Origin: Planoprotostelium fungivorum | Lineage: Eukaryota; Evosea; Variosea; Cavosteliida; Cavosteliaceae | Direction: 5' to 3' | Assembly (NCBI GenBank): GCA_003024175.1 | Contig: MDYQ01000108.1 | Span: forward strand, 1 to 64,000 | Length of the DNA stretch: 64,000 nucleotides | Part shown: positions 1 to 64,000 of the stretch, one piece after another | How positions within the stretch are numbered: position 1 is the first letter of the stretch | Layout: the number at the start of each line of letters is the position of its first letter | Notes under the pieces: model-generated | Databases searched by the model: none | What the model was told of the DNA's origin: nothing | The model's input: only the letters and a program-made list of their open reading frames with translations | Translations under genes and position numbers: made by a program

Positions 1-230
1 CGGTTGGCTCTGCACGAAGTTTTCTGATATTGTTCTCATGACTTTCTGGGGAAAATTGTTGAGACAAGACAGAGACAAGAGTTGCTTGTGTCTTGTCTCG
101 TACCGTCTCGCGTGATAAAAATGGCGAGACAAGACAGAGACCGAGACAAGCAATTTTTTGTCGAGACGGATCTGAAAAATGCAAGACAAGACAGAGACAC
201 AAATTTTTATGTCTCTGCAGGTCCTTACCC
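1..230. repeat. GAGACAAGAC-type repeat cluster with inverted arms
   Basis: The 16-mer GAGACAAGACAGAGAC or a close variant occurs near 62, 124 and 182. Its reverse complement (GTCTTGTCTC) lies near 91-101. The copies near 62 and 91 therefore form a stem-loop around a short spacer. The stretch has no coding potential. It could be the end of a small non-autonomous DNA element or a local satellite. No target-site duplication is visible because the window starts here. Confidence 0.5.
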
Positions 231-316
231 TGCGCATAATAAAAAATGTTGAACCTAAAACAAAACTCAAAAAACACAAAACAGAAGATAAGGATGATCT
301 ATTTTCTAATTGGCTA

Positions 317-605
317 CTAGTGGAGATAGGGTTTTAAGATAGATAAGGGAGGGATAGAGATAAGCAGGGCATATTTGGTCCAGGTGACTTGTACAGCATC
401 AGGATTTCTACCTGATGGAATGACAATAATGATCTTTCCTGTGCTCTCCATCTCCTCTGCTTTCACAAATGTGACACAGTGTGATCCATTGTAGCCCACT
501 CCCTCATGGTTGATTTTCTTCATCAAGTTGATGTATATCATATTTCCATTCACAGTAGGTGGCATTGATGTTTTCCAGCTGACGTAAGTATTATTACTTA
601 TACCA
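317..605 (-). CDS. Possible extra 3' exon of the helicase gene, or a separate small gene
   Basis: An open frame of roughly 90 codons ends at a stop at 317-319. It reads as ordinary protein, with alternating hydrophobic and polar residues and a Gly-His-Cys-rich middle, but I do not recognise it. If a donor near 763 in the upstream helicase exon were joined to the CAG near 627, the frame would continue in phase from the helicase tail. That intron would be about 140 nt, long for this genome. The helicase has its own in-frame stop at 741, so this stretch may instead be 3' UTR or an alternative C-terminus. Confidence 0.3.
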
Positions 606-740
606 TGGATGATTATCACCTGAATGCACCACAAAATAGCCCTATCTCAATTTGATGTGTGTCTAGAGATGCACATCCAGATATTTTTATGGGTGGTTTT
701 CCTTCATGCATTATGAGCTCTCCTCCATCTGCCAATGTTA

Positions 741-3700
741 TCATTGTGTAGGTACATTTACAGACCCACCTCCAAAAGGTACTACCTCAGTCTCTAGCCC
801 AAATGATGTAAATGCTGAAGGTGAAAAGTCCTCAGGTGAAGGCTTTGAATACAGTCTCTGTGTGGTGTGTCTAGGAACTGGATTGTATGGAGGTTGGTGG
901 CTCATGGGTGAATGCACAGGAGGTAGATGGCTTAGGTGGGTATACACTGGATATGGGAGGAAGAGTGGGTCTGGCATGACTGCTGCCTGTTGATGCCCAC
1001 CATTTGCAGGGTTGAATGATAGAGCAGACTGTACATGTCAGATCCTTAACAGACTGGATTCTCACAGGATTGTATCTGATGGGTTCTTGGATGTGATTAA
1101 GGGCCATAGGGGAGGTAGGAGTGCTTTTCTGGACATCCTCTGATTTCATTGAGTTGAATTTCTTAAAGTTTTCCTCTTGTTGCTGCTTCATCTGGGTGTC
1201 TAATAGAGCCTTCTTCCTGTCCTCATTCTCCTGGTGTTCTTGTTCTTCCTGCCTCCTCTTCTCCTTCTCATCTGCCTTTTTTTTCTTCTCTTCTTCTGCT
1301 CTCTTCTTCTCTTCAATACCATTATGCTCCTTTACATTGTTCAGTGAAATTTGAAGATGAAGTTCTCACTTGGATATTCTTCTCCTCTACTGTCTTTAAT
1401 TCAGAACCAAATATGGCCTTCTTCTGCTCGCACAAAATGAGAAAATTCTTCCAGTGAAGGTCTTCATACAGGATATATGGATTGCCTACAACAAGCAGCA
1501 TGCATGCTGGTGATATGTCAGTGATATCATTGTATGAATTTATACCTGCTCTTGACAAAGCAGAGTTCATCTTCCTTGGGTCCTTGAGAATGCCCAATCT
1601 GTGTCTCATATCCACATCCACAAGACTTTTGCTACTTCTCACAGTGGATACAATGATGACTTTGCGCTCTGTACCCTGCATTTCATTGAGATGTGTGTTC
1701 AAGTGAAAGGATAATACCTGAAACTCCTCTGGAGAGCCAACTTTGATGTCAGGAACCCTAAGGAGTTTGGAGAGGAACTTGGCCTGTAATGAATAGGGTG
1801 TAATTATCCCAATATCCTTTCCTGTGATGCTCCTCTCCTTGTCCCTCATCAACTGTGCCACCTGAGATATGTCATCATCTGTCTTGTTCACTGATAGTCA
1901 CCAATTCCTCAATCTGTGCTGCTTCATGTTTGTTGAACCATGATGGATCATCAACCTATATTACATTCAATGGATGCATGTTGATAATGATTCACCTTCT
2001 GCTCATTGATACCATCAACTGCATAAAAGCAGATGGGATATTTCTTGTTGCAGAGCACAGGTGAATTCAGCATGAATTTCAACTTTTCTTCAGGTCCCTT
2101 TGCCTCAAGAGGTTCACCTGTGAACATCAGAATGTATCAGTGCAATCAACAGAGTTACCATTGTAGAACTGCTGAGAAAGCATCTTTAGAATCTCTTGGT
2201 GAGAACGGTAGTTGTTGACCAGCTTGATGCTGCACTGAGGATGGGAGTGATAGATATCATTGGTGCTCAATCGCGTCCTGCATCAACAATGAGAAGAGAT
2301 AGTACTTGTGCACTCACATGATGGACTCTCCTAGCTTATGATGTATGGCACTTGATGAATGGAGGATAGGACCAATCTGTTTGGGATCTCCTGCCATGAC
2401 AAGTACAGATGATCTAGACATGAGAGATATGGGCAGAAGGGCCTCTGGCTCCAACATTTGACTTGCCTCATCCAGTATGACATGAGTGAAATGGTGTTTC
2501 ATTCCCAACTGCATTGATTGTGAGAAGAGGTTGAATGAATAAATGAATGAATGATATACATACACCAAAGAGGGTAGCAGCTGTTGCAGAGGTAGAGACC
2601 ACCACTCTAAAGTCTCTCATCCGTCCCATGGGAAAGTCAAACACATTCTTCTCCTGATCGTAATCGGTGTATTTCATGACATCATCCTCCACTCGGTTGC
2701 GGCTGAAGTGGAATGCAAAACATCTATCTTCATCAGGTCAAGTGATAACAATGTATTTGATTCACCTGAACAGCTCAGTGGTCTTCAGATGTTGTAGCTG
2801 CTTGACAAAGTAATTGGCAGCAGCATTTGACTGAGTGCAGACAAGGATCTTAGACTTGCTTTCATTGGCCAAGATTTGGATAATCAACTCCAAGAGAGCT
2901 CTTGATTTACCACATCCAAATGCGCCAAACAGTAGATAAGGGATGTGTCCATGAAGTCTGTATCATTTAGATCATTCATGAAATGAACCACACCTGTTGA
3001 TGACTGACAAGATGGCCTCCACTTGTTTCTTGTTATTGGTCACTTCCTTGTCTTTCCACACCAGGTCCTTCTTCTGCTTCATCTTCTTCTCCTCAATCTC
3101 TTTGGGGGCTTCTGTGGGCCAGATGATGTCAGGATCAGCCTTGTCCAATGCTCTGTGCATGTTTCTGAAGGACATGCGACTTCCTTCAAACCGTACATTG
3201 AAAAGACCTTTGGAGAGGTTGACAACTTGTGGAAACCGGGGATTGAACATCAAGAGCACTTCATCCCTTCCCACCTGCCTCCCTTACTCTCTTCTCTTTC
3301 CTTTACTCTCACCTTGGTAACAATTCCCTCGTACTCTACATCAGTTGTGCCTGGTATCCACACATATCTGTTTCCTTTCAGCTTGGATAGTGCATCAAAG
3401 AGAGGCTCACATGCTATCTCTGTAGAGTACAGAGGGTCGCTTCTCTGCGAGACCAGGGACCTTGAGGATATAAACATCAGGCTCGTAATTTCCTCCCATT
3501 CGTTGTACGTCTTCATCAGTCTGAGATCATCTGTCAGCAATGAAGATGAACAAGCTTGTACCATGAGTCTGATCACTGTAGATCGTAAGTCAAACTTCCT
3601 CATGTTCTTCTTCTGTTGCGCTTCCTCAATCCACAGAAGATTGTGGTAGAGACGAGTGTAGTTGTCCTTCAACTTCCACGCGTTCAGCGTCGAGAAACTC

Positions 3701-4880
3701 TGTTCACGTTATTCCCACATCCATACGTATTCCACCTCACGTCTTGGATATCAATGTCTCGTTGAAGATTGTCAGGAATGGGATACTCTGGCAATTTCTC
3801 TTCGTAGTGAGTCTCTGTGTTGGTGTGAAAGTGGGTCTTGCTCATTCGCTCTGGGGGAATGTAAGCCCGGATGATCTTCCGTTCAACATTGTCCTCCTCA
3901 GGGGCTTCTTTGCTCAGTATCCTTACATCGTTATCAACTTACGCTGATAGGCGCCAAGGGGCCCCATCTGAGAGATGATGCTGTTTATGTCGTCTGGTGA
4001 TCTGATCTCATGATGGACCACGTGGGACTTCACAACATTTCCGGAAAATCGCAGTACGATGTGGATCTGTTGATTGAATGAGATAAACATCGCTTTGAAG
4101 GTCATCACCGTGTAGTGACCAAAGGTCTGTGGCTCAAAGCTGAACTGAATGGATCATTAGAGAATGGAGGACGAGATTCAATTCACCGCAAGGGCTAATT
4201 TATCTGCGGTTGTGATGCAGGTGGTTGTGAAACGGTCCATCTTACAGTATTGAGTTTGAATGGCCACCTGCATTCATCAAACTCTGAGAGGTGTTGATCC
4301 CCACCTTCTTTAGCTCGATGGTCATGGGGCGAAGGTTGTGGATGAACAGCTTGAAGGGGTATTTACCTCCAGGTCGAACGTTGGTCAACGTGTGAAAGCT
4401 CTGTAGAGGGTGAGTGAGACCTTGGAGGTCCGATTGGAACGCACATCACTGATGTTTATCTTGGCATTGATGCTGTCTGAACTGGTCTCCATTTTGATCT
4501 CATCTTCATAATCCCTGGTGGAGTTGAAGTTTGGGCTGATTCCTATCCACTGATTCTGATCGACTTGGATCTTCTTTTGTTTCAACAACTCGAGAGCTCT
4601 CTCTTTTCTGTGGAAACCAACTGTAGCTGTGTTACCAGGCCATATCTTGATTCGAGCCATCTGATATCGTATGAACTTCTCGAACAATCGTCATACATCA
4701 AAAAGACTCACGTCAGGCAAGTGCTTGTATAGAAGCTCTTCCGTAAGAATCACATTCTTGGAAGGCCTCAGAGTGACAAAATAGTCCAACGTGACTTGGC
4801 CCTCTTCAAAAACAGTTAGCGTGACGATCGTTGTTAATTGATGTGGTATGGATAATCTTGAGATGATTACCTTTCTTCAT
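741..4880 (-). CDS. MOV10/SDE3/Armitage-like SF1 RNA helicase with charged and proline-rich tail
   Basis: This is a superfamily 1 RNA helicase of the UPF1-like MOV10 branch, which acts in small-RNA silencing and mRNA turnover in other eukaryotes. The proposed start (4880) gives a three-codon first exon and an intron with a CTAAC branch site and TTTTTGAAG acceptor. The N-terminal half is beta-rich, as in MOV10. A YTRLYHNLLWIEE block (about 3620-3660) matches the segment before the MOV10 helicase core. Walker A reads GAFGCGKS (2903-2926), followed by CTQSNAAAN. Walker B is DEASQ and motif III is GDPKQIGP (2340-2500). The C-terminal RecA lobe (1440-1890) carries TVRSS and GNPYIL. After it, a 40-nt intron leads to a Glu-Lys-rich coiled coil and a Pro-rich tail ending at 741. 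Oddities are the non-canonical Walker A and a sharp change in CpG content inside the gene. Confidence 0.85.
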
Positions 4881-5129
4881 GGCTTGGTTGACTCCACTGG
4901 CTTATGTTCTGGTTCCCCACAGAATGTTGCTGGCCCAAATCTGGAGCATTCGCGGATTTGAGAACACGACCGAGGAGCCCTTTCGGAACCTCGCATCCCA
5001 TCCGAAGTGATGTAAATGATCACAAACAGCAGTTTCACGAAACTCAAGACACCCTATACTCTGACCTTATCAATACCTCCACCCAGATCAAGAATTTAGT
5101 CGCAAAGAATAAAGTTGCTCGTTTATCAT

Positions 5130-7272
5130 CTAATTGGATCCCTTGACGATAGCGGGCTTGACAGACAAAGCTCTGACGAAGCTATTGAAACCATCGTCCT
5201 TGGGAACATATCCTCCATCAGGGTTGCTCAGCTTGAAGGTCTCGGCGTTACCGATGCTCTTGGCGTTGACGTTGAGGGTCTTGTCTGAGGCCACGCTGAG
5301 GTACTGGTTGTTCCTGTTCGACTTGAAGGCAACAGTGCTGTTGCTCCCTGCAACCTTGACGATGGTCCACTCCTCCCAGTCGCTGACTCTTCCCACCATC
5401 TGTGCGGTGTTCTGGGCGGAAATCACATCAGAGCTCTCCTCGCTGCGAACGGCAACTCGGCCAGAAGAACGTTCGGAGAAGCCCCACAGCTGAGAGAAAT
5501 CAGACCGTAGACGAGTGGAGGACCCACCTGTCTGTATGTGAGGAAGTTGGAAGGTCCGTTGGCGAGGACGTTGGAGGAGGCGGTGTCGAGGGAGAGGTAA
5601 GCGTTGGCGGAGACAGAGAAGATGTGGTACACATTGCTGTTGTCAGATCCCTTGGGAGAGGGATCGCAGCCCTGGAGGAGTCCGGTGTTGGTCCAGCATC
5701 CGGGCATTCTCTTGATGGGCTTGGAGATACCCAAGTTCTCGGTCAGAGGGACAGTTTTCTAGAAAGACACCTCAGATGAGATGTAAAAGGTGGACTCACA
5801 GCTAATTTACAGTCGGGCTCGTTGTTACCCTTGACGTAGGGGGCCAGGGGTGGGCAGTTCTTCACATTGTTACCGAATCCCATGTCCTACTACGTCAGTC
5901 GATGATTCATCAGGAGAGAACTCACGGGGTTGTCGTTACTGCATCTGGGCTCCTTGATGGCAGCAGCCATGACCTGCAGAGAATCAACCTCGACTGAAAA
6001 ATAGAATGTGTGTTGATACTCACGGTGGGGTCCCATCCAGAGACGAAGTCACCGTGGAAACCGTAACCAGTGGGGTCACCCATGGACCAGACGAAGTTGT
6101 TCTGTCCCTTTCCGTGGGGGAACTGTCCGATACCGTACAAGTGCTCGTAGAACAATCCCGGAATACGAACGGGGTGGCTGTTGGGACAGTCTCCTCCGTT
6201 GGGCTGTCACGTGATCAGACCGTGATCCATATAGAAGGAGAGTCACCTGGTTGCCGTTGCTGATGGGGTAGCTCATGTGAGACTTGTGGTCGGCAGAGTC
6301 CAGGTTCTTTCCGTCCCAGCACATGGGGAACCTACCAGAGTCAATCTGCGTCGGATGCGATGACGCATGGAGGAGCGTCCACCCACCAGATCTGAGCTCT
6401 GAGACCCTGAGGGCACTGGTTGGTGGCCAGACCTTCCCAGCTGGGTCCCTCCTTGAAGCCACCTCCGTTGTAGTTCAAGCTGAGGAGAGTGAGTGGACGG
6501 GGAGATCGTCTATCTATACCAAACGTAGCTGACGGCGTTGTGCTTCACACTTCCGTCGTAGTTTCTTCTGGTCGGGTCTCCCGCCAACATTCTGAGTCCT
6601 GATGAAGATGAGTTCAGCGATCGGAGGATCGAACGATGAGATGGAGGAAGATCGTTCACCCTTGGGGATGGGTTGCCAGTTGGGATCAGTCTGGTTCTTG
6701 CCAGTTGCACCCTCTACGAAGAGTGTTAGATGTTGACGACCCAGATGGACATTCACTTCTGGAGAGATAGTACACAGTGAGTCCAGAATCGGGGACGAGA
6801 GAGTAGGTTCCGTTGGGCCAGCGGTAGTACAGATCGGGAGTCCAGTAGTTAGAGTTATCCACCTAATCACAAATCAGAGGTGATCGATGTTTCGAGAGAG
6901 CACCTCTTTGATGGAACATGTGGTGCAAGGAGCACTCTTCGTAACGGCGAACTCCTCGAGAGGGCTGCGACCGACGACGGAGGAAGAGAAATGACTGCCT
7001 CCGAAGACCTTGTGGACGTGTCCAGAGAAAGTTCCAGGGTTAACAATGGAATCTAGACGACCACGGTAGACCTGCTCAGAACTGCAGAAAACCTTCCAAA
7101 TGGGTGCCTCATTCTGTGATGGTTTAGCGGACGACCTTTGCGACCAGAATGGATACACACCTTGTTACGGTTCCAATCTGGCTCCGATTAGCTATTTTAT
7201 GAAGAAGAATTCACCTGCAGAGACCAGCAACACGAGTGAAGCGACGAGACAAACAGAGAGGAGGGACCTCAT
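5130..7272 (-). CDS. Secreted DUF1996-domain protein with C-terminal trefoil-like module
   Basis: A likely exported protein of unknown biochemical role. The first exon encodes a clear signal peptide, MRSLLSVCLVASLVLLVSA, just after the start at 7272. The central exons match DUF1996. They contain HKVFGGSHF, a paired-Cys CTTC block and NSNYWTPDLYYRW (about 6780-7060), then the conserved MCWDGKN and SHMSYPIS blocks (about 6260-6330) and a final FYEHLYG stretch. The last two exons (5130-5760) hold a separate module with NQYLSVAS-type repeats. It resembles a fascin or ricin-like beta-trefoil and may bind carbohydrate. DUF1996 proteins are common in fungi and bacteria that secrete wall-active proteins. 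Introns are short and regular. It lies tail-to-head behind the helicase gene and divergently to FANCM. Confidence 0.8.
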
Positions 7273-7692
7273 GGTTACCTGTCGCCTGTGAAAAATGGGG
7301 TTGCTTTTTCGGTCGGTTTGTTGTGCCACGCCCTCGTCTGAAACTTCTCGAGAGTGACACGACACGCTAATGACAGGTTCGTTTTATGCGATGAGGCCTC
7401 TATGTGTTGTACATGTACACTCGACACTTGATTGGGTTCATAAATAAGGCGACCTCAGCCTCAATCGGTTCGATCGATCTTAAGAGATGTTTTCTTATGC
7501 ATCCACCCGAACAGCTTTATTGCCTGGAATTGAAGTCCGACCTTCACGTCCCTGTGTGTGTGCGAAACTCAGTTTAGAACCAAATCTGGTGAATACAATT
7601 GTTAACATCTCGTTGTAGATGATTGTAGATTTCTCTTCTTGGAAAAGCGCAACACGTGACGAACATCACAAAACTGATGTCAACCCCCTCCC
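7273..7692. promoter_or_regulatory. Divergent intergenic region, DUF1996 gene / FANCM gene
   Basis: About 420 bp separate two divergent start codons. I see no ORF worth calling. An AT-rich CATAAATAAGG at 7439-7449 could act as a TATA-like element for either side. Nothing else is identifiable. Confidence 0.4.
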
Positions 7693-10600
7693 ATGGACGA
7701 TGACCTGAACGACATAGACTTTGATCAATTGGATGCCATTTCGAAGGCCCAACTTGAGAACATTAACATTCCGAATCCTGCTGCGAAGACAGTCAAGAAG
7801 AAGACCGTAGTCAACACCATAATGAACACTAGATTTATTATCAAGAGCAAGAACACACAGTTGAGGTCTCCCATTAATCGAGGAACGAAGAAGAATGCAA
7901 AGAAGACCGAGGAGGAGGAGCAGAAGGAACCACCTGCGAAAAAGAGGAAGACAAAGAACATACAATACACGGCCAGCGATGGAAATCCTTTGATGGACGA
8001 AGACGAGGAAGAATCATTCAAGACAATGGCACAAAATCCGAAGACACCATTAAAGGACAAATCAAATGGAGTCGTTAGAGATCCTAATCAGAAATCTATA
8101 CCTGTCGCTGATCTGATACCTAAACCAGAGGAAGAGGTGAACGTCACATCACAACAATAATTCTGAGACAACATCAGGTCGATCGACTGATAGACGAAGA
8201 GGCTCTCAAGACATGGATTTATCCCAGTGCGTCATGCTGATATTCTCTCCATCTTCAACAGACACTGACATCGATACAGTGAACTACAACAAGAGAGAGT
8301 ATCAATACAGCATAGTGAAGGAAGCACTATTCAACAACACGTGCGTGGTCATTCCAACGGGATTGGGAAAGACTTTCATCGCAGCCGTGGTGATGTACAA
8401 CTATTGGAGATGGTTCCCCGACAGCTTCATCGTCTTCGTGGCTCCTACCAGAGCTCTCACTCGGCAGCAGATCGAAGCCTGCCAGAAGGTGAACTCTTCG
8501 AAATTTGAAGTTTCTGGATGTAATGCGAACAGATCGTGGGGATATCCAGCAGAGAATGCATCGACATGACGGGATCAGTACCTCCAGCCACGAGAGCAGA
8601 GTACTATCGCACTCGTCGTGTCTTCTTCCTCACATCACAGACCATCAACAACGATGTCACCACCGGAATCTGCGATGCGAAGAAGATCTGCCTCCTCGTT
8701 GTAGACGAAGCTCACCACGCGCAAGGAAATTCAGCCTACAGTAATTTGATCAAGTCGGTCGCCAGCCACACACGAAACTTCAGGATTCTGGCGCTCACCG
8801 CATCACCGGGGCACAACAAGATCATGATCCAGAATATGATCAACAATCTCATGATCTCACAGATGCAAGTCAGAGGAGAGGAGGACTCGGAGGTCAAACC
8901 TCACACCCACAACACGGTCATCGAGAAGGTGAAGGACCTTTCGAATCAAGTGGTGAAGGAAGCAGATCGTCATCTCGGTCAGTGCTCAGATGTCCCAAGT
9001 GAAAGAGGTAGCCCATCAGATCCTCCAAGATACGTTGGTCAAGCTCGTCGAGATGAAGGCATTCTATTCCACAGATCCAGGGGTCAGCCCCTACTCTCTA
9101 CACATTGCCAGAGGAAAGATGAGAACGGGTGGTAGCCGCGTTGCACCGGACATACAACCAGTTGCCATGGGTTATTTCGGCTGGGCCCACAGCATCGCTT
9201 CCGCCCTGCAGCTCTTGAGTTCTCACGGTTTAGCCTCCTTCACACAGCGATTGAAGAACATCCAGAAGGAGGCAGAGACGGGGACCGGGAAGATGAAGAA
9301 GAATTTCGTCAAGTGAGTGGATGATGATCGATGGAGGCTGACGCGATGAAGATCACAGAATTGGAAACAACTGTTGAGCCTGGCGGACGAGGTGACGGAC
9401 AGAGGAAACAATCATCCGAAGATCAACAAATTAGCCGAAGTGTTGGCGGAACATTTCACGAGACACGCAGAGGAATCGACCTCCACTCGTGCCATGGTCT
9501 TTGTTCAATTCAGAGATTCCGTAGAAGAAATCGTAGGTGTTCTGGGGAAACACGCTCCCCTCGTCAAGGCCGCTCCCTTCATCGGTCAGGCTGTCAGCAA
9601 GTGAGATTCTTCCTCAGACACGGATGACTCAGACGCAATAGATCAGGATCGAAGGGACAGAACCAGAAGGAACAGGGAAGAATCGTCTCCCAATTCAAAA
9701 CGGGGTTCTACAACACTTTGGTGGCCACTTGCATCGGAGAGGAGGGATTGGACATTGGAGACGTGGATCTCATCGTGCTCTTCGATACACAGAAGACACC
9801 CACGAGGAACATCCAGCGAATGGGAAGAACGGGAAGAAAGAGAGACGGAAGGTGTGTGGTGCTTCTCACTGAGGGAGCAGAAGAATCGAGCTACGAGCAA
9901 TCCATCATCAAGAGGGGTGTCGTGGGAGGGATATTATCCAAGCCACAGAAGTTCCAGTATTACAACGGGGAGGACTGCCACGTCATCCCTTTCGGTGCTA
10001 AGCCCGTGGAGGAACTGAAGCAATTGACCATAGAGAGTCCCAGGAGATTTGACATCTACACGGAGGGGAAGAGTGCAAGGGAGAGCAGAGGAAAGAAGAG
10101 AGGGAGAGAGGGTCTCCTCAACGAGGAGCAGATGAGATACCTGAGAGATCATTTCGATGGAGAAGGTGAATGAGAGATGAAGGAGAGAGCTGAAGAGATG
10201 AAGAGGTGGCATTGAACATCTACCAATGGGCGGGAGAGCAGAGCATAGCCACACCGATCTCCAATATCAGCCACTCCATCCACAGTGCGGTACTCATCAA
10301 CACGATACAATACATACAGAGCCATCCATCCGTCTACAACGAGCCAACATTGGCACCCCGACGACAAGAAGAGAAGACGGTGGTTGTTCCAGAGAGGAAG
10401 AGGGAGATCCCTAAGATGACCAAGATCCTCGTATCAGAGAAACGACCCGTCTCCGTGGACGATGACAGCTGGTTAGACCAACCTTATCACGCAGGAAGAC
10501 AAGAGGAGAAGGGGAAGGAGGGAGACAAGAGGAGAGAGGGAGACAAGAGGAGAGAGGAAGACAAGAGGAGAGAGGGAGAGAAGAGGAGAGAGGAAGACAA

Positions 10601-13269
10601 GAGGAGAGAGGAAGACAAGAGGAGAGAGGAAGACAAGAGGAGAGAGGAAGACAAGAGGAGAGAGGAAGAGAAGAGGAAAGAAGAAGAGAAGGGGAAACAA
10701 GCAGAGGGATTGAGACCGAAGAAGCTGTTTGATGAAGATCTGGAGGACATGGTCGAATGGATGGACGATCCCATCACACCCACCAACAACCAGCCCATCA
10801 CTCAGTCTGGACGGATCCTCCAGTCACCTCCGATGGATTCTTCCACAAAGAGTCAATCCACCATCAAACCAGCAGAGGAGAGAGAGGAGAGGATCAACTA
10901 CCGACTCTATCGATCCCCCAAGGACATGTATGGAGGGTATATTCTTCAGGTAGAAGGAGCAAGACAGACACAAGGACTGAGAATACCACCACCACCGATG
11001 ACCTTGAGGACCACACTTTTACCCAAGAATGTACAGAGGAAGGACGCGAAGAAAGAGACGAACACGGGAACAATCGACCTTCAAGAGAAGGAAGAGAGAA
11101 GACAGGAGGAGAAGAGGAGAGAGGAACAAAAGAGGAGAGAGGAAGAAAAGAGGAGGGAGGAAGAAAAGAGGAGAGAGGAAGAAAAGAGGAGGGAGGAAGA
11201 CAAGAAGAGGGAGGTGAAAAGACAAGAAGAGAAGAAGAGAGACGAAGAAAAGAAGAGAGAGGAGGCGAAAAGACAAGAGCAGAAGAGGAAAGACGAAGAG
11301 AAGAGAGAGGAAGAGAAGAAGAGAGAGGAAGAGAAGAAGAGAGAGGAAGAGAAGAAGAGAGAGGAAGTGAAGAGACAAGAGAAGATGAAAGAGGAAGAAA
11401 GAAGGAAGGAAGAGGAAAGGAGGAGGGAGCAGAAGAGGAAGATAGAAGAGGAAAGAACGAGAGAAGAGAGGAGGGCAAGAGAAGAAGAGACAATGCAGAT
11501 GGAGAGGACGAAAGTGGCTGAAGGGAAAAGGAGAGAGGAAGAGAAAAGAAAAGAAGAACAGAGTAGCAAGCAGGAAGAGAAGAAGGAGGAAGAGAAGAGG
11601 AGAGAGGAAGAAAAGAGAGTAGAAGAGAAGAGAAGAGAAGGAGAGAAGCAGAAGGAGAACGAGAATAGGATGGAGGAACACAAAGAGGAGAGAAGGGCCA
11701 CACAGGTATCAGATGATGGATACGACGCTGATTTATGGGATGCAATTGAACAGATGCAAGGTGAGTCTCACATGAAGTCTTTTACCTGATGATGAACAGC
11801 TGAACCACCGGAAGAGATCAGAAGGGAGGAGCCACCAAAGACGAAGATCACTCCACCGAAACCATCGATCAAGGAATCGAAGATATTCATGATGTTTGGA
11901 AAGAAGGAAGAGGAGAGGAAGAGAGAAGAGGAGAAGAGAGGAGCGATCGAAGAGGAGAAAGGAGAGGGAAAGAAGGAACATACAATCCATCCTATTCAAC
12001 GAGACAACGAAGAGAAGAGACAGGAGAAGAAGGAACAGAAGGACAAGGAAGAGAGGAAAGAACAGAAGGGAAAGGAAGAGAGGAAGGAACAGAAGAGGGA
12101 GGAACAGAAGAAAGAACAGAAGAGAAAGGAACAGAAGAAAGAACAGAAGAGGGAAGAGAAGAAGGAGAAGAGAGAGAAGAAGAGGAAGAACGTAGTCGAC
12201 GAGGATGATGAGATGCCACCACCAGAGCTGATTACAAGAAGAAAAGAGAAGACACCAGGTGAGAGAATGAGAGGAGAGAGAGAATGACAGAGGCAGAAAT
12301 CTCCTTCAGTCAGGCAATCGTACAGGAGCTATCCACACCCGAAGATACAAAGATGAAGAGACTGAAGAGATCAAACCAACACACGTCCACGGTGAGACGA
12401 CAAAGAGGTGAAGGTCTAACGTGTCTCAGATCAACTGGGAGGGAGGAGTGAAAGAGTACATGAAGAATCGGTGTTATTACCACCAATTCAGACTGGATGA
12501 CATCCTCTACTCCATTGGGGATACCATCGAATACTCCTCAGAGGACTCTCCCCGCCTCCAAGTGGGAAGGATCGTCTCCGTGTGGAACGAGACGCAGAGC
12601 AACGAGAAAATGATGAAGGTGAACAAGTATCTCCTCCCCGAAGACACGAAGAGGGGAAGGATACCCTCCCATCATCACGTAGACGAGGTCCTCCTATACA
12701 GCATCAACGATCACCTTCCCATCACGGAAGAAGATCCCATCGAAGACGAAGAGGCAGAACAGAGTGTCTCCATCCAATGCCCCATCACCCAAGTGAAGGA
12801 TGTCAATCGATGTGTGGTGCTTCCCTTCTACATGAAGAAGAAGATCCGACAGGCAGAGAGGAGTGGAAGGAAGGTGTATCGCTATCGATACCAATACTCC
12901 GTGTCGACCAACAAGACCGTCGACATCGTGGAGAAGGAGAAGAAGGGGACGTACCAGGAGTACGTGGACGATGAGGCAGGGGTGTCCGATGAAGAGGGAA
13001 GGGCATCGAGTGATGAAGAGGAGGATGACATCATGAACACTCAGTCGATGGAGTTTCTCGTGGACGATCAACACAACACGAGTGGGTTAGAGCCTTCTGA
13101 TAATCTGGCCATGTACAGGTGAGATGGAGGGTACATCTGTCGTGCTGATGAGTGCAGGATGTCGCTGTTCTCACAACCACCGGCAGAGTTGTGCAGGAGT
13201 CAAGTGGTGATCGACGAAGATGACATCATCATGAGCACCCCAGATTCCGATCACATCGAGGACGAATAA
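7693..13269 (+). CDS. FANCM: FANCM/Mph1-family DNA helicase with BAH-like domain and Lys-Arg-Glu repeats
   Basis: An SF2 DNA translocase that remodels stalled forks and branched DNA in the nucleus. After an acidic-basic leader, a KTWIYPN block joins a core with PTGLGKT (8353-8373), [27 protein letters not shown] (about 8698) and LALTASPG. This order is diagnostic of FANCM. Helicase C carries [21 protein letters not shown] and QRMGRTGR (about 9820). A very long KRREE-type low-complexity section follows (10500-12190). A BAH-like fold comes next (about 12480-12780: [29 protein letters not shown]). Then comes an acidic [10 protein letters not shown]...FLVDD segment like the conserved FANCM C-terminal motif, and the stop at 13267-13269. 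No ERCC4 nuclease domain is visible. Phase-compatible short introns link all segments, for example donor 8142 and the CAG before 13158, so I treat it as one gene. Confidence 0.85.
10498..10692 (+). repeat. 18-bp tandem repeat coding for (D/E)KRREE units in FANCM
   Basis: Units of ACAAGAGGAGAGAGGAAG follow each other almost without change. Each adds six residues and keeps the frame. The array should form a long charged single alpha-helix or coiled coil. Confidence 0.85.
11090..11680 (+). repeat. Second, more diverged KREEEKR-coding repeat block in FANCM
   Basis: A purine-only stretch built from AAGAGGAGAGAGGAAG-like units, with Arg-Arg-Glu-Glu-Lys repeats and several local 18-bp duplications. 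The opposite strand gives long Ser-Leu-rich open frames that are shadows of this repeat. Confidence 0.8.
12010..12190 (+). repeat. Third charged repeat block ([10 protein letters not shown] units) in FANCM
   Basis: Tandem GAACAGAAG-rich units encode Lys-Glu-Gln repeats. They end before the acidic [11 protein letters not shown] linker that leads to the BAH-like domain. Confidence 0.75.
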
Positions 13270-13363
13270 ATAGTGTACAGAAATTTGCATCACATTATAC
13301 AGAATCTATTTGACACCAGTCCTCGAGGCTCCCCTGGGCACGAGTTGATTGGTATTCTCTCAT

Positions 13364-14105
13364 TTAGTTATCTTCATCTATTTGCTGGTTGATCGTTACG
13401 GCTTCTTTCAACGCTTTTCGAACTTCGAAACCCTGAAGAGATGAGCTCTCATTGAATCGTTCTACCTCACTCGAACCACTGACTGGGCGTATTGGATGAG
13501 GACATCACGGTCAGCCTGTGTAAATCGTCTCGGTCTCTGGTCCATGATGCAGAGAGTTCCCACATTACAGCCGTCGATGGCCAGGGGAACACCCGCGTAG
13601 AATTTGAGATAGGGTGGATTAATGACGAAGGGGTGATTTTCGTAGTTGTCAGCAACGGACATGTCTGATGAGGTTCAATGCCAATAGATCTGGATGATAA
13701 TCACCTTCTATCACGTTGATATTTTGCCCAAGTATCGTATAGCCGCAGAACAGTCCCTCCCGCGGGCCCTTCATTTCAGATTAAGAGGAGCTTTGTCTCA
13801 GCATCTGACTCACTTCTATTGGAAAGTTTATGACAGACTTGTTGAAATATCTGTTCGAATCAAGTAAACAGATCATGGAGTAAGGAACATCGAACAACTT
13901 CTGAACGATAGAAACGACACCATCAAAGTATTCCTCAAAATCCGTGTCTAGTAACTGCATCGAACCATTCAATCGAACTTTAAAAGGGATGTATGATACT
14001 CACCTCCAGAGAATTTAACATATCCATCCTCTCTTTCTCATTTAGAGGATCTGGAGCTGGTATAAACTTGGGTCTCTGTGGGCTGGTCGGCTGCTTATCC
14101 GCCAT
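13364..14105 (-). CDS. GAF-domain protein, copy 1
   Basis: A small single-domain protein of bacterial sensor type. The first exon starts MADKQPTSPQRPKFIPAPDP at 14105. The next exons give a GAF fold: FDVPYSMICLLDSNRYFNKS, then NPPYLKFYAGVPLAIDG and GTLCIMDQRPRRFT. These are the usual blocks of the GAF subfamily found before kinases and cyclases in bacteria, but no effector domain follows. The short tail ends QQIDEDN. A small-molecule sensing role is inferred. It is convergent with FANCM (94 bp gap) and sits head-to-tail with a close paralog at 14381-15182. Confidence 0.8.
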
Positions 14106-14380
14106 CTATCTGCGGGACCTTTGGGCAACAGCGACGGCGAGACGGCTCTACAATGCTCCGTTGCACGCCGTCTGCTGTCAAATATCACCAAGATTGACCC
14201 GCTGCAGCCACAGAACAGAGCAATATATTCAGACACACAATTCTTAGTCATGCGTGGTATTAAAATGCATCACTCTCTCCTTCAAACGGAGGAGAGTTCA
14301 CTCTAAACATCTATTACATCATCGTCTATCCAAGTCTCTTTGCATCCATCCAATGCATCCAATTATATCCTCACATTCGA

Positions 14381-15182
14381 TCATTCCTCATCTTCATCTT
14401 CATCCGATTGCTGACTGATTTCGATGGCCTCTTTCAACGCCTTTCGCATTTCAAAGCCCTGAGGGAATGAGCTCTCACGTGATATCCTTTCGTCTCACTC
14501 GAACTACCGACTGGGCGTATTCCACGAGAGCATCACGGTCAGCTTGCGTGAACCTCCTGGGTCTCAGATCCATGATGCAAAGGGTCCCCACATTACAGCC
14601 GTCGATGGCGAGGGGGACACCCGCGTAGAATTTGAGATACGGTGGGTTGACGACCAAGTGATGATTCTCATAGTTCTTGGCCAAAGTCATATCTGATGGG
14701 ATTCAATGCGAATAACTCGATGAATTCTTACCTTCTATGACATTGATGGTTTCCTTGAGGATTGTATAGCCGCAGATGATTCCCTCCCGTGGCCCCTCAT
14801 TCAAGTTAGCTCGTGAGAATTGAGCTCTAACTCACTTCCACTTGGAAGTTTATGACGGATTTGTTGAAATATCTGTTCGAATCAAGTAAACAGATCATGG
14901 AGTAAGGAACATCGAACATCTTCTGAACGACAGAAACGACACCATCAAAGTATTCCTCGAAATCTGTATCCAGCAGCTGCATTGTTCAATTGAACCTTCT
15001 TTCAATCACTACGATATGCTCACATCCAAAGAGTGCAACATCTCCATTCTCTCCTTCTCATTTGGTGGGTCTGGAGCAGGTATGAATTTCGGTCTCGCAG
15101 GTGCGATCGGGTCCCCCATAGATAAATGTCTATCTATCCCCGGTCCCTTCAACGGAAGCCACTCGTTATGAACTGTCCTCAT
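14381..15182 (-). CDS. GAF-domain protein, copy 2
   Basis: A close paralog of the gene at 13364-14105 with the same exon pattern. It has the same YFNKSVINFP-type segment, NPPYLKFYAGVPLAIDG, GTLCIMDLRPRRFT and a Lys-Glu-rich C-terminal helix ending in an acidic DEDEDEE tail. Its N-terminus is longer (start at 15182, MRTVHNEWLPLKG) before the shared RPKFIPAPDP block. The two copies are very similar at DNA level across the GAF exons, including stretches without changes near 13840-13940 and 14860-14960. This points to a recent tandem duplication. No effector domain is present. Confidence 0.8.
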
Positions 15183-15264
15183 CTACAATGATCACGCGTT
15201 GACTGCCAAAGACCTCCATGGCTCATTTCTTGCGGATTTATTCAAACATAAATTTACTTTACAA

Positions 15265-18200
15265 TCATACAACAGAATCAGTGAACGGGTGAACCATGTT
15301 GGGGTGGTGAGAGACGGGAGCGTAGATCACATCCGATGGATTGTACTCAGAGACGTCACTATATAGAGCAGGTGCCTCCTGGCCCGTCGATGGCGGCGAT
15401 ACATCGGGCGTATTCGTCGAGGACAGATCAGGTATCAGCTTGTGCAGTATCTGTGCAAAGGTGGGTCTCTCCTGAGGATCCGTCTTCCAAGAAACTGGCT
15501 CTCTCTTCAGTTCGTCTCTCTCTCAGATAACTCACGGTTCATGATGACCGACAGATCTTCCGGTGTATCCGATGGGGGCGTCAGTCGAACACCCTCCCGA
15601 ACCACTTGCATGGCTGCCTCCACCGGTCCTAGATCTGGGAATGGATCTTGTACCGTCAAGATCTCCCAGATGACCACACTGGGTGAGGTCAGAGGGTGGC
15701 AAGTTGTAGAGACTCACCCGAAGGAGAAAACGTCGCTCTTTCTGGAATATTCTCTGTTCACAATGGCCTCGGGTGCCATCCATTTGATGGGACCCACGGT
15801 GGTCTGTGTTCTGAAGATAGAGTGAGATGAATTTCATTTGTAAGATGCTCACTGTGAAGCCGACTCCGGATCAGCGTTAGCCGTTCTTGACAGTCCAAAG
15901 TCAGACACTTTAGGAATCTACAACGATCAGCATCGATGATGTTAGAATTAGATATCACCATCGTCTCAGTCAATAGAATGTTTCTCACGGCCAGATCTCT
16001 GTGAATGATCTGGCAGTTGTGAGATGTGATGTATTGAATGGTGTCCTCACGTTCTCCTTGTGCAAGTGGAGCATTCCTCTGGCGATACCCACGATGAAAT
16101 GCATCTTGACCTCCAGTTCACAGTCAATCTTTCGCAGATAGCTGTACAGTGAACCGTTCTGACAGAATTCCCTTCGATCTTTCAGCTCACGCCTTACCCC
16201 TCCTACTCACGTTACGATGGATGTGGGGTCTGGATGAACCAATAAACCTGTTCCATCATCAACATTCGACTCATGATGCATCGTGATGAAATGAGGACGG
16301 ATCGTCTTCTCACCGATCAACAAGATGACGTTAGGATGGGGTCTCAGTTGCTATTTTTTCTTTTAGAAGAGGGAATGTACGCATCTCACCTGTAATAATT
16401 CCACTTCGGCTACAAACTCTCGCATCTCCTTCTCATCCGCATTCATGTTCTTCAATTGTTTGATGGCCACGTGCATCTCTCTCCACTTTGCACTACATCG
16501 CATCAGTCTCAATTCATTTCATCTACAGATGCATGCGATGCTTTTGAGATGTGCAGACGAATCACCTGAAGACGACACCAAAAGCACCGGAACCGATCTC
16601 CCTGAGATCACTGAACTCGTCGGAGCTGAGTTTGAACTTGCTGTTGATGTCGAACAATGGAATCTGCCTCCTCATACCAAAGATGTCCTTCTTCATCCTC
16701 TGTTTCCTCACCACCAGCAGTAACACCGCCACTCCGATGACGGCCACCACAGCCACCACAATGATCGCAATGGCCCAGCCAGGGAATGTGCTGGACGAAG
16801 AGGTGGGGGCAGCGCTGGTGGGTGTGGCAGATTTGTAGATGGTGTAATCCGTCATGTGGTTGCAAGAGCAGTAGACGAGTCCGTTGCTGACGGACAGATG
16901 ACAGGTGTCGTCCTTGACGAAGGGGAGGGTGTAGTTCTGTCTCGAAGCGCAGTAGAGACCAGAGCCCGTGATGGATCCCATCAGTAGGGTGATGTTGCTG
17001 GGAAGATTGGAATGTTCTCCGGGTGTCATGGTGACAGAGATGACAGGTGAAGAGGCGTTTCCCTCCGCGACGGGTGTGGTGGGACCCCAATAGATAGCCC
17101 TGACGTTGTATCTCACTGATGATGTCAGTGACAGGTGACAGATAGGTGACACACCTCCGGTCTGTAAGACGGTGGAGGGGATGTTGATGGTTCCATTGGC
17201 GGCGACGAGAACAGATGGAGATGTCTGTAGGGTGGTGCAGGAGGTGTAGATGCCCAGAGATGAAGTTGAAGCGGAGACGAAAGAAGAATCGCAAGTGCGA
17301 TTGTAGAGGAGATTGTCCATCACCTTCTCCACGATCTGTACGATCGTTCAGAGAATGAATGAGATCTCAGAGGAAACTCACGTAACGGATGGGAGTGACC
17401 CACTGGTTGTCTGTTCTCTTCTTCTGAGCTGTTCCAGAGACGGAGAGCATGGCAGATAATGTATTCACCGCTTGCAATGCGAAATCTCCACTGTAGGTCT
17501 AAATCGATGTGAGCGAGAGAGATTCACGTGCGATTCACCTTGTCCGAATTAGAGGACATCATGTTGGTGAAGGACGTGACCAATTTGCTGAGAGGACATG
17601 TGTTATCTTGACACAACTGGGCCATGACGGCCGTTCTCAATGTGGCCTCCGTGTTTCCCATACTCTGCGTGGAGGTATTCAGCAGCACCGTAGCCATCTG
17701 ATTGATCAACTGTGTCTTCTCCGTGGTGCTGGAGGTAGATTGCTGAATGGTCAACAGTCCTTGAAGATATCCCGTGGTGGATGTGGTGTCCTGCATGTCA
17801 CTGCACTTGCTGATGGCCTGCGCTTGTGAATTGGCCGTGATGGTGGAGTCTACGGTGAGCATCTGAGATGTGCTGATAGATGCGCTGTGTCCTCTGGCAT
17901 CCGTGGCGGTGACCGTGAACTGAACATTGATGGCAGATGCTCCGTTGGTCTGAGAAGAGACGACGACTACACAGGGAGGGGTGGTGGAGTTGGTGGTGGA
18001 CCAGATGACAGAAGTGGTGGCTCCATCAGGGAGGTAGGAGTAGGTGTATTGTAGAGGAGGGGAGAAGGTGGTCCACGAGCTGGTGGTGAGGATCATGGAT
18101 GTACGCCCTATCACGGCCGAGGGAGGACCCAGAATGATGCTACCTGGTTCACGTCAGTTCTGAGGAACAGGTTTCATTTGGATGAAACTCACCAGGGGAG

Positions 18201-21092
18201 GGGGGTAGAGAAGCTCGGAGAGATTCTTTGGTCTCGTTGCTCAGCAACCTCTTGGAGACGTAATCGGAGAGGACGGTGCTACGATCGAGATTCCATATAG
18301 CTCCCCCGGCGTAATTGTTCAAGATGGCATAATTCATCTTGATGTCAGCCAATCGTTTATCTTCGTAAGAGACCACTTGGGTTCCATCCGTGCTGACCAG
18401 ATAGGGTGTGCTGGTGTAATAATCCCACATCGCCATCCATCCGTTCGTGTTGGCCAGCTGCATCACATCGATGTGATACAATGATCCCTGGTCGCGTCAG
18501 AAGAGAAGACGTTCTCTATGTCTCACCACTGAGGCACCGCATGTACCCGAAATGGGGAGAGGATTCTGAGTGGTGGGGTTGTTCAGGAGATATTTGTGGC
18601 TAGCCGCCACATTCGTTAAATCGACACTGAACGATAGACCAAAGTTGTAGAATGACATGAGGGTCTGAGAGGGTCAGAAATTTAAGAGATGGAATGTACC
18701 TTGTTGGTGGGAACACCCAATGAAAGATAGGTTTCGAGATTATCTCTCTGACACCCGATGTTGGCGTAGGTCGCATTCCAAGCACAGCTACCGTCTGTGT
18801 AAGAACTGAATAATCCACCCGCATAAGCGAAGCCGGACACACTGAAGAGGTCCACTGTCGCACGTCAGATCGAATCGATCGATCGAAGATCTTCACCATA
18901 TGGAACTGAGGGACTCATCCATCTTCCCTGAGATGGAGTCTGGGAGCCTTCAGTGGTGGTGATCAGCACCAGAGTGTTGTTCTGATATCCCGTTAGATAC
19001 GTACATTGAGTATGTACGCTCACGTGAATCGTGGCGTCCGCTTGTATCGCAGAACGAAGGGCGATGAAAATCCTGTGATCGTTCGTCGGGGCTTTGAGGT
19101 GGCTACTCCTGAGAGAGTTGAGGAGATGTTGGGAATGACATCTCACCAGAAGATATCGATTCCATCAAAATTCCACTTGCGGGCGAAGTTGACCGCATTC
19201 GTTGCGAATAAATCGAAAGATTTTGAATTGTTGTTCGCCGAAAGTGCATTGTAATACGAGTCGCTGTTAGAAGCCGATGATCCGATGGAAATCTGATATC
19301 ATTCAATGGAGAAGGAAAGGAGAGACGTACCAAAAGTTTGAGACCGGGGTTTCTCTTTCTCAGAATCTGAATCTGTGAATACCAAGCCAATTGATCGTTA
19401 GCAGTGGCCAGAACGTTGTAATTGGAGTCGATGTCCGCGTAAGAGATGGAGATGTGGGTGTACAGTGTTGTGTCCACGTACTCGGGCGGCACACGGCAGG
19501 CCGAAGAGAGTTGGGCGATTTCAGACACGTAATATCCCAGTACCACGCGGTGGTTGACATTGGGACCCAATGTCGTCTCGAAATCGGGGACGTTGGGGTC
19601 TGCCACACAATCTCCGTTGGCGCATGCGCTGCCCAGACAGTACTGATCACCTCTCCCACAGCTGTCGGACGTCAGAGATGGGACAGTGGGATGACTTACT
19701 ATCCGTAGGTGGAGCAGCAGGGACCGGAAGAACTGTCTGCACATCCCGTTTGAATACAAGAGAGTTCTTGGGTGGATGGAGGGGTGAAAGTGGTGATGGT
19801 TCTGTTGTTCGAGACGGCCGAGGTGGTGGTGGTGATAGTCTTCGTGCAGCCAGAATAACAACCGTCGACGCAGTGAGCGGTGGTGTTTCCGCAGCTGAGA
19901 GAAGGTGAGAGGAGGACATGGAGAGGGACTCACTATCCGTGGGTGGAGCAGCAAGGCATCGTTGGGTCCGGACAACCGTCGATCATGCATCCGGTCAGTG
20001 TCGTTGTGGTCTGCTGGCAACCCGAATAACAATATTCACCGCAGTGGAGGGTAGTGCTACCACAGCTGAGAGGATCATGAGAAGATGGAGACGGTGAATG
20101 ACTCACAATCCGTAAATGGAGCAGCAGGGGCCCTCGGTGGAGCCGGAACAGCCGTTGGGATCGATGGCACATCCAGAAAGAGTGGTCGTCACGTTGGAGG
20201 TGGAGCTCTGGAGAGAGGTAGAGGTGGTGGAAATTGTGCTCTTGGTGCTAGATGACGTCAAGGCCATGGAAATTGTGCTCTGGGTGCTCGATGACGTCGA
20301 GGCCGAAGTATGTGAGCTTGTGGTGGTTGATGATGTTTGAGATGTTGTCGCAACGGTAGATGAAGTTGTGGTGGTGACGGATGGTGATGATGTGATTGAG
20401 CTTGTGATCGTCGTGGAAGGACATCCAGAGTAACAATTCTCTCCACAGTGAGCAGTGGTATTACCACAGCTGTTTGAGATCAGCGATGAGGTCGAGATGG
20501 AATTAAGGTAGACTCACTATCCGTATAGCGAACAGCAGGAGCCCTCGGTTGAACCGGAACAGCCGTTAGGATCTACGGTACATCCAGTCAGAGTGGTCGT
20601 CACATTCGCTGTCGTCGGCGCGGTAGAAGTACATCCTGAATAGCAATATTCTCCGCAATATGCATCGGTATGACCACAGCTGCGTTGAATGAGTTGAGAT
20701 TGGAATCATATATGGCTCACTATCCGTAAATCGAACAGCATGGACCATCAGGATAGTTAGCACATCCAGTGGGGTCTATGGCACATCCAGTCAAAGTGGT
20801 CGTCACATTGGCAGATGTAGCGGATGTCGTTGTGGTTGATGACACTGTCGAGGTTGTAGAGGGACACCCAGAATAACAATTTGCTCCACAGTAAGCGTCG
20901 GTACTTCCACAACTATCTCATGTTATACCAGTTCTAACACGAAAAAACTCACTATCCATACATGGAGCAGCAGGGACCATCAGTTGACCCCGTACAACCT
21001 TGGGGGTCCAGAGCACACCCACTGAGAGTCGTGTTCTCAGCGACAGTGAATTGAAAGAAACAGAATACGAGGAAGACAGTTGACCATCGCAT
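15265..21092 (-). CDS. Chitin-binding receptor kinase: six ChtBD1 modules, degenerate GH18, GAIN/GPS-like, TM, TKL kinase
   Basis: A predicted type I plasma-membrane receptor. A signal peptide (MRWSTVFLVFCFFQFTVA, start 21092) precedes six hevein-type chitin-binding modules (about 19640-21050), each with PCCSxYGYCG and CYSGC-type cysteines. A Ser/Thr-rich linker separates modules three and four. A complete GH18 fold follows (about 18200-19640: RVVLGYYVSEIA, FDGIDIFW, GGAIWNLDRS). The canonical DGxDxDxE signature is altered: the last Asp is Phe, and Ser replaces the catalytic Glu. A REJ/GAIN-like region ends in a GPS-type VYCSCNHMTDY (about 16850). Next are one membrane helix (WAIAIIVVAVVAVIG) and a kinase with GSGAFGVVF, VAIK, HRDLAVRN, DFGLSR and GPIKWMAPEA. 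All catalytic residues are present, and the group is tyrosine-kinase-like. The gene is divergent to a chitinase. I infer that it senses fungal or other chitin. Confidence 0.85.
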
Positions 21093-21586
21093 GTTGTGAC
21101 TGACTTTGAAGCTTCTGGTGGAACTGGTCATTCCTCTGGTCCGAGTAATCGTCCGTGCTCTATCCATGGATGAGTTTCCTCCTTTGATGGTGTTCCTGTG
21201 TCTGAAGCCAAGAAATGCTTGTGACGGATGACCGCAGTCAATGCTCAGATTCTTTGAGAGGGCTTTTTCCGTCCGGAGAATTGGAGACATGAAGATGGCG
21301 TAGAAAGTTGTTAGGCGTGTCAATACCCAGCTGGAGCTAGAAGTCACAGTTTACTGGGAACGCCACTCCGCATATACTCAGCTTTACTCACAACACGCCT
21401 TTCGCCTGCTTATCATTTCATAGAGGAACGCCGTCGCGTCAGACTTGTCGATGATGGAGAGCGGACCTTTAAAATATACGTGTCGTATACTCGAAGATGT
21501 CCCTGCCAACTTGTCCTGGTATGACACCGACATCCGTGGCACTTGCTAACGCTAGAGCTCATTTCTCCCGAAGCAAGGTTCGCAAC
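21093..21586. promoter_or_regulatory. Bidirectional promoter region between chitin receptor and chitinase
   Basis: This 494-bp gap separates the divergent starts of the receptor kinase (minus) and the chitinase (plus). An AT-rich TTTAAAATATAC at about 21470-21481 is a TATA-like candidate for the chitinase. Short open frames on both strands extend the coding frames upstream, but they lack signal-peptide character before the chosen starts. Shared regulation of the pair is plausible and not shown. Confidence 0.45.
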
Positions 21587-23333
21587 ATGAAGCTCGCTGC
21601 AGTGTTTGTACTTCTACTCGCCTCTGTGGCCGCTGATTATACACTCCCCTCTTCCGTCAACTGTGCTGGTACCACCTACACCCCCGCCTCGGGTCTCTGC
21701 TGCTCAAATTATGGATAGTGAGTGATCACCACGAAAGACATGCGCTCACATCACCAGCCCAGGAAACTCTTCGGCCTACTGCGGAGTGGGTAGCTGTGCA
21801 GGAGGTAGCTGCGGGTTGACTGGGTGTCACCTCACCGGTTGCCCCACTGGACAGTGCTGTTCACAGTACGGATAGTGAGTGCTGGTCTTACGTCATGTCC
21901 TCGATTCCCGTGCTGAAGCATCTCAGTTGTGGTGCCTCGGCTGGCTACTGTGACCCCGCCAACCGATGCTTCAGCAAATGTTGGGCAGCGGCACCCTCTT
22001 GCTCTCCTGTGTACGTGGCTTACTTTGCCAATTACAAGTCTCAATACGGTGCCAACGGTGGATGTGGTTTCATACCCGAGATGGTGAGCTTCACCTCACG
22101 TTCGACAGCAGCGTGACCTTTCGTAGATCCTTCCCACCCAGAAGTACACCCACATCAACTGGGCATTTGCCAGCTTCGACGGCTCTACCGGAATCATCGC
22201 TGATCTTTCTGCTTACGACGCCAACATGGTCTCCAGACTGATCGCCCTGAAGGCCAACAACACAGCCCTGAAGATCATCGTAGGTCACGATCGCATGAGA
22301 TGAGACTGACCTTGGATAGGTATCGCTGGGAGGTGGTGGCTTCGGTTCCGCCCCTTGGACGAATCTGATGGGCAGTGCTAGCGCACAGAACGCCTTCTTC
22401 TCCGGACTCAAGGCTTGGATCCTCAAGTACAAATTCGACGGAATCGACATCGACTGGTGAGATTGCACATCATTCATCATGATGACGTGTTCAGGGAGTT
22501 TCCTACATCCGGACAGACGGCTCTCGTGGCCACTTTCTTCCAAAAGGCAAGAGCTGCCATAGGAAACGACCTCTTGTTGACCGCAGCCACCGGAAACAAA
22601 TATTACAATCAGTTCTACGCCCCCGAGAACTGGATCCAATACGTCAACTTCCTGAACGTGATGAACTACGATTACTACTACGGAAATGGTGGCGTCACCG
22701 GATCTGATGCTCCATTGTACGGTCAGCAGAACTCCGGCAGCATCAATGCTACCATCAACGATTATTTCAATAGAGGTAAATCCTTTCCCTCTCCCGTCTC
22801 ATCTCTATCACAGATGTTCCAGCCCACAAGTTGGTGTTCGGACTTCGTAATTACGGATACATCTTTGCGGTGAGCCCTGTCACCCACTAGGCTCCACGTT
22901 GACACGAATGCAGGTGAACAGCAACACCCCTACCACCGGAATGGCTTTCAGTGGCTTATCCACTTACAAGACTCAATGCGCTGGTGCAGGTTCCTTGTCC
23001 GCCATCGACGTCACGACCCTCTTGACCAACTCCACCAAATCTGCCACCCAATTTTCAGTCCAGTGGGATGATTCCACCAAGGTACACTTCATCTGAGCCT
23101 TGTCCTTGCTGACGATGACTAGTCCGCCTTCGCCACCTGGCCCAACAACTACGCCACATTCGAGACGACGGCTTCGATCAAGGCTAAAGTGGATTACATC
23201 AAGGATTACGGACTTGGTGGTGCCATGCTCTGGATCCTCGACTCCGATTCCACCATCGCCGTGAGTCACCATGAAATCATCGATCAGGACTGAAAGATGA
23301 AAGGATTACATCGGAAAGCAGCTCAACTGGTAG
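21587..23333 (+). CDS. Secreted GH18 chitinase with N-terminal chitin-binding modules
   Basis: Hydrolyses chitin outside the cell or in phagosomes. The start at 21587 gives the signal peptide MKLAAVFVLLLASVAA. Two hevein-type modules follow (about 21640-21990, CCSNYGYCG and CCSQYGY with CGASAGYCD). The GH18 barrel (22010-23333) has AYFANYKSQYG, INWAFASFDG, KIIVSLGGGGFGS and FDGIDIDWEFP. In the last motif the catalytic Glu lies just after an intron near 22457-22495. NYDYYYG and GGAMLWILDSD complete the barrel. All family signature residues are present, so it should be active. Five or more short introns have consistent phase. An upstream ATG at 21497 would add a leader without signal character and was not used. 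Confidence 0.9.
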
Positions 23334-23416
23334 AATGTGCTACAATAAATCTCTCTTTTCATATCCTTCGCACCTAGATTATGAAAGTAGAAAGCGTTCC
23401 CTTTATACGGTTTTGT

Positions 23417-25558
23417 TCAGAAGGAAATCTCCTCCATATCTGGATTTCTCTCCAAGAAGGCAGCTTTCTGCCTGGACACCGTTGGGCTGTCCTTCTTTGT
23501 CATCAACAACGCTGCATCCATGTTCTTTGGTGACAATTGAAGGGAAGTGCTGCGCATGTGACCTCTCCTCTTTGGTACCTGTTGATGATCAATATCTACA
23601 CTTCTCCTTTCTCTCTCACATCTAAATTTCCAGAGTTCTTTCGTGGTGTCAACTGTGATAAGGTCAGGTACACGATGAGATTCATTCAATACTCACCGTC
23701 TCCATAGAACTAGTGTTACGTGGCTGATTCACCAGTCAGACGTTAAAGAGAATCGAAACATCTCACCTTCGAATCGTTCAGCTCCAGGTGCTCGTGATGC
23801 GATAACCCATTCATCGATGGTGATCTGAAAAAGTCAGCACAGCAGAGAGGAAGAACACACTTTTTCATGAGGCTCTGCTCGGAGGTTCTTTCCTCTTGAA
23901 CGTCTCCCATCTCAGGCGTGGGAGGTGATATCGTTGGGGTGACGGCCAAGAGAGACAAGACGTTGTTCTTCTTCTCTTCCTTCTTCTTTCTCCTCAGAAC
24001 GCTCTCGTCAGGTGTTGCCGCGTTAAACTCGGACTCGGTGACTTGTGGTGGTATGATCTCTGGTGTCGCAGGGATGACCTGAGATTACATCAACGAGGGG
24101 TGAGTACGTGTACGCACCGGAATGGGGTCTTTGGCGCCACCGGCGGGAGGGAAATAAGGTAACATGGATCTGTCTAATTCATTCGGGTCGTACATCTGTA
24201 TGGGTAATGAAACGGATGCGCTTCCCATGAAGACAGACAATTCGACTGTCAGCTCGTAATGTCTCTGGATCTGTTCATCTTTCAGTCTCTGTTCATCTAC
24301 AGATATTTTGGTGATGGAGAAGGCGAGAGAAAAGGATGAACGAAAAGGAGACTGACCAGAGTACCGAGGGTAATGGAAGGATCGGTATCGTTGGGAATGT
24401 TCAACAACAAATCTCGATAGACGAAAGCGGGAGGCTCTGTCGTCTGCTCTTCGAGTGCCGATGTGACACCCATGAAGGACTAGCTCTCATCAGATGAGAT
24501 CTTTCATCTCCACTCACAGATGATCTCCTCTGCTGCATCTCCCCCTTTGCGTTGAAGATGACAGTCTGAAACACGGTCATGGTGATGGTGTCCAACTTTT
24601 TCCTCGGTCCATTCTGAATTTCCACGCGTAGCGGTAGATTTCTCCCTCTGAAGGCAACGGGTCCACGCGGTAAAATCACCTTGAAATTGAGGGTGCCCTT
24701 TGTGAACAGAAAGGTCTTATCGATCTGCAGATTCCGCAGATCAGATCACTCGATCGTCATGATGATGATGGACACCTGTTTCGTGAGAGGCTCCATTCTA
24801 GCGTAGCTGGGATCTAATCTCTGCGTCACTCTGAAAGTTCGGAAGAATTTGAGACCGGCAGAATCGGCGGGAACGTCAGTCTCTACCAAGAGAGAGACGG
24901 AGTAAGTTATATTTGGCTTATCAGAGTACAGCGTCTGTGGTAAATATCCTGAAATAATCAATCGAAAGAACAAAGGAGGACTCACCGATTGCGGCCTCGA
25001 TTTGGGGGAGATAACGATTTACGGTCTCCTGCTGATCGTGGAAGGAGGCTGGGATGTCTGAAGGGAGGACCCATTCGAATGGCCAGCTGTGCGATCCCTC
25101 GTCGAAAATTCGATCGTCTGCGATGGAGGTGTAAAAGTGGGGTTACGATCGATTGTGATATGTGTGGATAATGATGATTTGTAACTCACCGACTTCGCTC
25201 TCTGGTTCCCATAAGACATGATTCTTCGTGAATATGAGACGCTCTGCGGATACTTGTTCCCCATTTGGTTTTGTCCACCCGGTATGCTCCACTCCTAATC
25301 CATATCATCCAATGGAGGACGAGAGATAAAATCACCCTCCCAATTGAGGTAGATGCGTTTCACTCCTTGCAATTCCTTTTGAAGAACCATAGCCGCAACT
25401 GATGATGCATCAGAGACATCTGGAATTGCCCGAAGGTGACAATACAAAAAGAAATCACCTCCATAGATGGGCTGTCCAGACGTAAAGATTGTTCCATCCA
25501 GGGAAAGAAAGCCATAGTTCTGGAGCGGACGTGAGGGTGTGACATAGACACTCGTCAT
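23417..25558 (-). CDS. Arrestin-domain protein (ARRDC/alpha-arrestin-like)
   Basis: A cytoplasmic adaptor of the arrestin fold, a family that links membrane cargo or receptors to trafficking and ubiquitin ligases. The N-terminal lobe has GQPIYGGDFFLYCHL and a VKRIYLNWEGDF strand pair (25330-25500). Later exons give KVILPRGPVAFRGRNLPLRV followed by IQNGPRKKLDTITMTVFQT (about 24570-24690), the typical arrestin C-lobe opening. A Lys/Arg-rich tail exon after a GTGAG...CAG intron (23644-23689) ends at 23417. The start is tentative: an ATG at 25558 begins a good exon, but an in-phase exon near 25625-25670 may precede it. Its 5' end faces POT1 only about 160 bp away. Confidence 0.7.
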
Positions 25559-25720
25559 TCTCTGTTCGCTTGTGAGTTTGGAGGATAGATACGATTTATT
25601 GTCTCACCTCGGTTTGAAGAGATGATTCAGTGATGCTGATGACTCGAAATCCAGCGAAATTCAATTTCTGCAGTTAGCGGTACAACAACGAGACAACTCA
25701 CATCCCGCGCAATTCAAAGC

Positions 25721-27956
25721 ATGAGTGATCCACCGCAACCAGCCAAGCGACATCTTGGTGATGTTGCACAAGACAATGAGCACGTGAAGAAACAGCGATC
25801 AGAATACCATGCTCCAATCCAATTAGCTCGAGAATCGTCCGATTATCAGTACACAGCCCTTCGCGACCTCCAGATTGGTACATCTGCACATGTATATGGT
25901 GTGGTGTCTGCTATTCAAGCACCAAAAAAATCGATCAGAGGACAAGGTGAGGACGTCACAGAGATGAAACCTTGTGAACAACCCTCAGATTACGTCATGA
26001 CGTTGACTTTGTGCGATCCCAGCTATCCTGGTGGCATGTTAATCAACATCTTCGAACCCGATGAATCGAAATTCCCTGCCATTACCAGCCCAGGTGACAT
26101 CTTCAGAGCACACAGGATGGTCGTCAACAACTACAATGGAAAGTTGCAAGGTGAATGATTACAATGCATTCATTGATGTCATCGATGACGCGGATAGGTT
26201 TATGTTCTAGAAAGTTTAGGTATGCAGCTCTTGTCATTGGGAGATACGATGGTATACCGTCCATCACGTCGGAAAGATGCACTTTCGTAGAGGAAGATTT
26301 AGAGCGCATACAAGTGAGTGGTGTCCCTCAAAGTGGAGAGTGACAGTTCACAGTCACTCAAACTGTGGTGGGAAGGCCTGGGGAAAAAGTCGAGCTACCT
26401 CCAGACCGTGAAGGCCAACGTGTGTTAATGTTCATCACATCCCTAACGTTCATCACTCTAACGGAGGACCGCAGGAATCAGACACATTTGTGAATCGAAA
26501 TCCCGTTGAGAGAACAGTGAACCAAGCCCCAGCACGGTTGACGCTGGGAGAGGTGATTTCGAACATCGACACAGTGAATGACACAGCGCAGGTGGTGGAA
26601 CCTGATGTGGACTGCGAGATCATCTGTCAGGTGGTGCACATATCCGAAGTGATAGGAAATGCACCCACACAGAGGATCAAACTCAGCGTGTGGGATGGCA
26701 CGGGAACGAAGCCAACTTCTGGTCAGCTGACCACACCGATCCCTCTTCACTATTCTCCCGCCTCTCCCTTTGGATTTCTCGCTGTGGTGTGTACACCCTC
26801 TTCATCTCCCTCTAGGATTGATCTACTATTTATCATTCAAATCCTCTCACTTTGTTCTCTATCGATAGCTCTCCCTTCAATGTTACGTTGATCGAGAATC
26901 AGGTGATCTTGTGGAACGAAGCACTGTTCCCCGTCTTTCTGGACGGAAGCGTCACAGCGGGCCGGTGGGTTCATCTCAAAGGAGTTCAGACGAAAATGTA
27001 TCTGGGATGTCTGGAGCTCAAGATGTCCAGCCAGTCCGAGGTGAGCCTCAACGTACGTCGTAGGTTGAACGTTGTGTACAGTTGCTCCCATTGGAGCCCA
27101 CCGATGAGAGAGTGGAGAAGTTGATCGATGAATACAAGACGAGATGTGAGATTCTGTTGGAAGAAGCTGAACCAGCTGAACCGGTTCAATCTGCCAAATC
27201 TCCTCAGTCCACTAAATCAGTTCAACCGCCTCAGCCGGCTCAGATCGTCGAACCAGAAGAAGTCTTCGTAACAACAACGACTCACGATGATATGCCCATA
27301 ACATCCATTCGAGAGATCTTGAGTCATCAGGTGATCACCGTCTGCATGCATCACCATCCATCTCTATGAGAATGATATGGATGATGTACACGAGAGCTGA
27401 TGAAAAAATGGCAGAGAGTGGGTAAATATCGATGTAAGGCGAAGGTCTTGTCCTATCTTCCCAGAGACCTCAAGAAATTCACAAAACCGTTCTGCACCAA
27501 ATGCCAGAAGAGGTGACGCACAAGAGCACCCTCCATTCTCACACCGACCAGCTCCGGACAACTCTTCACTGAAGAGGGCGACGTCAATTGTGAGCATTGT
27601 GGAGACATCATCAGTGAAGCTGTGTGGGTCTTTCAACTTAAACTGAGAGACGAGACGGGGGATATGATGGTCATCGGATACAAGCACAATGCGGTGAGTG
27701 TGAATGGAATGTGAAATTGAAGAGTACAGACGAGTTTGTTCCATGGGTTACCACCGAGCAATCTAAGAAAGAGCAACGTGACACTGGATCTGTTGAAGAA
27801 GAAGGTGAGAAGTGAAGAGGAAGAAGAGGAAGCTGAAGAGAACAGATGGATCAACTGATGAGAGAGAACGTGTTGGTGGACTGCTGCATCAGTTCGTACC
27901 TGACAGAGAAATACCTCAAGTGGAGATATCAGATCTTTGATACGACAATATTGTGA
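25721..27956 (+). CDS. POT1: POT1 telomere single-strand DNA-binding protein
   Basis: Caps telomeric 3' overhangs and controls telomerase access in the nucleus. Exon 1 holds the Telo_bind OB fold: YTALRDLQIGTSAHVYGVV, then VMTLTLCDPSYPGGMLI and SPGDIFRAHRMVV. A second OB region follows at about 26500-27050 (IKLSVWDGTGTK, WVHLKGVQTKMYLG). The C-terminal part (27420-27760) has a split CxxC...CxxC zinc site (FCTKCQKR and CEHCGD) inside an OB-like VFQLKLRDETGDMMVIGY. This is like the zinc-bearing third OB fold of animal POT1. The gene ends DTTIL, stop 27954-27956. Pro-rich repeats of PQ/PAQ type sit between OB2 and OB3. Exon joins near 26340-26470 are uncertain. Confidence 0.8.
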
Positions 27957-28062
27957 GAAATTTATTTAAAGAAATACAACAGTTGTATCATCTCTACTCC
28001 AAGTTGGAGTAATCTCTGTAGACAACCTGTCTCGATCAGCGTCGTGTCTCTCTCAAATGTCG

Positions 28063-28981
28063 TTATTCGTTATAATGAATCACCTTCTTGGGAGCAGCAG
28101 CTTCACTCTTGAGATGGCTGACATCCACAAAGTTGACGTCGTGTTGAACGGCTACCTACGCGGACATCAGCATCACGATGGAGGGTGATAGGATCATCAC
28201 CTCTGAGATCTGGAGGAAGCTTCCCAGAGCCTCATCGATATCATAACAGTTGAGGAAGTTCTCAAACTGTTGGAACGTGGCTTGACCTCCAGTGGAGATC
28301 TGCGATCGCATCACTTCACCTGAATGATGATGGTTCTCACCTTGTTCAATGTCTCGGTCATAGCGGGTCCGAATTTGACGCCAGGGGCGACGACCTCTTT
28401 GGCACCCTTCTTTCCCTTTCTCATGGCATACAGATCAAGCGAATCCTATTGCAACGTAAACCAGTGTTCGTCGCAGCGATAGAGCACACCTGAATGAACT
28501 TCTCTAAGATCTTCTTGGGTAAGACACCAGTGTTCTTCGGATCGTAATGATTCCAGACCTGTCCGTCAGATTCAGATTAGAGATCGAATGGTCGTGTGAC
28601 TTCACCTCTTTAATGACTCGATCCAATCGTTCGTCCATGTCACCGTCCAAATCCTTCTGGGCGTTAGGATCCTCGGGGCGAATGGTTCCCTTGGCAATCT
28701 CCTTCTGCAACTTCTCTGGTGGAATGACTGACTGTCCGTTCTCTGGAGGGTAGATCTGAAATGCAATCAGTCCAGTATTATTAGAGTGACTCACGGTCTC
28801 CATCCAGTAGATTCCCTTGATGTTGTTTCCTCCCTGACATAAATCAGCGTGAAACTGATGCTTTATAACGAACCATGTTGAACTGTGTCTCTACTCCAGA
28901 CGCGATGTGCGAAAATGCCTTTTTCACCAATATCACAATAATCTCCTGGTCATCTACAATCGAAAAACGTGAAGATATCAT
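28063..28981 (-). CDS. Small EF-hand-like protein
   Basis: About 210 residues in several exons. The start at 28981 reads MISSRFSIVDDQEI without interruption. A central IYPPENGQSVIPPEKLQ stretch is followed by VWNHYDPKNTGVLPKKILEKF (about 28490-28560), an EF-hand-like loop with Asp, Asn and Gly at ligand positions. Then come DLYAMRKGKKGAK and a helical C-terminus ending HYNE. I recognise no closer family, so calcium binding is inferred from a single loop. Only 17 bp separate its start from the stop of the upstream gene on the same strand. Confidence 0.65.
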
Positions 28982-28998
28982 GAAACACAGACAATGTA

Positions 28999-30840
28999 TT
29001 ATACATCCGACAGCGTCTGGATGTCCTCCGGTAGCATGTTCCTCCGTCTAGCTTGTTTGAACAGAGCCTCAGCCTCTCCCACTTTTCCGTGCTGTCGCAT
29101 CAAGCTCAACGCTCTCCTCATCTCCTCCGGTGAAACGGTGATAGTATCTGCTTCTGCCGCCTGCAGTATCTGTCTGATCCTAGGTAGAGATCTACCCTCT
29201 ACGTCCTCCCTGCAGAGGGCACCCATTATGATGTCGTAGCCCCTCTTCAGTACGTCCTTGTCCATGTACTTCCTCCCCCGGCTGAAGAACCTGACGATGC
29301 TCTTGGCGTCCATGCACTTGTTCATCTCCTCCAATACGATGGGATAGCACTCCCTCCTCTCCTTCTCTTCCGCAGTGAGGATCAGCTCGGCTGCCTTCTC
29401 GCACCACTTTGCGTCTCCGTCTTTCATGAGCTGTTTGAGACGGATCCAGCTCCGTATGGACATGGTCTTCCCCTTCATGTGGAAGTCTTCGATGACTCGG
29501 TTGATCTTCTGTCTCTCTCCTCTCTCCTGCAGGCACTCGATGGCCGTATCGAAGAACCCCGGGTACACTTTGGTGTCCGTTGAGACGATGTCTTCGTAGT
29601 ACTTCCAGCCCAGTTCAGAGGATATCTTGAAGAACAACTTGAGGTGGATGTGAGGCGGAATGCCGGGGTTGTTCTGGATGAAGCTCTTGACCAGGGAGAG
29701 GGTGCCCTCCAAATCGATGAGTAAGCTGAGGGTCTCGTCGAGGTCGTTGGGTTCTCTGAATTCCGGGCGGTTGTCTTGCATGTCGCGTAAGATGAGTTGG
29801 ATCATGTCTCGATGATCGACTGCGACGGCGGAACGGAGGGCGAGGTACATGAGGCGACCGTCTCTCCTGTGTTGCGGTGTAAGGTCTGTATACCGTAGGA
29901 GGATCTGGTCGTATTCCCTCTTGTCCATCAGAGCCGTGAAGTAGCACTTGAAAGAAGCCACGTCTTGCAATTCCTCTACCCCCTCGAACATCTCGATGAT
30001 CTTGTCATTGTCTCTCGTAGAGGAGTTGATGGAAGAGATGAGGTTCTGTTTCCTTCGAAGGTCCACCGAGACGCTCGATTTCTTCTTTGGAGGGGGTGAG
30101 GTCTGAGTGGCCTTGGGGATGGCTTCATATTGCACTCCTCTCGCCTTGAGTAAGTCCTCGTAGATTTTGGCCTTCTGGAAATCCATGATCTGACGGTACC
30201 TCTCGATCATGACCATCATCACGGGCTCGCTCTGCACTCCGAGATGTTGGATGAGGTTGGTGAACAGTTCGGCCTTTGCGATCTCTTTCTTATTCCAGTA
30301 GTTCTCCACGATGCTGATGTATGTATCTGAGGGGACGACCAGCCCGTTTTGGTTCAAGATCTTGACCGATTGCCAGAAGGAGCGTGTTGGACCCACTTGG
30401 GAGAGGTAAAGAAGTTGATTGGTAATGTCTGAGGAGGACAGACTCTTTCTCAGTGTTGGATCGCTGATCATCTTCTGAAACAAATTGAGATTCTCCTCTC
30501 GATTGTTCTGTATCTTGAGGGACTCTAAGACGGCTGCCAGTGTTGTTCCAGAGTACTCTGATTCCTTATTTGACAAGTAGAACTGTGTGATCGCGGCCGC
30601 TCGTACTTCTGGAGTTTTGGTGGAGGTGCGATTAATCAGTAGCAGCAATGCATCATCATCTTTCTTCGGTCTCGTGTTGGCAGACGAGATGACTGGTTTA
30701 GAGCGTATTGTCTCGAGGGCCTTTCTCAGATCCTGTGTGTTGACCGTTGTTCGAGCCGGTAAAATCGATGGTGGTGGATGTAACCTCTGTACGACGGCTC
30801 TTCCAGGATAGGCAGCCAGCCTCTTGCAGAGGTGCAGCAT
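28999..30840 (-). CDS. PPR-like helical-repeat protein, probably mitochondrial
   Basis: An intronless 613-codon frame. From the chosen ATG (30840) the N-terminus MLHLCKRLAAYPGRAVVQRL is basic, hydrophobic and free of acidic residues, as in mitochondrial presequences. A longer frame upstream to 30936 is less protein-like. The rest is a series of paired helices of about 35 residues (for example TYISIVENYWNKKEIAKAELFTN and MVMIERYRQIMDFQKAKIY in pieces), matching pentatricopeptide or related organellar RNA-binding repeats. The target RNA cannot be told. The lack of introns is unusual here. It is divergent to the LRR-pseudokinase gene (131 bp gap). Confidence 0.65.
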   Translation of the reverse strand: MLHLCKRLAAYPGRAVVQRLHPPPSILPARTTVNTQDLRKALETIRSKPVISSANTRPKKDDDALLLLINRTSTKTPEVRAAAITQFYLSNKESEYSGTTLAAVLESLKIQNNREENLNLFQKMISDPTLRKSLSSSDITNQLLYLSQVGPTRSFWQSVKILNQNGLVVPSDTYISIVENYWNKKEIAKAELFTNLIQHLGVQSEPVMMVMIERYRQIMDFQKAKIYEDLLKARGVQYEAIPKATQTSPPPKKKSSVSVDLRRKQNLISSINSSTRDNDKIIEMFEGVEELQDVASFKCYFTALMDKREYDQILLRYTDLTPQHRRDGRLMYLALRSAVAVDHRDMIQLILRDMQDNRPEFREPNDLDETLSLLIDLEGTLSLVKSFIQNNPGIPPHIHLKLFFKISSELGWKYYEDIVSTDTKVYPGFFDTAIECLQERGERQKINRVIEDFHMKGKTMSIRSWIRLKQLMKDGDAKWCEKAAELILTAEEKERRECYPIVLEEMNKCMDAKSIVRFFSRGRKYMDKDVLKRGYDIIMGALCREDVEGRSLPRIRQILQAAEADTITVSPEEMRRALSLMRQHGKVGEAEALFKQARRRNMLPEDIQTLSDV

Positions 30841-30971
30841 GACACCGTGATCGTAAGTGATGTGATGTGATTTGTTAAGATGACCCGATGTTGGGTTGTA
30901 GAGGGGCAAGGCTTGTTTCTCTGTGACACACCGCACGACACCTGCAGAGCGGATGGTATTACAGAGGGAGA

Positions 30972-33900
30972 ATGAATCTGAACTCGATCATTAACGTTGC
31001 ATCTAATGCGAACGTGAACGTCATTCCCCCTGGTAAAGAACTATTGCTAAAAGCGGGCAAAGTACCTGGAGGACCCAAGAATCAGACGAAAGAAGGATCT
31101 TCTGTGAAATCGGCCACCAATCTGGACCTCTCCTCTCCCGTATCATCGGTTGCATCTTTTCCTGAATCGGCCGATGGTTCCGTAAGAAAGAGGTTGACGC
31201 CAGTCGAGCTCAAGGTACTGCTGGGGAAAGCCAGCTATCCCATCACTCTCAATCTCTCGGCACCCAATCTTCAACTAGAAGAGGATGACTTCCTCGCCTC
31301 TTGCCAGAACATATTAAAAGAGTGAGATCCGACTATTACCTTACGATTTATAACGACTCATCTAGATTGAATCTCAACGGGAACATGTTGGTGGAAATGA
31401 GAAGCACACAGCATCTCTCTAGACTGAAGAGGATGTGGTTGGACAATAATCTGCTTTGCAATGTCAATTTCAAAGGTCTCACCTCCCTGGAATCGTTGTC
31501 CATCAGCCAGAATCGCATGCAGAAGCTGAACGACATGTCTGATCTGAAGAAGTTGGTCTATCTCGATCTCAGTGACAATCGGCTATTGGGTAAATCCATT
31601 ATCCCTCATCATCTCACTCACATCTCTCAGTTAACGGGGGAAATCTATTCGAATTGACCAAATTGAAGAGTTTGAGGGTGTGTGAATCGTTTCGACAAAT
31701 CATCTCCACATGAAAGATGGAGAGGTAACGTGGAACAGGTGTTGGATCTGGGTAACAATGCCATCGATCTGGCCATCAATGAGATGTACCATTATGTCAT
31801 CTCTCATCTGAAAAAGTTACCCAAGTTAGAGATACTCAGTTTCGCTGGAAATCCTGTGGAGTACAACGTGAAGGATCTCAAGCACTTTGTCATCAGCGAA
31901 TTACCCAAACTCAAATTCTTCGATTGGGAGGTGACGATCTCATCTGTTCCATATTCACATTTCATTTCCATTCGTTTCCATTCGATAGACAGTCAATGTC
32001 TGATGACGATGACAGATGATCACACGAGAGGATCGAGTCACGGCGACGAAATTAGATGCAGATGGAGCTTGGGACGAACAACTGCGACCGCTGCCCTCGA
32101 AAGAAACGCCCACTCTCACCGACTACAACCAGCCATCCCCCACTTTCACTCGCGTAGACCGAGCCACATCGAAAGCGGAAGCCCTGGAGGCCATGCTCAA
32201 GGAAGAAGAGGAAGAAGAAGAAGAAGAAGAGCAGGTGGAAACGAAAGACAATCGAACTCTACTTGACGACATCATCCACCAACTCTCCCACCCCACCCAC
32301 TCTGATCGAGGTTTCGTCCTATCCCCCAGCATCCGTAAATCGGTCAACATCGAGGCTTCCTTCAACTCTTTCATCAACGCACAGCTGACCCTCTCCCCTC
32401 ACGGCTTCGAAGACATACCCACACGCTTCTTCGAAGAACCACCCAAAGAACAACCCTCCGATGCTTCCACCCTCCTTCACCTCCAGATCGTATTGCAGCC
32501 TATAGAGGGTCAACCCGTCTTCCGCAGCAATCTATCGAGTGAAGAGTATCTCAAGGTGTTGGATTTACACCTTGCCTCGGTCAACGTGAAGGACATCACG
32601 AGCCCACCCGTGAAAGTACACCAGAGGGAAGATGTGACACCGAGAGAAGGACTGACGGAGGAGCCGGAGACGCCGAAGGTGGATCGTAGGGTGACGACGA
32701 AGACGATGAGTGAATACATCGATCTGTTGGAAGAGGCCACGAAGGCCAACTCACCTGCGGATGCACCGGACTTTAACGTGTCCATCACTGAATTAGAATC
32801 GACCATCGATCAGTTGGACACTCAGGTGATCACGCTGAGTGGAGATCGAATGGATGTTGATCTCTCGGGTAGGCTGAGGAACAGACGTTGGAAGAGCTGA
32901 TGGCGGACACACTCCACACGCTGGAGAACGGACCAGAAGTGGAGGAGGAGCAGAAATTAGACGAACAGATCGTCCAGTTGACTGGAGAGATCCAAGAGAT
33001 ATTAGATGAACATCATGCCAAATATCCACCGCCTGTGGTGCAGAAGAAGGAGACCGACAAGGAAGTGGATCCGCTCCATTCTTCTGTGGGTCTGATGATC
33101 CAAGAGCAAATCGATCAACTGGACGAGATGATGGAATCCTTCAAGAGTGAGTCGGTCCATTCGATTCGTTCGTGACGACGATAGATCAAGGAAAGGATGA
33201 AGGGTTCGTATGGGAGAAGAGCCACAATGTCTTCGTCATCAAGGATAAACTGGGATACGGTACGAGCATGAACAGTCGATCGTGGAGAGCAACTTACGAT
33301 AATTCCACCGTGGTTGTGAAGAAGGTGAACGATCGTTTGTTCGATGGATGATATCATCGATGATATCATCTACACAATGGATGGACTCTGATGAATGAAA
33401 CAGATCGATTGGATCGAAGGAGTGACGGAGGACATTCGAGAGGCTGTCATCCGAGCGGTAGAGAAGAACAGGTGAGAGGGAGACGAGGTGAAGATTGACA
33501 CAGACAGCGTCTTACATCACAACAACGTCGTCGATCTCATTGCAGGTTACCGTGGCAACCGAGAGGTCCTGTGGTTGGCATCTCCGTACATATCTGGCCC
33601 CACCCTCCACGGACTCATCTTCAATAAGACTCTCGTTCTGGGATTCGAACAGTTACACAACATTGCTCTAGGTATATCCAATGGAATCAGACACCTCCAC
33701 ACACACGGAATCGTTCACAGGAGCATCAAGCCCAGGAACGTACTGGTGCGTAATACACGTTTGAACTGTGGCTCACGATGGTAGATCACGGAGGATTACA
33801 CACCCAAGTTGGTGGATTACGGTTTAGCGGCGTACAAGGATGACGTCATCCTGTCGTCAAATTTCAGAAAGGATGACGTGGAGTATCTGGCACCGGAGGT

Positions 33901-36686
33901 GCTGAGGTACATCCTCAACAGGAGGAAGAACGTAGAGGGACAGAACTATGACGATAAGATCGATATTTATTCCTTTGGTATCGTTCTGTGGCAACTCTTC
34001 CAGCGTGATTCACCCTTCCCCAACACCGCACCTCATCAGGTGTCCCTCTCTTTCATCTCGTCTCCTCTTTCATCTCGTCTCCTCTTTCATCTCGAATATC
34101 ATGATATTCTTGTTCTCATGATGTGGCGACTGACTTGGATTGCAGGTGGTGACGGGAGTATTACGTGACGAGATGGCCCCTTACTTTGGGGGAGAGAGCA
34201 TTCCTTACGTACTCTTCAGAGTCATCACCGCTTGCTGCTCTTTCTCCGCTTCGGTGATCATCTCTACACCTCTTTGGAGATTGACACACAACAGGATCGA
34301 CCAAACATCGAACAGATCAACAAGATCTTATCTCAGTCATCCGATGCACTCTTGCGTTACGCTTCCTCTCCACCGAAGACCGAAGACACCCATCGAGAGG
34401 ACAAGGAAGTAGAGGAGGAAGAAGAGGAAGAACTAGATCAAGAACAAATCGAACAAATGAGAAGAGAGAAACTCGCGCTCGTCGCAGAGAGAGTCAGAGA
34501 ACTGATGGGCAGCAACGTGATGAAGGAACAACTCAGTGCCATGAAGGTGATAGATTCACTGGCGGGATCCCCCACAGACAGTGACGTCATCACATCCCAC
34601 CGCATGGTGTCACTCATCATTCCCCTCCTCTCCACGGAAGACCTGAGACAGACCTCCGCTCTCAATCTACTGTACACTTTGGCCAACATCGGTGAGTGGT
34701 TCTCATCGAGGACCGTGGACTGAAGAGAACAGAGGAGGCACAGAAACAGATGAAGGAGGAGAGGATATTCGATGGTGTCATGAACGTGTTGGAATGGTCC
34801 CATGATAACGGAAGGGAGGACCACCAGATATTAGCCACGAAATTACTCAGCCGTCTCCTGAAGAATCAGAAGGACGTGGATGATTTCAAACAGACGACAC
34901 CGCAGTGTCTGGCTCCCCTCGTCATTCAATTGAGATCGGAGGACAACCTTCTTCAGATACAGACCGTGTGGGCCCTTGCCACACTCCTGGAAGACGGTGA
35001 GATGGAAGATTTGAAGAGAACTGAAGGGAGCAGAATGGTGTCAGAACACCTTCTTGGACGGAGGAGGTCTATCTCCCCTACTCAAATTGCTTCTCTCTCA
35101 GCACAGTGGATTGCAGATTCGAGTCTTGTACATCCTGGCCAAGTTGGTGTTCAACGGTGAGAGGAGAAGAGAGACGAGAGAATGACACCACATCAGAGAG
35201 AGCACAAGATCGTATCCTGAAGGCGGAAGTCATGCTGACTCGTTTCTTGGGACTGCTAGAATCCCCCAGTCGAGTTCGACAGCAGATGGCCATGAAGAAC
35301 ATCTTAGAGTTCGCAGAGAACGAGAGGATGAAGGAAGAGATGATCTCCATGGGCATCATCCAATCCATCTCTCAGCTCCTCACACGCTCTGCCAACAACA
35401 GCACCGACGCTGAAGCCCTCCTCGATGTGTTGAAGATCACAAAGGTCATGCTGAGAGACATGTCCGGTGAAGTGGCAGAGCAGTGCAGGGCGGTGGACAT
35501 GATGTCTCTCGTCATCAAACAATTTGGAGGGAAGTACCCCACAGAATCACTGGAGATCTTGTCCTTCTTTGCAGAGAACCCACAGGAGAGACACACTTTC
35601 ATTGCCACTGGATTCTTGGATCAGCTCATCAATGGTCTCATCCGTGAGAATGCTCTTCATCTGGGGAAATCTTTCGTCTGTGCTGCCCTGCAGTTCATCG
35701 AGCTCTTTGCTTTCGATGGTGAGTCCATGATGTTCTATTTCATCTCATCATCTCCTTATTTCATCTCATCATCTCCTTATTTCATCTCATCATCTCCTTA
35801 TTTCATCTCATCATCTCCTTATTTCATCTCATCATCTCCTTATTTCATCTCCCATGTGATGATTGCTGATGAACCGACAGAGCAAACGTGCTTCGAGCTG
35901 CGTAAAACAGAACAGAAGATGTTATGTTTTTTGAATCTGTCTCTGTCGTCCGATAGAGATGTTGTACAGAAGAGTTTGAGAATCTTATCAGAATTATTAC
36001 GCTACGGTGATTGCCTCGAACGAGGAGAGAAACTGAAATCCACAGATGACACAAAGAACACGGTCAAGGCTTACGGAGGGATCGTTCCTCTCATCAAATT
36101 GTTACCTATCGATCTCCTCTCCATCCGCGAATCTGCCGTCTTTGCCCTATCTTATCTATCTGATCGAGGTGATCTTTTCTCCTTCTTCATTCCACTCAAC
36201 AGACGACAGCGGAAGAGAGGAACATCATCCTGCAGAACGGTGGATTACCCGAATGTGTGAAGGTGTTGGTCTCCTTACGAAGCGAAGAAGCGGGAACGGA
36301 GGAGACGTGCAATAACATCCTCTTGCGATTGACGTGGATGTTTGCCAATTTCGCGCAGACACGTGAGCATTCGATCATCACGAAAGTTGATGTATCGAAC
36401 AGCCTCCGCTCAACCCGAGTTGATGAACACGGTTCTACCCTTGGCTTTACCCTATCTATTGAAGAACGATCAAGTCCTCCAATCTTTCATTCTCAAGATG
36501 CTCCTCATTCTGCTCCAAAACGGTGAGATGAAAGGAGAGTCTAATCGGACTGAACTCTCTATAGAAGATCACTTTCAGAGGATCACGGAATGTGGAATCC
36601 TCCAACTGCTGGACCAAGTGATCGGAACGTCACCCAACCCAACGATCGCGAGGGCGGCAACGAAGATCATCGGTCTCTTGAGATAA
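30972..36686 (+). CDS. LRR - pseudokinase - ARM repeat scaffold protein
   Basis: A large multi-exon protein. After a low-complexity head, leucine-rich repeats run from about 31230 to 31930 (LSRLKRMWLDNNLL, LVYLDLSDNRL, VLDLGNNAIDL). An acidic coiled-coil linker follows (32170-33150). The kinase-like domain spans 33200-34350: LGYGTSMNSRSW, VVVKKIDW, GIVHRSIKPRNVL, KLVDYGLA, VEYLAPEVL and IYSFGIVLWQLF. The catalytic Asp of HRD is Ser (codon 33722-33724) and DFG reads DYG, so I call it a pseudokinase. From 34380 to 36686 there are ARM/HEAT-type helical repeats ending IIGLLR. The intron near 33150-33191 joins LRR and kinase parts in phase, supporting one gene. A scaffold role in signalling is inferred. 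Confidence 0.75.
35738..35850 (+). repeat. 21-bp tandem repeat in an intron of the LRR-pseudokinase gene
   Basis: Five full copies of TTTCATCTCATCATCTCCTTA and one partial copy lie inside the predicted intron 35719-35880. The intron is 162 nt long (a multiple of three) and has no stop in the host frame, so a retained form would encode repeats of YFISSSP. Confidence 0.85.
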
Positions 36687-36722
36687 ATATGTTTATGTTT
36701 ACCCTTCTCTCACGTCGCTCTC

Positions 36723-38111
36723 TCACATCGTCAGACCGGGCTCAGCCACGTAGAAGAACTGTTTGATGACGCTACTGGTCTGGCCGTCTGAGGGCAAGAA
36801 ATAGACGAAAGGCTCGCCGTTCAGCTTGTCCTTGATGTTTTCCAACGCTTCAGCCAGACCACTGGTCTCCGGATCACTCTCAGCCGTGTTGATTTCGATG
36901 CCGATGACAGACTGTCCCACAAATTCGTTCGATGCGGCACGATGCTCCGCACCAAAGATTTCGATGGCGTTTCTCTTCTCTAATTTCACTTCTTTTGTCT
37001 GGTAGACCACTCCTTTCTGTCCATTTTGAGGGTGGTGTTCATTTCACGTTGGTACTCACTTGGATGCTGTGACAGAACCACAGGGCGGCTTCAGTCGATG
37101 TGGCCTTGAATAATGCGAATGCACTCTGTCGACAGAGATTCAGGATGGTCAAATCTTATTCTCTCACATGTGGATGAGGTCTGGTTCGGTTGATTCCGTA
37201 GGTGAGAGGAACGATGGAGGGGACGTCTTTCAGCAAGCTACCTTCTGTGTATGTGCCGAAAGAACCCTCAGGTGGAAGGTTTAGAAAAGGCTTGGGGATA
37301 TCATTCTGTGAATGATGAGGATCACGTTTACATACAGCTAGATCTTGAACTCACGTTAGAGATGAGACGGTATGATTCGCTGGAGTTATTGAAATCAAAC
37401 ACTGAACTCCAATCATTGTTGAATGGACTCAATTTGGCACTCCCAAAGAGTCCTATAAAGGTTCGATTGATTGCTTTCTTCAACCCTCTCACCCAGTAAC
37501 TCAGTGAAGTTGTATTGGAAGCAGCTAATCCTCAAATCCTTGGTCGTTTCCAGTGAGGGTTTGGTGAAGCAGAAGAGCATCATGTCGGTGTCAGTCAGGT
37601 CGCGTGTTCTTTCAGCTCTTCAGCTCTCCTGACGTTCACGTTCATCTCACCTCAACTGCTGACAAGCAACCACCACCCGACAAGCAGTTGATTCCCTCAA
37701 GAAGAAGCTGAATTCAATAAGCTTACACCTTGATTGAAAGGGGATACCTTCCATTGACGGGGCCGATGAAGAAGCGGCAGTTTTTGCAGCCATCGATACT
37801 GACCGTATCGGTGTGGTCGAAGACGAAGATATCACAATTCTAAATTTGAATTGGATGAAGGATCGGAAGCCATCGATGATGATCTCACCTCGCAGTCTTC
37901 CACAACAAATTGTTTTCCATTCAAGCTCCTTTGAGGAACCAATCAGTTCAACGAAAGGAGGGTGGACTCACCCAGGCTTCCGAACGATCGTTGCATCTTT
38001 CTGTTTAGTCACCTTGAAGTCCTCCGTGTTCGTCTTAACCTTTTTATCCCAAGAGTACTGCTTAGGCTCCTCCGCTTTTTTTGTTTCCTCCTTTGAAGAG
38101 GCGCAGCCCAT
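36723..38111 (-). CDS. RP2: RP2/XRP2 homolog, ARL3 GTPase-activating protein
   Basis: Stimulates GTP hydrolysis by the ciliary GTPase ARL3 and so releases lipidated cargo at the cilium base. The start at 38111 gives [11 protein letters not shown], a dual acylation signal as in human RP2. [11 protein letters not shown] follows, then the TBCC-like beta-helix: [29 protein letters not shown] and [23 protein letters not shown] is split by an intron (37600-37680) and keeps the arginine finger. Next is [12 protein letters not shown]. The C-terminal part (36723-37240) matches the NDK-like domain: [10 protein letters not shown], then [19 protein letters not shown]. At least seven short introns join in phase. 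The gene is convergent with the LRR gene (36 bp gap) and divergent to the TFIIS-M gene. Confidence 0.88.
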
Positions 38112-38242
38112 GGTGTCCACTTTTAGGGGCCAATCATTCAACTCATGGTTGTAGATGGATGAATTAACATAATTCAGCGGTTTTTCGTTTGAGACCTTCA
38201 CAGTTGTGATGAACACATTACCACACGAGACTTCAACGCAAA

Positions 38243-38799
38243 ATGAGCAACCAAGGTACCGTTCATTACGACCGATCGATTCATGAGCTGATGTATAGCT
38301 AAGATCTACGAGAGACGGCCAGAGCTAAATTCACAGAGGCCTTATCCTCACACGGAGACGCAACATTATCTGCCAGTCAACTGGGCCAGTTGTCTGCTGC
38401 CATAGAGGAGCATGTCTTCAATCATAATGGTGGCTTCTCCCACGGCTACACACAACAGTGCAGAAGTCTCATCTTCAATCTGAAGAATCCCCAAAACAAC
38501 CTCTATAGAAATCTTTTCAACGGTAGTGTCACCCCTGAACAGCTGTGCAACATGGATCACAACCAATTAGCTCCAGAGTCTGTCAGACACGAGAGAGAAC
38601 AAGAAGAGAAGGAGATCTTAGAACACGTGATCGATCGAACGCAGTCGTCATAGATCTCACACGAACATAGGTGGTCTTACCAGAGCACGATGAGATACTC
38701 GAGAACAGACGATATGTAGCTGGACAATGGATCAATACATCAGACGCCATGCAAGCAGACATTGGTTCCAGCTCAGATCAGCAATATGGTGAAATGTAA
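38243..38799 (+). CDS. Short protein with TFIIS central domain only
   Basis: Three exons encode about 155 residues. Start 38243 (MSNQ) is joined by a 43-nt intron to DLRETARAKFTEALSSHGD. The body matches the TFIIS M domain that docks on RNA polymerase II: helical IEEHVFNHNGG, SLIFNLKNPQNNLYRNLFNG, VTPEQLCNMDHNQLAPESV. The last exon ends DQQYGEM (stop 38797-38799). Neither the N-terminal LW/TFIIN domain nor the catalytic zinc ribbon with its DE pair is present, and the stop is clean. It cannot be a standard elongation factor. It may compete for polymerase or belong to a divergent M-domain family. Confidence 0.75.
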
Positions 38800-38905
38800 A
38801 TGAATTGCGTTACTCTCAAAACACTTTTCTTCATAATGATCGATGATGATCATCACCTCACGATAAATGATGATCATGATACAATCGACGCTCTCTTTTC
38901 ATCCT

Positions 38906-41900
38906 CTAAGTGGCATTTAATGAGGAACCATTCTTGGATGACCTCGCTCTGTAGAGCTGGACACCGATGAGATCTTGTGGGTCCACCGTCGATTTCGTAG
39001 CCGAGAGACATTTCGATACGAGAGACTCGATCTTTCCACTCTCTGTCAGTATGAACTTGCACGCCCCCTCTTCGTTCCTCTGATTCCCGCTGCACTTGCA
39101 CTGATATTCGATGCTCTCCATCTTCATTCCGAAACATCTACCACATCCATCAGTTCACCTTGTCAATCATCATCCATCATCATCACCTCGTCGCCCATTG
39201 TGAAATGTAAGCGGCAGTCATCACGCAGCAAGAAGGTCCGGACCACCTCGCAGCCGAGTTCTCCTGCCAACTGATAGGCTCGAAGCCACCCAGCATCTGT
39301 AGCTCCATCCTGACCTCCACCGTCTTGTTCTTCTTGTTGTAATCGAAGCTGAAATCCTTCGATATGGTGCATCTCCCCCAGTAGCTTCGGTTCAAGATCG
39401 CGGGCAGCATGTGGAATCTCTCGAGTAACTCTAAGCTCGAATTGATCTCGCCGGGAGATCGACTGGTGGGAACTGTCAATCCGATCCTCTCCTTATCGTT
39501 CTCGAATAAGATGGAATACTCGGTGGAAGCTAACGATCGACCGATGCTGTCTAACTGCATGGCCGCCTGCAGCTTACCCTGTACGATCGTCAGCGAACGG
39601 AAGATGTGAGGGATGTACCTGATCACCGAGCCTCTCGCAGATGGATGTGACGTAATCGGCGGAGAGGGAAGAAGAACGGAGGATGGCGTAACGATCTCGT
39701 GAGCCTTCGAAGGAGATCTTTCCCATCTTTGTCTCCAATCTCAACTTTGTGGGTACGTACAACTCTGCCCTTCCCACTGCGTTCTTGTACACTTGGTTCA
39801 TCTCGTCATTCCTCGTCATCGCAATCCTCTTATCCCTGAAGATCTTACTCTTCTTCTTCTTCTCTTTTCCTGTCCTATCGTTCAGTTTCACTTCTTCATA
39901 TCCGTGTGGAATGTATGGATACTGTGAGATGAAGGTGATGGATGTTCTTACGTTTGAGATCGATGGAAACGTCGTGTCTTGGGATATCCGTGATGTGCAT
40001 CGTTAAACCGTCGTGTTCCGTAGCTCTCTCTATGCTCTCTCTGTCGGATACAATGATACGCAATCGATTGTTTCCCTTCTTCTCTTCTGCACTGAAAAAT
40101 GGTGTCTCTGTGTGAATGTCAGAGACATCACCCTCGTTCATCTCCTCGATGATGTACACGCACCGTACGCTTCGGAAGCATATCCAGTTAAATAAGTTGT
40201 CGTGGTGGGTAAGTCGAATTCTGAATTAGAACCCTTGGTTCTGATGTTGTATTGAATCTTCATTCCATCTCCTCCTTCTCTCGTGATGTTCTCTAACGAT
40301 ACGACTCCCAATCCTACTTCACATCAACATCCATCGTCCTCTCTTCATTCTCGATCTCCTCTTCGATTCATTCTTGTCTCTATCTTCTCTTCGATTCATC
40401 CTTGTCTCTATCTTCTCACCTGTACAGGCTGTGTGAATCATTCCGAAAGCCAATTGCTCCATGGGTGAATGCAATCCCAGCTTCGATTTGAAGTATTTCG
40501 CATCGTTCAATCCCAAGAAATATCCAATCTGCGTCAACATGTTGGGATGCACGTCGTTATCATCCGAATTCCATTCTCTCAGTTGAGAATGCCTCACAAC
40601 GAGGTACCTGAGATATTCACCCTCCTTCTCTTCTCTTCTCTCACCTCTCTCCGGAGATCATCAAGGTTCCCTCTGTCATCTTCACGTCAGAGAAGAATTT
40701 GAAGGCAGATTGTTCCATGGTAGCGAACATGGGAGACAGGGGAGCTGGAGCTGCTACGGTTCGGAGGATGTAGGCGGTGGATCGTGACAGCTTCTTGATG
40801 TTACCATCCATCGAGGGACTGCTCATCATTCTGGGCGATTGAAACGGTGATGTACCCTTTCCTAGAGTCATTCTTCTCTTTGGAGAGGGGATGATGATGA
40901 TCTTGTCTTTCTCGTCGTCTAGATCGTCCAGAGTGGAGATGTCAGCCACCTCTGAATCTGCTACGGAGAACTCCTCTTCCGTCTGTTCTGGATTCAGTAT
41001 GATGATTTCTCGTTGGGTGTTTCAAACATCGATGGATGTGATGTCAAATCATCGATATGCTTCACCTCGGCGGAGACAGCCACAGATGCATTCGGATCGG
41101 GCTCCGATTGAAGAGACAACTCGTAGAGGTGATTCTCTTCCGTGATGATTTGGCTGCCAAGGACCAACTTGATGACTTCAGGTACCACAACGAGTTGGTA
41201 TGGATCTTTTTGGTACATCTGAATCTTCTCCAGAATCTTTCCCATGTGATGAATGACTTCATCGTTGACGTACGTCGTGTTCCCTGCCTTCTCGATGTAG
41301 ACGGGATTCTCCGCCAGAAAAGTCAAGTTACGTAAGAAGAGACCTGGTGGTGTGTCATGATATCGTGTGAGATGTCATAGAGTCTCACCCAGGTAAGGCA
41401 GTATGGGTGATTTCCTCGCTTCTAATTCTTTCTGATAGTTGACAAAATTCCTGGCTGGATTCATCAAGGATTCCATCTGCTGGAAATCTCTGAGGTGCTT
41501 CTCTCCGATGGAGGACCAAAGAGTCTTTAATCGATGTACGGTGTATGCACTCAACCCCGACAAGATGGCCAACACCCCGTTGAAATTATTCAGCGACTCG
41601 CATCTCTGTCGTCGTTTCAGTTCCCACCCCCTCCCATTTTTTCACCTTTGCGATCTCGATGAATTTCTCCAGCATGAGTTTCTGCTCGGCCTTGTTTCCG
41701 GCCCTCTTCAAGATCTCCGTGATGACCCATTTACTCAGGAAATTGAATCTCTGCACCATCCGATCGATGTTCTTGTATTCTCCCTTCGCATCCGCCGGTG
41801 CCTGTCTCAAATGAGTCCCAAATGTCTCATTCCACCCACCTTGGCCCATTTGATTCGAGTCATGAATTCCACGGGTGTGATACTGCAGAACATCTGAGAA

Positions 41901-43103
41901 TCATCCATGGTGATGGATGCAGCTATGATGCTCGCAGGAGTAGAGAGGATGTCTGTCACGGAGGAGATGTGATTCTCTACGTTCACGTCTCTTTCCGTTT
42001 CATTGGCGGGAACAGCGTGGGGAACCTCCTTCACCAAGGAAGATTTGCTCCTGGTCCTCAGCGTGTGGTTCACCTGTTTCTCCGAATTCTTCCGTGCGAA
42101 GAGTTTCTTGAGGGAGGTGAGTGATCCACTGCTCTGGATGATCGGATGATCGGAAGCATTCGAGTTGGAGCCGTTCATCTTCTTGATCTCGGAACGAGGC
42201 ATCATGGTCAGGCCGGGTCTCGAGGGAGCGTTGTTTGTGTTCTATTGAATGCATGAGATAGAAGGTGTTGTATCGTATCTCACCCTCAGAATGATCAATT
42301 TGATGTTGTTGACACGAGGTACGCCCAGGTCGACCACTTGGGATAGGATCATCTTTCGTTGTTGTTTCTTTGGAAAATCGAAGAGATCGAAATTTTGGAG
42401 CCACGTGATTAGAAAGGAAGAGGCTCTTTGTACGATCAGTTTCAGCATGGGATGTCTCTCACCTTTCTTTCTTGCTCTCGTTGTTCTGCTTGGTCGTGTC
42501 TCGAATGGCTCGTTGCCGGGGAGATAGATGGGTGACGGGTTGTAGTCTGTCGATCTCCTCGTTCTCTCTGTCCGTCTGTTGCAGATATTTGTAATAATCC
42601 ACCCAGATGGCAAAGAGATGCTTGGCACTGGTCCACTTTCGGTAGCAGACGAGAAACCACCACACTTCCTCTGCGAAGATTTTAATTGTGTTTTATTCTC
42701 TTAACTCACCTTGGGGTGCATTCGTGCCCAGGATGTGTTTGGTAACGTATCGAATCAGTGCTTCTGTTGGTGCATTCACGTCCTCTGGTGTTTGTATGTG
42801 TCCGGCTCTGAATAAGATGCGGTTAAGATGAGTTCGTATGTACGATCCCGTGGACGATGAACATCCTGAGACTCACCGTGGGGCCTCTGACTCTTCCTCT
42901 GAAGAAGTCGACTGCGGGTTCTTATTCATCTTTTCGTACAGTGCCTTGCGAAATACAGTGCTACTATCTCTTGTCATTCCTCTGAGAGCTCCATCCAGTG
43001 GCATCAACTCTGGTTTACTCGAGGGTGATTTGACCATTCCTCTCTGTGCATCCATCATGTCCTGATCCTCCATCAGAAAAACATTCGAGGACCATTCAAT
43101 CAT
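38906..43103 (-). CDS. RasGEF (CDC25-type) fused to C-terminal V4R-like modules
   Basis: Exchange factor for Ras/Rap-type GTPases. Start is 43103 (an internal Met near 43070 is possible). The RasGEF_N region has EALIRYVTKHILGTNAP and WWFLVCYRKWTSAKHLF (42600-42790). The catalytic domain (about 40990-41900) has ITPVEFMTRIKWAK, RFNFLSKWVITEILKRA, VLAILSGLSAYTVHRLK, PYLG and MYQKDPYQL. After a Ser-rich linker, in-phase introns near 40590-40640 and 40260-40420 continue into a C-terminal half. That half resembles two V4R (4-vinyl reductase-like) modules: IGYFLGLNDAKYF...TTTTYLTGYASEAYG, then DAGWLRAYQLAGELGCEVV with DCRLHF, and CKCSGN with EGACKFIL. V4R modules bind small hydrophobic ligands in bacteria. 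Ligand control of the GEF is inferred. Some exon joins around 39130-39250 are uncertain. Confidence 0.7.
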
Positions 43104-43272
43104 GTCTGAACGTGCTCACATCTCAAGATGAGCTATGGGGGCGGTTAGGTTTGCTGTAGAATAGTAGCGGTTAAAGTGTCAAGCCCGCTGTCAAATTGAA
43201 TTTTCGCAGTCTGCGATCTTTCTGCGGTAGCAAACTTTCCTCGAAGATTACTTCATCGCACATCGCCACCTC

Positions 43273-45333
43273 ATGTTGCGCTTGTTGTCCAGACGAACTC
43301 CTATTTCTTTCCAGAGCGACACACAAGTGAGTATTATCATTCGAATCATGTAGATCTCACCCACTTGTGTAATTATCAAATCACATCTGATGTGATTCAA
43401 GTGTCTTCATCTTCGACATAATCCGCCAGTACCTTCAAAATTATTGCACCGGTCCTTCTTCAAATCAAAATTGAACACCTTCTTTCAACCAACCCCCGCA
43501 AAGCCTCCTACACAAGTGAATCTCCTTCACATTTCTTCCATCATCACCCCTCATCTATTCCATGCCTTTTGTCCTGATGTTGAAGAAGTAAACAGACCGA
43601 CCTCGATCGCCGGCGAGATGCCTACACGGATCTATTATCACGATCCATGAGGGGAAGATTTCCCCCCTGGATCGACGAGAAGACAGAACTGCAGAGGATC
43701 GCCGTCCGCTCTGCCCTCGCCCCCCAATTTCCATTCGTCATGTCCGTCCTCTATGCCATCCTCGTTCTCGTTCAATTCACCATCGCCCTTGGATTCTCTG
43801 AGGTTGAACCGGAAGGTGAAGCGTCATCATGTTGGGACAGTGATTGAGACGCGTGACAGAATTGCCTGACATGGAGCGATGGTTGAACACAGACGAACAG
43901 TTTCCCACCATATGTGAGTGGATGCAAAGTCATTCATCACTGACAATATCAGACTCCTATGTGCCGAAGAGAATGATCGAGAACGGATTCCTCGAAGCTC
44001 TCCTCGCCGAAATCATCTCGACACACAAACGTGTCGTAGCGAATAAGATCAGGAACAAGAGAATCAAGATGCTGGATAGCACAGTCGATCCAGATGCAGT
44101 CCGATTGGCAAAAGCCATGGAGATTTTCTTTGGCATCTGTGATGATCGTGAGTCGATCAGATGAGATGATGTCGATCAGATGAGATGATGTCGTGTGAGA
44201 CTGATATGGATCAGGGGAGGTGCCTCGATACATCGGAGAGCATCTCGTGGAGAATGGAATGGCGAGAGATTTGCTTCGGATATTGTCGACAGAGAAAATG
44301 GATCTGAAACCGACAGCCTTGAAGATATACACGATCCGCCAATTGCTGAGAAACGGTGAGATTGAAAGAAGCATCAAGTCTGAAGGGAAATAGGAAAGTT
44401 GTTCGATGAACTCATGAGTCTACCCACTACACCTCTCTTCTTGGAGCGATACGCTTCTTTTGACATCAAAGTGTGTTCTGAGATCCATTCCATTTGGATC
44501 CATCTCATCTTGTTTCATTTGTGGAGAATGACTCCTTCAGGTTTCGATTCAGACGGATGTACTCGGAACAAAAGAACCTCTTTCCTTCGCCTGTTCCATC
44601 GCTCCGTTCCGTTGGATCATCCGGAGGATATTCTACGATAACATAGATCGCATGAGTGAGATACCCCTGACCCTTCGATTGCACTGACACAGAACAGACA
44701 TGAAAGATTATCCTAAAATTCTCTACGAAAAGACAGCCGCACGAATACCCTACAAATACGATCACATGGTGAGATGGTGAGAAGGAACGATCCACTGAGA
44801 TGAAACAGATGACCGTTCACACGTGCAAGCGTGAGAAGATGGGCTTCCTCAGGGAGCAGCTCTATCCTCTGTGGTTCCTGTTACCCTCCACCGTCCAATG
44901 GGCTACTCTGCGGACCATCCCGATTCTCCTCTACAAGGAACACAGGGGTCTCACTTGGAAGAATCGATTTGTCGTCTGGAAATCGTGAGACGATGACGAT
45001 AGAGGAAGAGGCTCACACGATCAGGTGCACCCTGCACACCCTCATCAACACGAGTGTCGTCTATCTCGCCGTCCTTCTCATTCAACAACCACCGAATATC
45101 CTGAGAGATTTCACCATCGACAGCCACGGTCTACAATGGACCGTGGATGTTTGTATCGGGGCGGCCGCTCTCACTTGGCTCGCAAAGTCCCCTCGTTCGT
45201 TCTACGTGTTTCCCGCCTTCATCTTGTGAGTTGCATCTTCTCTCCTCCCACTCACTCACGCAGAGCTGGGAATATGATGGCCGGTCCGCTAGAAGCGAAA
45301 ATCGAATTGGAACCCCGAAAGATAAAACCCTAA
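43273..45333 (+). CDS. Predicted mitochondrial membrane protein of unknown function
   Basis: The start at 43273 gives MLRLLSRRTPISFQS, an arginine-rich presequence continued over two short introns. A hydrophobic segment (FVMSVLYAILVLVQFTIAL, about 43730-43790) is followed by helical repeats (EDGFLEALLAEII-like and MARDLLRILS blocks). In the last exons come two more hydrophobic stretches (LWFLLPSTVQW and SVVYLAVLLIQQP, then VDVCIGAAALTWLA). It ends KIELEPRKIKP, stop 45331-45333. I recognise no family. Introns are regular and no frame is broken. It is convergent with the RFX gene (51 bp gap). Confidence 0.6.
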
Positions 45334-45384
45334 ATCCATGCGTACACTCGAATAGACTACGACATATCGATCTGTAGATTTGTA

Positions 45385-47301
45385 TTACAGAGGTTTCCGC
45401 TCGGTCGATGCATCGGAGAACTGTTGTTGGTGTGGCAACCTCCCCGTCTGTTGAGAAGAGATCAAGGCTGAGGTGGGGATGTTGTGTCGTATGTACATCG
45501 AAGGGTGGTTCACTGCCGTCGTGGGAGGTACCATCGTGTACCCCCTCCCCGTGTTGTTACCGTATCCTCCGTACCCCATCTGTCCATTGTGCATCCCGTG
45601 GTTCATCTCGTAGGGATGCCCCGCGCTGTACTCCCCCCCGTGCTCGTGGTGCGTCGGTGGGTGCTGCACCCGTGGATCGTGTTTGACGCCTCCGTGATCG
45701 TTGAATGAAGTGGGAGGGTAATCGATGCCCTGGGAGGGGTGGGAGTTGGTGTAGATGGAGGCTTCGTGTGGATCTTGGGAGTAGGCGTACATGGGCATGG
45801 AGGGGTTGGGTGAGCCGGAAGGTGTGATTCTCTTCGATTCGATGAGGTAGAGGACGTACTCGTCAAAGAGTGTTCGGAGGAGGTGGAAGGACCCGAAGGA
45901 GGAGGCGTTGCGGATGGTGAGATCGCGAACGATCATGGTGGAGTAGAAGCTCCACTTGAGGATGAACTGCTGGGACACCATGGAGAATTCCTGGGGGTCG
46001 GTGTACTTTCCCAGCATCTTCTGGACCAGATCGGTGAGCCACTGGATCCAGTGGTCGAGGCCAGTTCTCTCCATCAAGAGTCGCTTGACGGTCTCCTGCA
46101 GGGAATCGAGTACTTCTACGCCACACTGGCAGATCTGCTGCGTCTGATCCTTGATGAACTCGAAATCGAGGTGCATCCAATCGTTGAGCATCTGCTGCAG
46201 TTGCGTCGTGTTGTGTAAGACGGCGCGGGCGGCCTGGGTGAGGTGGTTGAGGGAGGCGAGCTTGTGCAGTGACTGTCCAAACTTCTTGATGATCATGAGC
46301 TTCGAGACGCAAAAGTGGGCCGGGAGACCATCGAGGGTGGCAGCCAGCCACGGCTCCAGCTGTTTCGAAAAGTGACGAATGGACTGTGGAAGGGAGACCG
46401 GAAGAGGTTGCAAGACATTGGGAAGGAGAACGGCTGTCATGGTGCGGTACGTCAGCTGGTCCTTGTCCAAGATGAGAGAGACGATCTCGGGGGTGATGAG
46501 GAGAGTGCGGTAAGGATGGACGACGGTCTGCCAGAAGTGTCTGAAACTCTTCTCTACGTCGGTGAACAGGTGCTTGTGTGTGGCATCCACGAGTGCCTGG
46601 CAGTATTGACGGTACATCCCAAAGAAGGAGAGGACTTCTTGTTGAGGGATGCGAGAAGATACGGCTCTGAGAACAGATTCGGGGACGTTGAAATCAGGGA
46701 GTGTGATGTGAGGAATACCCGTGTTGGCCGGCTGGTGATTGAGATTTTCTTGCGTCATGTAGTGTGCTTCCGTGTGGACGTCTCCTGATTTTCTCTTGGC
46801 GATCTTGTTCGGTTTGTTCTCGGGTGTTCTGTGTCGTGAGCTCTGGTGACCCTCACTTTCTCCCTCCTCTGAAGAGGAAAATCCATCCTCTTCGGCCATT
46901 CCCGGATTGATTCGAAGATCCGATCCCTCCTTGAGCTTGACTCCGTAGTAGTGATATTTCGAGTGTCCTCTCGTTCCCAGTCTTCTCGTCTTCAGAGTGG
47001 GAAATACGGATCGAATGAGTTTTCCAAACGATGCAGGATTGATGGGCTCTATTGACATCGTACTGCAGAAGTGGTTGTAGTGGTTGTATAATGTAGAACG
47101 AGGGAGAGACATGCCCTCCTGACATTCGTAGTTGTCCTGCAACCATTGGAGGACGAGAGGTGATGCCCCCTTGTGTGAGAATTGTTTGGGTGGTGTGTTC
47201 TTTTTGTCTATGAGAGAGCCAGGTGGTTTCACATGCATGGAATAACCCTGACCATCGTCTGGGTTGCTGCTCGAGTAAACGATTCCATTCGAGTCCGACA
47301 T
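45385..47301 (-). CDS. RFX-type winged-helix transcription factor
   Basis: A single-exon gene. The RFX DNA-binding domain lies at about residues 50-140: PLVLQWLQDNYECQEGMSLPR in pieces, then YNHYNHFC, INPASFGKLIRSVFP, TRRLGTRGHSKYHYYG. The last motif is nearly invariant in RFX proteins. The middle (SVLRAVSS through LTIRNASSFGSFHLLR) aligns with the extended RFX B/C and dimerisation regions. The tail is His-, Pro- and Gly-rich. In animals RFX factors bind X-boxes and drive ciliary genes. I chose MSDSNG (47301) over an in-frame ATG at 47343 because it is the better start for a soluble factor. The choice is not decisive. Confidence 0.88.
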   Translation of the reverse strand: MSDSNGIVYSSSNPDDGQGYSMHVKPPGSLIDKKNTPPKQFSHKGASPLVLQWLQDNYECQEGMSLPRSTLYNHYNHFCSTMSIEPINPASFGKLIRSVFPTLKTRRLGTRGHSKYHYYGVKLKEGSDLRINPGMAEEDGFSSSEEGESEGHQSSRHRTPENKPNKIAKRKSGDVHTEAHYMTQENLNHQPANTGIPHITLPDFNVPESVLRAVSSRIPQQEVLSFFGMYRQYCQALVDATHKHLFTDVEKSFRHFWQTVVHPYRTLLITPEIVSLILDKDQLTYRTMTAVLLPNVLQPLPVSLPQSIRHFSKQLEPWLAATLDGLPAHFCVSKLMIIKKFGQSLHKLASLNHLTQAARAVLHNTTQLQQMLNDWMHLDFEFIKDQTQQICQCGVEVLDSLQETVKRLLMERTGLDHWIQWLTDLVQKMLGKYTDPQEFSMVSQQFILKWSFYSTMIVRDLTIRNASSFGSFHLLRTLFDEYVLYLIESKRITPSGSPNPSMPMYAYSQDPHEASIYTNSHPSQGIDYPPTSFNDHGGVKHDPRVQHPPTHHEHGGEYSAGHPYEMNHGMHNGQMGYGGYGNNTGRGYTMVPPTTAVNHPSMYIRHNIPTSALISSQQTGRLPHQQQFSDASTERKPL

Positions 47302-47954
47302 GCTGAGTGTCTGTCTAACCAAGTTTAATTGGTTGCCTCTCAACAGATAGTGCTTTCAGTCACCTCGTGAGAAGAAGCGACCTTCTTTGGGTTCCCGTTG
47401 CTTAGTTGTTCTGTTTCTCGCAACCGCTTTTTTTACACAGATTTCCATGGCACCGAAATCTGTATAACTTAGATGCATCGCAGATGTGGTGAGGATAGAT
47501 TGCGGAAATCTCCTCCAAATGGCTACAATTAAGTCCCTTACGAACTTCTTAGGAAGGGTTGTGTTGCACCACTCTGTCAACTCCTTACCCCGAATCATAG
47601 ATAAATCTCTTAACCCAGCCTCCTTGGCGCTCTCCTTGTGCCTGCTCCGTATCTTACTTGTACGCTTTGCCTATGGTTGCTCGTTTCTTCACTCTTTCCG
47701 TCGTGGGTACATGTTGCTAAGACAACCCACCCAAGCAACACCCGCAGCTGGATTCTCAAGAGTTTGAGCAGAGAAGCGGAGTCACAAACACCGCCACTCC
47801 TGATGCGTGAGCCGTCCGATCACAAATGAGGGGGAGCTCATGTGGTTGCACTTCCTAATTGCGAGGGAGGGAGTGGAACCTTTGGTAGAATTTTAGAGAG
47901 AATCGTCTGCGCATTCCTATTTATACGAAAGACCATGGAGTGACCCAAATCAAG
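47302..47954. promoter_or_regulatory. Region between RFX gene and PH-domain gene, with X-box-like site
   Basis: No convincing gene. An 81-codon minus frame at 47356-47598 has no recognisable features and may be leader sequence. A near-consensus X-box lies at 47713-47726 (reverse strand GTTGTCTTAGCAAC). It sits about 410 bp upstream of the RFX start. A TATTTATAC at about 47919-47927 is a TATA-like candidate for the plus-strand gene. Confidence 0.4.
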
Positions 47955-50900
47955 ATGGACTCAGGAGAAGAGACGAGGTATGAGGAGGGATGATCAGTGG
48001 TGGATTGGGTTGATTTCGATCGAATGGGTTCGTTTGTCTCTTCGATTGAGAGGATGATGATGATGCGTCTGCTTCTGAAATCTGCGACTGCGTTCAGAGA
48101 ATTTCAAGTTGAATGGCAGTCCATCGATGTCGCGAAACATCTTCATCGATGTCGAATCGTCTGTTTACTACTTCTGATTCTGATGTGGAAGGTATTTCGT
48201 ATCTATTTTGTCATTTCTAATCACCGGCTTAGACCAATCCAAGAATGTAACCGAAGATCAGGAAGTAAGAGATTTATACGTCTGCGATATCCCTGCATTG
48301 GATCGAAAGAGGATTCGTGCTGATTGTCATCAGATACCGTCGCTAAATCGAGTTCATATATCGCCCGCCGCCAGCTCTCCAAGAGATCTGATTGACCGAT
48401 CCGAACCCTACGCTTCTGAGGTAAAAGATGAATCTAATCGGATCTGATGTGTGTGGTAGGACTTCACCTACTCACCCGATGCCGAAGTGTTATTGGTAGT
48501 CAACTCATCAAGTGTGTCGGTAGAGGTCCAATCGTGGATCGATCTGATAGAAAATCAACTTGGATTGAAGGTGAATCACACGAGAAGAGATGAAAATAAT
48601 GGATTTAGACTTGCATTTGGAGTATATCATTACAGAATGGTTTCGATCTGCATCACATCATGCTGGATGGAACATCATTGGGCGACAAATTTTCAGGAAA
48701 GACTATTCTCCTGCTCAATAATACATTTCACTTCGGTTCACATCAGGATGTAAGTCTTCCCACCCATCGATCCTTCTGTATTCATTCTCTTCCAGGTCTG
48801 CGCTCTCAATTTCATCACTCCAAGGTGAAAATGCGAAAGAGAAGAGAAGAATGAGAGAAATAGGGAGATCTACGAATCGAGTATGAAGCTTCAGATCCAA
48901 TTCTTGATTTACGGTGGAGCATCGATCGATCTGTCAAAGGACGTTCTACCGAATAGTAAGGGACAGAGGAATCGATTCATGTACTCTGAAGAGGGACACC
49001 TCTTATTCCACCTTCAAGCCGAACACTCTCTCGGTCAATCCATCACACAGGTGAGAATCACATCGATTTGACCATCGACGATATCAGGTGTTCCATCCGG
49101 ATGACCAATCTGATGTATGTGGATCTCTCATCATTTTTGGAAGATTGTCTTGGTATTCCTTACATTTATCTGCCAGTGAGTCACACAAATCCTCCCTTGA
49201 TTGAAGATCAAACGTTCATCATGCCATGACGATGACGAAAGAAGATGAGACGATATCTGACACCCCTCAGGAGTTCTGTGTATCTATGGATCGGGTAACC
49301 AAGTGAGCGTGAAGAGATGACAGGAGACTCACGTAGATAGCCTTATCCATCGAGAATCTTCAAATTGGGTCGACACATCATCATCGATGTGCAGGGTGAA
49401 TCTCACGTTGGAGGATTCGAAGAAAACGAAGCGGGTTATTCTTTCCATCTCGTCAACGAAGAGACTTCCTTGACCATTCAGGTGAGTCATTCGAATCGAA
49501 GGAGAGTAAAGAAGGAAGGTCCCCCCAGATGCTCAGGTGCAGAGGAAGAGGAGCCGATATTCCCACCGACACAATTACACGGAAGGGGCAGCCGCACTGA
49601 TCGGTGAGAAGATGGAAGAGTGGGAGATCTGAATGACTTGAGGTCTGTTACTACCTTCAGCGTTAGAGAGGATCGTTTCAGCTGGAGATTTAGATCCTCA
49701 ACACATGACCAGCTGTGGATCTCTACGCTACAAGATCGAAGAGCAAGGAAAGAGAGAGACACAAGAAGTCCAAGCGTGGTTCGTCCTGAACATGGAGAAG
49801 GGAATCCTCTTCTGCAACCGAGATCTCAACAGCACCTTTCACCCCACCTTCGCCCTCGTGGTGACTCAGTATGAGATCAGTACCAGCATCAACCGAAATC
49901 ACAACGGAAGCCAACTGTTTGGTTGGATGACGTGGGGGAACAACGAATTCACCATGATGGGCAAGGAGAGGAAATTGACCTTCTACGCCAAGGGAGAAGA
50001 AGATCGGAACGGTTGGCTGACGGTGTTGAATCACGTGACGCAGAGAGGGAAGAGGAGGGTGAACACGTGGGCCCTACCAGAGACGAAGAGAGTTGGAGAT
50101 GTCGTTGGAATCATTCCACTGGAGGTGATGTAGACAGAGTTGGTCCGTCGTCTCATGTCATCAGAATCAATTTTACTTGAGGTCATCGATGCCCACGTAT
50201 CAGGTCAACAAGGACTCTGTCATCAAGAGACATCAGGAGTTGATGGATCGAATCCGCTCTCATTTCCCGAATTCTGGGTTGATTACGTTCCACAGGGTGA
50301 GGTCGATATGGTCACATGGGATGGTGATGGTGATTCAGGTGACGGACGATAAAGTGAATAATAAGAGGGGGCTGGCAACGTATCACATCGGGGACATCAT
50401 GATTTACCAGGGGCTGCCGGCAGATTCAACCCACATCGCTCAACAACTCATCCCTGATGAAGAGATGCACGTGGAGAAGAGACTTCCACCGGATGTGTTT
50501 GCTCTACTGAAGGTGAGATCTCATCACATCAAATCACATCATCCTATTTCACATCGATGATGTGATGTAGATCCTTCCTTTTCATTTGAAGATGAATACT
50601 CTGTGTCGACTACTGGAAATCGAGAAGGTGAAGAGACAAGAGAGAGACACCTGCGTAGCATCTGAGGCCTCCTTACTGGGATTATGTGTGGCCTCTATAT
50701 TATCCGATGTAGCCGAAGACTTTATCCAATGGAGACCTCACATCGTTTACAACCACGACAAGGTAATCTTACATCACACCGAACGATGATTCACTCTCAC
50801 TCAGCGCTCTTCCATCTGTCCGCTGAGCAAAGTGAGAAGATGATCGAAAGAGTTGAAATTGATTCAGCAGGTGACGAGATTGTGTGAGCAGTTACGAGGG

Positions 50901-51369
50901 ATGTTAGACCCGAGGATGAGATCGGCACCTGAAGCCTCTACCTCCATCGTAGGTGATCTCACACTCGAGCTGTGGATGCACGTGCAAGTGATGGGATGTG
51001 AGGGTCAGGGAGCCAACCAGAATCAACTTTCAGAGTTCTTACAACCTTGGAAGACCTTGTTTCCCGCGGCGGGAGCGGATCCTCTGCTGAAGAGGAAGAG
51101 GAGGCTGTGGGGAGCTGCCTTCTGTGCGGGGAGAACGAACGCGCAGATCTTAGAGCAGTACACTCGGCCCTTCCCTCAGATCACGACGGACTCGGCCGCT
51201 GCGAGATCGAGAACTGTGGCTCAGGTGAAGAGTGGCCTGCGAGGAAGATCACTGATAGGAGGAAAAGGCTGAACCGGAAGAAGAGAGTGAATACCGAAAG
51301 ATAAGGGGAGAGGGAGACGATGGCAAAACAGTCAGAGGAGAGCGAGTCAACGTGAATGTATCGTATTGA
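47955..51369 (+). CDS. PH-like domain protein of unknown function, many exons
   Basis: First exons are uncertain. An ATG at 47955 follows a TATA-like box, but I could not join it in phase. An ATG at 48113 reads into DSDVEDQSKNVTEDQ. Supported exons include VQSWIDLIENQLGLKNGFDL and DGTSLGDKFSGKTILLLNN (48500-48750), then LIYGGASIDLSKDVLP (48890-49050). A PH-like fold lies at 49760-50040: WFVLNMEKGILFCNR, LFGWMTWGNNEFTMM, LTFYAKGEEDRNGWLTVL. Helical C-terminal exons carry LTLELWMHVQVMGC. A 36-nt intron near 51222-51257 gives a Glu-rich end at 51369. Without it the frame stops at 51272. I do not recognise the N-terminal half. A membrane-associated signalling adaptor is a guess from the PH-like part. 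Confidence 0.55.
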
Positions 51370-51460
51370 AACGTGAATCTTGCTTTCTCTCAATCAATTT
51401 CAATCACAGCACTTGACAAGTGTTTCGATGATGAGACGACGTTTCTCTTTCTCTGTTTAT

Positions 51461-52932
51461 TTAGATCTGTCTGATGCGTGATTCCAGTGAATCCTTCGTG
51501 ACGTCCTCGAAGACCCCTCGGATGATGTTGATGCACTCCTCCATCTGCTCCTCCGTGATGATGAGAGGTGGTGCCAGACGGATGATGTTCTGGTGTGTGG
51601 GCTTGGCCAACAGTCCCCTCTGCGAGAACATGACACAGATGTCCCAGCCCGTTCGGGAGAATTGTGGATCGATGATGACGGCGTTCAACAGTCCCTTTCC
51701 TCTGACTCCCTGGACAAACGGAGCGTTCATCTCCACCAGGGCGGCTCTAAGTCTCTGTCCGAGTCTCTCGGCCCTCTCAGCCAGCTTCTCATCGCGGATG
51801 ACCTCTAAAGCGGCGATGCCGACGGCGGATGCCAGTGGGCTGCCACCGTAGGTGGAGCCGTGCTCTCCCGGCTTGATGCAGAGCATGATCTCCTTGGAAG
51901 ACATGACGCAGGAGAGGGGGAGCATGCCACCCGAGATGGCCTTTCCTAGGATGAGGATGTCGGGGTGGACGTTCGAGTGGTCCAGACACAGCAACTTTCC
52001 GGTTCTAGCTAATCCCTGACATGATGTGAGAACGTGAAGAAGAGAGATGGGCTCACCGTCTGGATCTCATCGCCAATGAAGAGGACGTTGTGTTGCTTGC
52101 AGAGGTTGTAGCACTCGGAGAGGTAATCATTGTCGGGGACAACGACTCCAGCCTCTCCTTGGATGGGCTCCACGAGGAAACCACAGACGGACTTGCCGTA
52201 TGTCTCGAGTGCCTCTCTCAGTTGGTTGAGGTCGTTGTAATCAACTTGGACCATACCGGTCATGAAGGGTCCAAAGGTGGAACGACAGTCGGGGTCGGTG
52301 GACATGGAGATGATGGCCAGGGTGCGGCCGTGGAAACAACCTCTAGCGGATATGATGACGGCCTCGTTGGCTGGAATGCCCTTTTTCTCGTATCCCCACT
52401 TTCTGGCCAACTTGATGGCTGTCTCTACGGCCTCCGCGCCCGAGTTCATGGGAAGCATCATGTCGTAGCCGAACATTTCGGTGGCCATCTTGGCGAAGCG
52501 TGGGAAGACGGCATTGTGGAACGCACGAGAGCTCAGTGCGCACTTGGAGGCTTGATCGACCATGGCTTGGACGATTCTGGGGTGACAATGTCCTGTGGAG
52601 GGTCAGACGAGTCATGTAAGAGGAAATAAAATGTCTACCTTGGTTGACTGCAGAGTATGCAGAGAGGAAGTCGTAATAATGTTTTCCTTCAGGATCCCAG
52701 ACATGAACACCGTTGGCTCGCTCGAATACGACTGGAATGGGGTGGTAGCTGTATGAATTCAATACGATGTCGTCATCAATGTTCGTCTTTGTGAGACTCA
52801 CTTGTGAGCGCCGTAAGCGGATTCCATCTCAATCAATTCAGTGCTTGACATTTCGCCAACAGAAGGCACTTCATCGATCTTGGTGCGAATGGTGGTGTGG
52901 TGGTTGTTATCGTTCAAAATTTCTGCTGCCAT
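51461..52932 (-). CDS. OAT: Ornithine aminotransferase
   Basis: PLP enzyme that moves the delta-amino group of ornithine to 2-oxoglutarate, linking arginine breakdown to proline and glutamate. The start at 52932 reads [20 protein letters not shown]. Landmarks in order are [93 protein letters not shown], then [14 protein letters not shown] with the PLP lysine, [13 protein letters not shown] and [14 protein letters not shown]. Length and motifs match the class III family throughout. No strong mitochondrial presequence is visible, so the enzyme may be cytosolic, as in fungi. Introns are few and short. Confidence 0.92.
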
Positions 52933-53326
52933 CCTTCTTCAACTTAGGGTGGGCGGTCAACAGATACTGTTGTTATGTATAATAAGGCAGGCACTGTGGT
53001 GGTCTCGGGTTGACTCTTATTGAAACTATCCCCGACTCCTCCACAAAACTCGCTTTGTAAACCCAAATTTCAGCACGTTCATAAACGTGCAGATATGCGT
53101 TAACGGAAAGTTCGGCTTTTCGTTTCGCGACCCAGGAATAATCCCCGAATTGGGCGTGAGAAACGGTCGGAACGTTCCGCAATATTCTCCGTAATCCCGC
53201 CCATCTCAGAGTTCCAGGTTTGTGGCTGTCATTTTGTGGTGATCTCTATGTATTGAGAAGTGAGATCACGCTGTATGATCCACGCGTGATCACTTGAGCG
53301 ATAGGCACAATAACACAGTCTCTTTA
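52933..53326. promoter_or_regulatory. Intergenic region upstream of ornithine aminotransferase
   Basis: A 394-bp gap with no gene that I can support. A perfect 12-bp palindrome CGGAACGTTCCG at 53168-53179 resembles a GAAnnTTC heat-shock-element core. It lies 236 bp upstream of the aminotransferase start. A single unit is weak evidence. Confidence 0.3.
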
Positions 53327-55930
53327 TCATAGGTTCAGGTTTTCGTAATCTTGCCTCCAACCCAACAGGTCTACGAGCTGGAGCGCACCATCGTCACAGG
53401 CACCTAACAGAGCCACATCTCTGTAGTTCTCCTCTCTCAACGACTCCACCTCCTCGTAACTCTTCCACACCCCTACGGCATCCCTGTTGATCAGCAGTCT
53501 CGCCGTCTTCGGCTCCACTTGGTTCACGAGAGAAGCGAACCTGACCTCACATCAGCCACGTCACCTCCATCGATCACACTCACGGATAGACGACGAGAGA
53601 GGTTCCAGCCACGATGAGGAGGTCACACTCCTTGATGTCTTGAAAGTAGTGATCTGTGTAGCGTTTGGGGAGCCCCTCGCCAAAGAAGGTGACGTCGGGT
53701 CGAACGGTGGAGCCACAGATGCACTGAGGCACAGAGTTGATCGATACGGCCTGCCAGAAGTCCTGGGCTTTGTCAGAGGAGAAGAAGGAGAAGGACCAAC
53801 CTCCATATCTGCCGCTCTGTTGCAAGACATGCAGCGGCCACTCGCGAATGAGCCGTGAGCGCAGATGACTTTCTCTTCTGTGGAATCTCAGTTTTCCACT
53901 CGTCGTGTACAGTCACCTGCGATGCCTGCGGCAGATTCGAGGACGTCGATGTTCTGAGTGTAATTCCTCAATAAGACCCCCTTCTCTTGGAATAAACGGA
54001 TGAGCTTGTGCATCGGTGTGGGTCTACCCATTTTCGTCATCAAACGAGAGTCAAGAAGAGAGAGGTGTCCCACTTGATTGCACCCGTTCTGACGGGATAG
54101 AAGATGTCCCTGCAGATGGAGAAGAAAGGCTTCGGGTTCTCGTGGAGTTGAGCGAGGTCGAACGCCTTCGCTGGATCTGTCATTCCGTAGCGTCCTCCCA
54201 CTTCCTTCGAATAGATTCCATTGGGACTCCTGAAATCAGGTATGCCGGCGCTGACTGATATACCGGCACCCGTGAGGATGACCACCTTCTTGAATCTTCC
54301 CTCTCTGATGCCCCTCGCGATGCCTTCTACATCGACTTGACCTCCCAAGACACTCGTTCTCTCTTCTTGACTCAGATTGTTTCTCAGCCTCCTCTTCAGC
54401 TGCTGCCTGGGTTTCTTCGCATCGAACGAATCGAGGTAGAGTGGCGAATTCTCTGCGATCTTCTTTCTCAGTAAATTGAAGGAGGGAGGGTAACCGTCCG
54501 AGGATGCGGCGTAGTGAAGGGACGACCAGCCGATGGATGACTCGTAGGTGGGATCTGCTCCCTTGCTCAAGAGATACTGCACCATGAAGAATGCTCTCTC
54601 TCTCTCCCTGCACGCCGCAATGTGGAGTGCCGTACAACGATCTTCCCCTGAGTGATCCACGATGGCGCCGTGGGAGAAGAGGAGGTCAGCCGTGGTGACG
54701 TAAGCTTCCTCTCTTCCCTCCTTCCCGTCGATGTAACCTTGTACCAACTTGTGCAGTGCCGAATAACCGTCGTAATCCAACGAGTTGACCTCCGCTCCAC
54801 AGCGAAGGAGTTGTTCGACCATCTTTCTCTCTCCGTTCCTGGCTGCCATGTGCAAGACGGTCTGACCGAACTGATCGACATCAGAGACACTGGCTCCTGC
54901 TTGGACGAGGAGTTGAAGAGCATCTGAGTGACCTCGCAATGCGGCCTCGTGAGAGGGAGTGTTTCCGTCCGACTTCTTCGTGTGGAGGACGAGGTGGGCG
55001 TCGGGTGAGGCGATCATGAGCCTGATGATGTCCACGTGGCCCTTGGCCGCAGCGTCGTGGAGGGGCGTGCCGCCAGCACTGTTTGTTGCGGTGATGTTCG
55101 CTCCACTCTCTAAGAGCCTCCTGAGGGATGGGTCAGGGTTCTGTTGGTGGTGAAGGATGATGATGACGAGACTTTGATGAACGATGGAGATGATAGTGAA
55201 GATAACAAAGTAGACACCTGACAATGGAGAGGTGACCGCTCATGGTGGCAAAACCTAAGGCGGTTCTTCTGTAAGGTCCTGCCTTGTCTTCCATCATGCA
55301 ATCTTCCTTCTTCTCCAATAATATGTTGACGATCTCATCGTGTCCGTTAGCACTCGCGATGATCAGAGGAGTAAAATCTGTGGGTCTCAGATTCTCATCT
55401 CTTTCATCCCCGTCACCTTTATCGGTCTTCTCTCCCCTCGTTGCACCCAGACTCAGTAACTTACGAGCTCGCTCTGTGTCTCCAACCGAGATGCAGACAT
55501 GAAGAGGTGTCCATAGATTCTCTGCATTCCGTCTGGAAATGGAGGATGGATCTGTGTTCAATATCTGGAGGAAAGTAGTGTTACCACGGTCGCCAGTCTT
55601 GCAGGCGTGATGGATGGGAGACCATCCATTTGCATCCGTGTCGGACAAACTGGCACCCAAGTCCAAAAGAGCTAGCAGAACCCTTGGTCTTGAATCTCTG
55701 GCAGCCATCATGATGGGCGCAAGTCCCTCTCTATCCAGATCATTCAATTGGCATCGACACTCGGGATGGGAGATGATCCACTGCACGATCTTCTCTTCAG
55801 TAAGATGTGGTTTCGATAAGAGTGAGACCAGGGTTGGGTGGGAACCTTGAGATCGCCTCCAAAGGAGATAGGTCGTGACGAGTATGGAAGCTACTGCAGC
55901 AGAGATTATGTATGGTGAGTCGAAGCCCAT
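53327..55930 (-). CDS. Membrane-anchored ankyrin-repeat sirtuin
   Basis: An NAD-dependent protein deacylase. From the ATG at 55930 a hydrophobic helix ([18 protein letters not shown]) could anchor the protein. An in-frame ATG at 56023 would add a basic leader. About nine ankyrin repeats follow (54430-55790), for example [26 protein letters not shown] and [11 protein letters not shown]. The Sir2 domain (53327-54340) has [30 protein letters not shown], the catalytic His in ICAHGSF, zinc cysteines in RCMSCN and [16 protein letters not shown], and [11 protein letters not shown]. All catalytic residues are present. The ankyrin-Sir2 fusion is known in Dictyostelium. The N-terminal helix is notable. 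The intron joining the two ankyrin blocks lies at about 55137-55215. Confidence 0.85.
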
Positions 55931-56256
55931 CTTGTTTCTGATGACTTCGTGTGTCCAACGTCCACCCCGAAGGACGAATGCGATTCGGTGAACGAGTCGA
56001 GTCATGAGACGTCGCAGTCCCAAAGTTCATTCATATCATCTGAAATCCAGGCTGATGGTGATTATAAGACGAGTATCGTATCATATTCCGCTTTGGCGTC
56101 ATCGATGTGGCTGGTTGATCACACAGTCAGATCGGTCACGTGCAGATCGAAAATAAAATCGGTGTTCATCGAAAACTCTCCTCCTATCCCACATCATCAC
56201 CACAGCACAACATCAACATAACGACGATACGCCCCATTTTACGTTCTATCAGATCA
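55931..56256. promoter_or_regulatory. Divergent intergenic region, sirtuin / 2H phosphoesterase
   Basis: About 325 bp between divergent starts. An alternative longer start for the sirtuin (56023) lies inside it. I see no other element. Confidence 0.3.
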
Positions 56257-57357
56257 ATGTCTCAGGCCTGGCCAACGTTATCCAGTAAGCACTCATTCAC
56301 CAGTATAATCGGTGACCTCGCACAGATTCAGCTGTTTCAGCTGTAAAGAGGCCTAACGAAGCGTGGCCTTCTCTGTCGCAGCCAAAATCACAGCGAGTTG
56401 GTGACATAAGGTCCACCATCCATCCATTATGTAGCTACTCCCACGGCACAATTGAAACAAGCCGTTAAATTATGTGAGTCCCTCAGATATATACGTTTCG
56501 AGAACAACAAGTGAATGGGACAGCGACGGAAGTGAGGGGCAAGAAGACGTCTATAGACACAGCCTGGAATTTGAAGCCCTCCATCACACCATCACCGGAC
56601 ACGGTTCCCACAGAGATCGCTCCCCCCATCATCCATCAGAGTGCTGACAATGCAAGTCCAGTCAAGGCACAGAAAGGTCCGTTAGTCATCACCATCGCTT
56701 GGGACGAGGTATCTATGGAGTCTCTCCTGCACTACTAATCCTGGAAAGAACACTCACGAGAAACTAACCGGCCTGAGAAAGCAATACTTCCCTCCAAAGA
56801 TCAATTATCTCAACGCTCACCTCACTCTATTCCACGACGTACCACTCCCTCCATCGACTGCCATAGATCACATCAAGAGGTGATCGTCCGTCAACATCGT
56901 GGGAACTGAGATGATACAGATGTTGCTCTTCTTACTCTCAGTTTCCCATACGCTTCAATCGAGTCTTTCCGATGGGGCAGAGAGGTGAGATCAAAAGTGA
57001 AAATGAACTGAACGAGAGAGGTGTGGCCGTATCAGCTTACGCAGACCAAATCATCGGCATCCACAGAGACCTACAAGATCTGTGGTGGGACCATCTGGGA
57101 CAGCAAGATCAGAGGAAATTGTCTCCTCACGTTACGATATGCAACAAGGTGACACCAGAGGCGGCGGCTGAGATCTACAACGAGGTGAAGAGAGTGTGAG
57201 GAGGGGGAGTGAAGGAGAATAGGTGGAGAAGATGTGGGAACCACACAGGGGATGGGTAACGGGCATCGATGTGTGGGAGTACCTCGAGGATGGCTCGTGG
57301 AGATTCGAAGGAAAGGTCGAATTCAAGAAGAGATCCTACCAGAACAGATCGAGATAA
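56257..57357 (+). CDS. 2H phosphoesterase, 2'-5' RNA ligase (LigT-like) family
   Basis: A member of the family that hydrolyses or transfers cyclic phosphates on RNA ends. The two signature motifs are present: AHLTLFHDVP (about 56815) and SPHVTICNKV (about 57127). Each gives an HxT pair of the catalytic cleft. The C-terminal exon after a GTGTG...TAG intron has RGWVTGIDVWEYLEDGSWRFE, the usual family ending, and stops at 57355-57357. The start at 56257 (MSQAWPTLS) is joined to the next exon by a GTAAG intron. Exons between 56340 and 56515 are uncertain, with at least two possible splice paths. The substrate is not predictable. Confidence 0.75.
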
Positions 57358-57405
57358 TAAATGGACTCTGAATCATATGTGTCTTTCACACGGAATTGGA
57401 TCACG

Positions 57406-57460
57406 GATCTTATCACTATTGCCGGATCTTTTAGCTATAGCCGGTAATAGTGATAAGATC
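57406..57460. terminator. Strong stem-loop between convergent genes
   Basis: Arms 57406-57425 (GATCTTATCACTATTGCCGG) and 57441-57460 pair over 20 bp with one mismatch, around a 15-nt loop. It lies 48 bp beyond the phosphoesterase stop and 24 bp beyond the EI24-like stop. It may shape 3' ends of both transcripts or be the remnant of a small palindromic element. Confidence 0.6.
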
Positions 57461-57484
57461 GCCCAAATGACTCGTCAGATTTAT

Positions 57485-58643
57485 TTACACAGAGAGATCG
57501 ATTGAAGTGTGGGGCAGTGCCTGTTTCTCTGTTCCCGTCGCTCTCCTTTCTCCCTCTGGTGTTCTCAGCATCACTGCTCCCTCTGATTCGATGCCTACAG
57601 TTTGTTGAGGCCACAGATCTGTCCGAGTTCGAACAAATGCAACTTCTCCCAGCTCCATGTCTGCTGCCCACAATGCCGCTCCCACAACATTCTGTTCATC
57701 ATCAGATCCGGATGAAAGCATGATGGATGATCACGATTTTGCCATGACGATCAGATCTGATGATGGTGATGTGGATGACTCACCGTCCAATAGAATAAGA
57801 TTCCAGCGACAGGAACAAGATTCATGGCAGTGCCGGCACCTCCCAACAGCGTGTAATCCATAAAATTCTTCCTTAAGAATGTGATCTGCTGTCCGAGAGA
57901 TAGATCCTGATGCCCATCAGATCTCTCCTCTTTCCTCCCTCACCTTCAGTTCAAAGTATTTCGCGTGCAAGCTCCAGCCGTAGACCCAACCGTTCAAACC
58001 GCAGTAGATACCTGTGCCTACAACGGGTATCGCGTGTATAGGAAGACTGAAGAAGAAGAAGAGTACTTGAACGAGGAGTCTGATCACTGCGAAGAAGATC
58101 TGATCGGTGGATCAGGATGATGTGACCACAGATGGAAATGGAATCATCCACCTGTCTGATGAAGCCGATGGTTCCTCCCTTGTCTGGTAATTCCACACCC
58201 TGCATTGTGGTTAGAGGATCATCGTCACACGACGGTGCGTTTGATACTCACCCTCAGACGCATGGTGTGGACGACCAGTCGATCTTCGTACGTTTCGAAG
58301 AGGATGAGACAGACCAGTGCCACGACGAAGCCCGATTCGACAAAGACGAGGAGGATGGCAAGGATCCATGCCAGCCACGTAGCCATGTGTTCGCTGAGAA
58401 GATGCATCTGTGGAACTGTTTGACTTGTGAACATAATGTCGATTTCACATTTGGAGGTAACTCACCCAGGGCAGTTCCCAAGAGTACACCCAAAGATATG
58501 ATGGCTACGATGATGGAACAGCAAGCTGGTAGCATTACGTGACGCCACAGCTCAGGATGTATGATGAAGAACATCACTCCCTCTATGATGTAGTCCCAGG
58601 AGCTAGATCCACTCACGTTCGGCAGTCGTTGTCTCGCGCTCAT
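57485..58643 (-). CDS. EI24/CysZ-like multi-pass membrane protein
   Basis: The start at 58643 (MSARQRLPNVSGSSSWDYI) leads into a polytopic protein. It begins GVMFFIIHPELWRHVMLPACC and a long hydrophobic helix. Next is AWILAILLVFVESGFVVALVCLI in two pieces, a helix pair VIRLLVQVLFFFFSLPIH with PVVGTGIYCGLNGW, then FLRKNFMDYTLLGGAGT, NLVPVAGNLI and VVGAALWAADMEL. The HPELWR opening and the final ENF-like helix with a small-residue VVGA motif match the EI24/CysZ superfamily (ER tumour-suppressor protein in animals, sulfate channel in bacteria). The C-terminal tail ends SIDLSV. Exon boundaries near 57780-57830 are approximate. Confidence 0.65.
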
Positions 58644-58875
58644 CTGTGGATGTTCTGATTGTAACGTCGATTTTGATTTTAGAAAAGAGCACTTGATGAA
58701 TTTCAAGTAAATGCGAGTTCAAAGAAGAACGGACGCCCACGAGAGTTAAAAGTGTGGTTACATGATGTAGAGTACCATACAAGAGTGCGACGAGTAGTGA
58801 TACAGAGGAGAGAGAAAAGAGACGACTGAAAGGAGAATAAATATCTCTGAACCTCTGCTTTATATTACAAGAAGC

Positions 58876-59753
<878 letters not shown>

Positions 59754-59927
59754 TTAACAACCGTACTTTTGACGGTTTCTACAACAGTTTCGGAGAAAGA
59801 TTTCAGGAAAGCCTCTTTCACCCAACTCCTTCCTCGATCCTCTTCACCTCTCAACTTCGCCTTCGTCCTTCACCTTCCTCTTTATTCGAACACCGAAGGC
59901 CTTCCAGTTACAGGCGGATAGCGCTCT

Positions 59928-60804
59928 TCAACACCTGCCAACGGGCGTTACCAAACAACCGTGTTTTCGTTGTGTTTTCACCTTCGAGACGCGACGGAAG
60001 GTTAAAGAGAGGCGGGGAGTTCTCTCGATCCTCTCACCCGTTCGACTCTGTGATGTGTGTGAGACATCAGATACACATGGATTCGAAGATCACCTCTGGT
60101 GTGTTGGATGTGTGAGAAGAGATGATGTCGTGGTCTCTGAATGGAACGGAATGGAGGTGTTCAGAGTATAGGGAATCTTTCACCACTAGGAGACTGCGAG
60201 GTTCCAGAAGGAGTGACATGACTGGCTCTGCCGTTGTCTCACGACCCTCCTCTGTCTCATTCTCAGCGACCGACTGTGATTTAAAGAATTCCATTAACAC
60301 TGTGCCTTGAAGGCTGATGATCCCGAAGTGTGGAACATACAGCGGGCCATCTGTGTGGGGCTGAAGGAGATAAACATCGACGTACACGATACAGTCGTAC
60401 CATGATACCACCGTTTGGGAGATATTCATTGACAAGTACGTGATTTGGTACCTGAGTCCAAAATGACGATTGAACGCCTCAGTACGCAAGTTCACCTGTG
60501 AATCGAAGATACCACTCTCTGTCGCCATTCTTTTACCAAGGATCTCCAACCAATCTGGTAATTTCACAGCGACCATTCCTTTTGGATGAGGATTACCACC
60601 CCAGTTCTGTAATCTCCTACCATTGACTTCCCTCCATTTGGCCTTCGACAGATAGATCTAATCGCGTGAGCAATCAAGTAGATGTCGAATCATCACATGT
60701 TGCAGCAGACGCTTCTCCTGATCTTCAGAGATGTAATTTGGAACGTAATAAGCTGTTGGAATCGTACCAACGCGATACTCAGCGAGTGGATGTTGATCAG
60801 CCAT
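59928..60804 (-). CDS. ALKBH6: ALKBH6-like Fe(II)/2-oxoglutarate dioxygenase
   Basis: An AlkB-family oxygenase. The start at 60804 reads MADQHPLAEYRVG, followed by YVPNYISEDQEKRLLQHV. An upstream in-frame ATG at 60846 is less likely. Family blocks are LQNWGGNPHPKGMV, VDVYLLQPHTDGPLY with the HxD iron ligands, FGIISLQGTVLMEFF and LLLEPRSLLVVKDSLYSEHLH with the distal His. A 45-nt intron (60035-60080) joins the last exon, which has RLSLTFRRVSKV with the 2-oxoglutarate-binding arginines, and ends at 59928. Compared with the family the protein is full length. The biological substrate of ALKBH6 is not settled. Confidence 0.85.
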
Positions 60805-60996
60805 CAATGCGATGTGATGTGTCGCTGCTAATTGTACAAATGACATTTACGTATTTCATTCTTTTATCGCAAGACTCTTCCTGAGGGTTGGCTCCGTCCT
60901 TGCTTCCTGTATTCTGGTGGCAGATAATGATACACGCTCTCCACCACTGCCTCCTCCTCTTCTACCATCACGGTCATCATCACACAACGTTCACTC

Positions 60997-62724
60997 TCAT
61001 TCACCTTCATGATCCTCCTCTCCTATTTCATCTTCCTCGTCTGTCTCTTGCATCTTCTGAATGTAGATCATCGTCTCACGGTAAGGCATCAAACTGATCC
61101 GCGGCGAATGAGCAACGAAGTCTCTCCCTATGCTCCTTTTAGAGAGCTCAGGAGAGCCTGGAGGGCAGCCTTCCAAGCTGATCGAATCGCAAATCGAGTC
61201 CAAATGAAGGCCTACATCGATCGTGGGTTCTGTAGTCGGTAAAGTCTGTACAGGTGAGTCATAGGTTTCACATCTTTGACGACCTGTTTACTGGCTTCGG
61301 AACAAACGGATGTGGAGATCGCCTCATCTTCTTTGTCTGATGAGGGGGGTAACTGCAGAAAGATGGAACCACTTGTCCTTCCATTCGATTTCTTGCTTTC
61401 CTCTTCCTCGTTTCTTTCCTTTTCTTCCCTCTCAGCTTGTTTCTTCAGCTCGGTTTCGATAGACTCGAACATTGTCGTCTCTTCTCGATGATCAGTGGAT
61501 TCATTACGATGAAATGTATCACCAGACATCATTGGATCAGTCTCAATCGATTGTGTAGATGTCTTTGGTGTCTCAGGTCTCGGTGGTACATAAGGTGCTG
61601 CGAACAATTCATCGAACTCTCGGTAGATGATCACTCACTTTGTAATCCTGGTGGAAGGGGATGAGATAGATTCAGACCAGGAGTCAAGATACTCAATAGG
61701 GCTCGCTGTATGGTATACAAATCAATATTTTCTAGTGGCTGCGTGAATCAGTGACAATCTGTTCAAGAGAATGATCACCTTTGGAGCGTTGTTGGGTGTC
61801 TCTACAGTAGGTGTCTTTGGAATCTCTCCCTGGTGAAGTCGTGGTGTCGTCTGCGTCGAGACATTATCGATGGATAGAGTCTGTACGAATGTATCGGTGT
61901 ACACGATGGGTGGTATCGCCATCTTTGAAGCTGGCCTTTCGTCCTTTTTGATGGGAACAGTATGAGGAGGAGATTCATCGACCACATCAATCTCCTCCAC
62001 CGATTCCGACAGTGTATCGATCTTGCTGCCCACCCGGCTCGTTCTCTCTTTTACCTTGGATGGCGATGATACTGCTGGTGTCGTCTTCTTGACACTTGCG
62101 TCCTTCAGTTTTGTTTTCCTGGGAGCCAGGCCTTCGAGACCTCGCATCGAACGCTTAGCGGTGGGCGTTGGTTCTTCGTGACTTCAGCTCGGTTTGGTCG
62201 AGGATGTGGCTCACCTTTTCGGATGATCTTCTTCTTTGGAGTGACTTCTTTCTGTGTTGATTCTGATTTGAGTCGAATGGATGTCTTTGAAGGTGAAGAT
62301 ACTGTAGTGGTGGAGATCTTCAGTTTTGAAGGTGTCGCGATTCGATGGACTTTGGACGGAGTGGTCGTGAGAGTGATGTGGTGACGGTAAGGATCAATGA
62401 CTGTTTACGTCAGCTGAGACGACGACACGCACGCACATGATGACTTCAGAGGCTCGCCGCATGATACGATGATTTGATCTCCCTCCTCTATGTCAATCAA
62501 TCGGTGGATCTCCTCTCCATCTACGCGGAATAGTCTTCGAGCAGCAAACACCAGTTCCAGCTTCTCCGTCAATTTCTCTAATAGCTGATGGAAATCAGAA
62601 AGGTGTTAATACCAAAATTCACCTTGTCTAAAGTGGAAGGCAACATCACGATGGTAGGGTGGCTGACATCTCCATTGCGCAAGAACTTTGCGTGGACAGG
62701 TACACGAAGGCCATGTTGTTCCAT
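60997..62724 (-). CDS. Doublecortin-domain protein with long charged C-terminus
   Basis: A predicted microtubule-binding protein. The start at 62724 (MEQHGLRVPVHAKFLRNGD) leads straight into a DCX ubiquitin-like domain: HPTIVMLPSTLDK, LLEKLTEKLELVFAARRLF, RVDGEEIHRLIDIEEGDQIIVS and CGEPLK (62440-62700). The rest is low-complexity, Ser/Thr/Lys/Glu-rich (61000-62400). It has TPKKKIIRK, repeated PSK-V motifs and a Glu-rich helix (ELKKQAEREEKER). The frame ends DEIGEEDHEGE at 60997. A further 3' exon overlapping the ALKBH6 5' end is possible but unproven. A cilium or cytoskeleton role is inferred from the domain alone. Confidence 0.7.
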
Positions 62725-63043
62725 TGGCCTGCAGAGACGGAAAGGATCTGCTGTAGATGACCACCCCTCATATGATCCCATCAGTTTGAGCGCCAATTTT
62801 GTAACGGTCGAATTCAACCAAACATTTAATCCATCTACAATAATCCCTGTCTGGTCTTGTCTCGCTCGATACACAGCAGAGGAAGAACATCAGATGGCCC
62901 TCTCACGTTCCAAAGAGAAGTTGGTGTTGCCCTCATTTGTTCCTGTTTCTCGAAAAAGCGTGACGCGACAGAGGAAGTCTGTCGACATTTGTGAGAGAGT
63001 CGAATTCGCGGCAACAAATCAAAACAAACCACACAGACCATCG
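62725..63043. promoter_or_regulatory. Divergent intergenic region, doublecortin gene / cysteine protease
   Basis: About 320 bp between divergent starts. Open frames on both strands extend upstream of the chosen starts, without domain support. No clear element is seen. Confidence 0.3.
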
Positions 63044-64000
63044 ATGATGTCGAAGACCATCTGTCTATTAGTCTTGACTGTGGCTGCTCTTGCCGTTGCA
63101 GCCAAGTTCCCCAAATGGCACGAGCTGGAGGGTTACACCTTTGAGCAATACATTGCCGATCACAACAAGGTCTACAGCGCCGAGGAGCTACTCGCTCGCA
63201 AGGCTGCCTTCGAGAACCGTCTTGCTACCGTTAGAGCCCACAATGCCAACCCTGGTTTCAGCTGGAAGAGAGGAATCAACCACATGTCCGATTGGACCCA
63301 CGAGGTAATGGGCTTCCCATCTGTTCTCCTCTCATTCTTCTTCAGGAGAAGAACTCTATGAAGGGTTATGACAAGAACATCGGTCACGCCATGCGCACCA
63401 AGCGTGCCAAGGTTGTCTCCAACGTGCCCAACAAGCAGGAGGACAGTGAGAATGCCACTCTCCCCCAGTATGTCGACTGGCGTGATCTGGGTGTTGTTAC
63501 ACCCGTCAAGGACCAGGGACAATGCGGAAGCTGCTGGACCTTCGCCACCGCCGAGACTGCCGTGAGTCACTTCTTCCACCTTCTCATATCCATTCTCAGA
63601 TCAAGATCCACCTTCTCACATTCTTTAGGAATCTCACTACGCCATCGCCACTGGTCACCTCGGAGAGCTCTCTGAGCAGCATGTCCTGGACTGTGTACCC
63701 AACCCTCTGCAGTGTGGAGGACAGGGTGGTTGCTCTGGAGGTACCGTCGAGCTCGCCTATTCCAACCTCCTCCTCCCCGGCACCGGAGGTATGGTCTCCG
63801 AGTGGACTTACCCTTACCGCTCTTACTTTGGAGATGCCTTCCAGTGCTCCTTCAACCGCTCTCGCACTGCTGTCTTCGCCAACATCACCGGTTACGTCAC
63901 TCTGCCCACCAACAAGGTGACCATCACCCTCCTCTCATTCTCATTCCATCTTCCATCTGACATGCGATGCAGTACAAGCCCCTCATGATCGCCGTCGCCA
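63044..64000 (+). CDS. Papain-family cysteine protease (cathepsin-like), 3' end cut by window
   Basis: A lysosomal or secreted protease zymogen. The start at 63044 gives a signal peptide, [20 protein letters not shown]. The inhibitor I29 prodomain follows ([21 protein letters not shown], in pieces, to MSDWTHE). The mature domain begins [19 protein letters not shown] with the catalytic Cys in [10 protein letters not shown] (about 63520). [10 protein letters not shown] and [15 protein letters not shown] follow. Introns at about 63306-63344 and 63560-63630 are short and in phase. The His and Asn of the catalytic site lie beyond the window. Confidence 0.9.

Follow-up and report, generated by a model that had tools for sequence, protein, structure and literature searches.

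A receptor kinase with a degenerate GH18 domain beside a predicted chitinase gene in Planoprotostelium fungivorum: a probable chitin sensor

We describe a divergent gene pair in a 64,000-nt stretch of Planoprotostelium fungivorum DNA (contig MDYQ01000108.1, positions 1 to 64,000 of the forward strand; hereafter the window) that, on balance, we take to encode a secreted chitinase together with a chitin-sensing receptor kinase that crosses the membrane once. The receptor (REC) is probably a chitin sensor that parallels a receptor type of plants, as judged from the domains and motifs of the predicted protein, while the neighbouring enzyme (CHI) retains the motifs of an active chitinase. A first-pass annotation had already observed this pair, and our gene models confirm the observation; its interpretation as a whole, in which one protein cuts chitin while the other reads it, is partly supported.

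Results

Locus layout and gene models

The REC gene runs on the minus strand from an ATG at 21092 to a stop ending at 15265, and the CHI gene on the plus strand from an ATG at 21587 to a stop ending at 23333, so that the coordinates, strands and spacing first annotated for the pair are exact.

15265 to 21092, minus strand: REC gene; first hand-spliced model of 24 exons (1610 aa), refined model of probably 25 (1596 aa), with domains from Pfam; in order, signal peptide (by eye), six hevein modules with Ser/Thr-rich linkers, pseudo-GH18, juxtamembrane region of ~440 aa, membrane span, kinase and three-Tyr tail
21093 to 21586: interval between the divergent start codons, 494 bp
21587 to 23333, plus strand: CHI gene of 10 exons encoding 455 aa, with a signal peptide (by eye), two hevein-type modules and GH18

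Automatic splicing of the REC region produced numerous implausible exons, and we spliced the gene by hand instead, with short GT-AG introns and the continuity of motifs as guides; a rough gene finder run across the window merged neighbours and served as context only. The first hand model of REC contains 23 GT-AG introns of 35-73 nt and reads as one continuous frame of 1,610 aa, and the CHI model contains 9 GT-AG introns of 38-52 nt in a continuous frame of 455 aa. Retention of an intron introduces a frameshift or an added stop for 22 of the 23 REC introns of the first model and for all nine in CHI. An additional in-frame REC intron of 42 nt, 19023-18982, is likely real because its removal lifts the Pfam score of the REC GH18 piece (118.4 bits before, 122.5 after) together with all three REC GH18 BLAST scores, and both automatic models also excise it; the refined model accordingly has 25 exons and 1,596 aa, although residue numbers given here follow the 1,610-aa model. 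Seven other in-frame GT-AG candidates within exons (six in REC, one in CHI) are possible introns as well. By hydropathy scan the only passing stretch of REC is 1240-1275, its N-terminus falling below threshold, and the N-terminus of CHI passes; both signal peptides were assigned by eye. A tblastn search of the window with both proteins returned nothing outside the two genes but a kinase stretch at 33650-34057. The spacing between the start codons is, in our judgement, ordinary in so compact a stretch, and as evidence for co-regulation it was set aside as weak.

Chitin-binding modules and the two GH18 domains

19607 to 21017, minus strand: six hevein-type (Chitin_bind_1/CBM18) modules of REC, Pfam 72.2 bits, 6 stretches
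18284 to 19537, minus strand: pseudo-GH18 of REC, Pfam envelope 437-790, 113.1 bits in the full protein (cut-off 29.6)
19105 to 19166, minus strand: degenerate catalytic motif DGIDIFWS of REC, whose Trp codon is interrupted by a phase-2 intron (19146-19109), just as it is in the CHI gene

The extracellular parts that the two proteins had been said to have in common are borne out by Pfam, as Chitin_bind_1 (cut-off 27.8) and GH18 exceed their curated cut-offs in both; CHI scores 37 bits over 2 stretches for the former and 184.7 bits against 29.6 for the latter. In hevein structures the sugar-binding site consists of a Ser and three aromatic residues, and these are retained in REC modules 1, 2 and 6, while three of the six modules carry one or two His at aromatic positions.

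Active GH18 enzymes carry DxxDxDxE and MxYD. Both are present in CHI, as DGIDIDWE and MNYD, and by these motifs CHI is a GH18 chitinase with an intact active-site motif that is predicted to be active. Despite its profile match, the REC domain has neither the Glu of the first motif nor the second, which alignments with human chitotriosidase and CHI place at SGFA; in all, four catalytic positions including the acid/base Glu are lost, every one of them retained in CHI, and the Trp near the end of the domain (AIWNLD) is kept. An automatic REC model with a later acceptor reads DGIDIFWI, the Glu being absent in either splice model. Judged by its motifs, the REC GH18 is catalytically dead. As the Tyr and Asp of MxYD help to seat sugar, the REC groove, which lacks them, may bind something else or nothing. 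Among the best 50 solved-structure matches of the REC domain, chitinase-3-like protein 2 ranks seventh with 62.6 bits and is outscored by active chitinases, which reach 72.8 bits. A scan of prokaryotic and viral contig collections with the CHI GH18 gave 29 and 1 pattern matches, respectively, none of them a relative.

A possible common origin of REC and CHI

A shared origin by duplication had been suggested for the pair. In the refined model the REC and CHI GH18 domains are identical at 80 of 318 positions (25.2%; BLAST 66.6 bits), compared with 74 of 321 for REC and human chitotriosidase (23.1%; 65.9 bits), 75 of 260 for REC and a bacterial GH18 (28.8%; 80.5 bits) and 101 of 314 for CHI and chitotriosidase (32.2%; 142 bits). 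The first model gave 24.1, 23.0, 28.8 and 32.8% and 60.1, 60.5, 71.6 and 142 bits for the same four comparisons, and REC against CHI reached 80.9 bits when composition adjustment was switched off. A recent or locus-specific duplication is not supported, since the REC-CHI identity of ~25% is hardly above that of REC with chitotriosidase and lies below that of REC with the bacterial domain. When the 6 REC and 7 CHI introns of the aligned GH18 domains are compared, 2 share both codon and phase (probability 0.0007 if introns were placed at random; 0.0004 with the 5 REC introns of the first model), and these exact matches are compatible with an old common ancestor. All six REC hevein modules have their intron in the codon after CCSxYG/CCSxHG in phase 2, and the same codon and phase recur in all eight modules (six REC, two CHI), an agreement to be read with splice sites chosen partly for module continuity. 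Taken together, the coincident GH18 introns and the hevein introns weakly support a common origin of REC and CHI.

Juxtamembrane region and kinase

17539 to 18143, minus strand: REC exon 13, whose model shows a beta-sandwich and then helices, mean pLDDT 53.3 (low confidence)
16835 to 16951, minus strand: GPS-like element CASRQNYTLPFVKDDTCHLSVSNGLVYCSCNHMTDYTIY (1190-1228), a short distance N-terminal of the membrane span; core CSCNHMT
16709 to 16780, minus strand: single membrane span GWAIAIIVVAVVAVIGVAVLLLVV (1247-1270), from the hydropathy scan
15436 to 16603, minus strand: protein kinase domain, Pfam envelope 1306-1554, PK_Tyr_Ser-Thr 253.4 bits, above its curated cut-off
15268 to 15429, minus strand: C-terminal tail with three Tyr (YSDV, YNPS, YAPV)

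The region of REC between the GH18 domain and the membrane does not figure in the first-pass annotation. Its GPS-like element contains four Cys and HMT, with TDYTIYK after the putative cut, and the motif occurs once in 127,996 aa. GPS is the best Pfam match of the element and the sole family listed (E 0.0035), at 18.3 bits against a curated cut-off of 22.5; none of nine control sequences matches Pfam GPS, and GPS is absent from the full-length REC scan at E<=1. Because the score lies below the cut-off, we treat autoproteolysis of REC at HM/T as hypothetical. The usual GPS carries two Trp, both of which are missing in REC.

A GAIN fold comprises a helical part A and a beta part B, and exon 13 is possibly the start of a GAIN-like region. 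Two single-exon fold models reached mean pLDDT of 34.8 and 53.3, too poor to judge a GAIN fold. Foldseek with the exon 13 model, at its mean pLDDT of 53.3, gave no match at E<=0.001, the best being a phage coat protein at 0.0056; among the best 50 of 695 matches, chains of the polycystin-1/polycystin-2 complex appeared at E 0.27-0.47 with a probability of at most 0.13 and were discounted. Pfam found no match to the beta-sandwich segment, nor did the 435-aa juxtamembrane region match any PDB sequence at E<=10.

The kinase domain contains GSGAFG, VAIK, HRDLAVRN, DFGLS and PIKWMAPEA. It had been annotated as an intact TKL kinase, and with the catalytic motifs complete the intactness stands, but the TKL label looks inaccurate: HRDLAVRN and PIKWMAPEA are tyrosine-kinase signatures, shared with the Eph, EGFR and Src-Abl sequences aligned to it (HRDLAxRN; P-I-K/R-W before APE), and the best PDB score is to an Eph kinase (183.4 bits) vs 162.4 bits for the TKL kinase CTR1. 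The REC kinase seems nearer to the tyrosine kinases than to a plain TKL. No Tyr lies in its activation loop, the stretch from DFG to APE; such a Tyr is usual, though not universal, in receptor tyrosine kinases. The tail tyrosines are possible phosphotyrosine docking sites. The first-pass description of REC as a pseudo-chitinase receptor kinase, with a neighbour whose chitinase signature is complete, is supported.

Discussion

A proposed model for chitin sensing and digestion

We propose a model in which the hevein modules and dead barrel of REC would bind chitin or GlcNAc oligomers but leave them uncut, so that binding of the ligand would cluster the receptor. The clustered kinase would then phosphorylate itself and its tail, leading to a cell response such as attachment, engulfment or enzyme secretion, while CHI would digest the same material and may release oligomers that REC reads. 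More tentatively, the GPS-like element could permit cleavage of the ectodomain and its being pulled off, in which case REC might also respond to force or shedding. This model draws on the single REC frame, in which one exon holds the GPS-like element, the span and the glycine loop, on the Pfam matches above cut-offs, the three modules with a full sugar site, the catalytic residues lost in REC but kept in CHI, the kinase motifs and precedents in plants and Amoebozoa; against it stand the loss of MxYD, the His in three hevein modules, the Tyr-free activation loop, the sub-cut-off GPS and a REC signal peptide assigned by eye alone. A bolder version, which we hold to be doubtful, would make REC a receptor tyrosine kinase outside animals with an autoproteolytic GAIN-like domain, whose chitin-gripping ectodomain is attached non-covalently and is pulled off by tugging to switch the kinase on, the receptor thereby sensing what its target is made of chemically as well as how stiff it is or how it moves, beside the digesting enzyme.

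The same sequence evidence would fit a receptor turned inward, with REC monitoring chitin or related glycans in a wall of the host itself (cyst, spore or stalk), which CHI would remodel. Some protists make chitinous walls, there is no pointer to prey anywhere within the window, and nothing specific speaks against this account, which we nevertheless consider rather unlikely. It is also conceivable, but improbable in our estimation, that the ectodomain mainly tethers chitin-bearing particles for adhesion or phagocytosis, the kinase being secondary or a local recruiter of cytoskeleton and the dead GH18 a lectin or spacer. The long Ser/Thr-rich linkers and several binding modules have an adhesin-like look, and GAIN/GPS elements are described as typical of adhesion receptors in the available text of PMC12716839, but every REC kinase motif that was checked is intact, which argues for signalling. 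That hand splicing fused a neighbouring secreted chi-lectin gene to a GPS-kinase receptor gene is very improbable: the exon 12-13 join (intron 18192-18144, first model) is the weakest link, with read-through stopping ~14 codons on, and the first model, having kept one likely intron as exon, can be wrong in details, but intron 18192-18144 is a typical 49-nt GT-AG one, the start of exon 13 has no signal peptide by eye, and a single exon (17335-16566) carries the GPS-like element, the span and the glycine loop of the kinase.

If chitin is the ligand, the chitin-sensing receptor that we favour would be a candidate for chitin recognition by a microbial eukaryote and would offer a way into the question of how these cells distinguish fungal or cyst surfaces from other ones. 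For a kinase to carry a GAIN-like switch would, if true, widen the known uses of the GAIN domain.

Comparison with known systems

Like tobacco CHRK1 and the plant GH18 receptor-like kinases, REC combines a GH18 ectodomain, a membrane span and a kinase in one predicted protein, and the GH18 domain of CHRK1 may likewise lack the catalytic Glu. REC differs from CHRK1 in the tyrosine-kinase signatures of its kinase and in two additions that CHRK1, to our knowledge, does not have, namely the six hevein modules and the GPS-like juxtamembrane region. Plant RLK Ser/Thr kinases carry HRDLKxxN, and REC, with HRDLAVRN and PIKWMAPEA, is not of that kind; as far as its predicted domains tell, REC resembles CHRK1 in working, yet is no member of the CHRK1 type. 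The chi-lectins (chitinase-3-like proteins 1 and 2) are soluble animal proteins with a GH18 fold that lacks the acid/base Glu; REC has such a Glu-less GH18, but as part of a kinase receptor.

The available sections of a review count 91 plant sequences with a GH18 ectodomain and a kinase, name CHRK1, and give the CHRK1 ectodomain as predicted to be enzymatic, at odds with such a Glu loss (PMC5485988). The same sections describe Marchantia receptor-like kinases that carry a single chitin-binding CBM18 module or four of them and so join chitin-binding modules to a kinase as REC does, but the kinase is a plant one and no GH18 is mentioned there (PMC5485988). Single spans and tyrosine-kinase signatures like those of REC occur in amoebozoan tyrosine kinases, of which Physarum has four with full consensus, three of them with one span, and Acanthamoeba 21; chitin modules in their ectodomains go unmentioned in the portion of that source available (PMC4758236). 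REC resembles GAIN/GPS receptors (adhesion GPCRs, polycystin-1) in the four Cys and HMT before its membrane span and in TDYTIYK, which may be compared with the tethered-agonist consensus TxFAVLM given in the text available (PMC12716839), but REC has one span and a kinase vs their multi-span domain.

The literature searched, part of it in partial text, yielded no description of GH18, hevein modules, a tyrosine-kinase-type domain and a GPS-like element in combination, nor any work on a Protostelium chitinase or on GPS-domain receptor tyrosine kinases in choanoflagellates. GH18-kinase receptors, CBM18-kinases and amoebozoan receptor tyrosine kinases are each already known. Plants have joined chitinase-type domains and hevein modules to kinases, and this protist seems to have arrived at something comparable, in which the kinase domain is of the tyrosine-kinase type and a GPS-like element is present.

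Structure of the divergent gene pair

Both genes were modelled by manual splicing, and the models return the coordinates of the first-pass annotation together with its spacing of the starts, 494 bp separating the receptor ATG from the chitinase ATG:

21092-15265, minus strand: receptor gene, first model; a single 1,610-aa open frame, 24 exons, 23 introns of 35-73 nt
21587-23333, plus strand: chitinase gene; 455 aa, 10 exons, 9 introns of 38-52 nt

The window is eukaryotic in style, with a G+C content of 48.8% and genes interrupted by many short introns, and no tRNA was found in its 64 kb. Retention produces a frameshift or stop for 22 of the 23 receptor introns and for all 9 chitinase introns. 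One further receptor stretch of 42 nt (19023-18982, minus strand), in frame and without a stop, behaves like a 24th intron: it is excised by both automatic gene models and coincides with a gap in the alignment to other GH18 domains. Its excision raises the Pfam GH18 score of the receptor piece from 118.4 to 122.5 bits and the BLAST score of the receptor GH18 from 60.1 to 66.6 bits against the chitinase, from 60.5 to 65.9 against chitotriosidase and from 71.6 to 80.5 against a bacterial GH18, leaving a refined receptor of 1,596 aa and 25 exons. Residue numbers follow the first model; should this intron be real, those past residue 582 need lowering by 14. The models hold seven more in-frame intron candidates. 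Splicing or retention of 19023-18982 would yield receptor GH18 forms differing by 14 aa. Retention of the receptor intron 18192-18144 (minus strand) would truncate it some 14 codons past the GH18 exon, giving a soluble chi-lectin, possibly a decoy form.

A receptor with a dead chitinase domain

As first proposed, the two proteins share their outer parts, with all Pfam matches exceeding curated cut-offs: two hevein stretches and GH18 (184.7 bits) in the chitinase, six hevein stretches, GH18 (113.1 bits) and a kinase (253.4 bits) in the receptor. A hydropathy scan places one membrane span in the receptor, near residues 1247-1270. Signal peptides were assigned to both proteins by eye, the chitinase passing and the receptor failing an N-terminal hydropathy threshold.

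In an alignment with human chitotriosidase the receptor reads DGIDIFWS where the chitinase has the full DGIDIDWE, and SGFA in place of MNYD. The receptor GH18, judged by these residues, is a dead chitinase: the catalytic Glu is absent, as annotated, and so are the third Asp and the Tyr and Asp of MxYD, while the Trp near the barrel end is retained (AIWNLD). The six receptor hevein modules were graded on the positions that contact sugar in hevein, all of which are present in modules 1, 2 and 6; His replaces the last Tyr in modules 3 and 4, and module 5 has two His. The Ser/Thr-rich linker between modules 3 and 4 holds two copies (92% match) of a 39-bp unit (20228-20304) and is possibly length-variable.

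The kinase has its motifs intact, with a glycine loop, VAIK, HRDLAVRN, DFG and PIKWMAPEA, and looks closer to tyrosine kinases than to the TKL group first proposed. Among the best 60 of 255 matches to solved structures, Eph receptors reach 183.4 bits and a reconstructed Src-Abl ancestor 187.5, against 162.4 for the TKL kinase CTR1; these matches are crowded with tyrosine kinases, so that ranks are biased and best scores less so, and the top row, an EGFR construct carrying the kinase twice, owes its score to the sum of two 126-bit matches. Counting against the tyrosine-kinase reading, the receptor kinase has no activation-loop tyrosine. Its tail carries three tyrosines within 14 residues.

A GPS-like element before the membrane

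Between GH18 and the membrane lie about 440 residues that the first description had passed over. The final portion, CASRQNYTLPFVKDDTCHLSVSNGLVYCSCNHMTDYTIY, is similar to the GPS site of adhesion GPCRs and polycystin-1. In a 55-aa segment, picked after the motif had been noticed, GPS is the sole Pfam family listed (E 0.0035), its 18.3 bits falling short of the 22.5-bit cut-off. None of nine controls, eight shuffled versions plus the reversed segment, matched GPS, and their best match of any kind had E 0.037. GPS also ranks top in a 91-aa segment (E 0.0083) and in the 435-aa region (E 0.031), and is not listed at E<=1 in a scan of the full-length receptor. The pattern C.C.H[LMIV][ST] occurs once among 127,996 six-frame residues, at the receptor site. 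Single-exon models of exon 13 (a beta-sandwich with helices, mean pLDDT 53.3) and exon 15 (34.8) are too low in confidence for proof. With GPS below the cut-off and the exon models unusable, we therefore call the element GPS-like and do not class the protein as a GAIN receptor.

Possible kinship of the two genes

GH18 identities are 25.2% between receptor and chitinase (80/318 aligned residues), 23.1% between receptor and chitotriosidase (74/321) and 28.8% between receptor and one bacterial GH18 (75/260), all with the refined model, and 32.2% between chitinase and chitotriosidase (101/314); there is therefore no special sequence bond between the neighbours. Gene structure links them where sequence identity does not. 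Two GH18 introns in the aligned barrel (6 in the receptor, 7 in the chitinase) match in codon and phase, at columns 79 and 127 (p = 0.0007 under random placement with the refined model, 0.0004 with the first), and the hevein introns fall at the same codon in phase 2 in all eight modules (receptor 6/6, chitinase 2/2). The weight of these correspondences is limited, splice sites having been picked partly by module continuity, and the shared positions may be ancient throughout the GH18 family. The introns fit an old common ancestor; a recent duplication of the GH18 domains is not supported.

Neighbouring genes and repeats

Rough models place these features nearby:

~13467-15220, minus strand: a tandem of two similar GAF-domain stretches immediately downstream of the receptor gene, the first by Pfam, the second by eye
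~23417-25703, minus strand: arrestin-like gene, tail to tail with the chitinase, its modelled end 84 bp from the chitinase stop
~30689-37691, plus strand: large protein combining leucine-rich repeats with a kinase domain (scan of the first 907 aa) and, further on, apparent armadillo-type repeats by eye

The last has an HRSIKPRN catalytic loop and DYG for DFG, and may therefore be a pseudokinase. As an impression only, neighbours of these kinds (GAF, arrestin, LRR-kinase) would suit an amoeba. A perfect 21-bp repeat (35736-35851, 5.5 copies) agrees with a recurring YFISSSP in one of the rough models, and purine-rich tandem arrays occupy 10493-12190.

Proposed model and known systems

The architecture, the loss of active-site residues in the receptor and the motifs of kinase and chitinase are read from the sequence. 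In the model that we propose, the receptor ectodomain would bind chitin and cluster, the kinase would then phosphorylate, and the receptor would be functionally linked to the chitinase. Purely as a hypothesis, cleavage at HM/T might be followed by release by force. The idea of a fungivore's unit finds nothing within the window to rest on.

No receptor with this combination was met in the literature searched, most subscription papers lying outside its reach. A review of plant lectin receptors counts 91 plant sequences in which GH18 is joined to a kinase, names CHRK1, whose ectodomain it regards as predicted enzymatic, and describes kinases of Marchantia that carry either one CBM18 module or four (PMC5485988). 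From a second source come four full-consensus tyrosine kinases in Physarum, three of them single-span, and 21 tyrosine kinases in Acanthamoeba (PMC4758236). A third places the GAIN domain before holozoans and reports 7TM receptor-kinase fusions in amoebozoans, oomycetes and choanoflagellates (PMC12716839).
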